Shown: piece after piece, positions 1 through 64,000 of the stretch
Numbering within the stretch: position 1 is the stretch's first letter
Layout: each line of letters starts with the position of its first letter
Source of the DNA: Loktanella sp. M215
GTDB taxonomy: Bacteria; Pseudomonadota; Alphaproteobacteria; Rhodobacterales; Rhodobacteraceae
NCBI RefSeq assembly: GCF_021735925.1
Contig: NZ_WMEA01000001.1
Coordinates: 2,758,001-2,822,000, forward strand
Reading direction: 5' to 3'
Length of the DNA stretch: 64,000 nt
Notes under the pieces: generated by a model
The model's input: only the letters and a program-made list of their open reading frames with translations
What the model was told of the DNA's origin: nothing
Database searches by the model: none
Program-made: the position numbers and the translations under genes

Positions 1-2
1 CA

Positions 3-30
3 AAAGGCCGCCCCCGGAGGAGCGGCCTTT
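3..30 (-). terminator. Terminator after rplI
   Basis: Arms AAAGGCCGC (3-11) and GCGGCCTTT (22-30) are perfectly complementary around a 10-nt loop. It lies about 24 nt beyond the rplI stop, so it probably ends the rpsF-rpsR-rplI transcript. The A/T ends make it compatible with intrinsic termination on either strand. Confidence 0.8.
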
Positions 31-53
31 CGTATCGGTCTAAGCGGTCAAGC

Positions 54-653
54 TCAGGCTTCGTCGGAGCGGCGCTGTTGTGCGTCGTCGTCGTTGCCGG
101 CGGCACCGAGATCGTCGAACAGTTCCTGGATCTCGAACTCGGCTGCGGCTTCTTCTTCCGCGGCCAGTTCCTGGATCGACTTGCCGGCGGCCTGAAGCTC
201 TGCTTCTTCCTTGGAGCGGGCGACGTTCAGAGTGATCGTCGCTTCGACTTCGGGGTGCAGGTTCAGGCTGACGTCGTGCAGGCCCAGTTCCTTGATCGGG
301 CCACGCAGGACCACGTTGTTGCGGTCGATGGTGTAGCCATCGGCTGCTGCCGCCTCTGCCACGTCACGCGGTGTGACGGAGCCGTAGAGCGAGCCTGCGT
401 CGGAGGCGGAACGAATCACGACGAAGGTTGCGCCGTCGATCTTTTCGGCCTCGGCCTTGGCGGCGTCGCGGGTTTCCGCGTTGCGGGCTTCAAGGGCGGA
501 TTTCTCGGCCTCGAAGCGGGCGAGGTTGGCGGCGTTGACGCGCAGTGCCTTGCCTTGCGGCAGCAGGAAGTTGCGGGCGTAACCCTCTTTCACAGAGACG
601 ACTTCGCCCATCTGACCCAGCTTGGCCACACGTTCCAGAAGAATGATTTGCAT
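54..653 (-). CDS. rplI: 50S ribosomal protein L9
   Basis: L9 binds domain V of 23S rRNA in the large subunit. The 199-aa product begins [19 protein letters not shown] and has the classic N-terminal L9 signature with the glycine-rich [16 protein letters not shown] stretch, a connecting helix rich in E, K and A, and the C-terminal domain to about residue 150. It carries an acidic C-terminal extension of about 45 residues, which alphaproteobacterial L9 proteins often have. It is the last gene of rpsF-rpsR-rplI, 12 nt after rpsR, and is followed by a strong hairpin. Confidence 0.97.
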
Positions 654-665
654 GGTGTTTGCTCC

Positions 666-893
666 TTACTTCACAGCGTAGGGCAGCAGGGCCAGGAACC
701 GTGCGCGCTTGATCGCCTGGGCGAGCTTGCGCTGGTTCTTGGAGCCGACGGCGGTGATACGGGCGGGCACGATCTTGCCACGTTCAGAGACGTAGCGCTG
801 CAGGGTGCGGGTGTCCTTGTAGTCGATCGCGGGGGCATTTTCACCCTCGAACGGATCGGACTTACGACGGCGGAAAAACGGTTTGGTTGCCAT
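666..893 (-). CDS. rpsR: 30S ribosomal protein S18
   Basis: S18 forms a heterodimer with S6 on the small-subunit platform. The 75-aa product has the family core [19 protein letters not shown] and ends [15 protein letters not shown], both diagnostic. Length is normal. The gene lies between rpsF and rplI, the usual bacterial order, with 24 nt to rpsF and 12 nt to rplI, so it is certainly cotranscribed. Confidence 0.97.
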
Positions 894-917
894 GATTTAC
901 GGTCCTTTCCTGATCTA

Positions 918-1271
918 TCAGCGGCGCTCGCGACGGGTGTCGCGTTCATCGCGTTTCTGCATCTGCACGGAGGGCAGTTCGGCGTGGGCGTCGACCTTGA
1001 TGGTCAGGACGCGCATCACGTCTTCATGCAGGCGCATCAGGCGTTCCATTTCCTGCACGGCCGCGGCGGGCGCGTCCGAACGCAGGAAGGCATAGTGGCC
1101 CTTGCGATTCTTGTTGATCTTGTAGGCCATCGTCTTGACGCCCCAGTATTCACTGTCGACCAGCTTGCCGTCGTTGTCGGCCAGCACGGTGCCGAAGTGT
1201 TCGATCAGCGCTTCGGCCTGCGTGTTGGACAAGTCCTGACGCGCGATCATCACATGCTCGTAAAGCGGCAT
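918..1271 (-). CDS. rpsF: 30S ribosomal protein S6
   Basis: S6 binds 16S rRNA with S18. I start it at the ATG at 1271 (MPLYEHVMIARQDLSN), where family homology begins. The open frame extends 47 codons further upstream but that part has no family features, and AAGGA lies just before this ATG. The 117-aa product shows the S6 core YWGVKTMAYKINKNRKGHY and an alphaproteobacterial basic tail rich in R, D and E. It is the first gene of the rpsF-rpsR-rplI operon. Confidence 0.95.
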   Translation of the reverse strand: MPLYEHVMIARQDLSNTQAEALIEHFGTVLADNDGKLVDSEYWGVKTMAYKINKNRKGHYAFLRSDAPAAAVQEMERLMRLHEDVMRVLTIKVDAHAELPSVQMQKRDERDTRRERR

Positions 1272-1379
1272 GGCATTCCTTTTCATATGTTCGACGCATT
1301 TCATAGGGAGGGGATCATGAGGCTTCCGCACCCCACCCACGAGAGACTGCGCAGTTATCGTCATCACGGAAGTTGGCCG

Positions 1380-1407
1380 CTTATACACAGGTGCGGGTGG
1401 CGCGCAA
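1380..1407 (-). promoter_or_regulatory. Candidate promoter for rpsF-rpsR-rplI
   Basis: On the minus strand, TTGCGC (-35, 1402-1407) and TATAAG (-10, 1380-1385) are 16 nt apart, about 110 nt upstream of the rpsF start. The match to the housekeeping sigma-70 consensus is good, but assignment is by inspection only. Confidence 0.5.
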
Positions 1408-1532
1408 CCCACGGCGTGGGGGCGGGTGCGGCATCCGGGACTGCTTTACAATGCCTTAACCATGCCCGGATTTTGCCATGGTTGATGGGTCTGATGACAG
1501 GAACACGCGTTGCTGCAGGAGAGCTTATCATC

Positions 1533-2114
1533 ATGACCGATTTTCCGGATACGGCAGGCAAGGCACATGTCGTGCCCGGGCGCGCCGAACGCGTCAGGTC
1601 GAAAGCGGTCGGCTACCGGCTGGACGAGGCCTATTGGGGCTACAGGATCGTGCCGGTGAACGCGCAGCAGATTAGGCTGATCGTGCAGCAGGTGCTGGCC
1701 TTGATCGCGGGGGCGGTCTGCGTCGCCGCCGGCATCGCGCTGGCGGTCATGGGCGGCGGGGCGGACATGATCCTGCGGCTGCCGGTCATCGTTGTCGCGC
1801 TGTGCATTGCGGGTATCATGATGTGGTACGCCAGTCGGGGCACGCAGGTGCAGATCGAGATCGACATTTTGCAGGCCGAGGTACGTGCGGTCGTGGCCAA
1901 CCGGACCGGTGCCACGACGGTCATGGCGCGTTACGGCTTTGACAGTATCGGCAGCGTGTTCATCGCACGGCCTGAGGTCGGCCTGCCGACGCTGACCCTG
2001 CGGTATCGCAATACGGCGCGGCAACTGGCCGTGGCCAGCGGGACAGAGGCGGACCTTGCCCGCCTGCGCGACCGGATGGGCCGCGACCTGATCCTGAACC
2101 GCGCGGCCGCCTGA
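1533..2114 (+). CDS. Hypothetical two-helix membrane protein
   Basis: The 193-aa product is not recognised. Residues about 50-110 form two hydrophobic segments separated by a short glycine-rich turn (MGGGAD), predicted as a membrane hairpin. The flanks are hydrophilic, and the C-terminal half (from about 110) is charged and probably cytoplasmic. I choose the ATG at 1533 because AGGAG lies 11 nt upstream; the long open frame upstream overlaps the ribosomal genes on the other strand and is a shadow. It is a single gene between rpsF (divergent) and yceI. No function is proposed. Confidence 0.75.
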   Translation: MTDFPDTAGKAHVVPGRAERVRSKAVGYRLDEAYWGYRIVPVNAQQIRLIVQQVLALIAGAVCVAAGIALAVMGGGADMILRLPVIVVALCIAGIMMWYASRGTQVQIEIDILQAEVRAVVANRTGATTVMARYGFDSIGSVFIARPEVGLPTLTLRYRNTARQLAVASGTEADLARLRDRMGRDLILNRAAA

Positions 2115-2225
2115 GGCGGCCCGCACGGGGGCGCGAACAGAAACTGTTCAAATTTGTCGGGTTGCGGGATCGGGGGGCGGGCCTCACATCGGGGTCAAGA
2201 CAAACCCTTACCGGAGACGCCACCC

Positions 2226-2804
2226 ATGAAGTCCCTTCTGACCACCGCGACCGTTCTTGGCCTGCTGGCCGCCCCCGCCTTTGCCGCCCCCGAAGCCTAT
2301 ACGCTGGACCCGAGCCACAGCCAGATCGTGTTCGATTACAGCCACCTGGGCTTTTCGACCGGGACGGGCATGTTTTCGGGTTTCGAGGGCGAGATCCAGT
2401 TCGATCAGGAAGACCCCGCCAATTCCAGCGTGACCGTGTCGTTCCCGGTGCGCAGCATGCTGACCGGTTGGGAAGCGCGGTTCGAGCACTTCATGAGCCC
2501 CGACTTCTTCAACGCCACTGACGACACCAAGATGGTGACGTTCCAGTCCACGGCGATCGAGGTCACCGGTGAGGATACCGCGCTGATCACGGGCGACCTG
2601 AGCATGAACGGTGTCACCAAGTCCGTCGTGCTGGACGCCAAGCTGAACCAGGTCGGCGATCACCCGATGGAGGGCAAGCCCTGGGCCGGGTTCGACGCGA
2701 CGACCACGCTGCTGCGGTCCGATTACAACGTCGGCATGTTCGCGCCCTACGTCAGCGACGAAGTGCAGGTCCACATCTCGATCGAGGCGATGAAAGCCCA
2801 GTAA
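2226..2804 (+). CDS. YceI family periplasmic protein
   Basis: YceI proteins are lipocalin-like beta-barrels that bind polyisoprenoid or other amphiphilic ligands in the periplasm. The 192-aa product starts with a clear signal peptide (KSLLTTATVLGLLAAPAFA) followed by the family opening YTLDPSHSQIVFDYSHLGFS and the later motif LSMNGVTKSVVLDA. The start ATG is preceded by GGAG. A strong terminator follows, so it is monocistronic. A second YceI domain lies about 1 kb downstream, fused to cytochrome b561, which suggests a related redox or lipid-quinone role; this link is inference. Confidence 0.92.
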   Translation: MKSLLTTATVLGLLAAPAFAAPEAYTLDPSHSQIVFDYSHLGFSTGTGMFSGFEGEIQFDQEDPANSSVTVSFPVRSMLTGWEARFEHFMSPDFFNATDDTKMVTFQSTAIEVTGEDTALITGDLSMNGVTKSVVLDAKLNQVGDHPMEGKPWAGFDATTTLLRSDYNVGMFAPYVSDEVQVHISIEAMKAQ

Positions 2805-2825
2805 GCCGGGCTACGATTGCAGAAG

Positions 2826-2861
2826 GGGCCGCGCCGGGAGAATTCCCGGCGCGGCCCTTTT
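2826..2861 (+). terminator. Intrinsic terminator after yceI
   Basis: A 14-bp perfect GC-rich stem (2826-2839 with 2844-2857), a 4-nt loop GAAT and a TTTT run begin 21 nt after the yceI stop. This is a textbook rho-independent terminator. Confidence 0.93.
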
Positions 2862-2947
2862 GTTTACCCGATCTGCGGACTTGTTGCGATATCACAGGTT
2901 AATTGCGATACAGTAGGGGCTGCCCATCGCGGGCAGGTCAGCGAGGC

Positions 2948-3292
2948 ATGGGTTTGGAGCGTGACGACGCATATGTGCTGACCGCGGAATACGCGCTTGG
3001 GCTGATGGCCGAAGACGAACGGCAGCGCTTTGCGCGCCAGCTGCTGGACGACCGCGCGTTGCAGGCGGATCTGGCGTTCTGGCAGGAGCGTTTCACCGCG
3101 TTGATGCCGGAGGATCCGGTGACGCCACCGGCGCACATCATGACGAATTTGCGGGCAGAACTGTTCGGCGACGATCAGACCAGTCTGATTCAGGACATCC
3201 TGCATCCGAAGAACCGCGCGACCGTGGTCGCTGTCGGCACGGCGAAGATCGCATTGATCGTGGCGGTGATCTGGTTGCTGTTCGGTCGCTGA
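2948..3292 (+). CDS. Orphan anti-sigma-like membrane protein (RskA-type N-terminus)
   Basis: The 114-aa product begins with a helical domain like the sigma-binding region of RskA-type anti-sigma factors (DAYVLTAEYALGLMAEDE, then ARQLLDDRALQADLAFW). A single C-terminal transmembrane helix, ALIVAVIWLLF, ends two residues before the stop. Known RskA-type proteins carry a periplasmic sensor domain after this helix, and here it is missing. No sigma factor gene lies next to it, which is unusual because the two normally form an operon. The start ATG at 2948 is chosen because homology begins there. Function as an anti-sigma factor is inference from the N-terminal pattern. Confidence 0.6.
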   Translation: MGLERDDAYVLTAEYALGLMAEDERQRFARQLLDDRALQADLAFWQERFTALMPEDPVTPPAHIMTNLRAELFGDDQTSLIQDILHPKNRATVVAVGTAKIALIVAVIWLLFGR

Positions 3293-3301
3293 CGGTCGCC
3301 C

Positions 3302-3535
3302 CTAGGGTGTCGTCCACCCGTCGCGGGGTGCGATGGGGCGGGCCTGCGACAGGGCGTGACCCAGATAAATCACCAGCGATACGGCTGTGACAAGAGTGGC
3401 TGCGAATATGGCCGTGATCGGCCCGAGGTCGCCCTGCAGTCCGTCGGCGGCCAGCACCGTCGCTGCGGCGGCCAGCGGGATGTGGGCCAGTACGAAACAG
3501 ACGGCCTGAACCCGGCGGATGGACATAGCGGTCAT
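3302..3535 (-). CDS. Small hypothetical membrane protein
   Basis: The 77-aa product (start MTAMSIRRVQAVC) has two predicted membrane helices (about residues 10-30 and 37-58) and a short basic, proline-containing tail. No family is recognised. An upstream in-frame start at 3580 would add 15 polar residues that look non-coding. It converges with the anti-sigma-like gene, with only 9 nt between the stops. A second ATG at 3526 is also possible. Confidence 0.55.
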   Translation of the reverse strand: MTAMSIRRVQAVCFVLAHIPLAAAATVLAADGLQGDLGPITAIFAATLVTAVSLVIYLGHALSQARPIAPRDGWTTP

Positions 3536-3620
3536 GGGCGGTTCACTTTTGCTGTGAGGCGGGCGGCACGGGCGCGCCACGATGTGCCCGCAGTAAAACC
3601 AAAAGTTGTGCCGCAGCGCA

Positions 3621-3654
3621 ACCGCCCCCGGATCATATCCTTGTCGGGGGCGGT
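3621..3654 (-). terminator. Hairpin downstream of the b561-YceI gene
   Basis: Perfect 10-bp arms ACCGCCCCCG (3621-3630) and CGGGGGCGGT (3645-3654) enclose a 14-nt loop, 26 nt beyond the b561-YceI stop. There is no T-tract, so termination may need Rho, or the hairpin may only protect the 3' end. Confidence 0.45.
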
Positions 3655-3679
3655 CATGCCATGGCTTTTGGTCTGCCGT

Positions 3680-4876
3680 TCACTGGCCGCGCGTGGCGGT
3701 CAGGTCAACGGTCACGACCACGTCGAAGCCGAGGTTGGTTTCATCGCCCATCGTCTGGCCGACGTTGTAGGTCATGCGGTTCACCGTCGTCTGGCCGCGC
3801 ATCGTCGCCGTGTCGCCGTCCAGCGTCAGGGTGAAGGGCAGGGTCAGTGGTGCGGTTTCCCCCTTCATCGTGAGGGTGCCGTCGGCGACGTAGCCGTCCG
3901 CCGTTTTCGTGATCGGTGCTGTGAAGGTTGCGGTAGGGAACTGTTCGACGTTGAAGAAGTCCGCGCCCATCGCCTGATCGGTCACCGACCCGAGGGTCAG
4001 AGAGCCGATGGAGACAGTGACCTCGACCGTGCCGGCGTCCGTTTCAGCCTCGGGATCGAAGGTGATCGCGGCGGTCCAGTCGGCAAAGGACCCTTCGACG
4101 GTCTTGCCGAACTGTTTGACGGTGATGCCCAGCGTGCCGTCCTGCACCGCCCAGTCGGAGGCAACCTGATCGAGGGTGGCGGTTTCGCGCGTTTCGTCCT
4201 CTTCGCCCGACAGGGCCACGGCAACGCCGGCACCGATCAGGACGATCAGCGCGGCGAGGATGGGTGCTGCGGCGGGGGTGCGGTGATAGCCCGTGTCGGG
4301 CGTTTCGGTCCGGCCGAACCACATGCGCCGCAGGGTGGCGTCGCGGTCGACGAACTGATGCTTCAGCGCGCCTGCGATATGCAGGATCAGCGCGCCGATC
4401 ATTACCTTGCCGAAGACCCAGTGCAGGCTGCCGAAGAGGTGGGCCACGCCCTCGTCCTTGGGCACGAAGGGCAGGGACTGGCCGAAGGGCCACCAGATCG
4501 GCGCAAAGCCGGTGGTGGCGGCGTGGTCGATCCAGCCGGTCAGGGGCGTGATGACGAGGGCACTGTAGAGCAGCCAGTGGACGGTTTCGGCCAGCAGCGT
4601 CTCGACCCGGCGTTCGGGGTGAAGGGCGCCCGGCTTGGCATGGCCCAGCGCCCAGAGGATGCGCAGCAAGGCCACGAAGAAGACGGCGACGCCCAGTGTC
4701 TTGTGCAGCGAGAAGAGCTGCGCCTTTTGCGCGAGCTGTTCGTTGGTCTCGTAGGGCAGGTCGGAGGCGATCAGGCCCAGCGGGATGATCGTGAGGATCA
4801 GGGCGGCGGTCAGCCAGTGGAAGACCTTGGTGACGGTGCCATAGGTCGTGGGGCTGTCGGTGGTGGCGTGGGTCAT
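3680..4876 (-). CDS. Cytochrome b561 - YceI fusion protein
   Basis: The 398-aa product has two domains. Residues about 10-190 are a bacterial cytochrome b561 with four membrane helices and conserved haem-ligand-type histidines (VFHWLTAALIL, FSLHKTLGV, GSLHWVFGKVMIG, LILHIAGALKH). A further hydrophobic segment follows (about 205-225). Residues about 230-398 form a periplasmic YceI domain with FFNVEQFPTATFTAPITKT and LTMKGETAPLTLPFTL. Such fusions occur naturally in Proteobacteria and are thought to couple quinol oxidation to a lipocalin-bound ligand. I start at the ATG at 4876, with AGAGGA 5-6 nt upstream. The exact substrate is unknown. Confidence 0.88.
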   Translation of the reverse strand: MTHATTDSPTTYGTVTKVFHWLTAALILTIIPLGLIASDLPYETNEQLAQKAQLFSLHKTLGVAVFFVALLRILWALGHAKPGALHPERRVETLLAETVHWLLYSALVITPLTGWIDHAATTGFAPIWWPFGQSLPFVPKDEGVAHLFGSLHWVFGKVMIGALILHIAGALKHQFVDRDATLRRMWFGRTETPDTGYHRTPAAAPILAALIVLIGAGVAVALSGEEDETRETATLDQVASDWAVQDGTLGITVKQFGKTVEGSFADWTAAITFDPEAETDAGTVEVTVSIGSLTLGSVTDQAMGADFFNVEQFPTATFTAPITKTADGYVADGTLTMKGETAPLTLPFTLTLDGDTATMRGQTTVNRMTYNVGQTMGDETNLGFDVVVTVDLTATRGQ

Positions 4877-5015
4877 GGTGCGTCCTCTATGGGCTGACGC
4901 CAGAGGTAGCGCAGGGCAGTGGCCTGCACAATTCGCACGGGCGCAGAGGCATTGTGCGGCGGGGCGGGGCAGGCTAGACCCTTGCCCGACAACGCAGATA
5001 CCTGGAGGTAAATCC

Positions 5016-5960
5016 ATGCGGGCATTCGTATTTCCCGGGCAGGGCGCGCAGGCGATCGGCATGGGCCGTGATCTGGCCGAGGCCTATCCCGCCGCACGGG
5101 CCGTGTTCGAGGAGGTCGACGAGGCGCTGGGAGAGGCGCTGTCAGCGCTGATCTTCGACGGCAACATCGAAACCCTGACCCTGACGCGCAACGCGCAGCC
5201 GGCGCTGATGGCCGCGTCGCTGGCCGCGATGCGCGCGCTGGAGGCGGAGGGGATCGCGGTGACGGACGTGGATTTCGTGGCCGGGCATTCTCTGGGTGAA
5301 TACAGTGCGCTGGCCGCCGCAGGGGCGCTTGGCGTGGCCGATTGCGCGCGGCTGCTGCGGTTGCGCGGTGACGCGATGCAGGCGGCGGTGCCGCAGGGTG
5401 TGGGCGCGATGGCCGCGATCCTCGGGCTGGATGCGGCAACCGTGGAACGGATCGCGGCAGAGGCGGCAGAGGGCGAAGTCTGTCAGCTGGCCAACGAGAA
5501 CGACCCCGCGCAGAACGTGATTTCGGGCCATGTGGCGGCGGTTGAACGTGCCGCCGTGCTGGCCAAGGCGGCGGGGGCCAAGCGGGCGCTGATGCTGCCG
5601 GTCTCCGCTCCGTTCCATTGCGCCCTGATGCAGCCCGCTGCTGACGCGATGCGGGACGCGCTGGAGAATGTGGCGATGCAGGCGCCCGTGGTGCCGCTGG
5701 TGGCGAACGTCACGGCGCTGCCGGTGACGGACCCGGACACGATCCGCGCGCAGCTGGTGGCGCAGGTCGCGGGGCGGGTCCGCTGGGCGTCGTCCGTCGA
5801 CTGGATGGTGCAGCAGGGTGTCACCCAATTCATCGAAGTGGGCGCCGGCAAGGCGCTGTCGGGCATGATCCGCAGGATCGCCAAGGACGCGGCCACGCTG
5901 AATGTCGGCACCGCCATGGAAGCACAGGTGGCAGCCGCCGCCATCAAGGGAGACGCATGA
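5016..5960 (+). CDS. fabD: Malonyl-CoA:ACP transacylase
   Basis: FabD transfers the malonyl group from CoA to ACP, the first committed transfer of type II fatty-acid synthesis. The 314-aa product opens with FVFPGQGAQAIGMGRDL and contains the active-site motif GHSLGEYSAL (nucleophile Ser about residue 94) and VSAPFHCALM with the catalytic His. The start ATG has GGAGG 7 nt upstream. Its stop overlaps the fabG start (ATGA), so translation is probably coupled. It leads the fabD-fabG-acpP cluster. Confidence 0.97.
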   Translation: MRAFVFPGQGAQAIGMGRDLAEAYPAARAVFEEVDEALGEALSALIFDGNIETLTLTRNAQPALMAASLAAMRALEAEGIAVTDVDFVAGHSLGEYSALAAAGALGVADCARLLRLRGDAMQAAVPQGVGAMAAILGLDAATVERIAAEAAEGEVCQLANENDPAQNVISGHVAAVERAAVLAKAAGAKRALMLPVSAPFHCALMQPAADAMRDALENVAMQAPVVPLVANVTALPVTDPDTIRAQLVAQVAGRVRWASSVDWMVQQGVTQFIEVGAGKALSGMIRRIAKDAATLNVGTAMEAQVAAAAIKGDA

Positions 5961-6697
5961 TGTTCGATCTGACGGGAAAGACGGCGCTGATCACCGGCGC
6001 ATCGGGTGGAATTGGTGGGGCCATCGCCACGGCGCTGCACAGCGCGGGGGCCACGGTCGGCCTGTCCGGCACACGGGTGGAGCCGCTGGAGGCACTGGCT
6101 GCGGAGTTGGGCGAGCGTACTTTCGTGCTGCCATGTAACCTGAGCGATGCGGAGGCCGTGACGGCCCTGCCGAAGCAGGCGGTCGAAGCGATGGGCAGTC
6201 TGGATATTCTGGTGAACAACGCGGGCATCACCAAGGACAACATCTTTATGCGGATGTCGGACGAGGAATGGGCGAGCGTGCTGGAGGTCAACCTGACCAG
6301 CACCATGCGCCTGTGCAAGGGTGCCATCCGCGGCATGATGAAGGCCCGCTGGGGCCGCATCATCAACATCACCAGCATCGTGGGGGCCACGGGCAATCCG
6401 GGGCAGGCGAACTATGCCGCCTCCAAGGCCGGGGTCGTGGGAATGAGCAAGTCGATCGCCTATGAGGTCGCGAGCCGCGGCATCACGGTGAACTGCGTCG
6501 CACCCGGCTTCATCGCCACCGCGATGACCGACAAGCTGAACGACGACCAGAAGGGGGCCATTCTGGGCCAGATCCCCGCCGGTCGCATGGGCGAGGCGGA
6601 CGAGATCGCGGCTGCGGTGCTTTATCTTTCCAGCAAGGAAGCGGCCTATGTCACCGGTGCGACCTTGCATGTGAATGGCGGAATGGCCATGCTTTGA
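5957..6697 (+). CDS. fabG: 3-oxoacyl-ACP reductase
   Basis: FabG is the NADPH-dependent short-chain dehydrogenase that reduces beta-ketoacyl-ACP. The 246-aa product has the cofactor loop TGASGGIGGAIA, the NNAG motif, catalytic Ser (NITSIVG) and the YAASKAG catalytic Tyr-Lys pair, and ends with the typical VTGATLHVNGGMAML. Length is normal. Start ATG overlaps the fabD stop; a second ATG immediately follows, so initiation could be at either. Confidence 0.97.
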   Translation: MMFDLTGKTALITGASGGIGGAIATALHSAGATVGLSGTRVEPLEALAAELGERTFVLPCNLSDAEAVTALPKQAVEAMGSLDILVNNAGITKDNIFMRMSDEEWASVLEVNLTSTMRLCKGAIRGMMKARWGRIINITSIVGATGNPGQANYAASKAGVVGMSKSIAYEVASRGITVNCVAPGFIATAMTDKLNDDQKGAILGQIPAGRMGEADEIAAAVLYLSSKEAAYVTGATLHVNGGMAML

Positions 6698-6728
6698 CAG
6701 AGGCCTGACAGCGGTCGAGTGAAAGCGT

Positions 6729-6756
6729 TTGCGCCTGCTCAAATCTCTGTTATAGG
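6729..6756 (+). promoter_or_regulatory. Candidate promoter for acpP
   Basis: TTGCGC (6729-6734) and TATAGG (6751-6756) lie 16 nt apart in the 138-nt fabG-acpP gap, about 80 nt before acpP. A separate acpP promoter fits the high demand for ACP. By inspection only. Confidence 0.45.
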
Positions 6757-6835
6757 CCACGCAGCAACGGACGGGCCCTCTTTCGGGTCGTTCAACAACT
6801 GGGTTCAGGCCCATCAGGAACGTGAGGAATTGTTC

Positions 6836-7069
6836 ATGAGCGAAGTCGAAGATCGCGTACGCAAGATCGTTGTGGAGCATCTTGGTGTGGAAGAGGACAA
6901 AGTCGTCGAAAGCGCGTCGTTCATCGACGACCTCGGCGCTGACAGCCTTGACACCGTGGAACTGGTCATGGCCTTCGAGGAAGAGTTCGGGATCGAGATC
7001 CCCGACGATGCCGCCGAAACCATCCAGACCTTCGGCGACGCCGTGAAGTTCATCAAGGGCGCGCTGTAA
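6836..7069 (+). CDS. acpP: Acyl carrier protein
   Basis: ACP carries growing acyl chains on a 4'-phosphopantetheine arm. The 77-aa acidic protein has the attachment motif [20 protein letters not shown] with the modified Ser at about residue 37. I start at the ATG at 6836 ([19 protein letters not shown]), preceded by GAGGAA; the frame upstream is not ACP-like. A U-rich terminator follows 40 nt downstream, separating it from the inserted minus-strand genes before fabF. Confidence 0.98.
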
Positions 7070-7109
7070 GCGCAGTCCTAACCGGCGGCATTGTCGCCAC
7101 AAGATTTGA

Positions 7110-7139
7110 AACGGCCCTCGCGATTGCGGGGGCCGTTTT
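7110..7139 (+). terminator. Intrinsic terminator after acpP
   Basis: AACGGCCC...GGGCCGTT arms with one bulge each enclose the loop GATT and are followed by TTTT. It lies 40 nt after the acpP stop. Confidence 0.85.
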
Positions 7140-7147
7140 CGTTTGGA

Positions 7148-7576
7148 TCAGGTGGCGGCGTAGGCGGCCATCAGCGCGGGATGGTCGGACGGAGATGGGA
7201 CGCCGTCGAATCTATGGTGTGCCGGGGTAGTGGCCCAAGGACGTTTTTCGACGAACATCGTTTCGATGAAGGGTGAGAACCATGTCGTGTCATCGAACAG
7301 GGTCGGGCGGACATTGACGACATCGTCCATGCCGCTGATCCGCGTGAACATCCACGTCAGGCAGTCGGGGCAAAAGCGGTGGTCCAGCATGTCGCCCTTG
7401 AGGCCGCCGCGCACCGTCTCTCTGGTCACGTCAAGGCCGGGGGTCGGCACCATCGCGGTCAGTGAATAGGCGCTGCCGGTGATCTTTTGGCAGCCGGTGC
7501 AGTGGCAGGCGGCCGTCATGATCGGGGGCTGGGTCATGGTAAGCTTGACCGCGCCGCAGCGGCAGGTTCCGGTCAG
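7148..7576 (-). CDS. GFA-family (Mss4-like) zinc protein, no normal start codon
   Basis: GFA-fold proteins are small zinc proteins; the founding member accelerates formaldehyde-glutathione adduct formation, but most are uncharacterised. The first ATG (7537) would cut off the conserved first zinc motif, because the frame upstream reads LTGTCRCGAVKLT (CxCGAV), followed by CHCTGCQK and later FCPDC. An in-frame TGA closes the frame at about 7600, and between it and 7537 the only possible initiator is CTG at 7576. No clear Shine-Dalgarno precedes it. The gene either uses CTG or has lost its ATG and is decaying like its upstream neighbour. With the CTG start the length is 142 aa, normal for the family. 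Confidence 0.7.
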   Translation of the reverse strand: MTGTCRCGAVKLTMTQPPIMTAACHCTGCQKITGSAYSLTAMVPTPGLDVTRETVRGGLKGDMLDHRFCPDCLTWMFTRISGMDDVVNVRPTLFDDTTWFSPFIETMFVEKRPWATTPAHHRFDGVPSPSDHPALMAAYAAT

Positions 7577-7611
7577 GGAAGATCTGGTGCAGGCCTGTCA
7601 TGTCCTTTGAT

Positions 7612-7923
7612 TTAGGTTCGGCCCGGCAGGGTGACGATCAGCGGGCCGCGGCCGATCCCGCCGATGGGCTTGCTTGCGCCGACCTGTGCGATGCCGAGTT
7701 CCATCGCGCGCTTGCCGTCGCGGCAGAGTTTGTGCTGGGCGGCGGTGACCTGCCCCATGCAGAAGGTGGCATCCGCGCGGTCCAGCAGGGTGCGGCCGAT
7801 GGCGTCGAGCTCTCGGGTCGTCATGCCAACCTCCATCGCTTTTGCCATGGCGTGCATGGTGTTGGCGACGATGCGGCCGATGATCTTGAGGTGGTCGAGG
7901 TCGTCGGCGTGGGTGATGGTCAT
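7612..7923 (-). pseudogene. Methionine aminopeptidase remnant with two internal deletions
   Basis: Type I methionine aminopeptidases remove the initiator Met and are about 255-270 aa. This open frame is 103 aa. Residues 1-49 match the family N-terminus (LKIIGRIVANTMHAMAKAME then GMTTRELDAIGRTLLDR). It then jumps to ATFCMGQVTAAQHKLCRDGK, normally about 60 residues further on, continues to KPIGGIGR, and jumps again to the extreme C-terminal strand GPLIVTLPGR. The metal-ligand His and both Glu residues, and the active-site His, are therefore missing. The frame stays open across both joins. It cannot be catalytic; a functional map must lie elsewhere. It sits with the GFA gene between acpP and fabF. 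Confidence 0.82.
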
Positions 7924-8094
7924 GGATATGTCCCGGCGTTGCCATATGGGCGGTCGGGTCACCCTAGGCTTGCCGTCTGGGTGCCCGCAAGACGGCGGGT
8001 CCGTGTCGTCACGGGGCGGAATATGCCACGGCTCTTGCTCCTGCGCGCAACCCTGCGGTATCAGGGCCGAAATGACGTGTTGAGGGGACGAAAG

Positions 8095-9357
8095 ATGCGC
8101 CGTGTTGTCGTAACGGGACTGGGACTTGTCACGCCGCTGGCTGACGGGGTCGAGGCGAGCTGGTCGCGCATTCTGGCGGGTCAGTCGGGGGCCGGCCCGA
8201 TCAAGGGGTTCGACACCACCGGGCTGGTCACCAATTATGCCTGCGAGGTGCCCTTGGGTGACGGCAGCGACGGCACCTTCAACGCCGACACCTACATGGA
8301 GCCGAAAGAACAGCGCAAGGTCGACACCTTCATCCTGTTCGGGATGGCGGCGGCCCAGCAGGCCGTCGAAGACAGTGGCTGGATGCCGACGGAGCGCGAA
8401 GATCAGGAGCGCACGGGGGTTTTGATCGGGTCCGGCATCGGCGGCTTGAATTCCATCGCCAATACCGCCGTGATGATGGAAGAGAAGGGGCCGCGCCGCG
8501 TGTCGCCGTTCTTTGTGCCCGGTGCGCTGATCAACTTGATCTCTGGCCAGGTGTCGATCCGGTACGGGTTCCGGGGGCCGAACCATTCGGTCGTCACCGC
8601 GTGTTCGACGGGGGCCCATGCGATCGGCGACGCGAGCCGCCTGATCCAGCACGGCGATGCGGAGGTGATGATTGCGGGCGGGGCCGAGGCTGCGATCTGC
8701 AAGATCGGCATTGCGGGTTTCAACGCCTGCAAGGCGCTGTCGACGAAATATGCCGACGATCCGAGCAAGGCGAGCCGGCCTTGGGATACGGACCGCGACG
8801 GGTTCGTCATGGGTGAGGGTGCCGGGATTGTGGTGCTGGAGGAATACGAGCACGCCAAGGCGCGGGGCGCCAAGATCTATGCCGAGGTGCTGGGGTATGG
8901 TCTGTCCGGTGACGCCTATCACATCACCGCACCGCCGCCCGATCACGAGGGCGCGGAGCGTGCGATGCGCGCGGCGTGCCGCAATGCGGGGATCACACCG
9001 CAGGATATCGATTATGTGAACGCGCATGGCACCTCGACCATGGCGGATACCATCGAGCTGGGGGCTGTCGAGCGGATGGTCGGGCCGGAGGCTGCGGCGA
9101 AGCTGACGATGTCGTCGACCAAGTCGATGACCGGGCACTTGCTGGGGGCTGCGGGGGCGATCGAGGCGATCTTCAGCATCCTTGCGATCCGGGATCAGGT
9201 GGCGCCACCGACGATCAACCTTGAAAACGTCGATTGCGAGACGGCCGTGGATCTGTGCGCGGATGGCAAGCGGGAACGGCGGATCGATATCGCGCTGTCG
9301 AACTCTTTCGGCTTTGGCGGAACGAACGCCAGTCTGGTGCTGGGGAAACTGCGCTGA
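8095..9357 (+). CDS. fabF: 3-oxoacyl-ACP synthase II
   Basis: FabF condenses acyl-ACP with malonyl-ACP in chain elongation. The 420-aa product begins MRRVVVTGLGLVTPLADGV, has the nucleophile Cys in SVVTACSTGAHAIG, the two catalytic His residues in NAHGTSTMADTIE and TGHLLGAAGAIEA, and the terminal FGFGGTNASLV. The start ATG has GAGGGGA upstream. Its stop overlaps the mltG start by one base. In related genomes it normally follows acpP directly; here two minus-strand genes intervene. Confidence 0.97.
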   Translation: MRRVVVTGLGLVTPLADGVEASWSRILAGQSGAGPIKGFDTTGLVTNYACEVPLGDGSDGTFNADTYMEPKEQRKVDTFILFGMAAAQQAVEDSGWMPTEREDQERTGVLIGSGIGGLNSIANTAVMMEEKGPRRVSPFFVPGALINLISGQVSIRYGFRGPNHSVVTACSTGAHAIGDASRLIQHGDAEVMIAGGAEAAICKIGIAGFNACKALSTKYADDPSKASRPWDTDRDGFVMGEGAGIVVLEEYEHAKARGAKIYAEVLGYGLSGDAYHITAPPPDHEGAERAMRAACRNAGITPQDIDYVNAHGTSTMADTIELGAVERMVGPEAAAKLTMSSTKSMTGHLLGAAGAIEAIFSILAIRDQVAPPTINLENVDCETAVDLCADGKRERRIDIALSNSFGFGGTNASLVLGKLR

Positions 9358-10520
9358 TGTGGCGACATATCGCGTCCAACGGGATCACCTTCCTGATCGT
9401 GACCCTGTTCCTGCTGGCCGGCGTGATCGTCTGGGGGACGCAGGCCTACAGGGCGCCGGGGCCGCTTGCTGCGGGCATCTGCCTGCAGGTGGCACCGGGG
9501 TCGAACATGCGGCGCGTCAGCGAGCAGCTGGCGGAGCAGGATGCCGTGAGCTCTGGTGCGATCTTTCGCATGGGTGCGGATTATTCGGACAAGTCGGGCA
9601 ACCTGAAGGCGGGCAGCTTTCTGGTGCCCGAAGGTGCGTCCATGGCGCAGATCGTCGATCTGGTGACCAGCAGCGGGCAAAGCACCTGCGGGACGGAAGT
9701 GGTCTACCGCGTCGGTGTGCGCCGCAATCTGGTGCAGGTGCGTGAACTGGACCCGGCGACTGGCGCCTATGCCGAGGTGGCGGAATTCGATCCGGACGTC
9801 GATGCGGCACCGGCGGAATATGACCGGGTGAAGGCCGAAGGCGATACGCGGTTTCGCATGGCCGTGGCCGAGGGTGTGACCAGCTGGCAGGTCGCCAACG
9901 CGCTGCGCGAGGTCGATATTCTGGAAGGTGCCATTGCGGAAACGCCGCCCGAGGGGACACTGGCGCCTGACAGCTATGAATTCACGCCCGGCACGGATCG
10001 TGGCAGCATCATTGCGCGGATGACGGCGGCGCAAAGCCAGATCCTGGCGGACGCCTGGGCCGCGCGGGCCGAAGGCCTGCCGGTCAAGTCGCCTGAGGAA
10101 GCGCTGGTGTTGGCCTCGCTGGTCGAGAAGGAGACCGGCGTGCCGACGGAGCGGCGTCAGGTGGCGAGCGTTTTCGTCAACCGGCTGGAACGGGGGATGC
10201 GTCTGCAGACGGACCCTGCGGTGATCTACGGCGTGACCAAGGGCGAAGGTATTCTGAACCGGGGCCTGCGGCGCAGCGAACTGGATGCGCCGACGCCGTG
10301 GAACACCTATGTCATTCCGGGCTTGCCGCCGACGCCCATCGCGAACCCGGGGCGCGCGAGCATCGAGGCGGCGCTGAACCCGGACAGCACGGACTACGTC
10401 TTTTTCGTCGCGGACGGCAGCGGCGGTCATGCGTTCGCCACCAATCTGGATGACCACAACCGCAACGTGGCAGCCTGGCGCGCGATCGAGGCGCAGCAGG
10501 CGACGACCGGCAACAACTGA
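9357..10520 (+). CDS. mltG: Endolytic murein transglycosylase MltG (YceG)
   Basis: MltG cuts nascent peptidoglycan and may release glycan strands from synthesis complexes. The 387-aa product has an N-terminal membrane anchor (ITFLIVTLFLLAGVIVW, residues about 9-27), a LysM-like region and the catalytic YceG domain with SLVEKETGVPTERRQVASVF (catalytic Glu), MRLQTDPAVIYG and PTPWNTYVIPGLPPTPI. ATG overlaps the fabF TGA, so it is translationally coupled. The gene order fabF-mltG followed by the GTA is common in Rhodobacterales. Confidence 0.95.
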   Translation: MWRHIASNGITFLIVTLFLLAGVIVWGTQAYRAPGPLAAGICLQVAPGSNMRRVSEQLAEQDAVSSGAIFRMGADYSDKSGNLKAGSFLVPEGASMAQIVDLVTSSGQSTCGTEVVYRVGVRRNLVQVRELDPATGAYAEVAEFDPDVDAAPAEYDRVKAEGDTRFRMAVAEGVTSWQVANALREVDILEGAIAETPPEGTLAPDSYEFTPGTDRGSIIARMTAAQSQILADAWAARAEGLPVKSPEEALVLASLVEKETGVPTERRQVASVFVNRLERGMRLQTDPAVIYGVTKGEGILNRGLRRSELDAPTPWNTYVIPGLPPTPIANPGRASIEAALNPDSTDYVFFVADGSGGHAFATNLDDHNRNVAAWRAIEAQQATTGNN

Positions 10521-10524
10521 TACT

Positions 10525-10557
10525 GCGGTGCCGTTAGGGATCCCTTAACGGCACCGC
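10525..10557 (+). terminator. Long hairpin between mltG and the GTA cluster
   Basis: Arms GCGGTGCCGTTA (10525-10536) and TAACGGCACCGC (10546-10557) are perfectly complementary, and the inner AGGGATCCCT extends the stem with one bulge. It begins 5 nt after the mltG stop. No U-tract follows, but the stem probably separates housekeeping and GTA transcription. Confidence 0.6.
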
Positions 10558-10578
10558 GCGCTCAAACCCATGTAAAGC

Positions 10579-10606
10579 TTGATTTTTTCATCGTGTCTGC
10601 TATGCA
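10579..10606 (+). promoter_or_regulatory. Candidate promoter of the GTA operon
   Basis: TTGATT (10579-10584) and TATGCA (10601-10606) lie 16 nt apart in the AT-richer stretch about 105 nt before g1. In Rhodobacter capsulatus the GTA promoter is activated by GafA; I see no way to identify such a site by eye here. Confidence 0.35.
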
Positions 10607-10710
10607 GGTCGCGAGCTGGAGGAATGGCTTTGCCCGATCCGTCCCCGACTGCGGGATCGGTTACGCCATTCTCTCGACTGTCACGGATCACAACGGACAG
10701 GCGCGATTTC

Positions 10711-11130
10711 ATGACAGATCCAGACGACCCCGGCCCCATGGGGCGGGCGCAGGCGCTTGCGCGGGTGCGCGAGCTGAAAGGCTTTTACGCGGCGCTGAAG
10801 GCCGCTTTCCTGACCCAGTTGCAGCAGATCGGAACGGCGGCGGAACCGTCGTCGAAGACGCATGTCGCGTGGCTTGCGGACCTGCAGGCGATCCACGTTC
10901 ATCTTTTGAAAGCCGAGGACAGTTTCATTGAGAAATTCGGGCAAGGCACGGACGACGCCGACATCGACCATGACGCCCTGCGCGTTGAGATCGGGCGCAC
11001 GCTTGATCGCATCCGCGACACCTGCGGTGCAGGCGGCGTTTCTGGCGGGGCTGACGGACCGGCAGGTGAGGGCCCTGCCGTATCTGTTCGGGTTCTGGGC
11101 GCTGCCGCATCAGACGCCGCCGACGGGTGA
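10711..11130 (+). CDS. GTA gene 1 product (probable small terminase)
   Basis: The 139-aa product occupies the g1 position. In RcGTA this gene encodes the small terminase subunit that recognises and hands DNA to the large subunit. The N-terminal two thirds is helical with a coiled-coil-like pattern (ARVRELKGFYAALKAAFLTQ). The last about 35 residues are low-complexity, rich in G and A, and overlap the terminase gene, so the true functional part may end near residue 105. I start at the ATG at 10711 (MTDPDDPGPMGRAQALARV). Assignment rests on position and weak family resemblance. Confidence 0.7.
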   Translation: MTDPDDPGPMGRAQALARVRELKGFYAALKAAFLTQLQQIGTAAEPSSKTHVAWLADLQAIHVHLLKAEDSFIEKFGQGTDDADIDHDALRVEIGRTLDRIRDTCGAGGVSGGADGPAGEGPAVSVRVLGAAASDAADG

Positions 11131-12328
11131 GTGGCGATCCTGGGTGATCCTGGGCGGGCGCGGTGCGGGCAAGACCCGCGCCGGGGCCGAATGGGTGCGC
11201 AGCATGGTCGAAGGACCGGTGCCGCGTGCCAAGGGGCGCGCCCGGCGGGTCGGCATCATCGGCGAGACCTACGATCAGGCGCGCGAGGTCATGGTGTTCG
11301 GCGACAGCGGGATCATGGCCTGCGTCCCGGCGGACCGGCGGCCTGCGTGGATTGCGGGGCGCAAGGCGCTGGTCTGGCCCAACGGGGCGGAGGCGCGGCT
11401 TTATTCCGCATTCGACCCCGAGGCGTTGCGCGGGCCGCAGTTCGATGCGGTCTGGGCGGACGAACTGGCGAAGTGGAAGCAGGGGCAGAAGACATGGGAC
11501 ATGGTGGAGTTCTGTCTGCGTCTGGGGCGCGATCCGCGGGCCTGCGTCACGACGACTCCGCGTAACGTGCCGGTGCTGCGCGACATGCTGGAACGGGGCA
11601 GCACGGTGATAACCCACGCTGCAACCTATGACAACGCGGCCAATCTGGCGCCCGCGTTTCTGGAGGAGGTGCGGCGGCGCTTTGGCGGCACGCGGCAGGG
11701 GCGGCAGGAGCTGGACGGGGTGATGTTGTCGGATGCGCCGGGGGCGCTGTGGACGGGCGCGCTGCTGTCTGATGCGCTGGTGACGGCGGTGCCGGATCTG
11801 GACCGGATCGTCGTGGCGGTCGATCCGCCGACGACGGGGCACAAGGGGTCGGATGCCTGCGGAATCGTCGTGGCCGGCGTCGTGATGCAGGGGCCGCCGC
11901 AGGCGTGGCGCGCCTATGTGCTGGAGGATGCGACGGTGCAGGCGGCCTCACCGCTCGACTGGGCGACGGCGGCGGTGGCGGCGCTGCGGCGGCACAACGG
12001 CGACCGGCTGGTGGCCGAGGTCAATCAGGGGGGCGACATGGTCGAGGCCATCGTGCGGCAGGTCGATCCCTTGGTGCCTTATCGCAAGGTGACGGCCACG
12101 AAGGGCAAGGTCGCGCGGGCCGAGCCTGTGGCGGCGCTTTATGAGCAGGGGCGGGTCAGGCATGTGCATGGGCTGGCGACGCTGGAGGACCAGATGTGCC
12201 TGATGACGACGGGCGGGTTTGCGGGCACCGGGTCGCCGGACCGGGTCGATGCGCTGGTCTGGGCCTTGCACGACCTGATGATCGCACCGGCGCAGGGGTG
12301 GCAGGCACCCCGGATGCGCAGCCTTTAG
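10970..12328 (+). CDS. GTA large terminase subunit (TerL)
   Basis: TerL pumps DNA into the capsid and cuts it. The product has the Walker A-like ATPase motif ILGGRGAGKTRAGAEWV at about residue 65, an acidic Walker B stretch (FDAVWADELAKW), and a C-terminal RNase H-like nuclease domain opening VVAVDPPTTG. It overlaps g1 by about 160 nt. The start is uncertain: ATG 10970 (452 aa) is used here, but TTG 10928, which has GAGGA upstream, and TTG 10985 are also possible. Homology is convincing from SATPAVQAAFLAGLTDRQ onwards. Confidence 0.92.
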   Translation: MTPCALRSGARLIASATPAVQAAFLAGLTDRQVRALPYLFGFWALPHQTPPTGEWRSWVILGGRGAGKTRAGAEWVRSMVEGPVPRAKGRARRVGIIGETYDQAREVMVFGDSGIMACVPADRRPAWIAGRKALVWPNGAEARLYSAFDPEALRGPQFDAVWADELAKWKQGQKTWDMVEFCLRLGRDPRACVTTTPRNVPVLRDMLERGSTVITHAATYDNAANLAPAFLEEVRRRFGGTRQGRQELDGVMLSDAPGALWTGALLSDALVTAVPDLDRIVVAVDPPTTGHKGSDACGIVVAGVVMQGPPQAWRAYVLEDATVQAASPLDWATAAVAALRRHNGDRLVAEVNQGGDMVEAIVRQVDPLVPYRKVTATKGKVARAEPVAALYEQGRVRHVHGLATLEDQMCLMTTGGFAGTGSPDRVDALVWALHDLMIAPAQGWQAPRMRSL

Positions 12329-12451
12329 GCTGTTGCGTCCCGTCCCCGCCGGTCGCGCGGTGGGGACGGGAAACGGTAACGACTGGTCCATAATGGTGGC
12401 TTCATCAGACGACACGGCCCACGGGGCGGCGGCAGGACCAAGGAGCGAGCG

Positions 12452-13627
12452 ATGTTTGAATTCTTCGGCAAGGGCGGTGCGCAGGGCAAGGCGGTGCCAG
12501 AGACCAAGGCCTCTGCCGCCGGTCCGCTGGTTGTCATCGCGAGCCACGGTCGCGCGGCCTGGGGGGCGCGGGACACGGCGTCGCTGACGCGGTCAGGGTT
12601 CATCGCGAACCCGATCGGGTTTCGCGCGGTCAAGCTGATCGCCGAGGCCGCAAGCGCGCTGCCGCTGATCGTGCAGGACCGGGTACAGCGCTTTGACACG
12701 CACCCGGTGCAGGAACTGCTGGCGCGGCCCAACGGCGCGCAGGGCACGGCAGAGCTGCTGGAAGCTTTGTATGGGCAGTTGCTGTTGAGCGGCGATGCTT
12801 ACCTTGAAGGTGTGGCCAACGAGGGTCTGCCGGTCGAGATGCATGTGCTGCGGTCGGACCGGATGCGGCTGATCCCCGGTGCGGACGGCTGGCCTGCGGC
12901 CTATGAATACACGGTCGGCGGGCGCAAGCATCGGTTCGATGTGGTGGGCGAGGTCAGCCCCGTCTGCCATATCAAGAGCTTTCATCCGCAGGACGATCAC
13001 TACGGTTTCAGCCCGATGCAGGCGGCGGCGAACGCAGTCGATGTGCACAATGCGGCGAGTGCCTGGTCGAAGGCGCTGCTGGACAATGCGGCACGGCCCT
13101 CCGGCGCGATCGTCTATCGCGGGACGGACGGGCAGAGCCAGTTGAGCAACGACCAGTACAACCGTCTGGTGGACGAGATGGAGAGCCAGCATCAGGGCGC
13201 GCGCAATGCGGGGCGGCCGATGCTGCTGGAAGGCGGCCTCGACTGGAAGCCGATGGGGTTTTCGCCGTCCGACATGGAGTTTCAGCAGACCAAGGAGGCG
13301 GCGGCGCGCGAGATCGCGATTGCCTTTGGCGTGCCGCCGATGCTGCTGGGGATCCCGGGGGATGCCACCTATGCGAATTACCAAGAGGCGAACCGGGCAT
13401 TCTACCGGCTGACGGTGCTGCCGCTGGCCACACGCGTCACCAGTGCGATCGCCGACTGGCTCTCGGATTTCACCGGCGAGCGGCTGGATATCCGGCCCGA
13501 CCTGGATCAGGTCGCCGCCCTGTCGAGCGAGCGTGACAGCCAATGGCGGCGCGTGTCGGAGGCGACGTTCCTGACGGACGGGGAAAAGCGGTGCCTGCTG
13601 GGGCTGCCGGTGCAGGAGGTGGAGTGA
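12452..13627 (+). CDS. GTA portal protein (HK97 family)
   Basis: The portal ring is the DNA gate of the capsid and nucleates head assembly. The 391-aa product shows the phage-portal family pattern: NPIGFRAVKLIAEAASALPL, VQELLARPNG, GDAYLEGV, SPMQAAANAVDVHNAA and IAFGVPPMLLGIPGDATYAN. The start ATG has AGGAGCGAGCG upstream. A 123-nt gap separates it from the terminase; I see no gene in the gap. Its stop TGA overlaps the g3.5 ATG. Confidence 0.94.
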   Translation: MFEFFGKGGAQGKAVPETKASAAGPLVVIASHGRAAWGARDTASLTRSGFIANPIGFRAVKLIAEAASALPLIVQDRVQRFDTHPVQELLARPNGAQGTAELLEALYGQLLLSGDAYLEGVANEGLPVEMHVLRSDRMRLIPGADGWPAAYEYTVGGRKHRFDVVGEVSPVCHIKSFHPQDDHYGFSPMQAAANAVDVHNAASAWSKALLDNAARPSGAIVYRGTDGQSQLSNDQYNRLVDEMESQHQGARNAGRPMLLEGGLDWKPMGFSPSDMEFQQTKEAAAREIAIAFGVPPMLLGIPGDATYANYQEANRAFYRLTVLPLATRVTSAIADWLSDFTGERLDIRPDLDQVAALSSERDSQWRRVSEATFLTDGEKRCLLGLPVQEVE

Positions 13628-13833
13628 TGCGCGACAGGATTGTCTCTCTCAAGGTCGCGCCGCGTGTCGATCCGCCGCCCAATGCCGCCGATATCTGGCA
13701 GGGCCAAATCAACCTGCGCCTGTCGGGCATCGAGCGGCTGATGCGCCGGCTGGAGTGGCAGGTCTGGGCGCTGGTCTGCGGGGCCACCGGTTTGCTGGTT
13801 CTTGAAATGCTGCGCCATCTGGCGGGGCGCTGA
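13627..13833 (+). CDS. GTA gene 3.5 small membrane protein
   Basis: The 68-aa product has a proline-rich, basic N-terminus, an amphipathic helix (GIERLMRRLEWQ) and one hydrophobic segment (VWALVCGATGLLVLEML, about residues 46-62). It sits between portal and protease, as in other Rhodobacterales GTAs, where it is called g3.5; its role is unknown. The ATG overlaps the portal stop by one base. Confidence 0.75.
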   Translation: MRDRIVSLKVAPRVDPPPNAADIWQGQINLRLSGIERLMRRLEWQVWALVCGATGLLVLEMLRHLAGR

Positions 13834-13853
13834 CGCGACTTGAAAGGAATACC

Positions 13854-14396
13854 ATGACGTTGGAACACAAGTTCTGTCAGCCGGACACGGCGCTGACCGT
13901 GACGGACGGGACCGAAATCTCTGGATACGCGTCCCTGTTCGATCTGAAGGATCAGGGCGGCGACCGGGTCGGGCGCGGGGCCTATGCGGCGTCACTGGCC
14001 GCGCTGACGGCCAAGGGCCGCACGGTCAAGATGCTGTGGCAGCACGATCCGACCCAGCCGATCGGCGTCTGGGACGAGGTGCGCGAGGATGCGCGGGGCC
14101 TGTGGGTCAAGGGGCGCATCCTGATGGATGTGGCCAAGGGCCGCGAGGCCGCCGCCCTGATCGGCGCGGGTGCCATTGACGGATTGTCCATCGGTTACCG
14201 CACGGTGCGGGCCACGAAGGACGACAAGGGCGGACGCCTCTTGTCAGAGCTGGAGCTGTGGGAGGTGTCGCTGGTGACCTTCCCCATGCTTCCCGATGCG
14301 CGGGTTGCGGCCAAGGCCGAGGACCCGGGCGACACTGCGTTGCGCGATCTGGCGGCGGTGTTCACCGACGCGACGGTCGCGCTGCGCCAGGGCTGA
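13854..14396 (+). CDS. GTA prohead protease (HK97 family)
   Basis: This serine protease trims the capsid protein during head maturation. The 180-aa product has the family pattern ISGYASLFDLKDQGGDRVGRGAY, the catalytic His in LWQHDPTQPIG and the Ser region DGLSIGYRT. It precedes the capsid gene by 31 nt, as expected, and starts at an ATG preceded by GAAAGGA. Confidence 0.94.
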   Translation: MTLEHKFCQPDTALTVTDGTEISGYASLFDLKDQGGDRVGRGAYAASLAALTAKGRTVKMLWQHDPTQPIGVWDEVREDARGLWVKGRILMDVAKGREAAALIGAGAIDGLSIGYRTVRATKDDKGGRLLSELELWEVSLVTFPMLPDARVAAKAEDPGDTALRDLAAVFTDATVALRQG

Positions 14397-14427
14397 TCGC
14401 AGCCGAACCAACCCCGAGAGGACCACG

Positions 14428-15612
14428 ATGTCTAAACCCGAGACGGTGTCTCGGACCGGAGAAGCCTTGTCTTCTCCGGCCGAGGAGCTGCGGACCGCGA
14501 TCAGCGGGTTCGTCAGCGAATTCAAGGATTTCTCCACCGGCATTACTGCCACTTTGCAAAGACAGGACGACCGCATGAACAAGCTGGACCGCAAGACGAT
14601 GATGATGAACCGCCCCGCGCTGGCGATGGCGGCCGAGACCGAGGCACCGCACCAGAAGGCCTTTGCCGCCTACCTGCGGTCCGGTGACGACGACGGCCTG
14701 CGCGGCCTTGCGCTGGAGGGCAAGGGGCTGTCGACGGTGGTGTCCGGCGACGGCGGCTATCTGGTCGACCCGCAGACCGCCGACACGATCAAGTCGACGC
14801 TGAGCACGACGGCCAGCATCCGCGCGATTGCCAACGTGGTGAACGTTGATGCCACGTCCTACGACGTGCTGGTCGATCACACCGAGATGGGTGCCGGCTG
14901 GGCGACCGAGACGGCGTCCCTGACCGAGACCGATACGCCGGTCATCGACCGCATCACCATCCCGCTGCACGAGCTGTCGGCGCTGCCCAAGGCCAGCCAG
15001 CGTCTGCTGGACGACAGCGCCTTTGATATCGAGGGCTGGCTGGCGCAGCGCATCGCCGACAAGTTCGCCCGCAGCGAGGCCGCGGCCTTTGTCAAAGGTG
15101 ACGGCATCGATAAGCCCAAAGGCATCCTGTCCTATCCGACCGTCGATAACGGTGTCTGGGCCTGGGGCAATATCGGTTACGTGCCGACCGGTGTCGCGGG
15201 CGAGTTGGGCGAGACCGATGCGATGATCGACCTCGTATATGCGCTGGGTGCGGAATATCGCGCGGGGGCCGTCTTCGTGATGAACAGCCGCACCGCCGGG
15301 TCCGTGCGCAAGCTGAAGGATGCGGACGGGCGGTTCCTGTGGTCCGACGGTCTGGCCTCTGGCGAGCCGGCGCGTCTGCTGGGCTATCCGGTACTGGTGG
15401 CCGAGGACATGCCCGATGCGGCTGCCGGTGCGACGCCGATCGCCTTCGGTGACTTCGGTGCGGGATACACCGTGGCCGAGCGTCCCGACCTGCGCGTGCT
15501 GCGCGATCCGTTCAGCGCCAAGCCGCACGTCCTGTTCTATGCCACCAAGCGCGTCGGCGGTGCGGTCAGTGATTTTGCGGCGATCAAGCTGCTGAAGTTC
15601 AGCGTCGCCTGA
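14428..15612 (+). CDS. GTA major capsid protein (HK97 fold)
   Basis: The 394-aa product builds the GTA head shell. The first about 100 residues are a charged helical delta-domain cut off by the prohead protease. The HK97-fold core follows, with GDGGYLVDPQTADTI, FARSEAAAFVKGDGIDKPKG and VFVMNSRTAGSVRKLKD. I start at the ATG at 14428 (MSKPETVSRTGEALSS) with GAGAGGA upstream; the open frame extends 44 codons upstream but that overlaps the protease gene. Confidence 0.95.
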   Translation: MSKPETVSRTGEALSSPAEELRTAISGFVSEFKDFSTGITATLQRQDDRMNKLDRKTMMMNRPALAMAAETEAPHQKAFAAYLRSGDDDGLRGLALEGKGLSTVVSGDGGYLVDPQTADTIKSTLSTTASIRAIANVVNVDATSYDVLVDHTEMGAGWATETASLTETDTPVIDRITIPLHELSALPKASQRLLDDSAFDIEGWLAQRIADKFARSEAAAFVKGDGIDKPKGILSYPTVDNGVWAWGNIGYVPTGVAGELGETDAMIDLVYALGAEYRAGAVFVMNSRTAGSVRKLKDADGRFLWSDGLASGEPARLLGYPVLVAEDMPDAAAGATPIAFGDFGAGYTVAERPDLRVLRDPFSAKPHVLFYATKRVGGAVSDFAAIKLLKFSVA

Positions 15613-15786
15613 TCCCGATCCGCGCCGCAGGCCTGGGGAGGCTTTCGCGGCGCGGAAATCCGGGTGCGTTGCCACACGGCAAGGTCCGCGTTGTCCAGCT
15701 GCTCATTTCCGTCCGAGCAATGCGGGCAGGCGGCGCGCCCGGACCCTGATCCACCCACCATGCCACAGGATTTGCGGAGAATTTCC

Positions 15787-16386
15787 ATGATGTTAGTCGA
15801 ATTGAGCAGCGTGCCGCCCGCAGCGCTGGCCGTGGCGGGGTTCAAGGACCATCTGCGGCTGGGGTCGGGGTTCGCCGATGACGGGTTGCAGGACGAGACG
15901 CTGGAGGCCTTTCTGCGTGCAGCGCTGGCGTCGATCGAGGCGCGCACCGGCAAGGTGCTGCTGGAGCGGGAGTTCCGCTGGTCGGTGACGGCGTGGCGCG
16001 CGCGGGACCGGCAGGCACTGCCGTTGGCACCGGTCAGCGCGATTGCGGCGATGGTGCAGGTGGATCGCAACGGGACACGGGTGCCCGTGACCGCCTCGCG
16101 CTATACGTTGGAGCCGGATCAACAACGGCCCGCCGTCGTGGCCTTTGGCACCAGTTTGCCCAGCGTGCCGCGCGGCGGTCGCATCGAGATCGACCTTCTG
16201 GCGGGCTACGGTCCCGAATGGTCTGACCTGCCCGCCGATCTGGCGCAGGCGGTGATGCTGCTGGCGGCGCATTTCTATGAATTCCGCAGCGACTCGGCGC
16301 TGCACGGGGCGTCGATGCCGTTCAGCGTGACCGCGCTGATCGAACGCTACCGCACGGTGCGTCTGTTCATGGGGGGCCGGTCATGA
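15787..16386 (+). CDS. GTA head-tail adaptor (gp6-type)
   Basis: The 199-aa product resembles phage gp6-like head-tail connectors that dock below the portal. Typical features are a helical N-terminal part (DETLEAFLRAALASIEARTG), a beta-rich middle and a C-terminal helix LAQAVMLLAAHFYEFR. The ATG at 15787 is preceded by GGAGA; a second ATG follows directly. A 174-nt non-coding gap separates it from the capsid gene, the largest inside the cluster. The stop overlaps g7 by 4 nt. Confidence 0.88.
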   Translation: MMLVELSSVPPAALAVAGFKDHLRLGSGFADDGLQDETLEAFLRAALASIEARTGKVLLEREFRWSVTAWRARDRQALPLAPVSAIAAMVQVDRNGTRVPVTASRYTLEPDQQRPAVVAFGTSLPSVPRGGRIEIDLLAGYGPEWSDLPADLAQAVMLLAAHFYEFRSDSALHGASMPFSVTALIERYRTVRLFMGGRS

Positions 16387-16721
16387 CCCTGCCGCTGCTG
16401 AACCGCAAGCTGGTGCTTGAGACGGCGGTGCGCACGCCCGACAGGGCCGGAGGTTATGGCATCGCCTGGCGGCCGCTGGGCACGCTTTGGGCCGAGATCA
16501 AGGCGGGGTCAGGGACCGCGCGGGGTGCCAATGGGCTGGAGCTGAGCCGGGTGCCGCTGCGGATCACCGTGCGCGCGGCCCCTGTGGGGTCCGAGGCGCG
16601 TCCTGCGGCGGGGCAGCGGTTCCGCGAGGGCGCGCGCGTCTATGCAATCCTTGCCGTGACAGAGCGTGACACGCTGGCACGTTTCCTGACGTGCCACGCC
16701 GAAGAGGAGGTGGTGGCATGA
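16383..16721 (+). CDS. GTA head closure protein (stopper, g7)
   Basis: The 112-aa product belongs to the phage head-tail adaptor/stopper type that closes the head and connects to the tail. Visible family features are LNRKLVLETAVRTPDRAGGY, WRPLGTLWAEIKAGSG and the C-terminal FREGARVYAILAVTERD. It overlaps g6 by ATGA and is itself overlapped by the g8 ATG, so the three are translationally coupled. Confidence 0.88.
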   Translation: MTLPLLNRKLVLETAVRTPDRAGGYGIAWRPLGTLWAEIKAGSGTARGANGLELSRVPLRITVRAAPVGSEARPAAGQRFREGARVYAILAVTERDTLARFLTCHAEEEVVA

Positions 16722-17128
16722 GCTATGCGATGTCGCAGGCGTTGCAGGTCGCCGTCTTTACGCGGTTGAGCGAGGACGCGGGCCTCACGGATCTGGTGGG
16801 GATGGCGGTCTTTGACGCGTTGCCGCCGGGCGATGTGCCGCAGCTGTACGTGGCGCTGGGGTCCGAGAAGGCGCGTGATGTGTCCGACGCCGACGGCTGC
16901 GGAGCGATCCACGACTTCACGATCTCGGTCGTCACGGATCTGGCGGGTTTTGCCATGGCGAAGCGCGCGGCCGCGGCGGTCTGTGATGCGCTGCTGGCGG
17001 AACCGCTGATGCTGGGGCGCGGGCGGGTGCTGGGGTTCCGCTTTTTCAAGGCGGAGGCCGCGCGGGTCGGCACCGGTGATACGCGCCGGATCGACCTGAT
17101 TTTCCGGGCCCGTCTGTCGGACGACTGA
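16718..17128 (+). CDS. GTA tail terminator (DUF3168 family, g8)
   Basis: The 136-aa product (MSYAMSQALQVAVFTRLSED) matches the DUF3168 tail-terminator type: a short N-terminal helix, then LYVALGSEKARDVSDADGCG and HDFTISVVTDLAGFAMAKRA. In RcGTA this protein forms the ring joining tail tube and head. ATG at 16718 overlaps the g7 stop (ATGA). Confidence 0.9.
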   Translation: MSYAMSQALQVAVFTRLSEDAGLTDLVGMAVFDALPPGDVPQLYVALGSEKARDVSDADGCGAIHDFTISVVTDLAGFAMAKRAAAAVCDALLAEPLMLGRGRVLGFRFFKAEAARVGTGDTRRIDLIFRARLSDD

Positions 17129-17161
17129 CGCACGCCTTTCTTCAATCCAAGGAGCAATGAC

Positions 17162-17578
17162 ATGGCAGCACAGAGTGGCAAGGACCTTTTGGTCAAGGTG
17201 GACATGACCGGCGACGGTCTGTTCGAAAGCGCGGCGGGCCTGCGGGCGACGCGCATCAGTTTCAACGCGGAAAGCGTCGATGTGACCAGTCTGGAGAGTG
17301 CGGGCGGCTGGCGCGAGCTGCTGGGCGGGGCCGGTGTGAAGACGGCGAGCATCTCCGGCTCGGGCATCTTTCGCGATGCGGTGACGGACGAGCGGATGCG
17401 GCAGGTGTTCTTTGACGGCGAGACGCCGGATTTTCAGGTCATCATCCCCGACTTCGGCACGGTGACGGGGCCGTTCCAGATCTCCTCCATCGAATACGCG
17501 GGCACCTTCGATGGCGAGGCGACCTATGAGCTGTCGCTGAACTCTGCGGGCGCCATCAGCTTTGTCGCGGCGATCTAG
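17162..17578 (+). CDS. GTA major tail protein (g9)
   Basis: The 138-aa product forms the tail tube rings. It opens AAQSGKDLLVKVDMTGDG, then shows the TP901-1-type tail-tube pattern VDVTSLESAGGWRELL, GVKTASISGSGIF and a beta-rich C-terminus. AAGGAG lies 5-7 nt upstream of the ATG. The stop TAG is directly abutted by the g10 ATG. Confidence 0.92.
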   Translation: MAAQSGKDLLVKVDMTGDGLFESAAGLRATRISFNAESVDVTSLESAGGWRELLGGAGVKTASISGSGIFRDAVTDERMRQVFFDGETPDFQVIIPDFGTVTGPFQISSIEYAGTFDGEATYELSLNSAGAISFVAAI

Positions 17579-17893
17579 ATGGTGAACCCGCTGGCAGGAG
17601 AGGTCCGCGTGACCGTCGACGGCGTGCCGCACGTGGCCAAGCTGACGCTGGGCGCGCTGGCGGAACTGGAGGCGGCGCTCGAGGAAGGATCGCTGGTCGA
17701 TCTGGTCGAGCGGTTCGAGTCCGGGCGCTATCGCGGACGCGACGTGCTGGCGCTGCTGGTGGCTGGGCTGCGCGGCGGGGGATGGCGCGGCAGTGCGGCG
17801 GATCTGCTGAGCGCGGATCTGGCGGGCGGACCGGTCGATGCGGCGCGGGTGGCAGCAGAGTTGCTGGCCCGCGCCTTTACCCCGCCGCAATGA
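17579..17893 (+). CDS. GTA gene 10 product (tail assembly chaperone type)
   Basis: The 104-aa product belongs to the 'gene transfer agent family protein' group (GEVRVTVDGVPHVAKLTLGA, then ELEAALEEGSLVDLVERFES). Its position between tail tube and tape measure is where phages encode tail chaperones. It starts on the base after the g9 stop and overlaps the next gene by ATGA. Confidence 0.85.
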   Translation: MVNPLAGEVRVTVDGVPHVAKLTLGALAELEAALEEGSLVDLVERFESGRYRGRDVLALLVAGLRGGGWRGSAADLLSADLAGGPVDAARVAAELLARAFTPPQ

Positions 17894-18096
17894 CCGGGGC
17901 GCTGGACTGGGCCGGGCTGATGCGGGCGGGTCTGCACGGTCTGCGGCTGACGCCTGATCAGTTCTGGCGGCTGACGCCGGCGGAGCTGGCGCTGATGTTG
18001 GGGCAGGGGGCGCAGGCGCGGCCCCTTGGGCGGGCCGCGCTGGATGACTTGATGACGGCGTATCCTGACGCCGCGAAAGGAGCCTTGGATGAATGA
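17890..18096 (+). CDS. GTA gene 10.1 tail assembly chaperone
   Basis: The 68-aa product carries the short phage tail-chaperone pattern common to rhodobacterial GTAs: GLHGLRLTPDQFWRLTPAEL followed by a Gly/Arg-rich linker and a terminal helix. In lambda-like phages the chaperone is made with a frameshift from the preceding gene; here it is a separate coupled frame. It overlaps g10 by 4 nt and g11 by 8 nt. Confidence 0.82.
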   Translation: MTGALDWAGLMRAGLHGLRLTPDQFWRLTPAELALMLGQGAQARPLGRAALDDLMTAYPDAAKGALDE

Positions 18097-18748
18097 AATG
18101 GATCAGATCGACAGCCTCGATGTTACCACGGCGGCGCTGGAGCGGACGCTGGGCGATACTGCCGCGATGGCCGCATCCTTTGATGCCACCCTGCGCGGCA
18201 TGCAGGGCACGCTGGGCGAGACGACTCGCGATCTGGGCAATCTGGAGCGCGGGTTTTCCGGCGGGCTGCGGCGCGCCTTCGACGGGCTGATCTTTGACGG
18301 CCGGTCGCTGTCGGACACGTTGGGGTCAGTGGCCAAGTCGATGATCAACACCGCCTATGCGGCGGCGATCAACCCGGTGATGAAACAGGCGGGGTCGCTG
18401 CTGGCGGACGGGATCAACGCGGCGGTGTCGGGGGCGATGCCTTTTGCCAATGGTGCACCCTTCAGCCAGGGGCGCGTGATGCCCTTTGCCAAGGGCGGTG
18501 TGGTCAGCAGCCCCACGTCCTTCGGGATGCGCGGCGGCACCGGCCTGATGGGCGAGGCCGGGCCGGAGGCGATCATGCCGCTGGCGCGCGGGGCCGATGG
18601 GCGGCTGGGCGTGCGCGGTGGCGGCGCGCAGACCGTCAACGTCACGATGCACGTCAGCACGCCGGATGTGCAGGGCTTTCAGCGCAGCCAGAGCCAGATC
18701 GCGGCCCAGATGGGTCGCGTGCTGGGGCGCGGACAACGGAACCGGTAG
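18089..18748 (+). CDS. GTA tape measure protein (short form, g11)
   Basis: The tape measure sets tail length. At 219 aa it is very short, as in RcGTA, which has a short tail. The first half is helical (ERTLGDTAAMAASFDATLRG); the middle has a hydrophobic Ala/Gly-rich part; the C-terminal half carries the lambda-type signature FAKGGVVSSPTSFGMRGG followed by GLMGEAGPEAIMPL. It overlaps g10.1 by 8 nt. Confidence 0.9.
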   Translation: MNEMDQIDSLDVTTAALERTLGDTAAMAASFDATLRGMQGTLGETTRDLGNLERGFSGGLRRAFDGLIFDGRSLSDTLGSVAKSMINTAYAAAINPVMKQAGSLLADGINAAVSGAMPFANGAPFSQGRVMPFAKGGVVSSPTSFGMRGGTGLMGEAGPEAIMPLARGADGRLGVRGGGAQTVNVTMHVSTPDVQGFQRSQSQIAAQMGRVLGRGQRNR

Positions 18749-18760
18749 GGGATCAGCACC

Positions 18761-19393
18761 ATGGCCTTTCACGACATTCGCTTTCCGGCGAACCTGAGCT
18801 TTGGCGCGACCGGCGGGCCGGAGCGGCGCACCGAGATCGTTACGCTGGCGAACGGGTATGAAGAGCGCAACACGCCGTGGCAGCACTCGCGCCGGCGGTT
18901 CGATGCGGGCGTGGGCCTGCGGTCGCTGGATGACATCGCGCAGCTGATCGCCTTCTTCGAGGCGCGGCAGGGCCAGTTGCACGGGTTCCGCTGGAAGGAC
19001 TGGGGGGACTACAAGTCCTGCGCGCCGTCCAAGACCCCCGACATGCTGGATCAGTTGATCGCCATCGGGGACGAGGTGACGACGGTCCTGCCGCTGGTAA
19101 AGCGCTATGAAAGCGGCGGACAGAGTTACCTGCGGCCGATATCAAAGCCGGTGCCGGGCACGCTGCGCATCGCGATCGGCGGTGTCGAGACGCAGGAAAG
19201 CATCGACTGGACAGTGGACACGACGACCGGGCTGGTCACCTTCGGCCATGCGCCCGATCTGGGGGCAGAGGTGCGCGCGGGGTTCGAGTTCGACATTCCC
19301 GTGCGGTTCGACACCGACCGGATCGAGACCTCCGTCTCCAGCTTTCAGGCCGGGCAGGCGCCCAGCGTGCCGGTGGTCGAGGTGCGGATATGA
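18761..19393 (+). CDS. GTA distal tail protein (DUF2460, g12)
   Basis: The 210-aa product is of the DUF2460/TIGR02217 type, the GTA distal tail ring. Characteristic stretches are FHDIRFPANLSFGATGGPE, RRFDAGVGLRSLDDIAQL and HGFRWKDWGDYKSC. It starts 12 nt after g11 and overlaps g13 by 4 nt (ATGA). Confidence 0.92.
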   Translation: MAFHDIRFPANLSFGATGGPERRTEIVTLANGYEERNTPWQHSRRRFDAGVGLRSLDDIAQLIAFFEARQGQLHGFRWKDWGDYKSCAPSKTPDMLDQLIAIGDEVTTVLPLVKRYESGGQSYLRPISKPVPGTLRIAIGGVETQESIDWTVDTTTGLVTFGHAPDLGAEVRAGFEFDIPVRFDTDRIETSVSSFQAGQAPSVPVVEVRI

Positions 19394-20271
19394 CCGCCGC
19401 GGGGCTGTTCGCGCATCTGGGGACCGGCGCCACGCATGTCTGCCAGTGCTGGTCGATCACCCGCAGCGATGGCGTGACCTTCGGGTTCACGGACCATGAC
19501 CGCCCGCTTGCCTTCGAGGGGATCACCTTTCTGGCGGACTCTGGGCTGAGCGCGCGGGCGCTGGGCTTGAGTTCCGGCCTTGCGGTCGACAACTCCGAGG
19601 CGGTGGGGTTGTTGCAATCGGATGTGATTGCCGAGGCGGATATCGCGGCGGGGCGTTATGACGGGGCAGAGGTCCGCAACTGGCTGGTGCGCTGGGACAG
19701 CGTGGGCCAGCGGCAGTTGCGGTTCCGCGGCACGATCGGAGAGATCACCCGGCAGGCGGGGCAGTTTCAGGTGGAACTGCGGGGCCTGACGGATGCGCTG
19801 AACCAGCCGTCGGGGCGCACCTATCTGCGCAGCTGTTCTGCCGTGTTGGGCGATGCGGCCTGCGGGGTCGATACGGACGATCCGGCCTTTGCCGCGACCT
19901 TGCCGGTGCTGGATCAGCGCGGAGCCGGGGAGTTCGTCGTAGCCGATACCGGTTATAACGACCGCTGGTTCGAGCAGGGCATGCTGGAGGTCGTGTCTGG
20001 CAACGCCAAGGGGCTGACGGCCACGATCAAGCATGATCGGCTGGAGAATGGCCGCCACCGGATCATCCTGTGGCAGGCGCTGCGCGCGGCTGTGCGCACC
20101 GGCGATCGGGTGAAGCTGATCGCGGGCTGCGACAAGCGGGCCGAGACCTGCCGGCTGAAGTTCGCCAACCTCGTGAACTTTCGCGGCTTTCCCGACATGC
20201 CCGGCGACGACTGGATGATCAGCGTGCCGCGCAGCGATGACGCGGGCAACGGCGGGAGCTCGGTGCGATGA
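19390..20271 (+). CDS. GTA tail hub protein (DUF2163, g13)
   Basis: The 293-aa product is of the DUF2163/TIGR02218 type, forming part of the tail-tip hub. It contains a Cys-rich pattern (HVCQCWSITRSDGVTFGFTD; RTYLRSCSAVLGDAACGVD; GCDKRAETCRLKF) that in RcGTA binds an iron-sulphur cluster in the hub. The conserved cysteines are present here. It is translationally coupled to g12 and g14 by ATGA overlaps. Confidence 0.92.
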   Translation: MTAAGLFAHLGTGATHVCQCWSITRSDGVTFGFTDHDRPLAFEGITFLADSGLSARALGLSSGLAVDNSEAVGLLQSDVIAEADIAAGRYDGAEVRNWLVRWDSVGQRQLRFRGTIGEITRQAGQFQVELRGLTDALNQPSGRTYLRSCSAVLGDAACGVDTDDPAFAATLPVLDQRGAGEFVVADTGYNDRWFEQGMLEVVSGNAKGLTATIKHDRLENGRHRIILWQALRAAVRTGDRVKLIAGCDKRAETCRLKFANLVNFRGFPDMPGDDWMISVPRSDDAGNGGSSVR

Positions 20272-20696
20272 ACGCCGTCGTGGCGGAGGCGCGCCAATGG
20301 CTTGGGACGCCTTATGTGCATCAGGCCTCTGTCCGGGGGGCGGGGTGCGATTGTCTGGGGCTGGTCCGGGGAATCTGGCGCGCGTTGCACGGGGCAGAGC
20401 CGCAGGTGATGCCGCGTTACACGCCTGACTGGGACGAACCGCAGGGGGCGGAGGTGCTGTGGGCTGCGGCCCGCCGGCATTTGCGACCCGTGGACGACCA
20501 AGTGATGGCGCCGGGTCAGGTGCTGCTGTTTCGCATGCGCGAGGACGCGGTGGCCAAGCATCTGGGTGTGGTGGCGGCGGTCGGGGCGCATCCGCGTTTC
20601 ATCCACGCCTATACGCGGCACGGTGTGCTGGAAAGCCCGCTGTCGGACCCCTGGGTGCGCCGGATCGCGGCGCGTTTTGAATTTGAGAGAGGATAA
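20268..20696 (+). CDS. GTA tail-tip cell-wall peptidase (NlpC/P60, g14)
   Basis: This peptidase opens the recipient's murein during DNA delivery. The 142-aa product has the NlpC/P60 catalytic Cys in GAGCDCLGLVRG (about residue 28) and the catalytic His in VAKHLGVVAAVGAHPRFIHA. Length fits the GTA version. It overlaps g13 by ATGA and ends 3 nt before g15. Confidence 0.93.
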   Translation: MNAVVAEARQWLGTPYVHQASVRGAGCDCLGLVRGIWRALHGAEPQVMPRYTPDWDEPQGAEVLWAAARRHLRPVDDQVMAPGQVLLFRMREDAVAKHLGVVAAVGAHPRFIHAYTRHGVLESPLSDPWVRRIAARFEFERG

Positions 20697-20699
20697 CTC

Positions 20700-23600
20700 A
20701 TGGCAACGCTGGTTCTTTCGGCCGCGGGCATGGCGCTGGGCGGGTCCATCGGGGGCACCGTCATGGGTCTGTCGATGGCAACGGTCGGCCGCGCGGCGGG
20801 GGCGGTGCTGGGCCGCGCCATCGACCAGCGGCTGCTGGGGGCTGGCAGTGCGGCGGTCGAGGTCGGGCGCATCGACCGGTTTCGCCTGACGGGCGCCAGC
20901 GAGGGCACGGCGATGGCCCGCGTCCACGGGCGCATGCGTCTGGGCGGGCAGATCATCTGGGCCACGACGTTTCAGGAGGTCGCGACGACCACGGGCGGCG
21001 GCAAGGGCGCCGGGCCGCAGCCAGCGACGACGACCTACAGCTATTCGGTCAGCGTGGCCGTGGCCCTGTGTGAGGGCGAGATCGCGCGGGTGGGGCGGGT
21101 CTGGGCGGATGGCGAGGAGGTCTCGCCTGCGGCATTGAACATGCGCGTCTATCCGGGGACGGATGACCAGCAACCCGATCCCAAGATCGCCGCGGTCGAG
21201 GGACTGGACTTTGCGCCGGCCTATCGCGGCACCGCCTATGTCGTGTTCGAGGATCTGGCGCTGGACCGGTTCGGGAACCGCGTGCCGCAGTTCACGTTCG
21301 AGGTGATGCGACCGGCGGAACCGGGCACACCCGCCGACCTGGCGGATATCGCGCGGCAGGTGCGCGGCGTGGCGCTGATCCCCGGGACCGGGGAATACGC
21401 GCTGGCGACGACGCAGGTGAACCTTGCGGCGGCCTACGGCGAGGAGGTGGCGATCAACGTGAACTCGCCGGCCGGGGGCACGGATTTCAGTGCCTCCATC
21501 ACGGCGCTGGACGAGGAGCTGCCGCAGTGCGGGTCGGTGAGCCTTGTGGTGTCGTGGTTCGGCAGCGATCTGCGCTGCGGCGACTGCCTGGTCCAGCCAA
21601 AGGTCGAACAGCGAGAGGTCGACGGCGATCCGATGCCGTGGCGCGTGGCTGACATCACGCGCGGACAGGCGGGACTGGTGCCGCGAAAGGACGACCGGCC
21701 CGTCTATGGTGGAACACCTGCGGATGCGGCGGTGATTGAAGGGATCCGGGCGCTGAAGGCCCGCGGCTTCAGTCCGATGTTCTATCCCTTCATCCTGATG
21801 GAGCAGATGCCGGGCAACACCCTGCCCAACCCCTATACCGGCCAGCCGGGTCAGCCGCGCCTGCCGTGGCGCGGGCGGATCACGCTGGACCGCGCGCCCG
21901 GGCAGGCGGGATCGACGGATCGCACGGCGGCCGCAGCGGCAGAGGTCGCAGCCTTCATGGGGACGGCGCAGCCTTCGGATTTCGTGCTGGACGGCGAAGC
22001 GGTGCGCTATTCCGGCCCGGCCGCGTGGCGCTATCGCCGATTCGTGCTGCACTACGCGCATCTCTGCAAGGCGGCAGGGGGTGTCGACGCCTTCTGCATC
22101 GGGTCAGAGATGGTGGCTCTGACGCAGATCAGGGGGGCGGCTGACAGCTTTCCGGCGGTCGCTGCGCTACGCCAGCTCGCGGCGGATGTGCGCGGGATTT
22201 TGGGGCCGGACTGTCAGATCAGCTATGCAGCCGACTGGTCGGAATACCACGGCTATCAACCAGAGGGGACGGGCGACAAGTATTTCCACCTCGACCCGCT
22301 GTGGGCCGATGACAACATCGACTTCATCGGGATCGACAATTACATGCCGCTGTCGGACTGGCGCGACGGGACGGATCACGCGGACGCGGGGTTTGGGGCG
22401 ATTTACAACCTCGACTATCTGAAGGCCAACGTGGCGGGCGGCGAGGGCTATGACTGGTATTACCACTCGCCCGAGGCGCGCGACGCCCAGATCCGCACGC
22501 CGATCACCGATGGCGACGACGAGCCTTGGGTTTGGCGGTACAAGGACTTGCCGGGCTGGTGGTCGCACGATCACCACGACCGCATCGATGGCGAGCGGGT
22601 CACGGCCAAGACGGCGTGGGTGCCGCAAAGCAAGCCGTTCTGGTTCACGGAATTCGGCTGTGCTGCGATCGACAAGGGGACCAATCAGCCGAACAAGTTC
22701 CTTGACCCCAAGTCGTCGGAAAGCCTGCTGCCGTTCTATTCCAATGGGATGCGCGACGATTTCATGCAGATGCAGTATCTGCGCGCGATGTTTGGGCATT
22801 ACGCCAAGATCGCCAACAACCCGCGTGCAACGGGGCCGCTGTATCAGGGGCCGATGCTGAACATGGCGCGGGCGCATGTCTGGTGCTGGGACGCGCGGCC
22901 CTATCCGTTCTTCCCGGCGAACAATGCCCTGTGGTCTGACGGCGACAATTACATGCGCGGTCACTGGCTGAACGGGCGGGCGGTGGCGCGCACGCTGGCC
23001 GGTGTCGTGGCAGAGATCTGTGCGGAATCCGGCGTGACGGACGTGAATGTGTCGCGGCTATACGGTGTCGTGCGGGGCTATGCGTTGACCGATGTGGCCA
23101 GTGCGCGGGCGCAGTTGCAGCCGCTGCTGCTGGCTTACGGGGTCGAGGTGGCGGAACGGGACGGGGCGCTGGTCTTTACCAACCGTGATGGGCTGGCGCA
23201 GCGGGTCCTGACGCCGGACATGCTGGCGGAAGATCCCGAGCGGGCCGCTGACGTGGTCCACTCCCGTATGCCGCAGACCGAGATCGAGGGGCGGGTGCAG
23301 ATCGGTTTCGTCGATACCGAAGGCAACTACGACGTCGCGGTGGCGGAGGCGCTGGACCCGCAGACCTGTGCCACCGGTGTGACGCGCAGCGAATTCGCGC
23401 TGGGCCTGACGCGGGGCGAAGGCGCGCGGATCGCGGCGCGCTGGATCAACGAATCGCGCGTGGCGCGGGACGGCGTCAGCTTTGCCCTGCCGCCGTCACA
23501 GGCGGACCTGGGGGCGGGCGACGTGGTGGACCTGCGGGACGGGGGCAATGCCGGCCTTTACCGGATCGACCGGATCGAGGAGGCGGGGCTGCGACTGGTC

Positions 23601-24614
23601 GAGGCGACGCGGGTCGATCCCGAGATTTATCTGCCGCAACGGCGGCTGGAGGAGGGTGCCAGCCTGGTGCCGTTCACCGCGCCGACACCGGTGGCCGCGG
23701 TCTTCATGGACCTGCCGCTGATCCGTGGCGACGAGGCCGAGTTCGCGCCCTACTTCGCGGCGACGGCCCGCAACTGGTCCGGGGGCGTGGCGCTTTACGG
23801 TGCGCCGCAGGATAACGATTATATCCTGCAAGAGGTCCTGCGTTATCGTAGCGTGATGGGCACCCTGGTGGCGCCGCTGCCGCGCGGACGCACCGCGCTG
23901 TGGGATCGCAATATCCTGCAGGTCAGGCTGGTCAGCGGTGCGCTGAAGGCCGTCGATCCGGAGGCGGTTCTGGCGGGGGCGAATGTACTGGCGATCGGGG
24001 ATGGCAGCGCCGACGGTTGGGAGATTGTGCAATTCGCGCAGGCGCAACTGATCGCGCCGCAGACCTACGCGCTGACGGAATTGCTGCGCGGCCAGCGTGG
24101 CAGCAGTGCCATGATCCGCGATGTCTGGCCCATCGGCACGCGCGTCGTGTTGATGGACGGACGGCCCGAACCGGTGACGATCCCGACGGCGGCGCGTGGT
24201 CAGGTCCGGCATTTCCGCTATGGCCCGGTCAAGCGGCCGGTTACGGACCGCAGCTATCGCCATGTGGTTCACACCTTCAAGGGCAACGCGTTGCGCCCCT
24301 ATCCGGTGGTGCATCTGTCGGCGGCACGCGACAGTGACGATCTGCGGGTGGCGTGGATCCGGCAGACCCGGATCGACGGCGATCTGTGGGGCCGTGGCGA
24401 TGTGCCGCTGGGCGAAGAAGAGCAGGCCTATGTCGTGCAGGTCCGGCAGGGGGACGATGTGCGGCGCGAGGAGACGGTTGCAACGCCGCGCTGGGTCTAT
24501 ACCGGGGCGATGCGACAGGCGGACGGGCTGACGGGCTCCTACGTGATCGCCGTGGCGCAACTGTCGGCGCGCTATGGCACCGGTCCTTTCACGATGTTGC
24601 AGATCGGTGCGTGA
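20700..24614 (+). CDS. GTA megatron / host-specificity protein (g15)
   Basis: The 1304-aa product is the large tail-tip protein that contacts the recipient cell. The first about 60 residues are glycine-rich and hydrophobic. A TIM-barrel, glycoside-hydrolase-like domain occupies about residues 430-760 (YRRFVLHYAHLCKAAGGVDA; WFTEFGCAAIDKGTNQPNKF), followed by phage-tail-like domains and the GTA-specific C-terminal part. The TIM barrel is conserved in GTAs though its substrate is unproven. The whole frame is intact. Confidence 0.94.
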   Translation: MATLVLSAAGMALGGSIGGTVMGLSMATVGRAAGAVLGRAIDQRLLGAGSAAVEVGRIDRFRLTGASEGTAMARVHGRMRLGGQIIWATTFQEVATTTGGGKGAGPQPATTTYSYSVSVAVALCEGEIARVGRVWADGEEVSPAALNMRVYPGTDDQQPDPKIAAVEGLDFAPAYRGTAYVVFEDLALDRFGNRVPQFTFEVMRPAEPGTPADLADIARQVRGVALIPGTGEYALATTQVNLAAAYGEEVAINVNSPAGGTDFSASITALDEELPQCGSVSLVVSWFGSDLRCGDCLVQPKVEQREVDGDPMPWRVADITRGQAGLVPRKDDRPVYGGTPADAAVIEGIRALKARGFSPMFYPFILMEQMPGNTLPNPYTGQPGQPRLPWRGRITLDRAPGQAGSTDRTAAAAAEVAAFMGTAQPSDFVLDGEAVRYSGPAAWRYRRFVLHYAHLCKAAGGVDAFCIGSEMVALTQIRGAADSFPAVAALRQLAADVRGILGPDCQISYAADWSEYHGYQPEGTGDKYFHLDPLWADDNIDFIGIDNYMPLSDWRDGTDHADAGFGAIYNLDYLKANVAGGEGYDWYYHSPEARDAQIRTPITDGDDEPWVWRYKDLPGWWSHDHHDRIDGERVTAKTAWVPQSKPFWFTEFGCAAIDKGTNQPNKFLDPKSSESLLPFYSNGMRDDFMQMQYLRAMFGHYAKIANNPRATGPLYQGPMLNMARAHVWCWDARPYPFFPANNALWSDGDNYMRGHWLNGRAVARTLAGVVAEICAESGVTDVNVSRLYGVVRGYALTDVASARAQLQPLLLAYGVEVAERDGALVFTNRDGLAQRVLTPDMLAEDPERAADVVHSRMPQTEIEGRVQIGFVDTEGNYDVAVAEALDPQTCATGVTRSEFALGLTRGEGARIAARWINESRVARDGVSFALPPSQADLGAGDVVDLRDGGNAGLYRIDRIEEAGLRLVEATRVDPEIYLPQRRLEEGASLVPFTAPTPVAAVFMDLPLIRGDEAEFAPYFAATARNWSGGVALYGAPQDNDYILQEVLRYRSVMGTLVAPLPRGRTALWDRNILQVRLVSGALKAVDPEAVLAGANVLAIGDGSADGWEIVQFAQAQLIAPQTYALTELLRGQRGSSAMIRDVWPIGTRVVLMDGRPEPVTIPTAARGQVRHFRYGPVKRPVTDRSYRHVVHTFKGNALRPYPVVHLSAARDSDDLRVAWIRQTRIDGDLWGRGDVPLGEEEQAYVVQVRQGDDVRREETVATPRWVYTGAMRQADGLTGSYVIAVAQLSARYGTGPFTMLQIGA

Positions 24615-24883
24615 TGCGGCCTGTCGGTCTCTCGGACCTTGATGATGCGGTGCGGGCGGTTCTGGCTGTCCGGGTGGCGGACAGGGCCGCCACCGCCGTG
24701 CGACTCGTGGGACAGGCCTGCGTCGCGGACCGTTATCGCAAGCGGCTGGGCCGCAGACATCCCGCCTGGGGCGACGGCACCCTGTCGGCGGCGGCGCGTG
24801 CCGGTCCCATGGTTGCGGCGTCCGGGTGGTGTGACCGGGACTATCGCGCAGCACTGGCAGTGATGCTTGCGGCGCTCGCCTGA
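24614..24883 (+). CDS. Small conserved protein trailing the GTA cluster
   Basis: The 89-aa product (MRPVGLSDLDDAVRAVLAV) is helical, with a RYRKRLGRRHPAWGDGTLSAAA middle. Its ATG overlaps the g15 stop by one base, implying translation coupling. As I recall, similar short proteins follow GTA cassettes in other Rhodobacterales, but no role is known. It is not part of the canonical g1-g15 set. Confidence 0.65.
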   Translation: MRPVGLSDLDDAVRAVLAVRVADRAATAVRLVGQACVADRYRKRLGRRHPAWGDGTLSAAARAGPMVAASGWCDRDYRAALAVMLAALA

Positions 24884-24891
24884 CAGAGGCT

Positions 24892-24920
24892 TTGATTTTG
24901 GCGCGCCCATCCTATATCCT
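24892..24920 (+). promoter_or_regulatory. Candidate promoter for cysE
   Basis: TTGATT (24892-24897) and TATCCT (24915-24920) are separated by 17 nt, about 30 nt before the cysE start. Good sigma-70 spacing; assigned by inspection. Confidence 0.5.
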
Positions 24921-24951
24921 ATGACAACCGTGCCGGACAGGAAAGAAGATC

Positions 24952-25758
24952 ATGGCCCATTCACAAACCAAGCTGCACACCCTCGATCCGGTCTGGCAAA
25001 AGATCACGGACGAGGCGCGTAGTGCTGTCGATGCCGCGCCTGCCATGGGGTCCATGCTGCATGCGGGGATTCTGCAGCACGACAGTTTCGATGATGCGCT
25101 GGCCTACCGGATCGCGATGAAACTCGCGTCGTCGGAAATGTCGGCGCAGGATCTGCGCGAGATTGCCGACGAGGCCTACGGGCAGTCCGATTCGCTGACG
25201 CTTGACGCGCGCGCCGATCTGGTCGCCACAATGGACCGCGACCCCGCCTGCCACCGTTTCATGCAGCCCCTGATGTTCTTCAAGGGCTATCAGGCGGTGC
25301 AGGCCTACCGGCTGAGCCACTGGCTGTGGACCGACGGGCAGATCGATCTGGCGTATTTCATGCAGATGCGCGTGTCCGAGGTCTTTGGCGTCGACATTCA
25401 TCCGGCCGCCAAGATCGGCAAGGGCCTGATGATCGACCACGCGCATTCCATCGTCGTCGGCGAGACGGCGGTTGTCGGCGACAATGTGTCGATGCTGCAT
25501 TCCGTGACCCTTGGCGGCACCGGCAAGGAAGAGGAAAAGCGCCATCCGACTATCGGCAACGGCGTGCTGATTGGGGCGGGGGCCAAGGTGTTGGGCAACA
25601 TCACCATCGGCTATTGCAGCCGGATCGCCGCAGGTTCGGTCGTGCTGCACGACGTGCCGCCGATGAAGACGGTGGCGGGCGTTCCCGCCAAGGTCGTTGG
25701 CGAAGCGGGATGTTCGCAACCGGCCCTGTCGATGAACCATATCCTCGCCGAAGACTAG
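24952..25758 (+). CDS. cysE: Serine O-acetyltransferase
   Basis: CysE makes O-acetylserine from serine and acetyl-CoA, the first step of cysteine synthesis. The 268-aa product has an N-terminal helical domain (about 1-140) and a left-handed hexapeptide-repeat domain with DIHPAAKIGKGLMIDHAHSI, VVGDNVSMLHSVTLGGTGKE and GAGAKVLGNITIGYCSRIAA. Catalytic Asp and His (IDHAHS) are present. AGGAAAGAAG precedes the ATG. Its stop overlaps the convergent AhpD-like gene by 3 nt. Confidence 0.96.
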   Translation: MAHSQTKLHTLDPVWQKITDEARSAVDAAPAMGSMLHAGILQHDSFDDALAYRIAMKLASSEMSAQDLREIADEAYGQSDSLTLDARADLVATMDRDPACHRFMQPLMFFKGYQAVQAYRLSHWLWTDGQIDLAYFMQMRVSEVFGVDIHPAAKIGKGLMIDHAHSIVVGETAVVGDNVSMLHSVTLGGTGKEEEKRHPTIGNGVLIGAGAKVLGNITIGYCSRIAAGSVVLHDVPPMKTVAGVPAKVVGEAGCSQPALSMNHILAED

Positions 25759-26090
25759 GCGCTCAGCTGGTCGAAGGCCTCCAGTGCCTTCGCGCCATAC
25801 ATGAACGACGGTCCGCCCCCCATGTACATGGCGACAGAGATCGTCTCCGCGATCTCTTCACGGGTGGCACCGGTTTGAATCGCGCCCTTGACGTGAAATC
25901 CGATGCAGTCGTCGCACTGCTTTGCGATCCCGATCGCCACGCAGATCAGTTCCTTGTGCCGGACGCTGATCGCGCCGTCGACCAAGGCGGCCTGTGACAG
26001 GGCGCCGAAGCCTTTGGCCGTATCGGGGGCTGCCTTGCGAAACAGCGCCAGATTGGCGGCAGCGTCAGAAAGGTATGTCTTCCAGTCCAT
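25755..26090 (-). CDS. Carboxymuconolactone decarboxylase / AhpD-like protein
   Basis: AhpD-fold proteins are small helical proteins with a redox CxxC; many act as alkylhydroperoxidase partners. The 111-aa product has the motif IAKQCDDCIGFHVKGAIQTG with CxxC and His spaced as in AhpD-like members rather than true decarboxylases. Length is normal for the single-domain family. The ATG lies 5 nt after a hairpin whose downstream arm contains the only good Shine-Dalgarno (AGGAG). It converges with cysE. Confidence 0.9.
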   Translation of the reverse strand: MDWKTYLSDAAANLALFRKAAPDTAKGFGALSQAALVDGAISVRHKELICVAIGIAKQCDDCIGFHVKGAIQTGATREEIAETISVAMYMGGGPSFMYGAKALEAFDQLSA

Positions 26091-26095
26091 GAGAA

Positions 26096-26125
26096 ACGGG
26101 CTCCTGCATCATGTCAGGAGCCCGT
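26096..26125 (-). terminator. Hairpin between pdhC and the AhpD-like gene
   Basis: Perfect 11-bp arms ACGGGCTCCTG (26096-26106) and CAGGAGCCCGT (26115-26125) with an 8-nt loop, followed on the minus strand by TTTCTC. It fits a terminator for pdhABC, 33 nt past the pdhC stop. The stem also sequesters the AGGAG that would serve the AhpD-like start codon. Confidence 0.7.
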
Positions 26126-26158
26126 AGCACATCGCATAAAGGTCGGCGTTGATCTGGA

Positions 26159-27511
26159 TCAGGCCAGCATGGTCATCGGGTTCTCAAGGTTGTCCTTGAT
26201 CGCGTTCAACAGGTTGGCCCCCAGCGCGCCGTCGATGACACGGTGATCGACCGAGAGGGTCACCGACATCACCGTGCCAACGGCCAGTTCGCCGTCCTTG
26301 CCGACGATGGGTTTCTTGACGCCCGCACCCACCGCGAGGATGGCGGAGTGTGGCGGATTGATGATCGCGTCGAAATTGTCGATCCCGAACATGCCAAGGT
26401 TGCTGATCGCGAAACTGCCGCCCTGATACTCTGCCGGGGCCAGCTTGCGGTCGCGCGCACGGGTGGCGAGGTCCTTCATTTCGGCGGACAATGCCGAAAG
26501 CGACTTCATCTCTGCGTCTTTCAGGACCGGCGTGAACAGACCGCCTTCGATGGCGACGGCCACGGCCACGTCGGATTTGGTGAACTTCAGCGTACGGTCA
26601 CCGGCCCAGACGGCATTCGCCTCTGGCACCTGTTGCAGGGCCAGCGCGCAGGCCTTGATGATGAAGTCGTTGACCGAGAGTTTGACGTTCCGCGATTCCA
26701 GCTGTTTGTTCAGCTGGGCGCGGAACTTCATCAGGTCGTCCAGCACGATGTCCCGGCGCAGGTAGAAGTGCGGCACGGACTGCTTGGCCTCGGTCAGGCG
26801 GGCAGCGATGGTCTTGCGCATGCCGTCCAGATTGACCTCTTCGAAAGGTCGTCCGTCGTACATCTTGATGACCTGTTCGGTCGATGGACCGGCGGCCATC
26901 GCGGCACCCTTGGCGGGAGCCGGTGCGGCGGCCTGTGCCGCAGGTGCATCGGCCTTGGCGGCCTTGGGTTGCGCCGTCGCACTTTCGACGTCCGCCTTCA
27001 CGATGCGACCGTGCGGGCCGGAGCCCTTGATGTCGGCCAGATCCAGACCCTTGTCGGCCGCGATACGCCGCGCGAGGGGAGAGGCAAAGATGCGTTCGCC
27101 GTCCTTTTCGCCTGCGGCGGGCGCTTTGGGCTTGTCCTGCTGGGCGGCGTCGCCATCGCGTCCATACCCCTTGGCGGGTTCTGTCTGCGCGGACGCCTCG
27201 GCGGGTGCGGCGTTGGACGATGCGTCCCCCTTGGGTGCAGAGGTCTTGCCGATGTCATCGGCGCTTTCGCCGTCCATCAGGAGCACGGCGATCACGTCGT
27301 TGACCTTTACCCCTTCGGTGCCGGCGGCGACCATGATCTTGCCGATCACGCCTTCGTCCACGGCCTCGAATTCCATCGTGGCCTTGTCGGTCTCGATTTC
27401 CGCCAGCAGATCGCCGGAGGAGACGGTGTCACCCTCCTTGACCAGCCATTTCGCCAGCGTGCCTTCCTCCATCGTAGGGGACAGGGCGGGCATCAGGATT
27501 TCTGTGGGCAT
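26159..27511 (-). CDS. pdhC: Pyruvate dehydrogenase E2, dihydrolipoamide acetyltransferase
   Basis: E2 moves the acetyl group from the lipoyl arm to CoA and forms the complex core. The 450-aa product has an N-terminal lipoyl domain (residues about 1-80, lipoylated Lys in [13 protein letters not shown]), a long Ala/Pro/Lys linker, an E1/E3-binding domain (about 140-178, [20 protein letters not shown]) and the catalytic domain ending in [15 protein letters not shown] with the active-site His. It is the last gene of pdhA-pdhB-pdhC, 11 nt after pdhB. Confidence 0.97.
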
Positions 27512-27522
27512 CGCTCTGGTCC

Positions 27523-28902
27523 TTACCTGTAGGTGACTTTTTTGACGGCGGCGATGACTTCATCGACGGTCAGCAAGGCATGCTTTTCGAGGTTCGCGGC
27601 ATAGGGCATCGGCACGTCCTTGCCGGTGCAGGTGATGACCGGCGCGTCGAGGTAATCGAACGCCTCTTGCATGATGACGCCGCTGATATAGCCGCCGACG
27701 CTGCCCTGCGGCCAGCCTTCCTCGACGGTGACGCAGCGGTTGGTCTTCTTGACCGACGCAAGGATCGTCTCGGTATCCATCGGGCGCAGGGTGCGCAGGT
27801 TGATGACCTCGGCGTTGATGCCATCCTCGGCCAGCTTTTCGGCGGCTTGCAGGGCGTAGGTCATGCCGATGCCGAAGGACACGATGGTCACTTCGTCACC
27901 GCTGCGTTCGATCTTGGCCTTGCCGAAGGGGATGGTGAAATCGTCCATGACGGGCACGTCGAAGCTGCGACCATAGAGAATCTCGTTTTCGAGGAAGATC
28001 ACCGGGTTCGGATCGCGGATCGCGGATTTCATCAGGCCCTTCGCGTCGGATGCGGAGTAGGGCATGACCACCTTCAGGCCGGGAATCTGCATGAACCATG
28101 CGGCAAAGTCCTGAGAGTGCTGCGCACCCACGCGGGCGGCGGCGCCGTTCGGGCCGCGGAAGACCATCGGTGCGCCCATCTGGCCGCCGGACATATAGAG
28201 CGTCTTGGCGGCAGAGTTGATCAGGTGGTCCATCGCCTGCAGGGCGAAGTTGAAGGTCATGAATTCCACGATCGGCTTCAGACCGCCGAAGGCCGCTCCG
28301 ACCGCGATACCGGCAAAACCATGTTCGGTGATCGGCGTATCGACGATGCGCTTGGCGCCGAATTCATCCAGCAGACCCTGGCTGATCTTGTAGGCGCCCT
28401 GGTATTCGCCGACTTCCTCGCCCATCAGGAACACGGTGTCGTCGCGGCGCATTTCCTCGGCCATCGCGTCGCGCAGGGCCTCGCGGACGGTCGTGGGTTT
28501 CAACTCGGTGCCTTCGGGCCAGTCGGGGCTGGTGTCCGCCGGCTTGGGCTCCGGATGAGACTTTGCGGCAGCGGGTGCCGTTTCCGACGATTGTTCCTTG
28601 TCGGCGGGCACGGGGGCCTGCGACTGCTTTTCGTCGAATTTGGCGTCGTCCATCGACTCGCCGTCTTCCAGCAGCACGGCGATCACATCGTTGACCTTCA
28701 CGCCTTCGGTGCCTTCGGCCACGACGATCTTGCCCATGATACCTTCGTCCACGGCCTCGAATTCCATCGTCGCCTTGTCGGTCTCGATCTCGGCCAGAAT
28801 GTCGCCAGAGGAGACCTTGTCACCCTCCTTGACCAGCCATTTCGCCAGCGTGCCTTCCTCCATCGTGGGGGACAGGGCGGGCATCAGAATTTCAGTTGCC
28901 AT
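27523..28902 (-). CDS. pdhB: Pyruvate dehydrogenase E1 beta, with N-terminal lipoyl domain
   Basis: E1 decarboxylates pyruvate with thiamine diphosphate. The 459-aa product is longer than the usual about 330 aa because residues about 1-80 form an extra lipoyl domain ([13 protein letters not shown] with the lipoyl Lys), then an acidic/proline linker to about 135, then the E1-beta fold ([40 protein letters not shown]). This arrangement is known in alphaproteobacteria. Its lipoyl domain is nearly identical to that of pdhC. It sits 3 nt after pdhA. Confidence 0.97.
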
Positions 28903-28905
28903 CGC

Positions 28906-29916
28906 TCAGGCCTCCTGCGGAACTTCGGTTGCGTAGATGTCGGTCCAAAGCTCGTCGAGCGCGGGCTCCGGGCTCTCTTTCGAGAATTCGGCAGCCTCGT
29001 TGACGATCGCCTTGATGTCCTTGTCGATGGCCTTCAGGTCGTCTTCGGTCGCGTGCTTGCCGGTCAGCAGCATGCCGCGGATTTGTTCGATCGGGTCACG
29101 CTCGTCGCGCATCTTCTGCACTTCCTCGCGGGTCCGGTATTTCGCGGGGTCCGACATCGAATGGCCGCGGTAGCGGTAGGTTTTGACTTCCAGAATATAC
29201 GGTCCCTTGCCCGCGCGGCAGTGGGCGACGGCCTTCACGCCGGCGGCCTTCACGGCCAGCACGTCCATGCCGTCGACTTCCTCGCCCGGGATGCCGTAGG
29301 CGGCACCGCGTTCCCACAGGGACGGCGATTTGGTGGAGCGTTTGACGGAGGTGCCCATCGCATACTGGTTGTTTTCGATCACGAAGATTACCGGCAGGTC
29401 CCAGAGTTCCGCCATGTTGTAGGCCTCGTAAACCTGACCCTGGTTCGCCGCACCGTCACCGAAATAGGCAAAGGTCACGCGGTCGTTGCCCAGATACTTG
29501 TCGGCAAAGGCAAGGCCCGCGCCCAGCGGCACCTGTGCGGCAACGATGCCGTGGCCGCCGTAGAAATGTTTTTCCTTCGAGAACATGTGCATGCTCCCGC
29601 CCTTGCCCTTTGAAAAGCCGCCCTCGCGGCCCGTCAGTTCGGCCATGATCCCCTTGGGGTCCATGCCGCAGGCCAGCATATGGCCGTGATCGCGGTAGGA
29701 TGTGACGCGCTTGTCGCCTTCCGAGGCCGCGGCCTCGAGGCCGACGACGACCGCTTCCTGTCCGATATAGAGGTGGCAGAACCCACCGATCAGGCCCATC
29801 CCATAAAGCTGTCCCGCCTTCTCCTCGAAGCGGCGGATCATCAGCATTTCACGGTAATGGCCGAGCAATTCTTCGGCGGAGACATTGGCTCCGGCGTCCT
29901 GTTTCTTCGGCGGCAT
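28906..29916 (-). CDS. pdhA: Pyruvate dehydrogenase E1 alpha
   Basis: The 336-aa product pairs with E1 beta. The thiamine-diphosphate motif GDGAANQGQVYEAYNMAELW...NNQYAMGT is intact, and the phosphorylation-loop equivalent region is RYRGHSMSDPAKYR. I place the start at ATG 29916, because GAGGGAG lies 5-6 nt upstream; the GTG at 29922 is too close to that site. It is the first gene of the operon and is preceded by a promoter and palindrome. Confidence 0.96.
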   Translation of the reverse strand: MPPKKQDAGANVSAEELLGHYREMLMIRRFEEKAGQLYGMGLIGGFCHLYIGQEAVVVGLEAAASEGDKRVTSYRDHGHMLACGMDPKGIMAELTGREGGFSKGKGGSMHMFSKEKHFYGGHGIVAAQVPLGAGLAFADKYLGNDRVTFAYFGDGAANQGQVYEAYNMAELWDLPVIFVIENNQYAMGTSVKRSTKSPSLWERGAAYGIPGEEVDGMDVLAVKAAGVKAVAHCRAGKGPYILEVKTYRYRGHSMSDPAKYRTREEVQKMRDERDPIEQIRGMLLTGKHATEDDLKAIDKDIKAIVNEAAEFSKESPEPALDELWTDIYATEVPQEA

Positions 29917-29942
29917 GGTCACTCCCTCTGCGCTGGAACAGA

Positions 29943-29960
29943 TAGTTTAGCGTTAAACTA
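29943..29960 (-). promoter_or_regulatory. Candidate operator upstream of pdhA
   Basis: TAGTTTAGCGTTAAACTA is an inverted repeat with perfect 7-bp arms and a 4-nt centre. It lies between the candidate -10 and the pdhA start, just past the expected transcription start, which is a position typical for repressor binding. It is strikingly AT-rich for this genome. The regulator is not known. Confidence 0.6.
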
Positions 29961-29967
29961 CCTAGCG

Positions 29968-29996
29968 ATGATAGAGGGGTGGTTGCCGTAACGCAA
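29968..29996 (-). promoter_or_regulatory. Candidate promoter of pdhA-pdhB-pdhC
   Basis: On the minus strand TTGCGT (29991-29996) and TATCAT (29968-29973) are spaced by 17 nt, about 50 nt upstream of pdhA. The palindrome at 29943-29960 follows. Confidence 0.5.
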
Positions 29997-30022
29997 TGCG
30001 ATGCGGCCAAATTCTGCCGGGA

Positions 30023-30322
30023 CTACTGGATGACGATTTCGTCGGTGCGGACCATGCCCAGAACGTCGCGGGCCTGACTGTCCAGCAGATCAAGGTCGAG
30101 GAAGTCATCCGACAGGCGCTTGGTCAGATTTTCCATCCGTGCGACTTCGATATTGAGGGTCGCAAGTTCCTCGATCAGACTGCGGCCTTCCTCGTCGACT
30201 TCGGCCCGTTTGAAGGCGCCGTAATCGCCCTGCACGGCGGCGAACATGAAATAAAGCCCCAGCATCAGCGTGACCAGAAAGTAGATCAGAGAGCCCAGTC
30301 CGGGTCGGGTCCGCTCGTTCAT
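30023..30322 (-). CDS. FtsB/DivIC-type septum formation initiator
   Basis: FtsB-type proteins bridge FtsL and FtsQ in the divisome. The 99-aa product has a short cytoplasmic N-terminus, one membrane helix (LIYFLVTLMLGLYFMFAAVQ, about 12-31) and a periplasmic coiled coil (ELATLNIEVARMENLTKRL), then a conserved ARDVLGMVRTDEIVI end. This is the family topology and length. It stands just upstream of pdhA on the same strand, a position also seen in related genomes. Confidence 0.88.
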   Translation of the reverse strand: MNERTRPGLGSLIYFLVTLMLGLYFMFAAVQGDYGAFKRAEVDEEGRSLIEELATLNIEVARMENLTKRLSDDFLDLDLLDSQARDVLGMVRTDEIVIQ

Positions 30323-30392
30323 CTTTGCCTCATGCGCCTCGGGACGGGCGCTTTGACGCTATCTTTCCATATCCGCGACCCCAGGAAAAGGT

Positions 30393-30427
30393 GGTCGGGG
30401 GGCAGCCATGCCGCAAATTCCCCGACC
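30393..30427 (-). terminator. Terminator after fda
   Basis: Arms GGTCGGGG (30393-30400) and CCCCGACC (30420-30427) pair perfectly across a 19-nt loop; on the minus strand CACC and TTTTCC follow. It lies 15 nt past the fda stop. Confidence 0.65.
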
Positions 30428-30441
30428 GTGTCCTGCAAGAC

Positions 30442-31332
30442 TCAGCTTGCGACGGATGCCGCGTGGATCGCGTCGATCGTGTCCGCGATATGGGCGTTGA
30501 AGCTGTCGTCGGACTGGTCCACGGACAACCCTTCGGTCAGCGCGCGGCTGAAGCTTGCGATGATGCCGGGGTTCAGGGCCAGACGCCGCGTCGCTTCGTC
30601 CCGGCTGTAACCGCCGGACAGGGCCACGACCCGCATGACCTTGGGATGATCGACCAGCACCTGATAATGGCCCGGATTTTCGGGCAATGTCAGTTTCAGC
30701 ATGACCTCGGTGCCCTCGGGGATCTCGTCCAGATGCCGCAGGATGCTGTCGCGCAACAGGCTTTCGGCCTGCGCCTTGTCGGGGATGCTGATCGTGATCT
30801 CGGGTTCAAGGATCGGCATCATGTCGTGGGACAGCACCTGCTGTCCGATCTTGAATTGCTGCGCCACGATGGCGTCGATTCCCTTTGGGTCGGCGGACTG
30901 GATGACCGACCGTTCCTTGGTGCCAAAGACGCCCAGGGCATGGGCGCGGTCCAGCAGGGTATCGAGGTCGGGCATCGGTTTCATCAGTTGCACGCCGTCG
31001 GCCTCGGCCTCCAGCCCCTTGTCGATCTTCAGGAAGGGCACGACGCCCTGGGTGTTCCACAGGTGGGCCGGTGCCGGTTCGCCGGCAAAATCGCGGTCCA
31101 TCGTGTCCTCGAACAGGATCGCGCCGACGACCTTGTCGCCGTTGAAGGCGGGGGCCGCGACGATGCGCGCGCGCATGGCGTGGATGGCGTCGAACATTTC
31201 GGCGTCATTGGCGTAGGCATCCTCGCTCACGCCGTATTGGGACAACGCCTTTGGGGTGGACCCGCCGCTTTGATCCAGTGCCGCGATAAAGCCGTTGCCA
31301 GCGCGCACCTTGGCCGCCATGTCCTTGTTCAC
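30442..31332 (-). CDS. fda: Class I fructose-bisphosphate aldolase
   Basis: It cleaves or forms fructose 1,6-bisphosphate by a Schiff-base mechanism. The product shows GFIAALDQSGGSTPKAL, FEDTMDRDFAGEPAPAHLWN, FLKIDKGLEAEADGVQLMKP and the Schiff-base-region LSGGYSRDEATRRL. The ATG at 31347 has no ribosome site, but the AGGAG just inside that frame is 7 nt before a GTG at 31332, so I choose the GTG (296 aa). pgk lies 100 nt upstream on the same strand, so the two may form a glycolytic/gluconeogenic unit. Confidence 0.93.
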   Translation of the reverse strand: MNKDMAAKVRAGNGFIAALDQSGGSTPKALSQYGVSEDAYANDAEMFDAIHAMRARIVAAPAFNGDKVVGAILFEDTMDRDFAGEPAPAHLWNTQGVVPFLKIDKGLEAEADGVQLMKPMPDLDTLLDRAHALGVFGTKERSVIQSADPKGIDAIVAQQFKIGQQVLSHDMMPILEPEITISIPDKAQAESLLRDSILRHLDEIPEGTEVMLKLTLPENPGHYQVLVDHPKVMRVVALSGGYSRDEATRRLALNPGIIASFSRALTEGLSVDQSDDSFNAHIADTIDAIHAASVAS

Positions 31333-31432
31333 CCTGTCGCTCCTCATAGGTATGGGGCAGAAAATGCCCCCGGCCTGTGGATAGGCGGGGGGCGTCCCGG
31401 TGACAATTCTGGTAACGCTAACGCGATCTCAA

Positions 31433-32611
31433 TTATTTCTCGAGTGCGGCGACACCGGGCAGGGCCTTGCCCTCCATCCACTCCAGAAACGCGCCGCCAG
31501 CGGTGCTGACATAGGTGAAATCGTCCGCAGCCCCCGCCTTGTTCAGCGCGGCGACCGTATCGCCGCCACCGGCGACAGAGATCAGCTTGCCCGCGCGCGT
31601 CAGATCCGCCGCAGCCTTGGCGGCTGCATTGGTCGCCGCGTCGAAAGGCTCGATCTCGAACGCGCCCAGCGGGCCGTTCCAGACCAGCGTCCTGGCCCGT
31701 TCGAACACCTGCACGATATGCGCGACCGAGTCGGGGCCTGCGTCGAGGATCATCGCGTCAGCAGGGCAATCCTCGGTCTTCACGACCTCATTGGCAGCAC
31801 CGGCCTTGAATTCACGCGCGACGACGACGTCGCGGGGCAGCAGGATCTCGCAACCGCGCGCGGCGGCTTTTTGCGCGATATCGCGGGCGGTCTGGGCCAG
31901 ATCATGCTCGCACAGCGACTTGCCCACGTCGATGCCAGAGGCCGCGAGGAAGGTGTTCGCCATGCCGCCGCCGATCACCAGCACGTCGACCTTTTCCACA
32001 AGATTCGACAAAAGATCGAGCTTGGTGGAGACCTTGGCGCCACCGACCACCGCCACGACGGGGCGTTCCGGCGTGCCAAGGGCCTTTTCCAGCGCGCCCA
32101 GCTCCTCGGCCATCAACCGGCCGGCGCAGGCGGGCAACAGGTGGGCGAGTGCCTCCGTGCTGGCATGCGCGCGGTGCGCGGCAGAGAAAGCGTCGTTGAC
32201 ATAAACGTCGCCAAGCGAGGCGAGGCGCTTTGCAAAACCCTCGTCATTGCCTTCCTCGCCGGGATTGAAACGCAGGTTTTCCAGCAGGGCCACGTCGCCG
32301 TCGTTCATCGCAGCGACACCTTCGCCGTAGCTGCCATCCAGGAAGATCACGTCCTGCCCCAGTGCCTTTTCCAGCGCGGGCACGATCTGGCGCAGGGACA
32401 TTTCCGGCACGACGCGGCCCTTGGGCCGGTCGAAGTGCGCCAGCAGGATCGGCTTGCCACCCTTGGCCTGAATGTCCTTCACCGTCGGCACGATCCGGTC
32501 GATGCGCGTGGTGTCGGTGACGTGGCCGTCCTCGACGGGCACGTTGATATCGACCCGCACCAGCACGCGCTTGCCGCCAAGGTCCATGTCATCAAGGGTC
32601 TTCCAAGCCAT
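31433..32611 (-). CDS. pgk: Phosphoglycerate kinase
   Basis: Pgk interconverts 1,3-bisphosphoglycerate and 3-phosphoglycerate with ATP formation. The 392-aa monomer has [66 protein letters not shown] and the terminal nucleotide loop [12 protein letters not shown]. Length and domains are normal. It precedes fda on the minus strand. Confidence 0.97.
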
Positions 32612-32740
32612 GTCCGGCCTCCATCAGCTGTTCGCGGCCATTCCTGTGGCAAGCCTGCGGCCACGTCAACCGGGCGTGACTTGGCAACGGGCGGCGTTCG
32701 CCATATGTCATGCCCAAGTTCTGAACAATGAGGTGCCCCA

Positions 32741-33247
32741 ATGGCCGATATCAAAGATCCCGAAAACACGATCATCCTGACCCTGAAGGATGGCGACGTG
32801 ATCATCCAGCTGCTGCCCGACATCGCCCCCAAGCACGTCGAGCGGATGAAGACCCTCGCCCGCGCGGGTGCCTATGACAACGTGGCCTTTCACCGGGTGA
32901 TCGACGGCTTCATGGCGCAGACCGGCGACGTGGATCACGCGAACATGGAAAAGGACTACAACCCCGGTCGCGCCGGCACCGGCGGGTCCGAACACCCCGA
33001 CCTGCCCGCAGAATTCGGCAAGGTGCCTCATGCGCGCGGGTCGATCGGTGCGGCGCGGTCCGCCAACCCGAATTCGGCCAACAGCCAGTTCTTCATCAAC
33101 TTCAAGGACAACGATTTCCTGAATGGCCAGTACACGGTCTACGGTCAGGTGATCGAGGGCATGGCCCACGTCGACAAGATCGCCAAGGGCGAGCCGCCGC
33201 GCAACCCCGACCGGATCATCAGCATGAAGGTGGCCGCCGATGCTTAA
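32741..33247 (+). CDS. Cyclophilin-type peptidyl-prolyl isomerase, cytoplasmic
   Basis: Cyclophilins catalyse cis-trans isomerisation of proline peptide bonds. The 168-aa product lacks a signal peptide and has the family motifs YDNVAFHRVIDGFMAQTGDV, FGKVPHARGSIGAARSANPN and NSQFFINFKDNDFLNGQYTV. It overlaps the next cyclophilin gene by 8 nt. Confidence 0.95.
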   Translation: MADIKDPENTIILTLKDGDVIIQLLPDIAPKHVERMKTLARAGAYDNVAFHRVIDGFMAQTGDVDHANMEKDYNPGRAGTGGSEHPDLPAEFGKVPHARGSIGAARSANPNSANSQFFINFKDNDFLNGQYTVYGQVIEGMAHVDKIAKGEPPRNPDRIISMKVAADA

Positions 33248-33788
33248 GCTTGCAGCAGCCCTGACGATCCTTGCCGCACCGGTGATGGCCGACGGTCTGG
33301 ACATCACGATTGCGGGTCAGGCCAACGGCACGATCCATGTCGACCTGTTCAAGGACAGCGCCCCCCAGCATGTCGCCCAGATCGAGAAGATCGCCGAAGA
33401 GGGCGGTTACGACAACGTCGTGTTCCACCGCGTCATCGACGGCTTCATGGCGCAGACCGGCGACGTGCAGTACGGCAAGGCCGGCGGCGATACGGCGCAG
33501 GCCGGCATGGGCGGATCGGAGCTGCCTGACATTCCCGCGGAGTTCAGCAACGAGATGAGCTTTGACCGGGGTGTCGTCGGCATGGCCCGCAGCCAGGATC
33601 CGAACTCGGCCAACAGCCAGTTCTTCATCATGTTTGCGCCGGGTCCGTTTCTGGACGGGCAGTACACGATCGTCGGTCAGGTTACCGAAGGCATGGACGT
33701 GGTCGACCAGATCAAGCGCGGCGAGGGTCCGAACGGGTCGGTCACCGGCGAGCCGGACGTGATGACAAAGGTCGTCGTCACCGAATAA
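33240..33788 (+). CDS. Cyclophilin-type peptidyl-prolyl isomerase, periplasmic
   Basis: The 182-aa product begins with a signal peptide (MLKLAAALTILAAPVMADG) and has the cyclophilin motifs YDNVVFHRVIDGFMAQTGDV, MARSQDPNSANSQFFIMFA and FLDGQYTIVGQV. It overlaps the cytoplasmic paralogue by 8 nt and shares long identical stretches with it, so the pair arose by tandem duplication. The second copy probably acts in periplasmic folding. Confidence 0.94.
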   Translation: MLKLAAALTILAAPVMADGLDITIAGQANGTIHVDLFKDSAPQHVAQIEKIAEEGGYDNVVFHRVIDGFMAQTGDVQYGKAGGDTAQAGMGGSELPDIPAEFSNEMSFDRGVVGMARSQDPNSANSQFFIMFAPGPFLDGQYTIVGQVTEGMDVVDQIKRGEGPNGSVTGEPDVMTKVVVTE

Positions 33789-33811
33789 GCGGTCGGTTTC
33801 GACCTGACGGA

Positions 33812-33910
33812 GCGGGCCCTGCGGGGCCCGCACTGCATTCCGGGCGCCGGTTGCCACCCGCATCCCGGACGCTGCGATCTTCGGAGGCTTTGCATGGGCC
33901 GGAGCCTCCG
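33812..33910. terminator. Two hairpins between the cyclophilin pair and selO
   Basis: Hairpin 1: GCGGGCCC (33812-33819) with GGGCCCGC (33824-33831). Hairpin 2: CGGAGGCT (33882-33889) with AGCCTCCG (33903-33910), followed by the AT-rich ATATTTTTAAAA at 33918-33929. They lie between convergent transcripts and probably terminate both. Confidence 0.55.
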
Positions 33911-33939
33911 GCGGGGATATTTTTAAAACAGAGAGACGG

Positions 33940-35352
33940 TCAGGTTCCGCAGAATGTCGCGGTCACGATCTCGGCGCTGGTCGGCGGGGCGGCGAGATCT
34001 GCGCGCGCTGCGTCAAGCGGGGCGTAAGGGGCGGTGACCGCGTCCAGCAGGGCGTCGAACGGGGCCATGTCGCCGTCTACGGCGGCGGCGATCATCTGTT
34101 CGACCCGGTGATTGCGGGGGATGATCTGCGGGTTGGCACCAGCCATGATTGCTGCATGATCCGAGCTGCGCCGGCGGTGCCAGTCGGCGGTCCAGCTGGC
34201 GAAGGCCTCCCTGTCGGCGAAACGGTCCTGCAGGTCGCTGGTGGCGAGGCTGGCAAAGGTCTGGGTGAAATCCGCGCCATTCTGTGCCATCAGGGTCAGC
34301 AGGCGCTGGATCAGGTCGGCGTCATCCGGTTGCGGGTCGGTGAGGCCGATCTTGGCGCCGAAAACGTGCAGCCATGCCGCCTGATAAAGGTCCGGGAAGT
34401 GGTTGATCCGGGTTGTGAAATCGGCAATGGCGGCGTCCTGATCGGGCATCAGCGGGATCAGGGCCGTGGCGAATTGCGCGAGGTTCCACAAAGCGATGCC
34501 GGGCTGATTGGCATAGGCATAGCGGCCCTGCCTGTCGATGGAACTGAACACCTTTTGCGGGTCGTAGGCGTCCATGAAAGCGCAGGGGCCGTAGTCGATC
34601 GTCTCGCCGCTGATCGCCATGTTGTCGGTGTTCATGACGCCGTGGATGAAGCCCACGCCCATCCAGCGGGCAATCAGGCGGGCCTGTGCCGCGACCACGG
34701 CGTCCAGCAGGCCAGGGATGCCGTCCGCGTCAGGATAATGCCTTGCGATGACGTGATCGGCCAGTGCGCGCAGGGCGTCGGTGTCCTGACGGGCGGCGTG
34801 GACCTGAAAGCTGCCGACGCGGATATGGCTGGCGGCGATGCGGGTCAGGACGGCGCCGGGCAGGCGGGTTTCGCGGATCACCGACTCTCCGGTCGCCACG
34901 GCGGCCAAGGCGCGGGTCGTGGGGATGCCCATCGCGGCCATCGCCTCTGACACGAGATATTCGCGCAGGACCGGGCCAAGCCACGCGCGGCCGTCGCCGC
35001 TGCGGCTGTAGGGGGTTGGGCCTGCGCCCTTGAGCTGCACATCGCGGCGCTGGCCGTCGGTTCCGACGACCTCGCCCAGCAGGATCGCGCGGCCGTCGCC
35101 CAGTTGCGGGTTCCAGTTGCCGAACTGGTGGCCTGCATAAAGTTGCGCCAGCGGCTCTGCGCCATCGGGGATTGCGTTGCCAGCCAGCACTTGTGCGGCC
35201 TCCGGCGACGCCAGCCACGCAGGATCGATCCCCAGCTGGTGTGCCAAGGCATCGTTGTGGGCCAGCATGCGCGGCTGTGTGACCGGCGTCGGGGCCTGAC
35301 GTGTGAACATCCGGTCCGGCAGGCGGGCAAAGCTGTTGTCGAATGCGATCAC
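33940..35352 (-). CDS. selO: SelO family protein adenylyltransferase (YdiU)
   Basis: SelO is a pseudokinase-fold enzyme that transfers AMP to protein hydroxyls. The 470-aa product begins IAFDNSFARLPDRMFTRQAP and contains YAGHQFGNWNPQLGDGRAIL, LKGAGPTPYSRSGDGRAWLG, FIHGVMNTDNMAISGETID and DYGPCAFMDAYDP (metal-binding). I start it at GTG 35352: homology begins there and GTGA overlaps the stop of the upstream GNAT gene, giving translation coupling. No selenocysteine-type C-terminus is present. Confidence 0.93.
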   Translation of the reverse strand: MIAFDNSFARLPDRMFTRQAPTPVTQPRMLAHNDALAHQLGIDPAWLASPEAAQVLAGNAIPDGAEPLAQLYAGHQFGNWNPQLGDGRAILLGEVVGTDGQRRDVQLKGAGPTPYSRSGDGRAWLGPVLREYLVSEAMAAMGIPTTRALAAVATGESVIRETRLPGAVLTRIAASHIRVGSFQVHAARQDTDALRALADHVIARHYPDADGIPGLLDAVVAAQARLIARWMGVGFIHGVMNTDNMAISGETIDYGPCAFMDAYDPQKVFSSIDRQGRYAYANQPGIALWNLAQFATALIPLMPDQDAAIADFTTRINHFPDLYQAAWLHVFGAKIGLTDPQPDDADLIQRLLTLMAQNGADFTQTFASLATSDLQDRFADREAFASWTADWHRRRSSDHAAIMAGANPQIIPRNHRVEQMIAAAVDGDMAPFDALLDAVTAPYAPLDAARADLAAPPTSAEIVTATFCGT

Positions 35353-35801
35353 AGCGGGTCTGTCATCATGCGCACGCCCGGAAGCGCGCGAAAACCTGCC
35401 TTGGCGCAGAACCGGGCGGCCTCGTCTTCGGCGCCGCGTGGCAGGATGGCGTGCATCGCTTGCATCCCCGCCCGGCCAAGGTTCACGGCGACCGCATGCA
35501 GCACCTCTGTCCCGATGCCGCGACCCCGGACGGAGGGACGGATGTAGCATTCCTCCAGCCAGCCGACCATGCCGCCGTGGCCCATCGACCAGCCGAAGGT
35601 CACCATGACATAGCCCAGCGGGCTGCTTTTCGGGCCGATCAGCCAGACAGCCCCCAGCGGCGAGCCATCCAGCAGCGGGCCGACGACGGTGGCGCGGTGG
35701 GTGTCGTCGTGGGGCAGGCCCGCATCGGTGTGATAGCGCGCCATCAGGTCCAGCACGCTGTCGGCGTCACCGGGGCCGGCAAGGGCGATCCCGGTGCTCA
35801 T
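35349..35801 (-). CDS. GNAT family N-acetyltransferase
   Basis: The 150-aa product has the GNAT acetyl-CoA-binding pattern: LEECYIRPSVRGRGIGTEVL (R/QxxGxG/A) and a C-terminal helix with ARFCAKAGFRALPG. Substrate is unknown. The ATG at 35801 overlaps the nucleoside hydrolase stop, and its own stop overlaps selO, so it is the middle gene of a tightly coupled three-gene unit. Confidence 0.88.
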   Translation of the reverse strand: MSTGIALAGPGDADSVLDLMARYHTDAGLPHDDTHRATVVGPLLDGSPLGAVWLIGPKSSPLGYVMVTFGWSMGHGGMVGWLEECYIRPSVRGRGIGTEVLHAVAVNLGRAGMQAMHAILPRGAEDEAARFCAKAGFRALPGVRMMTDPL

Positions 35802-36733
35802 AGCCGAGCCAGGCGGTCGGTGAGCAGGGCAAAGAAACCCTCGGCGTCGATGTCGCCCATGAACATCGCGTTCGCCGGGCGTTTGGTGACGCGCCACCAG
35901 TCGGCGACAGTCATGCCGAGTGTCAGGTCCGATCCGGTTTCCACCATGACGTTGATGTGCCGCCCGGTGAACAGCGCCGGCCGCAAGAGGTAGGCGATGA
36001 CGCAGGGGTCGTGCAGAGGTGCGCCGGCAGAGCCGTATTTTTCCTTGTCGAAGCGTTCGAAAAAGCTGGTCCAGGCTGCGACCATGTCGCCGACGCGTGT
36101 GCCCATCGCGCGGAAGGCGTCGACGCGGGCCTGCGTGGTCAGCGCCTTGTGAGTCACATCCAGCGGCATGACGACCAGCGGCACGCCTGCGGCAAAGACC
36201 TCTGCCGCGGCCTCCGGGTCGACGTAGATGTTGAACTCGGCGGTGGGTGTGATGTTGCCGACCTCGAAATAGGCGCCGCCCATCAGCACGATCTCCTGCA
36301 CGCGCGGGATGATGTCGGGGGCGCGGCGAAAGGCGGTCGCGATATTGGTCAGCGGGCCGAGGACGCAGAGGGTCACGGTGCCTGACGCGTGCGTGCGCAG
36401 GGTGTCGATGATGAAATCGACCGCGTGGGCGTCCTGCAGCGGCATCGTCGGATCGCTCAACTGCGGCCCGTCGAGGCCGGTCTTGCCGTGGACATGCTCT
36501 GCCGTCACCAGCTTGCGCGACAGGGGCGCGTCGCAGCCGGCATAGACCGGGATATTGGGGCGGCCTGCGAGTTCGCAGACGATGCGGGCGTTGCGCTGGG
36601 TCAGGGGCAGGGGGACGTTGCCGGCGACCGCCGTCAGGCCCAGAACGTCGAGTTCAGGGGATCCGAGCGCCAGCAGGATGGCTACGGCATCGTCCTGGCC
36701 CGGGTCGGTGTCGATGATGATCTTGCGCGCCAT
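35798..36733 (-). CDS. Inosine-uridine-type nucleoside hydrolase
   Basis: These enzymes hydrolyse the N-glycosidic bond of ribonucleosides for salvage. The 311-aa product has the calcium-site signature IIIDTDPGQDDAVAILLALG near the N-terminus, plus VLGPLTNIATAFRRAP, LMGGAYFEVGNITPTAEFN and HDPCVIAYLLRPALF. I start at ATG 36733 with AAAGGACAGGG upstream. First gene of the hydrolase-GNAT-selO unit. Confidence 0.94.
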   Translation of the reverse strand: MARKIIIDTDPGQDDAVAILLALGSPELDVLGLTAVAGNVPLPLTQRNARIVCELAGRPNIPVYAGCDAPLSRKLVTAEHVHGKTGLDGPQLSDPTMPLQDAHAVDFIIDTLRTHASGTVTLCVLGPLTNIATAFRRAPDIIPRVQEIVLMGGAYFEVGNITPTAEFNIYVDPEAAAEVFAAGVPLVVMPLDVTHKALTTQARVDAFRAMGTRVGDMVAAWTSFFERFDKEKYGSAGAPLHDPCVIAYLLRPALFTGRHINVMVETGSDLTLGMTVADWWRVTKRPANAMFMGDIDAEGFFALLTDRLARL

Positions 36734-36823
36734 GCCCTGTCCTTTGACATTTGGCGGCAATGTGCCTGCCATGGACGGCAGGGGCAAGGGGGCGCGGGCC
36801 CCCTCGCGATCGCGTGAGGGGCG

Positions 36824-37396
36824 TCAGACGTGGCTGTCGCCACCCCGCGCCAGCGCCGCCACACCGGTGCGCGCGACCTCTTGCAGGCCCAGAGGGCGCA
36901 TCAGTTCGGCGAAAGCGTCGATCTTTTCGGGCGTGCCGGTGATCTCGAACACGAAGGATTCGAGGGTGCTGTCCACCACGCTTGCGCGAAAGATATCGGC
37001 CAGACGCAGCGCCTCGACCCGTGCATCGCCGCGGCCCGTGACCTTGAGCAGCGCCAGTTCGCGTTCCACAGACGGCCCCTCGACCGTCAGGTCGTGGACC
37101 TCGTGGACCGGCACGATGCGGCCCAGCTGTGCCTTGATCTGCACGATGACCTGCGGCGTGCCGGTGGTGACGATGGTGATGCGGCTCCGGTGTCCGGTGT
37201 GGTCGATTTCGGCCACCGTCAGGCTTTCGATGTTGTAGCCGCGACCTGCGAACAGGCCGATGACGCGGGCCAGCACGCCGGGTTCGTTTTCGACGATGAC
37301 GGCCAGCGTATGCTTTTCGACGGTATCGCCAAAGGTCGAGCGCAGGTCGTAAGCCGAATGGCTGCTGGCGCCCTTCTTGATGTTCAGTGCGGACAT
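36824..37396 (-). CDS. ilvH: Acetolactate synthase small (regulatory) subunit
   Basis: This subunit activates the catalytic subunit and mediates valine feedback. The 190-aa product has the N-terminal ACT domain HTLAVIVENEPGVLARVIGL then FAGRGYNIESLTVAEID, and the C-terminal domain ELALLKVTGRGDARVEALRL. Length is slightly above typical because of about 25 N-terminal residues. It lies 37 nt after ilvI. Confidence 0.96.
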   Translation of the reverse strand: MSALNIKKGASSHSAYDLRSTFGDTVEKHTLAVIVENEPGVLARVIGLFAGRGYNIESLTVAEIDHTGHRSRITIVTTGTPQVIVQIKAQLGRIVPVHEVHDLTVEGPSVERELALLKVTGRGDARVEALRLADIFRASVVDSTLESFVFEITGTPEKIDAFAELMRPLGLQEVARTGVAALARGGDSHV

Positions 37397-37433
37397 AGTG
37401 CGTTCCTTAATTGTATCGCGTCAGGGCAGGGGA

Positions 37434-39185
37434 TCAGACCAGAACCGCGCCGGTTCCGGTGATGGCGCCCTGCACCTGCGCATTGGCCAGCAGCATCTCG
37501 TTATGGGCATTGCCCGAGGGGATCATCGGGAAGCAGTTCTCGTGCTTTTCCACCAGACAGTCGAAGATCACCGGGCCGTCGTAGGCGATCATCTCCTTGA
37601 TGGCCTCGTCCAGATCGTCAGGATTGTCGCAGCGGATGCCCTTGGCGCCAAAGGCCTCGGCCAGCTTGACGAAGTCGGGCAGGGATTCGGACCAGCTTTG
37701 GGAATAGCGCTCGCCGTGCAGCAACTGCTGCCACTGGCGGACCATCCCGAGGCGTTCGTTGTTCAGGATGAACTGCTTGACCGGCAGTTTGTACTGCATC
37801 GCGGTGCCCATTTCCTGCATGTTCATCAGCCACGACGCTTCACCCGCCACGTTGATGACCAGCGCATCGCGGTGCGCCATCTGCACGCCGATGGACGCGG
37901 GCGTGCCGTAACCCATGGTGCCCAGACCGCCGGAGGTCATCCAGCGGTTCGGATCCTCGAAGCCGAGGTACTGTGCCGCCCACATCTGGTGCTGGCCGAC
38001 CTCGGTCGTGATGTAACGGTCATGGCCCTTGGTCAGGGCCTCAAGGCGAGAGATCGCGTATTGCGGGCGGATGATCGGGCCGTCCTGCGTAAAGCCAAGG
38101 CAGTCGGTCGCTTTCCACGTCTCGATCTGCTTCCACCACTTCGCCAGCGCGTCCTTGTCGGTCTTGCGGCCCTTGGCCTTCCAGATCTTCAGAAGGTCTT
38201 CCAGCACGTGGGCGACATCGCCGAGGATCGGCATGTCGACGCGGATGACCTTGTTGATGGAGGAGGCGTCGATGTCGATATGCGCTTTCTGCGATTTGGG
38301 GCTGAAGGCGTCGATGCGGCCGGTGATCCGGTCGTCGAAGCGTGCGCCGATGTTGATCATCAGATCACAACCGTGCATCGCCATGTTGGCCTGATAAAGC
38401 CCGTGCATGCCCACCATGCCCAGCCACGCGTGGCCGGACGCAGGATAGCAACCCAGACCCATCAGGGTGGAGGTGATGGGAAAGCCCGTCGCTTCGACCA
38501 GTTCGCGCAGCAACTGCGATGCGGCGGGGCCGGAGTTGATGACGCCGCCGCCGGTATAGAAGACCGGGCGCCTGGCGGTGGCCATCGCCTCTGCCAGTTC
38601 GGTGATCATGTTGATGTCGCCCTTGACCTGCGGGGCGTAGTGGGACTTGCGCTTGGCCTTTTCCGAATAGGTGCCCTTGGCGAACTGGACGTCCTTGGGG
38701 ATGTCGATCAGGACCGGGCCGGGGCGACCGGACAGGGCGACGTGGAACGCCTCGTGGATGGTGTTCGCCAGCTTGTCGGTGTCCTTGACCAGCCAGTTAT
38801 GCTTGGTGCAGGCGCGGGTGATGCCGACGGTATCCGCCTCTTGGAACGCATCGGTGCCGATCATGAAGGTCGGGACCTGACCCGTCAGGACGATGATCGG
38901 AATGGAGTCCATCAGCGCGTCGGTCAGGCCGGTGACGGCGTTGGTCGCACCGGGGCCAGAGGTGACGAGGGCGACACCGGGCTTGCCGGTGGAGCGAGCG
39001 TAGCCTTCGGCGGCGTGGACGGCACCCTGTTCGTGACGGACGAGGACGTGCTGGATGTGGTTTTGCTGAAAGATCTCGTCATAGATCGGCAGCACGGCAC
39101 CGCCGGGATAGCCGAACACGACCTCGACCCCCTGATCGATCAGGGCCTGAACCACCATTTTCGCGCCAGTCATCGTCTTTGTCAT
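37434..39185 (-). CDS. ilvI: Acetolactate synthase large subunit
   Basis: It condenses two pyruvates, or pyruvate and 2-oxobutyrate, using thiamine diphosphate and FAD. The 583-aa product has VFGYPGGAVLPIYDEIF with the catalytic Glu region (RHEQGAVHAAEGYARSTG) and the FAD-binding middle. The metal-binding segment reads VAGEASWLMNMQEM, with Glu where many family members have Asp. I start at ATG 39185, as AAGGACAAGACG lies directly upstream; a longer frame starts at 39233. It is controlled by the leader-attenuator at 39234-39335. Confidence 0.96.
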   Translation of the reverse strand: MTKTMTGAKMVVQALIDQGVEVVFGYPGGAVLPIYDEIFQQNHIQHVLVRHEQGAVHAAEGYARSTGKPGVALVTSGPGATNAVTGLTDALMDSIPIIVLTGQVPTFMIGTDAFQEADTVGITRACTKHNWLVKDTDKLANTIHEAFHVALSGRPGPVLIDIPKDVQFAKGTYSEKAKRKSHYAPQVKGDINMITELAEAMATARRPVFYTGGGVINSGPAASQLLRELVEATGFPITSTLMGLGCYPASGHAWLGMVGMHGLYQANMAMHGCDLMINIGARFDDRITGRIDAFSPKSQKAHIDIDASSINKVIRVDMPILGDVAHVLEDLLKIWKAKGRKTDKDALAKWWKQIETWKATDCLGFTQDGPIIRPQYAISRLEALTKGHDRYITTEVGQHQMWAAQYLGFEDPNRWMTSGGLGTMGYGTPASIGVQMAHRDALVINVAGEASWLMNMQEMGTAMQYKLPVKQFILNNERLGMVRQWQQLLHGERYSQSWSESLPDFVKLAEAFGAKGIRCDNPDDLDEAIKEMIAYDGPVIFDCLVEKHENCFPMIPSGNAHNEMLLANAQVQGAITGTGAVLV

Positions 39186-39233
39186 CGTCTTGTCCTTGTC
39201 AGCGGCTGTATTCGCCGGATCGTCTTGTCGCAC

Positions 39234-39260
39234 AAAAAAGCCCCCGTGGGTGACGGGGGC
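39234..39260 (-). terminator. Attenuator terminator of ilvI-ilvH
   Basis: On the minus strand GCCCCCGT (39253-39260) pairs perfectly with ACGGGGGC (39240-39247), and TTTTTT follows (39234-39239). It lies between the leader peptide and ilvI, about 50 nt before the ilvI start. Together with the leader it forms a classical transcription attenuator. Confidence 0.9.
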
Positions 39261-39287
39261 GCATGGGGAACCTGAATGGTCAAACCG

Positions 39288-39335
39288 TTACCGGCCCATG
39301 CGCGTTCTTCCTACGATTAGTACGATCTTGTTCAT
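39288..39335 (-). CDS. ilv leader peptide
   Basis: A 15-codon frame encodes MNKIVLIVGRTRMGR. Five consecutive codons are Ile-Val-Leu-Ile-Val, the three amino acids made by the downstream pathway. It ends 27 nt before a perfect terminator. In known ilv leaders, scarcity of branched-chain aminoacyl-tRNA stalls the ribosome here and prevents terminator formation. The arrangement is a direct sequence match to that mechanism; the control itself is inferred. Confidence 0.88.
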   Translation of the reverse strand: MNKIVLIVGRTRMGR

Positions 39336-39358
39336 GCGAGATTCCCTTGCGTGCGCCC

Positions 39359-39387
39359 GTTCTAGGCACAGCGCGCGGCAGGGTCAA
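39359..39387 (-). promoter_or_regulatory. Candidate promoter of the ilv leader-ilvI-ilvH operon
   Basis: On the minus strand TTGACC (39382-39387) and TAGAAC (39359-39364) are separated by exactly 17 nt. The leader ATG is 24 nt past the -10, so the transcript would start close to it. Confidence 0.65.
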
Positions 39388-39449
39388 CCACCGCGCTGGA
39401 GAAAATGTCGCGCAGGCGCGGTTTGTCGCAACTTTCTTTCAGTCAGCGG

Positions 39450-40526
39450 TCATTTTTCACGGCGGGTCAGCAGCAAGGCACCGGCCAGCAGTGCCACAGT
39501 GCCAAACGTCAGTTTCGCCGGCGGCGTGGCGGACTGGGGGTGCTGCCGGGGCGACGGCGTCTCTTGTGGCGCGTCATCCTTGGGCTTTTCGCCACCGATC
39601 AGGGCGGCGGCGCCCTGGTCCAGACGGTTGGAATCAGCCGTGTCCGCATCGGCGTCCGCCGGTGACGGGTCCTGCTTGGCCTGCGCCTCGATCTCGGAAT
39701 CGACCTCTGCCCCCAGCAGCACGATGAAGGACGACAGCCACAGCCACATCAGCAGGACGATGACGCCGCCCAGCGTGCCGAACGTCTCGTTATAGCTGGC
39801 GAGGTTCTGCACATACCACGCGAACAGGACCGATCCCCCCAGCCAGAGCAGGCAGGCAAAGGCCGCCCCCGGTGTGATCCAGCGCCACGCGCGGCGCTTG
39901 CGGGCCGGGGCATAGCGGTAAAGGATCGCGAGGCCGGCGGCGACCAGCAGCAGCACGGCGGGCCAACGGATCAGCAGGACCAGCCATTCGGTATTCGTGT
40001 CCAGCCGCACGAATCGCAGGACAACCGGAATGGCCACCAGCGTCAGAACGATCAGAAAGAACCCCACGACTGCGCCCAGTGTCAGGACCAGACGCGCCAG
40101 TGTCGCCCGCAGGTAACTGCGCGTGTCGGACACGCCGAAGGCCACGTTCAACCCCTCGATCAGGGCGGCCATGCCGGCGCTGGCCGACCAGACGGCGGTC
40201 AGCAGGCCGATGATCGCGGCAAGGCCAAGCCCGCCGCTGTCGCTGCCCGCCACGGATTTCGCCTGATCGATGACGATCTGCGCGGCTTCTTGCGGCATAA
40301 AGCGGGTGAGGGTCTGCAACTGGTCCACCAGACCCGTCGGATCGGTGAAAAGTCCCGCCAGCGCCATTGCGGCGACGACGCCGGGGAACAGCGCCAGCAG
40401 GCCGTAAAAGGCACAGCCCGCCGCGATCAGCGTGACGTGATCGCTGCCAATGCTGGCCGCGATACGCTTGGTCGCGGCGAACCAGCCCTTGGCGCTGATG
40501 TCTTTCGGGCTGGCGGTGTCGGTCAT
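39450..40526 (-). CDS. YihY/BrkB family inner-membrane protein
   Basis: The 358-aa product has about six membrane helices in the YihY pattern (VTLIAAGCAFYGLLALFPGV; SASAGMAALIEGLNVAFGV; LGGVIVLLMWLWLSSFIVLL then GAEVDSEIE). The C-terminal about 85 residues are acidic, Pro/Ala-rich, then a last hydrophobic segment, an extension not in the minimal family. Despite an old 'RNase BN' label, molecular function is not established. Confidence 0.9.
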   Translation of the reverse strand: MTDTASPKDISAKGWFAATKRIAASIGSDHVTLIAAGCAFYGLLALFPGVVAAMALAGLFTDPTGLVDQLQTLTRFMPQEAAQIVIDQAKSVAGSDSGGLGLAAIIGLLTAVWSASAGMAALIEGLNVAFGVSDTRSYLRATLARLVLTLGAVVGFFLIVLTLVAIPVVLRFVRLDTNTEWLVLLIRWPAVLLLVAAGLAILYRYAPARKRRAWRWITPGAAFACLLWLGGSVLFAWYVQNLASYNETFGTLGGVIVLLMWLWLSSFIVLLGAEVDSEIEAQAKQDPSPADADADTADSNRLDQGAAALIGGEKPKDDAPQETPSPRQHPQSATPPAKLTFGTVALLAGALLLTRREK

Positions 40527-40584
40527 CGGTCACGTCCTGTGCAGGTGTCGTGGAACCAATGCCCGCTGATCGGCCAGGTTCCGC

Positions 40585-41448
40585 TTAAGCGTCCCCTTTG
40601 CCGATCTTGTCCTGCGTTTGCGAGTCGAAATCCGACGCGGCGTGACGTTCGTGCAACTGTTCCGCCGGATCGCCGAACAGCCGGTTAACCATGCGGCCCC
40701 GCTGATAGGCGGGACGGTTCATCACCGTGTCGGCCCAACGCTGCACGTTGGTATAGCTGCCTGCGTCAAGATATTCAGCGGCACTGTAGACCTGATCCTT
40801 GACCAGCGCGCCGTACCACGGCGCCGTTGCCATGTCGGCGATGGTATAATCGGGACCGTTCAGGAATTCGCGGTCGGCCAGATTGCGGTCCAGCACGTCC
40901 AGCTGACGCTTTGTTTCCATCGTGAAGCGATTGATAGGGTATTCGAACTTTTCGGGTGCATAGGCGTAAAAATGGCCGAAGCCGCCGCCCAGATAGGGGG
41001 CCGACCCCTGCAACCAGAACAGCCAGTTCATCGCCTCGGTCCGCGCCTTGCGGTCCTTCGGCAGGAAGGCGTCGAATTCCTCGGCCAGATACAGCAGGAT
41101 CGCGGCGCTCTCGAACACGCGGCTGTCGGTCTTGGTGTCCAGCAACGCCGGGATCTTGGAGTTCGGGTTGATCTCGACAAAGCCCGACCCGAACTGGTCG
41201 CCATCACCGATCCTGATCGGCCATGCGTCATATTCGGCGGCCGTATGCCCGGCTTCCAGCAACTCCTCCAGCATGACGGTGACCTTGACGCCGTTGGGCG
41301 TGGCAAGCGAGTGCAGCTGAAAGCGGTGGTCGCCGCGGGGCAGGGCCTTGTCATGGGTCGGGCCCGCGATGGGGCGGTTGGTCTTGGCGAACTGGCCGCC
41401 GTTTTCGGCGTCCCATGTCCAGACCTTGGGGGGCGTGTAATCGGTCAT
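40585..41448 (-). CDS. yghU: YghU-type glutathione S-transferase
   Basis: YghU-type transferases bind two glutathione molecules and reduce disulphide bonds. The 287-aa product starts MTDYTPPKVWTWDAENGGQF and shows LHSLATPNGVKVTVMLEELL (thioredoxin-like domain, catalytic Asn/Thr region), NPNSKIPALLD, ESAAILLYLAEEF and a helical C-terminal domain. AAGGAGG precedes the ATG at 41448; a much longer open frame upstream is not homologous. Confidence 0.93.
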   Translation of the reverse strand: MTDYTPPKVWTWDAENGGQFAKTNRPIAGPTHDKALPRGDHRFQLHSLATPNGVKVTVMLEELLEAGHTAAEYDAWPIRIGDGDQFGSGFVEINPNSKIPALLDTKTDSRVFESAAILLYLAEEFDAFLPKDRKARTEAMNWLFWLQGSAPYLGGGFGHFYAYAPEKFEYPINRFTMETKRQLDVLDRNLADREFLNGPDYTIADMATAPWYGALVKDQVYSAAEYLDAGSYTNVQRWADTVMNRPAYQRGRMVNRLFGDPAEQLHERHAASDFDSQTQDKIGKGDA

Positions 41449-41615
41449 TTCTGGCCTCCTTCTTGCATTGAAATCAGATGTAGGTCGCTTGTCTGGTCCG
41501 CACAGTGCGCGGGTGCAGCCCTGATGTGCAGACCGGAAGATGATGTGGTTTCGCGCTTGCCAAGCCCGGGTCGAGGTTACAGATATGCCCCAGAGAGCCA
41601 AAGACGGTCGATCCC

Positions 41616-42263
41616 ATGCGCCTTTATCTGTCTTCCCATCGCTTCGGACGCCACGCGGATGCCCTGCAGGGGCTTGTCGGCAGGCGACGCAACACGCTGG
41701 TGATCGGCAATGCGCTGGATTACATCCCCGCCGCCGCACGTGCGGTCTATACCGCTACCACCTATGACCCGGTGGCGGCGTTGAATGACATGGGGATGCC
41801 GGCAAGCTGGCTTGATCTGCGCGATTACGTGGGGTCGCCGATCCGGCTGCACGACCAGTTGTCGACGTGCGGTCTGGTCTGGGTGCTGGGCGGCAATGCC
41901 TTCGTGCTGCGCCGCGCGATGCGGGCCAGCGGCTTTGACGGCGTGATCCACGGGCTTCTGGCACAGGATGCACTGGTCTACGGGGGGTCCAGCGCCGGTG
42001 CGATCGTGACGGCACCGACCCTGCGCGGTCTGGACCTGATGGACGACCCCACCGTCGGCACCTGGGGGGACGAGGTGATTTCCTACGAAGGCTTGAACCT
42101 GTTCCCGAAATCCGTTGTGCCACATGTGGCGTCAGGTCACCGGGATTCCGCCGGTGCCGACAAGGCGGCACACTGGCTGACCGATCAGGGCATGCCCTTC
42201 GTCGCCTTGCAGGACGGGCAGGTCATCGTGGTCGAGGGTGGCACGACGACCCTGCTGCCCTAG
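41616..42263 (+). CDS. Peptidase S51 / dipeptidase E-like protein
   Basis: The 215-aa product has the S51 nucleophile motif [13 protein letters not shown] (Ser about residue 128) and the preceding [20 protein letters not shown]. Alpha-aspartyl dipeptidases of this fold are about 230 aa. Substrate is uncertain. It converges with bpt and the two stops overlap by 4 nt. Confidence 0.85.
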
Positions 42264-43087
42264 CGGACGACGCTGGCCCCGTTGGGCAGGTTGATCCGCG
42301 CGACCTGTTCCGCGATGGGCGCGGTCGACAGCGGGTGCAGGGCGGCGTCATAGCCGTCCGGATCGCCGATGTCGGACCAATACCCGTTGCGATAGATTTC
42401 GAGTGCTGCGAAATTCGCCTTGTAGCCCATCTTGGGGCTGCCCGGCACCCAATAGCCAAGATAGACGTAAGGCAGGCCCAGTTCGCGCGCGATCGCAACG
42501 TGATCGAGGATCAGAAAGCTGCCGGGGCTGAGGCGTTCCATTGTCGGTTCGAAGAACGAATAGACCATCGACAGCCCGTCATCGAGGATATCCGTCAGGC
42601 AGGCCGCTTTTGGCCCGGCCTCGCGGTCCGTGCGATCCGTATATTCAATCAGGCGCGACCGGACCGGCGTTTCCTCGACCATGGCGGCGAATTCGAACAT
42701 GTCCATGTCGGCCATGCCGCCGTCCGCGTGCCGCGCATCCAGGTAGCGGCGGAAAAGGTCATACTGCTCTTCGGTCGCCCAAGGCGAGGTTGCGCGCCGC
42801 TTGAGGTTCGCGTTGCGCTTGAGAACTCTTCGCTGACTGCGCGAGGGCTCAAAGTCCGCGACCCGGATCCGCGCCGACATGCAGGCGGCACATTCGGCGC
42901 AGGACGGGCGATAGAGCACGTTCTGCGACCGACGAAAGCCCTGTTTGGACAGTGTGTCGTTCAGGGCTGTCGCGGCCTCGCCCTGCAGGGCCGTGAACAG
43001 TTTGCGCTCCATCCGCCCCTCCAGGTAGGGGCAGGGTTGCGGGGCCGTCACGTAGAACTGCGGCGTCGGAGGAAGAAGGTGGCGCAT
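42260..43087 (-). CDS. bpt: Aspartate/glutamate leucyltransferase (Bpt)
   Basis: Bpt attaches leucine to proteins with N-terminal Asp or Glu, marking them for ClpAP through the N-degron pathway. The 275-aa product has the ATE-type cysteine motif [16 protein letters not shown] and the C-terminal [20 protein letters not shown] then [18 protein letters not shown]. Length is normal. Confidence 0.94.
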
Positions 43088-43198
43088 CCCCCAAGATTGG
43101 AGGCTCTGCAGCGCCCTGACAAGCCCCCGGCGTCACGGAATTGCGCAAGGTGCGCAAATTCCGCCGAGGGCCTGAGGGACGCGGTCGACCGTTGCACC

Positions 43199-43654
43199 TC
43201 AGACCGGACGATTGATCGCCGTGGTGCCCAGCAGGTGATCGGTCAGACCCTGGCCGCGCGGCGTCAGGGCCATCATGCCCGCACTGATCAACTGCAGCGG
43301 TGCTGTGACGACGGACACCGTGTAGCCCAGCGTATGGAAAAAGGCCGTCGTGGCCGAAAGGCGCGCGCCCGACATCTCGCGCAGTTCGATCCCCATCAGC
43401 CGCATGCCCCAGGTGGCAGAGGCGCCAGCAATGGTGAACCAGCGATAGGTGAAGCCCACCGCCAGCATCAGCAGCGGAAAGAAGAACAGCGCCGTGAATG
43501 CGGTGAACGGCACGATCACCAGCGACACGATCAGCACGAGCGTTACGTCCAGCGCCCAGGCAAACGCGCGCTTGGTTGGCACACGGGCATAGAAATCGGC
43601 ATCCCTGTCCGGATCGGGCAGGCCGGTCATGCGGGACATCGGTGCGGTCATCAT
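43199..43654 (-). CDS. RDD family membrane protein
   Basis: The 151-aa product has three membrane helices with the RDD pattern: RAFAWALDVTLVLIVSLVIV containing the Arg and Asp, and TWGMRLMGIELREMSG. The family is poorly characterised; some members affect ion or proton exchange. AGGAGA precedes the ATG-ATG start at 43654. It stands 64 nt after the DUF2852 gene on the same strand. Confidence 0.87.
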   Translation of the reverse strand: MMTAPMSRMTGLPDPDRDADFYARVPTKRAFAWALDVTLVLIVSLVIVPFTAFTALFFFPLLMLAVGFTYRWFTIAGASATWGMRLMGIELREMSGARLSATTAFFHTLGYTVSVVTAPLQLISAGMMALTPRGQGLTDHLLGTTAINRPV

Positions 43655-43718
43655 GGGGGCGTCTCCTGTCGGTCTGTGGCGGTTGGGGCGGCCCGTCCAG
43701 CGGGCCGCCCGGTCGAAA

Positions 43719-44144
43719 TCACTTGTCGTCGTGCGGTTCCTGCACCGTCGTGTCGCCCTTGCGGTCGGCCATGAACTGGTCGAACTCGGCCTTGTCCTTG
43801 GCGTCGCGCAGACGGCCCAGGAAGTCGGAAAAGCTGTCCTGCTCTTCCTGCAGGCGGCGCAGGGTTTCAGCCTTGTAAGCATCAAAGGCGCGGTTGCCGG
43901 AAGATTGCGACATGGCGCCCGCAAAGGGACGGGCTATGGCGCGGACGGGGATATTGCGGGAAAACATGCGTTTGCTCCAGATCATGTAGGCCAGAAAGGC
44001 AAGACCAGCGGGCCATGCGACGACGAAGCCTGCGATCATTGCAGCGATCCAGGCACCGCGACCGCGGGCATCAAGCCAGGCTTCTGCACGCCGCAGCCAT
44101 ACCATCGGGCCCGTGGCAGAGGCGTAGGTGGGTGTCGAATACAT
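43719..44144 (-). CDS. DUF2852 domain protein
   Basis: The 141-aa product has one or two membrane helices (GAWIAAMIAGFVVAWPAGLA then FLAYMIW) and a charged coiled-coil tail (FDAYKAETLRRLQEEQDSF), the DUF2852 layout known mainly from alphaproteobacteria. No function is known. I start at ATG 44144 because AGGAG lies 8 nt upstream; an in-frame ATG at 44186 has no such site. Confidence 0.85.
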   Translation of the reverse strand: MYSTPTYASATGPMVWLRRAEAWLDARGRGAWIAAMIAGFVVAWPAGLAFLAYMIWSKRMFSRNIPVRAIARPFAGAMSQSSGNRAFDAYKAETLRRLQEEQDSFSDFLGRLRDAKDKAEFDQFMADRKGDTTVQEPHDDK

Positions 44145-44304
44145 CGGGTGTGCTCCTGTCGGGTTGAGAATGTAAATATCGTTCACATCCCCGATATGTG
44201 GACGTCGACCGAACCGCGCAAGAGGTGATGTAAATGTTTTTTACATTGCGTTTAGTGTAGCGCGCAAAACTGCAAACTTTGACAGAGAAACTTGCCGCAA
44301 TCGA

Positions 44305-44505
44305 TTATCTGCCTCGGCTCCGCTCCCCCATTCTGGACCGCCGGATATTGGCGTTTTTCGGCTCTGATAGCGACGACGGGCTGGCTGCGTCACCGGTAAG
44401 GTGCATGGTGATCGGGACGTTGTATCCGATCGCGCTGTAAGGTCTGTCTTTATTGTCGTGCCTACGCCAATCATTCAGCTTTTCGCGTGCGTCACGACCG
44501 ATCGG
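44305..44505 (-). pseudogene. IS3-family transposase C-terminal remnant
   Basis: The minus-strand frame reads DAREKLNDWRRHDNKDRPYS then AIGYNVPI and a Ser-rich tail, which is the C-terminal end of an IS3-type orfB (the DWRRxYNxxRPHSAIG stretch). The catalytic DDE part upstream is gone and the frame runs on into unrelated sequence. It is an old IS scar, not related to either IS at 59-63 kb. Confidence 0.65.
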
Positions 44506-45032
44506 CCTGACCGATGAGAGCAGGACGTCGTTGGTTCCATCGGATTGCACGGTGTTGAAATTGGAGGTGCTCGCGTCTGACATCATGGACGTGTTGAAAG
44601 CCGGCCTGCGCCCTTCACTAAGCGGGGACCTGTGTGTGACGGTCTTACCGAAATTGTCACATGCGATGGGGGCCGTTGGCACAGGCTTGATGCCATTGCA
44701 CAGCAAGCGCTTCAACGCGCGACCGTCGGACGCGCCAGCTCATTTCGATCCGATGCCGGCCAAATGCAGAGTATCGGCGTGGCGGTCTCGGCAAGGACCG
44801 CGACGGTCGGATCGGTCGCGGGGCCGAGCAGCGCCGGCGCAATCAGTGGCACGGTTTTGTCATGCACCATATGCTGGGGTAGGCCCGTTCCCGCCTGTCG
44901 GGGCCGGAACGGTGTGGCGCGGCGCGGCGGGTTCAGCCTTCCGTTGCCAGACCATTGCCGCCGAGATACGCGCAAATTGCACGCGTTGACCGTCATGTGG
45001 TGCCGGCTTGGGGGCGAGACGCCGATGCGGCG
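44506..45032. other. Intergenic stretch without recognisable gene
   Basis: Between the IS remnant and hprA there are open frames on both strands, but none has a recognisable family or a good ribosome site. Together with the adjacent remnant this 0.9-kb gap looks like decayed mobile or transferred DNA. Confidence 0.5.
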
Positions 45033-46001
45033 TCAGGCCACCGCGTTCGGCACGCGCTGGCCGGTGAAGAAGGCGTCGAGGTTGTCGGCGACCATGTGGC
45101 CCATGTCCTCGCGCGTTTCCGTCGTGGCGCTGCCGAGGTGCGGTAGAAGGACAACGTTCTCCATCGCGATGAGTTCGGCAGGCACCTTCGGCTCGTCCTC
45201 GAAGACATCCAGCCCCGCGCCCTTCAGTTGGCCCTCCCGTAAAGCCGCAATCAGGGCGGTCTGGTCTATGACGTCGCCGCGCGCGGTGTTGATCAGAAAA
45301 CCGTCGGGACCGATCAGCGCCAGACGTGCCGCATTCATCAGGTGCGTGTTGTCGCCACCGCCGGGCACGTGGAGCGAGACGACATCGGCGGCTTCCAGCA
45401 CCGCTTCAATGGTATCGAGGCGGCGGGCATCCATGCCTGCGATCAGGTCGTCAGGCACGTCCACGAGGTTGTAGTAGATCACCTTCATGCCAAAGGCCGC
45501 GTGGGCGCGTCGCGCCGTGGCGATGCCGATCCGGCCCATGCCGATGATGCCCAGCGTCTTGCCGCGCAGCCGTGTGCCCATCATGTGGGTGGGCCGCCAG
45601 CCCGCCCAGTTGCCGGCCCGCAGCTCGCGCTCGCCTTCGCCCGCACGCCGCGCCAGCATCAGCATGAGCGTCAGGGCCGTGTCCGCCGTGCAGTCGGTCA
45701 GCACGCCCGGCGTGTTCGTCACCGTCAGGCCCGCGCCGGTGGCCGCGGCGATGTCGATGTGGTTGAACCCCACACCGAAGTTGCCCAGGATCCGCGCCCG
45801 TTGGCCGCCAGAGAAGATTTGCGCCGGCAGGCGATCCGACACGGTGGGGCACACCGCGTCGTAATCGTTCAATGCGGCGCCGATCGCCTCGGTCGTCATC
45901 GGCACGTCGTCCGTGTTCAGTGTCGCGTCGTAGTCCTGTGACAGGCGGCGTTCCACGGCCGCGGGCCAGCGCCGGGTCAGCAGGATGCGGGGCTTGGTCA
46001 T
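45033..46001 (-). CDS. hprA: Hydroxypyruvate reductase / D-glycerate dehydrogenase
   Basis: It reduces hydroxypyruvate to D-glycerate in the serine cycle. The 322-aa product is a D-2-hydroxyacid dehydrogenase with the NAD loop GIIGMGRIGIATARRAHAAF, catalytic Arg in LINTARGDVID, Glu in FEDEPKVP and His in LLPHLGSATTETRED. I start at ATG 46001, which overlaps the mtkB stop (ATGA). Specificity for hydroxypyruvate is inferred from the last position in the sga-mcl-mtkAB operon; glyoxylate is the alternative substrate. Confidence 0.9.
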   Translation of the reverse strand: MTKPRILLTRRWPAAVERRLSQDYDATLNTDDVPMTTEAIGAALNDYDAVCPTVSDRLPAQIFSGGQRARILGNFGVGFNHIDIAAATGAGLTVTNTPGVLTDCTADTALTLMLMLARRAGEGERELRAGNWAGWRPTHMMGTRLRGKTLGIIGMGRIGIATARRAHAAFGMKVIYYNLVDVPDDLIAGMDARRLDTIEAVLEAADVVSLHVPGGGDNTHLMNAARLALIGPDGFLINTARGDVIDQTALIAALREGQLKGAGLDVFEDEPKVPAELIAMENVVLLPHLGSATTETREDMGHMVADNLDAFFTGQRVPNAVA

Positions 46002-46897
46002 GCGGCCACCCGCTTGCCGGACAGGACGGATTCGGCGGTTTCGCCGAAGGCGGCGGGGTGGGGGACGATGGTGTGGCCCAACTCCCGGATGATATCGACC
46101 TTTTCCTGCGCGGATTCGCCGAAGGCCGAGACGATGGCACCCGCGTGGCCCATGACCTTGCCCTTGGGCGCCGACAGGCCCGCGACATAGGCCATCAGCG
46201 GCTTGGTCATGTGTTCCGCCGCCCACTGGGCTGCCTCCGCCTCTTGCGGGCCGCCGATTTCGCCGATCATGACGACTGCGTCCGTGTCGGGGTCCGCCTC
46301 GAACAGTTTGAGGATGTCGCGGAAGGACGAGCCGTTGATCGGGTCGCCGCCGATGCCGACAGAGGTGGAGACACCGATGCCGCGGGATTTCATCTGGCTG
46401 GCCGCCTCGTATCCCAGTGTGCCAGAGCGTCCGACGATGCCGACGCGGCCGGGCATGTAGATGCTGCCGGGCATGATGCCCATCATCGCCTGACCGGGCG
46501 TGATCGTGCCGGCACAGTTCGGCCCCGTCAGACGCATGCGCATGTCGGACCGGTAGCGGCGCATGTAGCGTTTGACGCGCATCATGTCCTGGGCGGGGAT
46601 GCCGTCGGTGATGCAGGTGCAGTATTTGATGCCTGCGTCGGCGGCTTCCATGATCGCGTCGGCGGCAAAGGGGGGCGGGACGAAAACGATGGATGCCTCT
46701 GCCCCGGTTTCCGCCACCGCGCCCTTCACGGTGTTGAAGACCGGCACGCCAAGGTGCGTGCTGCCGCCTTTGCCGGGTGTGACACCCCCCACGACACGGG
46801 TGCCGTAGTCCATCATTTCCTGCGCGTGGAACGATCCGATGCGCCCGGTAAAGCCCTGCACGAGAACGCGCGTGTCTTTCGTCAGCAAGATTGCCAT
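45998..46897 (-). CDS. mtkB: Malate-CoA ligase (malate thiokinase) alpha subunit
   Basis: With MtkA it converts malate, CoA and ATP to malyl-CoA. The 299-aa product has the succinyl-CoA-synthetase alpha pattern: VQGFTGRIGSFHAQEMMDYG, the CoA-binding GGSTHLGVPVF, GPNCAGTITPGQAMMG and the active-site phospho-His in GHAGAIVSAFGE. Malate rather than succinate is inferred because the pair sits between mcl and hprA, not with sdh/suc genes. Overlaps hprA by 4 nt. Confidence 0.9.
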   Translation of the reverse strand: MAILLTKDTRVLVQGFTGRIGSFHAQEMMDYGTRVVGGVTPGKGGSTHLGVPVFNTVKGAVAETGAEASIVFVPPPFAADAIMEAADAGIKYCTCITDGIPAQDMMRVKRYMRRYRSDMRMRLTGPNCAGTITPGQAMMGIMPGSIYMPGRVGIVGRSGTLGYEAASQMKSRGIGVSTSVGIGGDPINGSSFRDILKLFEADPDTDAVVMIGEIGGPQEAEAAQWAAEHMTKPLMAYVAGLSAPKGKVMGHAGAIVSAFGESAQEKVDIIRELGHTIVPHPAAFGETAESVLSGKRVAA

Positions 46898-46914
46898 GTG
46901 ATCTTTCCTTTCAA

Positions 46915-48093
46915 TCAGGCTGCGTTGCGGTTGACCGACTGAAGCGCCGCGACGGCGGCCTCGGCGGCTTCTTTCAGGGTATCGGCGACGGTGACGTTGG
47001 GTGCCTTTTCCGCGAGGATGCGTTTGCCTTCCTCGACCTTGGTGCCCGACAGGCGCACGATCAGCGGGCAGTTCACGCCGACCTCTGCCAGGGCCTTGAC
47101 CACGCCTTCGGCCACCCAGTCGCAGCGGTTGATGCCCGCAAAGATGTTGACCAGAATGACCTTCACGTTCTTGTCGGCCAGCACCACGCGGAAGGATTTC
47201 GCGACCCGGTCCGGCGAGGCGCCACCGCCGATATCGAGGAAGTTCGCAGGCTCGCCGCCGGCGATCTTGATCATGTCCATCGTCGCCATCGCAAGGCCTG
47301 CACCGTTGATGATGCAGCCGATGTCGCCGTCCAGACCGACATAGGACAGGCCCCGGTCGGACGCGAAGGTCTCGCGCGGGTCTTCCTGGCTCTTGTCGCG
47401 CAATTCCGAGATTTCCGGGCGGCGGAACAGGGCGTTTTCGTCAAAGCTCATCTTGGCGTCGAGCGCGATCACGTCGTTGCCGCTGACGACCAGCGGGTTG
47501 ATTTCCAGCATCGAGGCGTCGAAGTCGCGGAACACGCGGTAGCAGGCGAGGATCGTGTCCACCGCCTTGCCGATCACCGCAGCGTCAAGGCCGAGGCCGA
47601 AGGCAATCTCGCGCGCCTGAAACTCGCGCATGCCAAGGCCCGGATCGACCGAGGCGCGCACGAGGCTGTCCGGCGCATCCGAGGCGATCTGCTCGATCTC
47701 CATCCCGCCTTCGGAGGAGGCGACGATCATGATCCGCTCTTCCTTGCGGTCCAGCACGAAGCCCAGATAGAGTTCCTTGTCGATCTTGACCGTCTCTTCG
47801 ATGTAAAGCCGGTTGATCAGCTTGCCCTGCGGGCCGGTCTGATGCGTCACCAGACGCTGGCCCAGCAGCTTTTCGGCGGCTTCAGACACTTCGGTATCGC
47901 TGTCGCACAGGATGATGCCACCCGCCTTGCCGCGGGCGCCGGAGTGCACCTGTGCCTTGACGACCCAGCGGTCGCCGCCGATTTCGGTGGCGCGGTAAGC
48001 CGCCTGTTCGGGACTGTAGGCCAGCCCGCCGCGCGGCATCCGCACACCGTGCGTCGCCAGCAGTTCCTTGGCCTGGTATTCGTGAATGTCCAT
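46915..48093 (-). CDS. mtkA: Malate-CoA ligase (malate thiokinase) beta subunit
   Basis: The 392-aa product is an ATP-grasp succinyl-CoA-synthetase-like beta subunit: [58 protein letters not shown] and [20 protein letters not shown]. Length matches the MtkA/SucC family. The operon context with malyl-CoA lyase points to malate as substrate. It lies 17 nt before mtkB and 28 nt after mcl. Confidence 0.91.
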
Positions 48094-48121
48094 ATCGTCC
48101 TCCTCCCATGTTCCCGTCGGC

Positions 48122-49066
48122 TTACGCGGCGCGTGCCTTCAGGACCTCCTGCACCGCCAGAATGTTTCTGGCCATTTTCTCGGACGCGGCATCGACCATC
48201 TTGCCGTTCAGGCTGGCTGCACCGCGACCCTGTGCCGCCGCTTCCTCCAGTGCGACAAGGATCTGGCGCGCGCGGTCGACCTCGGCGTCGGTGGGCGAGT
48301 ATTCCTCGTTCGCCAGCGCGATCTGGCTGGGGTGGATCGCCCATTTGCCTTCGATGCCCAGCGCCGCGCCCCGCTTGCAGGCATCGCGGAACCCGTCCGG
48401 GTCCGAGAAGTCGCCGAAGGGGCCGTCGATCGGGCGGATGCCGTAGGCGCGGCAGGCGGTGGTCATACGGCTGAGCGCCGCATGCCACTGGTCGCCGGGA
48501 TAGTTCGGGTTCAATCCACCGATGTTGACGGTCCGCGCCTTGTGAAACGCGGCATAGTCGGCCACGCCGAAGTGCATCGCCTCCAGCCGGGACGGGGCGG
48601 CGGCAATGGCCTCGACGTTGGCCATGCCCAGAGGTGTCTCGATCAGCGCCTCGATGCCGATCTTGCGCTTGAGGCCCTTGGCCATCTCGATCTGGTTCAG
48701 CATCGCCTCGACCATGTAGACGTCGGCGGGCAGGCCCACCTTGGGGATCAGGATGACGTCGAGCTTGTCGCCTGCCTGTTCCACCACGTCGACCACGTCG
48801 CGGTACATGTAGTGGGTATCAAGGCCGTTGATCCGCAGGGACGTGACCTTGTTCTTGCCCTTCCAGTCGATGTCGTTCAGCAGCTGGATCGCGTTCTTGC
48901 GGGCTTGTTCCTTGTCATTGGGGGCGACAGCGTCTTCCAGATCGAGGAAGACGACATCAGCTTCGGAGTCGGCGGCCTTTTCGACCATGGACGGGTTGGA
49001 CGCGGGCACCGCGAGGGTCGAGCGTTGCAGACGCGTGGCACGCATGCCGTGAACGGTATGGGACAT
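48122..49066 (-). CDS. mclA: Malyl-CoA lyase
   Basis: It splits malyl-CoA into glyoxylate and acetyl-CoA, closing the serine cycle. The 314-aa product is of the CitE/Mcl type: [35 protein letters not shown] (metal-binding Asp/Glu), [35 protein letters not shown] and [19 protein letters not shown]. The '[10 protein letters not shown]' segment and total length fit Mcl rather than citrate lyase beta. Confidence 0.93.
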
Positions 49067-49093
49067 TGTGGTGTTTCCTGTCTGGAAAGAGGA

Positions 49094-50290
49094 TCAGGCG
49101 GCGGCCTTTTTCTGGGCCGCGTCCGCCGAGGTCTGGCTGTAGTGGGTGATCGCGGCACCGACGCCGGAGCCGGCCTCGATCTTGATGCCCGTATCGATCA
49201 GCGCCATTTCGGCGACCGACAGGGCGGTGCAGACCATGCCTTCGTTCAGCCAGCCCAGATGACCGATGCGGAACACCTTGCCCGCCACCTTGGACAGACC
49301 CGACCCCAGCGATGTGTTGTATTTGCTGTAAGCGGTCGAGATCACGTCGCGGGCGTCGAACCCCTCCGGCACCATGATTGCGGACACGGTGTCGGAATAC
49401 CACTTCTCCTCTTTGGCACACAGCTCCAGCCCCCATGCGGCGACGGCCTTGCGCACACCCGTGGCCAGCCGGTGATGGCGCGCCCAGATGTTTTCCAGCC
49501 CTTCGTCCAGCATCATGTCGCAGCTGGTGTTCAACCCGTGCAGCAGTTGCGTCGCGGGCGTGTAGGGGAAATAGCCGTTGTCGTTGTTGGCGATCATGTC
49601 CTCGAAGCTGAAGAAAGTGCGCACGTAACCGGCGCGCTTGTTCGCCTCCAGCGCCCACTTGCTGACCGACAGCAGGCCAAGGCCTGCGGGCAGCATGAAG
49701 CCTTTCTGCGATCCCGACACGGCGCAGTCGACGCGCAACGCATCCTGATCGAAGGGGATCGAGCCCACGGCGCTGACGCCGTCCACCATCAGAAGCGCCG
49801 GGTGCTTGGCCGCGTCCAGCGCCTCGCGCACCGCCTTGACGTTCGAGGTGACGCCGGTTGCGGTCTCGTTATGGGTGACGAAGACGGCCTGGATCTCGTG
49901 GGCGATGTCGGCGTTCAGACGCTCTGCGTATTGCTCGACCGGGACACCGGTGCCCCACTCGCAGTCGATCAGTTCAACGTCCAGACCAAGGCGCGTCGCC
50001 ATGTCGGCCCAGAGGTGCGAGAACTGGCCGAACCTGCTCATCAACACCTTGTCACCGGGGGACAGGGTGTTCTGGATCGCCGCCTCCCACGCGCCGGTGC
50101 CGGAGGAGGGGTAGAGGAAGACGCGGCCGGTGGTGTTGCGGAAGACCTTCGCGACCTTGTCGAACAGGGGCTTGGTGAAGTCCGGAAAATCGGGGGCGCG
50201 CATGTCCTGCATGGACACGTTCATCGCCATCCGGACCTGATCGGGTACGTTCGTCGGACCGGGGATATAAAGGTGGTTAAAGCCGGGCAT
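49094..50290 (-). CDS. sgaA: Serine-glyoxylate aminotransferase
   Basis: It turns serine and glyoxylate into hydroxypyruvate and glycine. The 398-aa class V PLP enzyme opens MPGFNHLYIPGPTNVPDQVR and has VFLYPSSGTGAWEAAIQNTL, VDGVSAVGSIPFDQDALRVD and the PLP lysine in AVSGSQKGFMLPAGLGLLSV. I start at ATG 50290, with GGAGGA 8-9 nt upstream; the open frame extends 54 codons further but crosses the promoter region. First gene of the five-gene minus-strand operon, preceded by the shared 15-nt motif. Confidence 0.95.
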   Translation of the reverse strand: MPGFNHLYIPGPTNVPDQVRMAMNVSMQDMRAPDFPDFTKPLFDKVAKVFRNTTGRVFLYPSSGTGAWEAAIQNTLSPGDKVLMSRFGQFSHLWADMATRLGLDVELIDCEWGTGVPVEQYAERLNADIAHEIQAVFVTHNETATGVTSNVKAVREALDAAKHPALLMVDGVSAVGSIPFDQDALRVDCAVSGSQKGFMLPAGLGLLSVSKWALEANKRAGYVRTFFSFEDMIANNDNGYFPYTPATQLLHGLNTSCDMMLDEGLENIWARHHRLATGVRKAVAAWGLELCAKEEKWYSDTVSAIMVPEGFDARDVISTAYSKYNTSLGSGLSKVAGKVFRIGHLGWLNEGMVCTALSVAEMALIDTGIKIEAGSGVGAAITHYSQTSADAAQKKAAA

Positions 50291-50403
50291 GCGGGGTTCC
50301 TCCCATGGAATACTGCAATTCAATCTGACCTCAGGATGCGGGCAGCGGGCCGCTGTCAGAACACCTTGCAGGATAGGAAACGCCGTCGCAGCGGGGGGGG
50401 CGA

Positions 50404-50418
50404 CCCTACCCGATCGGG
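50404..50418 (-). promoter_or_regulatory. Shared serine-cycle motif, sgaA copy
   Basis: Minus strand reads CCCGATCGGGTAGGG, about 115 nt before sgaA. It matches 14 of 15 bases of the ppc copy and 13 of 15 of the fhs copy, all in the same orientation relative to the gene. CCCGATCGGG is a perfect palindrome. A possible -10, TATCCT, lies 28 nt downstream, so the motif would sit near -50. Probable activator site; which protein binds is inference. Confidence 0.7.
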
Positions 50419-50449
50419 GTTCGGGCCACTGGCGGCGGGAATGCAGAAA

Positions 50450-50475
50450 CACCCCGCAGCGGGGGCTGCGGGGTG
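50450..50475 (-). terminator. Terminator after the LuxR-type regulator gene
   Basis: CACCCCGCAGC (50450-50460) and GCTGCGGGGTG (50465-50475) are perfectly complementary with a 4-nt loop; TTTC follows on the minus strand. It begins 21 nt past the regulator stop and insulates sgaA. Confidence 0.75.
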
Positions 50476-50496
50476 CGCCGGGCCAAGGGCCTTGCG

Positions 50497-51138
50497 TCAG
50501 TCTGCGGCTTCGCGGGAAAAGACGGCGACGGCCATGGCGCGGTTATGCACGCCCAGCTTGTCGTAAAGATTCTTGAGGTGATATTTGACCGTGTTTTCGG
50601 AAATGCCGGTGCGGTTGGCGATCTGCTGGTTGGTCCAGCCGCGCGCCAGCACCGACAGCAATTCGCGCTCTCGCACTGTCAGCTGCGCCAGCGGCGTGTC
50701 GTTGATCGTGGTCACGTCGATGAAGGGCACGCAAAGCCTGCCGTTGGCGACCGCATGCAGGGTATCAAACAGGACGGCGGGTTCGTCGAACTGATAGCAG
50801 AAGCCCAGCGCGCCAAGGCGCACGGACAGGCGCACGTGGCCCAGATCGCGGTTGTTGGAAAAGACGGTGACGGGCAGGGCGCAGCCCCGCGACTTGATGG
50901 CCCGCAGCACATCGGGGGCCGTCATGTCGGTCAGTTGCCAGGCCAGCACGACAACATCCACCGATGCGGGTGTCACGGCCAGCAGCTGCTCTCCGCTGTC
51001 GACGCTGCCGATCAGGCGAAAGCGGCTGTCGTTCGCAAAGCAACCGGTCAGGGCGGACACGACGAATGGATTGGCCTCGGCCAGCAGGATTCGCACGGGT
51101 TCTGCCACCGCGGCGCGCGGTACAGTCGAAACGGTCAT
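50497..51138 (-). CDS. LuxR/NarL-type regulator with degenerate receiver domain
   Basis: The 213-aa product has a receiver-like domain (about 15-130) and a LuxR DNA-binding domain (about 148-205: LTVRERELLSVLARGWTNQQ then IANRTGISENTVKYHLKNLY). The receiver lacks the phosphorylation chemistry: the phosphoacceptor Asp is Ala66 (VVVLAWQL), the acidic pair is Glu21-Ala22, and the conserved Lys is Gln116 (GALGFCYQ). Such pseudo-receivers respond to other cues or act constitutively. I start at ATG 51138, with GGAGGAG 5 nt upstream. It lies between the sga operon and fhs and is the best candidate controller of the serine-cycle genes. Confidence 0.88.
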   Translation of the reverse strand: MTVSTVPRAAVAEPVRILLAEANPFVVSALTGCFANDSRFRLIGSVDSGEQLLAVTPASVDVVVLAWQLTDMTAPDVLRAIKSRGCALPVTVFSNNRDLGHVRLSVRLGALGFCYQFDEPAVLFDTLHAVANGRLCVPFIDVTTINDTPLAQLTVRERELLSVLARGWTNQQIANRTGISENTVKYHLKNLYDKLGVHNRAMAVAVFSREAAD

Positions 51139-51303
51139 CGGTCTCCTCCCGCTTTCGCGTCGTGGGGGACGGCAACCGGCTGTATCCCTCCCGCCGGTTG
51201 TTTTCCCTGACCTTAGGTTGATCCGCAAAGGCGCTTGAGTCTACTAGGTCTTTTGGTTGTATCACAATGCGTTACGGCATACGGACGTATACCGGGTTTC
51301 CCG

Positions 51304-51318
51304 CCCGACCGGGTAGTG
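51304..51318 (+). promoter_or_regulatory. Shared serine-cycle motif, fhs copy
   Basis: CCCGACCGGGTAGTG, 122 nt before fhs, in the 301-nt gap between the divergent regulator and fhs. It is in the same orientation relative to fhs as the other copies are to their genes. Because the gap is shared, the site could also control the regulator gene itself. I see no other gene in this gap. Confidence 0.65.
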
Positions 51319-51439
51319 GGGCAACATCCGGCAGGACGGAAACTTGCGGCAAACCGGCAGTCGGTGTCATGTGTCGATTGCCGAGGCGTTGTGGTTCATG
51401 GCAGCACCGTGACAGACACGGGTTTTGGGAGGAACTTGA

Positions 51440-53116
51440 ATGGCGGTGAAGACGGATATCCAGATTGCACGCGAGGCAATCAAACAGCCGATACAGGACG
51501 TGGGCGCCCGTCTGGGCATCGGGGCTGTCGACATGCTGCCTTACGGCCATGACAAGGCCAAGATCAGCCAGAGTTTCATCTCGGGTCTGCAGGACCGGCC
51601 GAACGGCAAGCTGATCCTTGTGACGGCGATCAACCCCACGCCCGCGGGCGAAGGCAAGACCACGACGACCGTGGGACTGGGCGACGGGTTGAACCGGATC
51701 GGCAAAAAGGCCGCCATCTGCATCCGAGAGGCGTCGCTGGGGCCGAACTTCGGCATGAAGGGCGGGGCCGCAGGCGGCGGCTACGCGCAGGTTGTCCCGA
51801 TGGAGGACATGAACCTGCACTTTACCGGCGATTTCCACGCCATCACCTCTGCGCACAACCTGCTGTCGGCGATGATCGACAACCACATCTACTGGGGCAA
51901 TGCGCTGGACATCGACCTGCGGCGCGTCGTCTGGCGGCGGGTGCTGGACATGAACGACCGCGCCCTGCGCGATGTGGTGACCTCGCTGGGCGGTGTCGCC
52001 AACGGCTTTGCCCGGCAGACCGGGTTCGACATCACGGTGGCCTCCGAGGTCATGGCGATCCTGTGCCTTGCGCGCGATCTCAAGGATCTGGAAAAGCGTC
52101 TGGGCGACATGATCGTGGCCTATACCCGCGACAAGCAGCCCGTCTATTGCCGCGATCTGAAGGCCGATGGTGCCATGACCGTCCTGCTGAAGGACGCGAT
52201 GCAGCCCAATCTGGTGCAGACGCTGGAAAACAACCCGGCCTTCGTCCACGGCGGCCCCTTCGCCAATATCGCCCACGGCTGCAATTCGGTCATCGCCACG
52301 ACGACGGCGCTGAAACTGGCGGATTACGTGGTGACAGAGGCGGGATTCGGCGCCGATCTGGGCGCCGAGAAGTTCATGAACATCAAGTGCCGCAAGGCCG
52401 GTCTGTCACCCAGCGCCGTCGTCCTCGTCGCAACCGTGCGCGCGATGAAGATGAACGGCGGCGTGGCCAAGGCGGACCTTGGTGCGGAAAACGTGACCGC
52501 CGTGCAGGACGGCTGCCCCAACCTGGGTCGCCATATCGCCAACCTGCAGGGCTTTGGCGTGCCGGTGATCGTGGCGATCAACCATTTCTCGGGCGATACA
52601 GAGGCCGAGGTGCAGGCCGTCCGCGACTATGTCGCGCAACAGGGGGCAGAGGCGGTGCTGTGCAAGCACTGGGCCGACGGCGGTGCCGGGATCGAGGAGC
52701 TGGCCCACAAGGTCGTGGCCCTTGCCGACAGCGATCAGGCTGATTTCCGCACGCTTTACCCCGACGAGATGCCGCTGTTCGACAAGATCGAGACCATCGC
52801 GACCCGGATCTATCACGCCGACGGCGTCGCCGCCGACGGCAAGATCCGCGCGCAACTGAAAGAATGGGAGGATCAGGGCTACGGCCACCTGCCGATCTGC
52901 ATTGCCAAGACGCAGTATTCCTTCACCACCGACCCGAATCGCCGTGGCGCGCCGACGGGCCACACATTGCCGGTGCGCGAGGTGCGCCTGTCTGCCGGTG
53001 CGGGCTTCGTCGTGGCCATCTGCGGCGAGATCATGACCATGCCCGGCCTGCCGCGACATCCTGCGTCAGAGACCATTCGCCTCGACTCTGACGGCCAGAT
53101 CGAAGGGTTGTTCTGA
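51440..53116 (+). CDS. fhs: Formate-tetrahydrofolate ligase
   Basis: It activates formate to 10-formyl-THF using ATP, the entry of C1 units into assimilation. The 558-aa product has the nucleotide loop [19 protein letters not shown], the signature [40 protein letters not shown] and [20 protein letters not shown]. Length is normal. GGGAGGA lies 6-7 nt before the ATG. First gene of fhs-folD; preceded by the shared motif. Confidence 0.97.
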
Positions 53117-53156
53117 CGATGGTCCCGACCTCCTGCAAGACGACAAGGAATCCCCG

Positions 53157-54059
53157 ATGACTGCAACGATCCTCGACGGCAAGGCCTTTGCCGCAACCGT
53201 CCGCGACAAGGTCGCGACCCATGTGACCAAGCTGAAGACCGATCACGGCATCACCCCCGGTCTGGCCGTCGTGCTGGTGGGCGAGGACCCGGCCAGCCAG
53301 GTCTACGTCCGCGCCAAGGGCAAGCAGACGGTCGAGGTCGGGATGAACTCGTTCGAACACAAGCTGGACGCCGAGGTGTCAGAGGCGGACCTGCTGGCGG
53401 TGGTGCATCAGCTGAACGACGATCCGGCCGTGCACGGCATCCTCGTGCAGCTGCCTCTTCCTGCGCACCTCGATTCCGACCTGATCATCAATGCGATCAA
53501 TCCGGCGAAGGATGTGGACGGGTTCCATATCTCAAACGTGGGCCTGCTGGGGACGGGGCAGAAAAGCATGGTGCCCTGCACGCCGCTGGGTTGCCTGATG
53601 ATGCTGCGCGACCATCACGGATCGCTTTCGGGGCTGGAAGCGGTGATCCTCGGCCGGTCCAACATCGTGGGCAAGCCGATGGCACAACTGCTGCTAAATG
53701 ACAGCTGCACCGTCACCATCGCCCATTCCCGCACGAAGGATCTTGCGGACGTCGTGCGCCGCGCGGATATCGTGGTCGCCGCCGTGGGCCGGCCAGAGAT
53801 GGTGCCGGGCGACTGGATCAAGCCGGGTGCGACGGTCATCGATGTCGGCATCAACCGTATTCCGGCGCCCGACAAGGGCGAGGGGAAGACGCGGCTGGTG
53901 GGCGACGTGGATTTCGACAGCTGCGCCGCCGTCGCGGGGGCCATCACGCCCGTTCCTGGCGGTGTCGGTCCGATGACCATCGCCTGCCTGCTGGCCAACA
54001 CCCTGACCGCCTGCTGCCGTGCCAACGGCGTGGCAGAACCGGAGGGGCTGACGGCCTGA
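53157..54059 (+). CDS. folD: Methylene-THF dehydrogenase / methenyl-THF cyclohydrolase
   Basis: The bifunctional enzyme reduces formyl-THF to methylene-THF, the substrate of GlyA. The 300-aa product has [20 protein letters not shown] with the catalytic Tyr/Lys region, the family signatures [16 protein letters not shown] and [19 protein letters not shown]. It lies 40 nt after fhs. Here it takes the role that mtdA/fch play in Methylobacterium. Confidence 0.96.
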
Positions 54060-54201
54060 TGGACGCCACGACGGGGGGCAAGGCAGGCCCCCCGCGCCGG
54101 ACGCAGCAGATCCTGACCGGAACATGGTGGCATTGGCTTACAGCCCGGCTTAACCTGACCGCAGGGCTGCGCTGGCGGCCCCGACATTCCGGGAGGTTTT
54201 C

Positions 54202-54498
54202 ATGTCCGTTTCCTTGCAGGTGCTGTATCCGACGACCGGTGGCACGACATTCGACCACGACTACTACGCTGACACACACTTGGGACTGGTGGACACACAT
54301 ATGGCACCGCACGCCCAACGCATCGTCGTCGTGAAAGGCACCGGCGATGCTGCGCCTTTTCACGCGATCGCCACGTTTGTCTTTGCCGACGCTGCCGCGC
54401 GCGACGCCGCGCTGGCTGCGGCCGGTCCGGCGCTGGACGACATTCCGCACTTCTATTCGGGCGCTCCCGTGGTTCTGACGGGCGACGTGCTGGACTAG
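54202..54498 (+). CDS. EthD family protein
   Basis: The 98-aa product has the EthD ferredoxin-like fold pattern: VSLQVLYPTTGGTTFDHDYY then HLGLVDTHMAPHAQRIVVVK, with the conserved His. EthD was first found in ether degradation but the family is broad and poorly defined. GGGAGG precedes the ATG. It lies 142 nt after folD, whose intervening DNA shows no convincing gene, and it may be read from the fhs promoter. Confidence 0.85.
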   Translation: MSVSLQVLYPTTGGTTFDHDYYADTHLGLVDTHMAPHAQRIVVVKGTGDAAPFHAIATFVFADAAARDAALAAAGPALDDIPHFYSGAPVVLTGDVLD

Positions 54499-54506
54499 GC
54501 CGTTTG

Positions 54507-54536
54507 CACGGCGCCGCGCCATCGCGCGGCGCCGTG
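54507..54536. terminator. Bidirectional hairpin between ethD and glyA
   Basis: Perfect 13-bp arms CACGGCGCCGCGC (54507-54519) and GCGCGGCGCCGTG (54524-54536) with loop CATC lie between two convergent genes, 8 nt from each stop. There is no long U-tract, but stability and position indicate termination of both transcripts. Confidence 0.7.
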
Positions 54537-54543
54537 ACGGCTG

Positions 54544-55839
54544 TCAGTAGATCGGGAACCGTCCCATCAGTGCCTCGGCCTGACCGCGTACCTCTGCCTC
54601 GACCCCTGCGTTGTCGTCACCGTTGGCGACCAGACCGTCGATGACCTGCAGGATCATCCGGCCCACCTCGCGCGCCTCGGCCTCGCCCAGACCGCGTGTC
54701 GTGATCGCGGGCGTGCCGAGGCGGATGCCCGACGGTTTCATCGGCGGGGCGGGGTCGAAAGGAATGCCGTTCTTGTTGCAGGTGATGTGCGCGCGTCCCA
54801 GTGCCTCTTCGACCACCTTGCCGGACAGGCCCTTGGGGCGCAGATCCGCCAGCATCAGGTGCGTGTCGGTGCCGCCCGACACGATGTCCACGCCGCCCTG
54901 CTGCAGCGTGTCCGCCAGCGCGCGGGCGTTGTCGACCACCTGCCTGATGTAGTCCTTGTAGGCGGGCTGAAGGGCCTCGCCAAAGGCCACGGCCTTGGCG
55001 GCAATGACGTGCATCAAGGGGCCGCCTTGCAGGCCGGGAAAGACGGCTGAGTTCAGTTTCTTGCCCAGTTCCTCGTCATTCGACAGGATGATCCCGCCAC
55101 GCGGGCCGCGCAGGGTCTTGTGCGTCGTGGAGGTCACGACATCGGCGAAAGGAAGGGGCGAGGGGTGCATGCCACCGGCCACCAGACCTGCGAAGTGGGC
55201 CATATCCACGAACAGCTTCGCGCCCACGGAATCCGCGATGGCACGGAAGGCGGCAAAGTCGATGTGACGCGAATAGGCGGACCCGCCGGCGACGATGACC
55301 TTGGGTTTATGCTCTTCCGCCAGCTGCGCGGCCTGATCCATGTCGAGCAGATGGTCGTCCTCGCGCACGGAATAATGCACGGCGTTGAACCATTTGCCCG
55401 ATTGATTGACGCTCGCCCCGTGGGTCAGGTGACCGCCCGCGGCAAGGTTCAGGCCCAGAAACGTGTCGCCGGGCTGCATCAGCGTCATGAAGACGGCCTG
55501 GTTGGCCTGCGATCCGGAATTGGGCTGCACGTTGGCATAGGTGCAGCCGAACAGCTGCTTGAGGCGATCGCGGGCCAGATCCTCGGCCTGATCGACATAC
55601 TGGCAACCGCCATAGTAGCGGCGGCCCGGATAGCCTTCGGCATATTTGTTCGTCATAACAGAGCCCTGCGCGTCCATGACGGCGCGGCTGACGATGTTTT
55701 CCGACGCGATCAGCTCGATCTCGTCGCGCTGGCGGCCCAGTTCACGGGTGATCGTGCCCTGCACCTCCGGGTCCGTGTCTGTCAGCCGGCTGTGGAAAAA
55801 AGCGTGGCGCGCGTCCACGGCCTTCGTTGCGATGTTCAT
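54544..55839 (-). CDS. glyA: Serine hydroxymethyltransferase
   Basis: GlyA adds the C1 unit of methylene-THF to glycine to make serine, the carbon-fixing step of the serine cycle. The 431-aa PLP enzyme has [60 protein letters not shown] and the PLP lysine in [20 protein letters not shown]. It lies 24 nt after ppc and is probably a dedicated serine-cycle copy; whether a housekeeping copy exists elsewhere cannot be seen. Confidence 0.97.
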
Positions 55840-55863
55840 GGTTCTCTCTCCCTGAGGTTTTGT

Positions 55864-58611
55864 TCAACCGGTCCAGCCCAACCCGCTGGATATGACGTGA
55901 ATGGACATGAGCAGGCTGTCGACGTCCGCGGGGTCCGCGCTGTCCGCGCCGCCCGCGCGACGGACCCGGTCAAGCAGGTCGATCTGCATCCGGTGGACGC
56001 CGATCATCTGGGGGCGGATCGCGTCGGCCTGCGCGCGGTAGTCCGGGAACCGCCGCGACAGGTCGCCCCCGCCGGTGACGGCAAGGATCATGTTGCGCGT
56101 CAGGTCGTATTCCCGCTCGATCTTGGCAAAGACCGCGTCGCGCACGGCGTCGTCCTGCACCAGCCCGGCGTAGGCGCGGGCGATGGCCATGTCGGCCTGG
56201 AACAGCACCTTTTCAGCCTCGTCGATCACCAGCCGGAACAGGCGCGACCGTTCGAACATGCGGCGCAGCAGGTCCAACCCGTCGTCGCCGCGCACCCGGG
56301 TAAAGGACGACAGGGCCGACCCGATGCCGTACCAGCCGGTCAGCATGTGGCGGTTCTGGCTCCACGCGAAAACCCAAGGGATCGCGCGCAGGTCGCTGAG
56401 GTCGCGCACGCCGGTGCCAAAGCGTTTCGCAGGGCGCGAGCCGATCTTCAGCAGCGCCAGTTCCTCGACGGGGCTGGCCGCGTTGAAATAGTCGATGAAG
56501 CCCTGCGTGCCTGTCAGGTCGAGGTATTTCACCTGGCTCAGACCGGCGAGGGCCGCCAGCGCCTCGTTGAACTCCGGCGAATCCGACGACCGGCGGTCGG
56601 TCGGCTGTTCCAGCGTATGCCGCAGTACGGCGGCGGTCAGGAATTCGAGGTTGCCCAGCGCCGTGCCGCGGTTCGCGAACTTGGCCGAGACGATTTCGCC
56701 CTGTTCGGTCACGCGCAGGCGGCCGTCGACGGTGCCTTCGGGCTGGGCGGCAATGGCGCGCCCGGCGGGGGCGCCGCCCCGGCTGACCGATCCGCCGCGG
56801 CCGTGAAAGAACGAGATGGCGATGCGATGCCTGGCACCGATGCGCTGCACGGCGGTCTGCGCCTTCGACAGCTCCCAGTTGGAGGTCAGAAACCCGCCGT
56901 CCTTGTTGCTGTCCGAATAGCCCAGCATGATTTCCTGCGCGTCGCCGTGATCGCGGATCGCGCGGCGCACGGTGCGGTTGGCGAACAGAGTCTCCAGTAT
57001 GTCGGTCGCGGCGCGTAGGTCGTCGATCGTTTCCAGCAGCGGCACGACCTCAATGTGCAGCGGCGCGTCCTGCGCGGCGTCGGCGGCGGTCGCCGTCCAG
57101 CGGGCCAGCAGATAGACCGCGAGGATGTCGTCGGCCGAGGTCGTCATCGACAGGATGAAGGCACCGATTGCGCCGCGCTCGCGGGCGCGTGTCTCTGCCA
57201 TCAGGCGGAACAGGTCGAGCGTCTCTACCGCTTCCTCCGGCAGGTCAGCGGTATCCATATCCAGCGCCGTGTCGTGTTGCAGCACATGGGCGATGACCTG
57301 CGACCACGCCGGGCTGCCTTCATCCGGCACCACCTCGCCGCGCGCGCGCAGGACGGCGGCGACGGTGCGGTTGATGACCGTGGCGTTCTGCCGGATATCG
57401 AGGGACACGGTATGAAAGCCGAAGGTCTCGATCCGGCGCATCAGGGGCCGGGTGCGCCGGGCCGAGGTGTTCTGTGCCCCCACCGCCAGCAGGCCGGCGT
57501 CCAGCGCCGTCACGGCCGTCAGGAACTCGCGCGCGTTGCGGAAGGGGGTCGCCTGCGGCGTCTCGCCCGCATCCGCAGCAATCGTGGCATTCAGCCGGAT
57601 CAGCAGGGCCGTGGCGCCTTGCCGGAACGGCTCTGCCGCGTTGTGCCACCGGGTCGTGTCGGCCGCCGGCCCGCACAGGTCGAGCTGTTCCGCCACCATC
57701 GCCAACAGCGGCTGCGGCACGTCGGCCACCGACAGGCTGAGCGACAGGTCATGGCACATCTGGTCCAGCACTGGCCGGTAGGACGCCAATGCCGCGCGCC
57801 TGTATGCGCGCAAAGCCGCGCGGGTGACATCGGCGGTCACATGCGGGTTGCCGTCGCGGTCGCCGCCGATCCAGCTGGAAAACCGCAGGAAGGCACCGGG
57901 GGTCGCGTCATAGGACAGACGGCGCAGGGCGTCGGTCAGCATCTCGTGCAGGGTCGGCACGGCGTCATAAAGGACTTCGCCAAAGAAATAGAGGCCCCAG
58001 GCCACCTCTTGTGCCACAGTGGGCTTTTCCAGACGCAACTCTCCGGTCAGCCACAGAAGCTCGATTTCAGAGGTCAGCGCCTGTAGATGGGCGTCTTCTT
58101 CGCGCGGGGCCCAGCTGCGCCCCAGAAGGTCCGTCAGGCGGCGATAGATGCGGCGATGGTTGGCCAGTACCGTGACGCGCTTGGTCTCGGTCGGGTGTGC
58201 GGTCATCGTCGGGCCGACCCGCAGCCGGCGCACCGCCGCGTTGACCGTGGCGGCAGAGGCGCCGGACTGCGCGACCCGGCCCAGCACTTCGGCAAAGGAT
58301 CCCGCGATATCCGCCGCTTCGCCCGCGCGTTCGGTCGTCCGGCGCTGCTGCACCGCTTCGAACTCGCGCGCGATGGCCAGAAGCTGATGCCATGTGCCCA
58401 GCAGTTGCAGCGCCAGAAACCGGTCGCTGCGCGCCACAAGGTTGATCGGTGTATGGCCGTCCAGCAGACGCGCCACGTCGGGGATCTGGCCTTGCGTCAC
58501 CGCGATCAGGCTGCGCTTGAGGATCGCGCGCACGCCAGAGGCATCGCCGCTCGGTGCGGGGTCGGTGGCATCTGTCCGTGGCGCTGGCGCCCGTGTTTTG
58601 GTCTGGAGCAT
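55864..58611 (-). CDS. ppc: Phosphoenolpyruvate carboxylase
   Basis: It carboxylates PEP to oxaloacetate, the second carbon-fixation step of the serine cycle. The 915-aa product has the catalytic His in VGPTMTAHPTETKRVTVLAN, FHGRGGSVSRGGAPAGRAIA, the catalytic Lys region in IMLGYSDSNKDGGFLTSNWE and the C-terminal NRHMLTGWYGIGSAL. The terminal GW(T)G replaces the usual NTG end, as in some serine-cycle bacteria. I start at ATG 58611; the 13 extra upstream codons are unlikely. First gene of ppc-glyA. Confidence 0.96.
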   Translation of the reverse strand: MLQTKTRAPAPRTDATDPAPSGDASGVRAILKRSLIAVTQGQIPDVARLLDGHTPINLVARSDRFLALQLLGTWHQLLAIAREFEAVQQRRTTERAGEAADIAGSFAEVLGRVAQSGASAATVNAAVRRLRVGPTMTAHPTETKRVTVLANHRRIYRRLTDLLGRSWAPREEDAHLQALTSEIELLWLTGELRLEKPTVAQEVAWGLYFFGEVLYDAVPTLHEMLTDALRRLSYDATPGAFLRFSSWIGGDRDGNPHVTADVTRAALRAYRRAALASYRPVLDQMCHDLSLSLSVADVPQPLLAMVAEQLDLCGPAADTTRWHNAAEPFRQGATALLIRLNATIAADAGETPQATPFRNAREFLTAVTALDAGLLAVGAQNTSARRTRPLMRRIETFGFHTVSLDIRQNATVINRTVAAVLRARGEVVPDEGSPAWSQVIAHVLQHDTALDMDTADLPEEAVETLDLFRLMAETRARERGAIGAFILSMTTSADDILAVYLLARWTATAADAAQDAPLHIEVVPLLETIDDLRAATDILETLFANRTVRRAIRDHGDAQEIMLGYSDSNKDGGFLTSNWELSKAQTAVQRIGARHRIAISFFHGRGGSVSRGGAPAGRAIAAQPEGTVDGRLRVTEQGEIVSAKFANRGTALGNLEFLTAAVLRHTLEQPTDRRSSDSPEFNEALAALAGLSQVKYLDLTGTQGFIDYFNAASPVEELALLKIGSRPAKRFGTGVRDLSDLRAIPWVFAWSQNRHMLTGWYGIGSALSSFTRVRGDDGLDLLRRMFERSRLFRLVIDEAEKVLFQADMAIARAYAGLVQDDAVRDAVFAKIEREYDLTRNMILAVTGGGDLSRRFPDYRAQADAIRPQMIGVHRMQIDLLDRVRRAGGADSADPADVDSLLMSIHVISSGLGWTG

Positions 58612-58697
58612 GATCGGTGACCTTGCGTCGGGGGTTGACCCCCATGACACACCGATTGTCCCGCCCGCGACAGAACCGTTGGTATAGAAACCCCCCG

Positions 58698-58730
58698 CCG
58701 ACGGGTAGGGTCCTGCCTTACCCGATCGGG
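58698..58730 (-). promoter_or_regulatory. Shared serine-cycle motif, ppc copy (double site)
   Basis: Minus strand: CCCGATCGGGTAAGG (58716-58730), then after 5 nt CCCTACCCGTCGG (58698-58710), an imperfect inverted copy of the same motif. Downstream, TATACC (58681-58686 reversed) could be a -10. It sits 87-119 nt before ppc. The remaining DNA between ppc and the methyltransferase remnant (58731-58969) shows nothing recognisable. Confidence 0.7.
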
Positions 58731-59233
58731 CAGATCACGCGCAAGACAAGGCAATGGCGGGCCGTCCGCGCGCGGCTTTGGCGCGCGAGACTGGCGAAAG
58801 ACCGGATCGCAGTGATGCGGCCGCCCCGCGATGCGCGCCCGTACCAATTGCGGGCCCGATGGTCGCACCGGTGTCAAGGCTCTGCGCCGTGGCGCATGCG
58901 CGGGCGCGTATTTCCGGGTCCGCGAGGGCAGGGCCGTTAGTCGCGGGGGAGAAGTCCGCTGCCGCTGGGTCAGGCGGCGAACCGTCCGCCTGCGACGATC
59001 CGGGCCATGCCCATGGTTGTCAGCGTCGCCAGCAAGGGCCGGACGGTCGTTGCGCGGCCAGCGGGCAAACTGGTGGGCGACCTGTGCGGGGAAGGCCACT
59101 CCAAGATCGCCCAGAGTGCGGTGCACGGCGGACATCTGATCTGGCAAAGACTTTGAGGTGCCCCCCGAAAACTGGACACTGACGTAAGCTCCGATTTGCT
59201 GTCTGTTGATCTTCACCACGAAGGAGATCGAAG

Positions 59234-59527
59234 ATGTCGAAACGAAAGCAGCACGCCCCTGAGTTCAAGGCGAAGGTGGCGCTTGAGGCGCTGAAAGGTG
59301 AGGCGACGGTGTCGGAGCTGGCGAGCCGGTTCGGCGTGCATCCGACGATGATCAACCAATGGAAACGTGCGCTGCTGGATGGCGCGTCCGGTGTCTTTGA
59401 ACGCGGCGGCCGCAAGACGCCGGTCATCGATGAAGACCAGGTCAGGGATCTGCATGCCAAGATCGGGGAGCTGGCGGTGGCCAACTCTTTTTTGGAAAGA
59501 AAGCTCAAACCTTGGGGCGGGAAGTGA
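59234..59527 (+). CDS. IS3-family transposase OrfA
   Basis: The 97-aa helix-turn-helix protein (HAPEFKAKVALEALKGEATV, then SELASRFGVHPTMINQWKRA) binds the IS ends. A leucine-zipper-like C-terminus follows. It ends with the GTGA overlap that starts OrfB. Confidence 0.92.
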   Translation: MSKRKQHAPEFKAKVALEALKGEATVSELASRFGVHPTMINQWKRALLDGASGVFERGGRKTPVIDEDQVRDLHAKIGELAVANSFLERKLKPWGGK

Positions 59528-60387
59528 GGCGCAGCATGGTCGAGCGCGACCATCCGGACCTGTCGATTGGCCAGCAGTGCGCGCTTCTGTCGATACCGCG
59601 GTCGTCGTTTTATTACATGCCGCAGGGTGAGACGGAGCAGAACCTCGCGCTGATGCGGCTGATCGACGTGCAATTCCTGGAGACGCCCTTCTTCGGCGTG
59701 CGCCAGATGACGTGGCACCTGCGCAACGAGGGACACGCGGTGAACGAGAAGCGCATCCGTCGGCTTATGCGCCTGATTGGTTTGATGCCAATCTACCAGA
59801 AACCCAACACCAGCAAGCCGGCGAATGGGCACAAGACCTATCCCTACCTCTTGCGCGGGCTGCGCGTAGAGCGGCCCAATCAGGTTTGGTGCGTGGACAT
59901 CACCTACCTGCCGATGCGCAGAGGGTTTCTCTATCTGGTGGCGATCATGGACTGGCACACCCGAATGGTTCTGGCCTGGCGGATCTCGAACACGCTGGAC
60001 GCCGACTTCTGCGTCGACGCGCTGAACGAGGCAATCTATCGGTTCGGGCCACCTGACATCATGAACAGCGATCAGGGATCGCAGTTCACATCGTTTGCCT
60101 GGACAGATCGCCTGCGGCGGTCGGGCGTCCGTATATCGATGGATGGCAAGGGCCGCTACTTGGACAACATCTTCATCGAGCGCCTGTGGCGCACGCTGAA
60201 ATACGAGTGCGTCTATCTGCATGTCTGGGAGACCGGGTCTCAGGCCCGCGCGGGTGTCCGGACATGGATGGGGTTCTACAATCACCGCCGCCCGCACAAA
60301 GCCCTTGGCGGCCAACCACCGGCCGTAGTCTACTCGCTGAAAGTCGAAGCAACGCAACCCGATCAGCAGGAGCAGATCAGAGCTTAG
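59524..60387 (+). CDS. IS3-family transposase OrfB (DDE integrase)
   Basis: The catalytic subunit. The DDE residues are visible: Asp in VWCVDITYLPMRRGFLYLVA, Asp in IMNSDQGSQFTSFAW and Glu in LDNIFIERLWRTLKYECVYL. A HTH_21 region precedes it (FGVRQMTWHLRNEGHAVNEK). I place the start at GTG 59524, overlapping the OrfA TGA; a TTG at 59512 or production by -1 frameshifting as an OrfAB fusion are alternatives. Confidence 0.9.
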   Translation: MRRSMVERDHPDLSIGQQCALLSIPRSSFYYMPQGETEQNLALMRLIDVQFLETPFFGVRQMTWHLRNEGHAVNEKRIRRLMRLIGLMPIYQKPNTSKPANGHKTYPYLLRGLRVERPNQVWCVDITYLPMRRGFLYLVAIMDWHTRMVLAWRISNTLDADFCVDALNEAIYRFGPPDIMNSDQGSQFTSFAWTDRLRRSGVRISMDGKGRYLDNIFIERLWRTLKYECVYLHVWETGSQARAGVRTWMGFYNHRRPHKALGGQPPAVVYSLKVEATQPDQQEQIRA

Positions 60388-61845
60388 AAAGCGCCAGATC
60401 CTGTCCAAGGGAAGGGGAGCACCTCACTTCGCCCAGGGCGCCTTGACAGCGGTCGCCGCGACACCGAGGTCCATGGCCCCCTGATCCGGCACAGCGAACA
60501 GTAGCGACAGCGGTGTCTTTCGGTCGTTCAGATGAGGCTCCAGCACACGGCTGTTGAAGGTCTGGCGCAGGAAGGTCGTCGTGATGAAGCCCATGCGGCG
60601 GGTGTCCTTGGCCTTTGCCTTGTCGCTCCCGAGCTTCAAGGCGCGGGTGGCGAGGGCTGCCTTCTCCCACCAGAATATGACGAAATCGGCGCTTTGCGGC
60701 ATCTTGGGTTAGGCTGTCCACAGCGCCTCGGCATAGCCGTCGCCCAGTGCGTCCCGCATCCGGCTGGCGCCGATGAAGGGCGGGTTGCCGACGATGAAAT
60801 CCGCCTCTGGCCATTTCGCGGGTTTCGGGTTGGCGTCGTCGATGATCTGCCCCCGCGCATCGGGGTCAGGGTCGGGGATGGGCTGGCTGGTGATCGTGGT
60901 CTCGCCGTCCCAGCGGGTGACGGGCGCGCCGTCCGCGTCCAGCCAGGGCGTCACCGCGTCCCATGTCCGCACGGCGTCCCGGTTTTCGATGGTCTTGATA
61001 TCGCGCAGGACAGGCTCTGCCGGACTGGCCTTGCCGCGGGTGCAAAAATGCCATTGCAGGTAGCCGATCCACAGCACCAGTTCCGCCACCGCGGCGGCCC
61101 ATGGGTTCAGCTTGATCCCCAGAAACGGGTGCGGATCTACCGTATGCCCTTCGAGCGAGAGTGACACCTGATCCTCGCCCCGCTGGGTCATGACGACGGT
61201 GACTTCGCCTTCCAACCGCTACATCGGTTCAAGCGCCACTTACAGGAAGTTACCGGACCCGCAGGCGGGGGCCAGCACCCGGATCGCGCAGATGCGGCGG
61301 TGAAAGGCCTTGACGAGGTTTAGCGCGTCCTTCTGCCGGCTCTGATCGGTCAGGATCAGAGCAGAGGCCTGCACGGCGACCCAGTCAGCGCGCAGCGGTT
61401 CCATCACGGTCGGGTTCACCAGCCGCTTGACATAGGCGGGGGGGGGTAGTGGGCGCCCAGCTTGTGCCGGTCCTTTGGCGGCAGGGCGCATTCCAGCAGA
61501 GTGCCGAAGTGAGCTGCTGCCGGTTTTGTGGACACGAAGATAAGATCGTGACCATTGAACTGGAGAGTGGATATGACGAGACGGAAGTTTAGCCGCGAGT
61601 TCAAGATCGAGGCGGTAAGGCTGGTGACCGAGCGAGGCGTTGCGGTCGCTCAGGCGTGCCGGGACCTGGATCTTGCGGAGAGCGTGGCTCGCGTCGCTGG
61701 ATGCGGGAATTGATGGGAGCGCCTGTTGCGGCGTTTCCCGGCAATGGCTTGCAACGCGCAGAATTGGCCGAGATTGCGACCCTGAAGAGAGAGGTCGCCA
61801 AGCTCAAGGCGGAGCGTGACATCCTAAAAAAGGGCGAGCCATGTG

Positions 61846-61870
61846 CGCCATTGGTTCGAGCACAATGGCG
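61846..61870. repeat. Palindrome H1 inside the decayed IS
   Basis: CGCCATTG and CAATGGCG (8-bp perfect arms) around GTTCGAGCA. The surrounding about 38 nt (61836-61873) recur in inverted orientation at 62397-62436. GCGAGC stands directly on both sides (61834-61839 and 61868-61873). Confidence 0.75.
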
Positions 61871-61936
61871 AGCGCCTACTTCGCGCGGGAAGCGACATGA
61901 CGTTCGCTTTCGTGGCAAAGCATCGGCACATTTGGC

Positions 61937-61968
61937 CCCTCTCGGCGATGCACGCATCGCCGAGAGGG
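61937..61968. repeat. Palindrome H4 inside the decayed IS
   Basis: CCCTCTCGGCGATGC and its exact complement form a 15-bp perfect stem with the 2-nt loop AC. It falls in the transposase frame between HIWPLS and MCAVLGVS, where relatives have no extra residues as far as I recall. Confidence 0.75.
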
Positions 61969-62396
61969 CAACGGGATCAGCTGGATGTGCGCGGTGCTGG
62001 GCGTCTCCCCGATCCGGCTTTCATGCCTGGCTCAGAAGGCCGATAAGCGAACGCGCGGCTCAGGATGCAAAGCTCGTCCAGTCGATCGACAAGAGCTTCA
62101 AGGCCAGCGATCGCACCTATGGCGCCCGCCGGGTCTGGCGTGACGTTCTGGAAGAAGGTCTCGCATGTGGACTGCACCGGATCGAACGCTTGATGCGGCT
62201 AAATGCAATGAGAGCGCGGCCCAAACGCCGCGGGAACCCGAAGGATGACGGCGAGCGGTCGGTCATCGCCGACAACATCCTTGACCGCGACTTCACAGCA
62301 GACCGGCCGAACCAGAAGTGGCTTGCCGACTTCACCTACATCTGGACCGCAGAGGGCTGGCTCTACGTGGCGGTCGTGCTGGACCTGTTCTCCAGG

Positions 62397-62436
62397 GTTC
62401 GCCATTGTGCTTGAACCAATGGCGCATCAATGGCTC
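62397..62436. repeat. Palindrome H2 inside the decayed IS (inverted copy of H1)
   Basis: CGCCATTG (62400-62407) and CAATGGCG (62417-62424) around TGCTTGAAC. Read in reverse complement it matches H1 over about 38 nt with few differences. It interrupts the transposase right after LDLFS. Confidence 0.75.
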
Positions 62437-62504
62437 ACCGTCGGCTGGTCCATGAAGGCGGAACGGGATGCTTCACTGGTCATGGATGCGCTGATCCCTC
62501 TCAT

Positions 62505-62541
62505 GGTTTGCCAGTCATTCCACCGGAATGACCTGCAAACC
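62505..62541. repeat. Palindrome H3 inside the decayed IS
   Basis: GGTTTGCCAGTCATTCC and GGAATGACCTGCAAACC pair at 15 of 17 positions with loop ACC. It lies between the MDAL and WRRGKADALLHHSDQG stretches of the transposase. Confidence 0.72.
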
Positions 62542-62922
62542 ACTGCCGGGCAGCGGATGGCCGTCTGGCGGCGCGGAAAGGCTGACGCGCTGCTCCATCA
62601 CTCAGACCAAGGATCGCAATATACCAGTGAGCAGTTTCAGCGCCTGCTGCTGGACAACGGCATCATTTGCCGGGTGAGCCGTGCGGGCAATGTGTGGGAC
62701 AACTCAGCAATGGAGAGCTTCTTCTCGTCGCTGAAGATCGAACGGACAGCCCGCAAGGTCTACCGCACCCGTGACGCGGCACGCGCCGACGTGTTCGACT
62801 ACATCGAGCGCTTTTACAATCCGAGGCGACGGCATTCGAAGCTGGGCTATCTCAGCCCTATGGCGTTCGAGGACCGAGCTATGCAAACCTAACCCGGTGT
62901 CCACGAAACCGGCAGCAGCTCA

Positions 62923-63183
62923 CGGGCGAGTGCGGCGGCGAAGGCGAAGCTCGCGACCGATCCCGCCGCCTAGGACCGTCTGCGCGACATGATGCGCGTC
63001 GATGACGATGCAGAGTTCAAGGCCCTGCAGGAGGGCTTCAATGCCGGAACACCCGCCGCTGGCGCCGTCGATCTGGCCGCGGCGGACCGGATGCTGAAGG
63101 TCATGGCCGACCTGGGCGGTTCAGACCTTGTGGGCGAGGTCACGGCGCTGCCGGACGGCCTGTTCTATATACCCGCCGAATGA
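62923..63183 (+). pseudogene. ABC transporter substrate-binding protein, C-terminal remnant
   Basis: The frame directly after the IS reads RASAAAKAKLATDPAA, a TAG stop (62971-62973), then DRLRDMMRVDDDAEFKALQE, AADRMLKVMADLGGSDLVGE and ends LPDGLFYIPAE. This is the C-terminal end of an NMT1/THI5-like (TauA/SsuA-type) solute-binding protein. The 5' part is missing at the IS, and the TAG replaces a codon likely to have been TGG. The stop overlaps the ATPase start (ATGA). A short reinitiated piece from ATG 62989 cannot function. Confidence 0.78.
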
Positions 63184-63791
63184 CGGTCATTGAACTTGAT
63201 CTGCCGGGGTTTTCCTTCGGGCGGACCCCGGTCCTCGGTCCGCTGACGCTGCGGGTCGACAGGGGCGAGACGCTGGCCCTGACCGGCCCCTCCGGCATCG
63301 GCAAGTCGACGCTGTTGCGCATCATCGCCGGCGTCTATCCGGCACAGGGCAGCCCACGGATCACCGGCCGGATGGCCTTCGTCTTTGAGGAACCGACGCT
63401 GCTGCGCTGGCGCAGCGCACAGCGCAACATCGAAATCGCGGCGAAGGTCACACCGGGCAGGGCTGCGACGGCGCTCGACGAGGTCGGCCTCGGCACCTTT
63501 GCCGACCGCTTCCCCGACCAGTTGTCGCTGGGTCAGCAGCGCCGCCTGGCGCTGGCCCGCGCCTTTGCCTGCGATCCCGATCTGATGCTTCTTGACGAAC
63601 CCTTCGTGTCCCTGGATGCCACCGCGGCGGACGAGATGATGACCCTCTTCGCCGCCCTGCGCGCCCGCCGCGACATGGCCAGCATCCTCGTCACCCACGC
63701 AGGCGAGGAAGCCCGCCGTCTTGCGACCCGGACCCTGACCCTTGCCGGACGCCCCGCCACGCTCGCTGCAGACACCCACGTCACGGCCTAA
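63180..63791 (+). CDS. ABC transporter ATP-binding protein
   Basis: The 203-aa product has Walker A GPSGIGKSTLLRIIAG, Q-loop region FVFEEPTLLRWRS, signature LSLGQQRRLALARAFA, Walker B LMLLDEPFVSLDA and the H-loop VTHAGEE. It is of the compact TauB/SsuB-like type that pairs with THI5-like binding proteins. All motifs are intact although its partner gene is broken; no permease gene is seen in the window, so the transporter may be dead or use another permease. Confidence 0.9.
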   Translation: MTVIELDLPGFSFGRTPVLGPLTLRVDRGETLALTGPSGIGKSTLLRIIAGVYPAQGSPRITGRMAFVFEEPTLLRWRSAQRNIEIAAKVTPGRAATALDEVGLGTFADRFPDQLSLGQQRRLALARAFACDPDLMLLDEPFVSLDATAADEMMTLFAALRARRDMASILVTHAGEEARRLATRTLTLAGRPATLAADTHVTA

Positions 63792-64000
63792 GGCGCGGTC
63801 CCCTTCTTCTGGTCAAAAATACTTCGGGGTCCGGGGCTGGCCCCGGTCCGACGCGTGCCACCGGAGCAGGTCGCCGGCGCAGGGCTCCAGTGGTTCGCAG
63901 CGCGGTTGGCCTGCTCCGGGCCATAACCTGCGGGTGCGGCGAGAGCGGCGACCCGTTTGAGCGGTCGCATCACGCAGCACACACCCCGCCGTGTCGTCCT
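63792..64000. other. Window-end stretch without clear gene
   Basis: It holds an AT-rich element (TTCTTCTGGTCAAAAATAC, 63804-63822) and, on the minus strand, a frame from about 63982 to 63788 that is Ala/Pro-rich with no recognised family. Nothing further can be supported. Confidence 0.4.

What the first reader, a model, noticed from the sequence alone, without database searches (positions are those of the whole stretch)
50404..58730. A common 15-nt element precedes all three serine-cycle transcription units
Seen: CCCGATCGGGTAGGG before sgaA (50404-50418, minus), CCCGACCGGGTAGTG before fhs (51304-51318, plus) and CCCGATCGGGTAAGG before ppc (58716-58730, minus). All three have the same orientation relative to their gene, consensus CCCGAYCGGGTARKG, about 85-125 nt from the start codon. 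By chance, a near-identical 15-mer at exactly these three intergenic sites is very unlikely. Inference: it is the operator of a serine-cycle regulon, perhaps bound by the LuxR-type protein at 50497-51138. I know no described site of this sequence for C1 assimilation.
Basis: partly seen in the sequence, partly recalled or inferred. Interest (0 to 1): 0.78.

Follow-up and report, generated by a model that had tools for sequence, protein, structure and literature searches.

The report
Serine-cycle operator with its own regulator
A short DNA box (CGGGTAGG and its mirror image) sits at a fixed place before genes that let these bacteria build biomass from one-carbon compounds, and it travels with one regulator gene, so it is most likely that regulator's landing site.

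Summary
The three 15-mers are real and are the only exact consensus matches in the 5.2-Mb genome. The functional core is shorter: the 8-bp half-site CGGGTAGG, often paired as an inverted repeat. A de novo 8-mer count in 28 promoters from 15 loci ranks it first (18 of 28; best shuffled 8-mer 8). It recurs before sgaA, fhs and ppc in Rhodobacteraceae and before sgaA in Rhizobiales: 55 of 59 sgaA promoters in LuxR-bearing loci against 1 of 29 from genomes without a close LuxR. It is mostly absent before fhs and ppc in Rhizobiales (0 of 6; 1 of 28). A strict dyad hits 7 places in 18 whole relatives, all just before sgaA. In sgaA promoters the box keeps a fixed offset from a -10-like element, so the dyad would sit near -40. 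The neighbouring NarL-like protein lacks the phosphorylatable Asp in all 85 near-clade sequences that cover it. Best reading: it binds the box and activates the serine-cycle operons; binding and activation are inferred. The family is probably the 'ScyR' named for Paracoccus/Aminobacter; I found no description of the box.

The parts
50404..50418 (-). 15-mer before sgaA; core half-site CGGGTAGG at 50405-50412
   Evidence: conserved in relatives
51304..51318 (+). 15-mer before fhs; core CGGGTAGT here, CGGGTARG in 7 of 11 other Rhodobacteraceae fhs promoters; also about 165 nt upstream of the divergent luxR gene, in the opposite orientation
58716..58730 (-). 15-mer before ppc; core CGGGTAAG at 58717-58724
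58702..58724 (.). perfect inverted repeat CGGGTARGG-n5-CCYTACCCG, the complete dyad form of the operator
50370..50375 (-). -10-like element TATCCT of the putative sgaA promoter, 36 nt after the start of GGGTAGG
   Evidence: inferred promoter
58681..58686 (-). -10-like element TATACC of the putative ppc promoter, 37 nt after the start of GGGTAAG
   Evidence: inferred promoter
50497..51138 (-). LuxR/NarL-type regulator (receiver + GerE HTH) with no phosphorylatable Asp (A66); proposed binder of the box
49094..50290 (-). sgaA, serine-glyoxylate aminotransferase type (best model BhcA, below its cut-off)
48122..49066 (-). mcl, malyl-CoA lyase type (HpcH/HpaI)
46915..48093 (-). mtkA, malate-CoA ligase beta
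45998..46897 (-). mtkB (succinate/malate-CoA ligase alpha)
45033..45995 (-). hydroxypyruvate/glyoxylate reductase type dehydrogenase (hprA-like)
51440..53116 (+). fhs, formate-tetrahydrofolate ligase
53157..54059 (+). folD
55864..58611 (-). ppc, phosphoenolpyruvate carboxylase
54544..55839 (-). glyA, serine hydroxymethyltransferase, downstream of ppc

Best explanation
The element is the operator of a small, local serine-cycle regulon. The NarL/LuxR-type protein encoded at 50497-51138 binds CGGGTAGG half-sites, often two of them as an inverted repeat (CGGGTAGG-n5/6-CCYAYCCG). In the sgaA and ppc promoters the dyad is centred near -40 with its inner half over the -35 position, so bound protein would stand in for a missing -35 box and recruit RNA polymerase (class II-type activation) to sgaA-mcl-mtkA-mtkB-hprA and ppc-glyA. 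It would also act on fhs-folD, and perhaps on its own gene, through the shared 51304 site. Because the receiver lacks the phosphorylatable Asp, the protein is probably controlled by something other than a partner kinase: its own level, a metabolite or a partner protein. Shown: the sites, their conservation, geometry and co-occurrence with the gene, and the missing Asp. Inferred: binding, activation, promoter positions, operon extents and signal.
For: Only 3 exact sites in the genome, all in this cluster. De novo, CGGGTAGG is the commonest 8-mer, in 18 of 28 sgaA/fhs/ppc promoters from 15 loci; the highest count of any 8-mer in 200 shuffled sets is 8. CGGGTARG lies within 300 nt upstream of sgaA in 55 of 59 LuxR-bearing loci (125 sites; shuffle mean 1.1, maximum 4) and in 1 of 29 sgaA loci from class genomes without a LuxR match at E<=1e-55; upstream of genes inside the operons it is absent (mcl 0 of 58, mtkA 0 of 56, folD 0 of 25, glyA 0 of 14). 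Dyad CGGGTAGGN{5,6}CCYAYCCG: 7 places in 18 whole genomes, all 7 upstream of sgaA; reversed control 1. CCCVAHCGGGTARG: 10 of its 19 places in 18 genomes are in the cluster, 9 of 9 in five close Rhodobacteraceae. Geometry in 57 sgaA promoters: direct-repeat spacing 13 bp in 42 of 46 gaps; inverted spacer 5 nt (34) or 6 nt (8); -10-like element 34 nt from box start in 44 of 57. In 74 of 80 loci fetched by the LuxR protein at least one further cluster gene lies in the fetched DNA (folD alone in seven). A distant branch (32-39% identity) carries GGGTARG before its luxR in 12 of 19 loci (shuffle mean 1.3, maximum 5; inside the gene 1 of 19). The half-site resembles the NarL site TACCCCTAAAGGGGTA (PMC4549865 passage), and the protein aligns to NarL over nearly its whole length.
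Against: No binding or expression data. In Rhizobiales the box is mostly missing before fhs (0 of 6) and ppc (1 of 28; these ppc genes are 51-53% identical, so the absence is real); in Rhodobacteraceae exact CGGGTARG is before fhs in 7 of 12 and ppc in 4 of 6, window included. Before luxR it is in 12 of 85. The fhs promoter has no clear -10 at the offset of sgaA and ppc. The window's sgaA and fhs copies lack a good second half-site, and 13 of 57 sgaA promoters had no inverted partner by the pattern used. Total counts of CCCVAHCGGGTARG (19) are little above the reversed control (15), of CTACCCGNNCGGGTAG (2) below it (14), and in the own genome GGGTAR-YTACCC pairs are below it (2 against 6): only the location is informative there. 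Two off-cluster places (L203, L206) look intergenic. One sgaA locus (L162/L212) has CGGGTAAG with no luxR found within 8 kb. Seven of 19 distant-branch loci lack the exact box. Many loci are Mesorhizobium and not independent.
Confidence: 0.78

Rival explanations
1. The box is a real serine-cycle operator but is bound by a different transcription factor; the LuxR-type gene merely co-inherits with the cluster.
For: No binding data exist; the half-site is short. One sgaA locus has CGGGTAAG without a luxR found within 8 kb.
Against: sgaA loci from genomes without a close LuxR lack the box (1 of 29). Two loci first counted there do have a divergent luxR, and both carry GGGTAGG dyads (L167/L217, L184/L227). 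The distant branch has the box at its own luxR promoter in 12 of 19. Half-site and HTH both look NarL-like.
Confidence: 0.13
2. The box is part of a constitutive or alternative-sigma promoter (the inner half-site acting as a -35 box), not a regulator site.
For: The inner half-site falls about 17 nt before the -10-like element, and the offset is rigid.
Against: The better-conserved half-site is the outer one; the inner one is degenerate in the window's sgaA and fhs. Some Mesorhizobium promoters repeat the box up to five times, 12-13 bp apart. The strict dyad is absent elsewhere in 18 genomes.
Confidence: 0.05
3. The LuxR-type protein binds the box but represses, or works through arrays, rather than as a class II activator.
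For: The dyad overlaps the -35 position, where binding can also block polymerase; tandem arrays exist. NarL both represses and activates (PMC4549865 passages).
Against: By eye the putative sgaA and ppc promoters show no -35 box other than the operator, which favours activation; NarL activates napF and yeaR from sites at -40 to -49 and -38 to -47.
Confidence: 0.2
4. The repeat is an RNA leader element or a chance resemblance of GC-rich intergenic DNA.
For: GC-rich palindromes are common in such genomes (reversed controls).
Against: Only two sub-threshold, irrelevant Rfam matches in 45000-60000. Conservation across genera far above shuffles. The box lies upstream of the inferred -10, so it would not be transcribed from there.
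Confidence: 0.02

Closest known systems
NarL and its 7-2-7 operators (E. coli)
   Same: Sequence match over nearly the whole length and fold; half-site TACCC/GGGTA as in TACCCCTAAAGGGGTA; sites near -40 at napF and yeaR (PMC4549865 passages).
   Different: Receiver lacks phospho-Asp and Lys; half-sites extend to CCTACCCG; arrangement is inverted with GGGTA outermost (spacer 5-6) or direct repeats every 13 bp, not 7-2-7; targets are C1 assimilation genes.
QscR of Methylobacterium extorquens AM1
   Same: Regulator of the serine-cycle operons; DNA binding responds to pathway metabolites (PMC3486813 passage).
   Different: LysR-type, a different protein family; its binding site was not compared here.
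ScyR, 'serine cycle regulator' (Paracoccus aminovorans pAMV1; Aminobacter)
   Same: Named as a putative transcription regulator of the serine cycle (PMC8235418 figure legend). The response regulator between sga and mcl on a P. aminovorans JCM 7685 plasmid is a 38% relative of this protein; that it is ScyR is my inference.
   Different: The original paper (doi 10.1111/1462-2920.13901) is not held, so what it shows is unknown to me. The P. aminovorans protein keeps the Asp; the window's clade has lost it. The legend mentions no binding site.
Aspartate-less receiver (ALR/pseudo-receiver) regulators such as RitR, JadR1, RedZ, VpsT
   Same: Regulators with receivers lacking key phosphorylation residues; controlled by redox, ligand or multimeric state (PMC4395418 abstract; PMC12632262 section 20).
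   Different: None in the passages I read is tied to C1 assimilation; the signal here is unknown.

Membership tests
NarL/FixJ (LuxR-type) response regulators | GerE/LuxR-type HTH at the C-terminus | tested here: met
   Pfam GerE 1.3e-18, residues 152-205
NarL/FixJ (LuxR-type) response regulators | N-terminal receiver fold | tested here: met
   Response_reg exactly at its cut-off (30.2 bits); model pLDDT 86.5 matches LiaR, ChrA, VraR, RcsB, NarL
NarL/FixJ (LuxR-type) response regulators | phosphorylatable Asp at the end of beta-3 and conserved Lys | tested here: not met
   A66 aligns with the NarL Asp and Q116 with its Lys. Of 87 rows in the near set, 85 have G, A or S at 66 (window included), L184 does not reach it, and L167, a distant-branch protein, has D. 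Q116 is invariant in 37 of 37 rows of A2
Aspartate-less receiver (ALR) regulators | receiver domain missing the Asp | tested here: met
Aspartate-less receiver (ALR) regulators | activity independent of Asp phosphorylation | not testable with these tools
   needs biochemistry
NarL-type 7-2-7 operator | two inverted heptamers 2 bp apart, as in TACCCCTAAAGGGGTA | tested here: not met
   TACCC/GGGTA pairs of that orientation are 4 nt apart here where complete (CTACCCGNNCGGGTAG, two places in 18 genomes); the commoner pair faces outward with a 5-6 nt spacer
ScyR | being the gene named scyR on pAMV1 | tested here: inconclusive
   Only response regulator in the 30.6 kb fetched around the P. aminovorans serine cluster; defining paper not held
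QscR/LysR control | LysR-type regulator encoded with the cluster | tested here: not met
   No LysR-type match among the proteins scanned from 45033-58611; the only regulator there is the LuxR-type one. A LysR gene elsewhere in the genome was not looked for

The most novel reading that the evidence does not exclude
A clade of NarL-type serine-cycle regulators has lost kinase control and turned its receiver pocket (Asp to G/A/S, Lys to Gln, with invariant Trp67 and Cys114) into a sensor of a C1 or glyoxylate-cycle metabolite, while keeping an older GGGTAGG operator code. The assimilation pathway would then be switched by a one-component metabolite sensor that evolved from a two-component regulator.
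Probability: 0.3. Interest if true: 0.75.

Novelty: new member of a known kind. Interest (0 to 1): 0.57.

Why it matters
The serine cycle is a main route of one-carbon assimilation; the only characterised regulator of it in the passages I read is QscR of Methylobacterium. This gives a testable cis-code and a candidate regulator for marine Rhodobacteraceae and for Mesorhizobium, Aminobacter and related rhizobia. It also gives sister branches of one family, one with a phosphorylatable receiver and one without, that seem to share an operator: useful for asking how pseudo-receivers are controlled.

Tried and rejected
A wider regulon in this genome: not found. The 5 one-mismatch places overlap ORFs; near-dyads at up to 3 mismatches number 13 forward and 17 reverse against 25 and 17 in the controls, the ppc site being the only perfect one; palindromes CTACCCGNNCGGGTAG at up to 2 mismatches number 14 against 122 in the control. 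The second GGGTAR-YTACCC place (C1:3566085, before a glyoxalase-like gene) was left as chance or a terminator. A riboswitch or other RNA: no relevant Rfam match. The full 15-mer as the unit: rejected in favour of CGGGTAGG. Two further regions and the flanks of the window were fetched but, apart from a tblastn with the cluster's proteins, not analysed. A literal search of print for the 8-mer gave 441 papers, of which I saw the first 10 in the listing, so it is uninformative. A slip: the ppc query (used also) was one base out of frame; it was replaced from then on, and the ppc and fhs promoters were recounted.
Full report
WHAT IS THERE. The three 15-mers are at 50404-50418 (-), 51304-51318 (+) and 58716-58730 (-), 113, 121 and 104 nt before the ATG of sgaA, fhs and ppc. 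They head three apparent transcription units: sgaA-mcl-mtkA-mtkB-hprA-like (50290 down to 45033), fhs-folD and ppc-glyA. Between the first two lies a receiver-GerE regulator gene, 50497-51138. The consensus has exactly three matches in the 5.2-Mb genome, all here; reversed control 0. The five one-mismatch places overlap ORFs, with Pfam support for a gene at one of three loci checked.

THE UNIT IS SHORTER. In Rhodobacteraceae relatives the element recurs at the syntenic places, about 104-123 nt before the start codons in most, with the left part drifting and GGGTARG mostly kept (ppc distances recomputed: the GGGTA begins 112 or 121 nt before the start in the window, Loktanella and Puniceibacterium, 89 in L119). 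An unbiased count of 8-mers in 28 promoters (15 loci chosen to span genera) put CGGGTAGG/CCTACCCG first with 18 of 28; the best 8-mer in 200 shuffled sets never exceeded 8. In Mesorhizobium the box is often repeated head to tail, up to five times in one locus.

WITH AND WITHOUT THE REGULATOR. A scan of named genomes with the LuxR-type protein kept 80 loci of 224 that encode a relative; in 74 of the 80 at least one further cluster gene lies in the fetched DNA, folD alone in seven. Of 59 sgaA promoters in LuxR-bearing loci (window and one plasmid record included), 55 carry CGGGTARG within 300 nt; 125 sites against a shuffle mean of 1.1. Of the four exceptions, L060 and L061 (Thalassococcus halodurans) carry TGGGTAGGG with an inverted partner; L070 (Ensifer) and L095 (Sinorhizobium) have near variants. 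Genes inside the operons serve as controls: mcl 0 of 58, mtkA 0 of 56, folD 0 of 25, glyA 0 of 14. As a second control I took sgaA loci from a draw of 385 genomes of the class; in a draw of 385 only the window's genome has LuxR at E<=1e-55. Of 29 such loci, 1 has CGGGTARG. Wider flanks were fetched for 19 of the 29 and one further genome: two have a divergent luxR beside sgaA (L217, 38%; L227, 44%), and both have GGGTAGG dyads that the first count missed; of the other 18, one (L212) has a lone GGGTAAG. So box and gene go together, with one exception seen.

WHICH GENES. sgaA is the constant target. In Rhodobacteraceae exact CGGGTARG also lies before fhs in 7 of 12 loci and before ppc in 4 of 6, the window included; most of the others have one-letter variants such as CGGGTAGT (the window's fhs), TGGGTAGG, CGGGTGGG or CGGGTAAC. 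In Rhizobiales it is absent before fhs (0 of 6) and nearly so before ppc (1 of 28) (sequences). Before luxR it is in 12 of 85.

GENOME-WIDE SPECIFICITY. In 18 whole genomes of relatives (19 asked, L059 not held) CGGGTAGGN{5,6}CCYAYCCG occurs at 7 places in 6 genomes, all 7 upstream of sgaA; reversed control 1. CCCVAHCGGGTARG occurs at 19 places in 11 genomes against 15 for the reversed control, so the count itself is no excess; but 10 are in serine clusters, 9 of 9 in the five close Rhodobacteraceae. Of the 9 elsewhere, 7 overlap long frames and 2 (L203, L206) look intergenic. CTACCCGNNCGGGTAG occurs exactly at 2 places (control 14), both before luxR, in Aminobacter carboxidus and Pseudaminobacter manganicus.

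GEOMETRY. Among 57 sgaA promoters with GGGTARG, successive boxes are 13 bp apart in 42 of 46 gaps; an inverted partner follows after 5 nt (34) or 6 nt (8), and none was found in 13; a -10-like CTATCC/TTACCC begins 34 nt after the box start in 44. In the window the -10-like elements are TATCCT (50375-50370) for sgaA and TATACC (58686-58681) for ppc. This puts the dyad centre near -40 and the inner half-site over -35, the class II activator position. The promoter calls are inference; fhs has no equally clear -10.

THE REGULATOR. It aligns with NarL over residues 13-204, and A66 stands where NarL has its Asp, Q116 where it has its Lys. Of 87 rows in the near set, 85 have G, A or S at position 66, one (L184) does not reach it and one (L167, a distant-branch protein) has D; 18 of 20 distant relatives have D and two G. 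L227, the fuller copy of the L184 locus, appears to have E. In the 37-row alignment W67, C114 and Q116 are invariant. The model (mean pLDDT 86.5, pTM 0.62) matches solved NarL-family regulators. A distant branch, with luxR usually beside mcl and, in those I translated, a divergent aminotransferase-like frame, has GGGTARG/CYTACCC before luxR in 12 of 19 loci against a shuffle mean of 1.3. So the operator code may be older than the loss of the Asp.

KNOWN OR NEW. NarL's engineered high-affinity site is TACCCCTAAAGGGGTA, and it acts on napF and yeaR from about -40 (passages of PMC4549865). QscR is the described serine-cycle regulator of M. extorquens, LysR-type (passage of PMC3486813). A figure legend of PMC8235418 names scyR, 'serine cycle regulator', a putative transcription regulator (passages). 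A P. aminovorans JCM 7685 plasmid carries a 38% relative of our protein between sga and mcl, with a box CCTACCCG before it; I infer that this is ScyR, but the source paper is not held. Pseudo-receiver regulators are a known class (PMC4395418 abstract; PMC12632262 section 20). I found no description of this box in searches, which cover an open-access library only and of which I saw listings; passages of PMC12403871, PMC5934484 and PMC4543880 (section 16) do not mention it.

VERDICT. A real, conserved operator, very probably of the adjacent regulator; a new regulon of a known kind. Binding, direction of control and signal remain to be shown.

Noticed in passing
50357-50369 (-) and sgaA promoters of relatives: Directly after the -10-like element a stretch like GCAAGGTGTTSTG is conserved from Rhodobacteraceae to Mesorhizobium; unexplained, perhaps the transcription start region.
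   Followed up: no
50497-51138: Invariant Cys114, Trp67 and Gln116 around the lost phosphorylation pocket in the 37-row alignment.
   Followed up: partly
L034-L052: A distant branch of the regulator, most members keeping the Asp, sits with mcl in many Rhodobacteraceae and carries GGGTAGG/CCTACCC boxes at its own promoter in 12 of 19 loci.
   Followed up: partly
L076, upstream of sgaA: Mesorhizobium loti DSM 2626 has five GGGTAGG boxes in tandem before sgaA.
   Followed up: no
61656-62892 (+): Transposase-like reading frames (HTH_21 and rve integrase core for 61656-62414) just beyond the cluster.
   Followed up: no
49094-50290: The aminotransferase scores best with the BhcA (aspartate-glyoxylate) model, but below its cut-off (577 against 650 bits); substrate use is not settled by sequence.
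   Followed up: no
L160, 1971-3011: Beside a boxed sgaA in a Mesorhizobium genome lies a protein that looks, from recall only, like a heme-dependent oxidative demethylase.
   Followed up: no
L227, upstream of sgaA: A divergent relative of the regulator seems to have Glu where the Asp would be, and its box precedes a small reading frame before sgaA.
   Followed up: no
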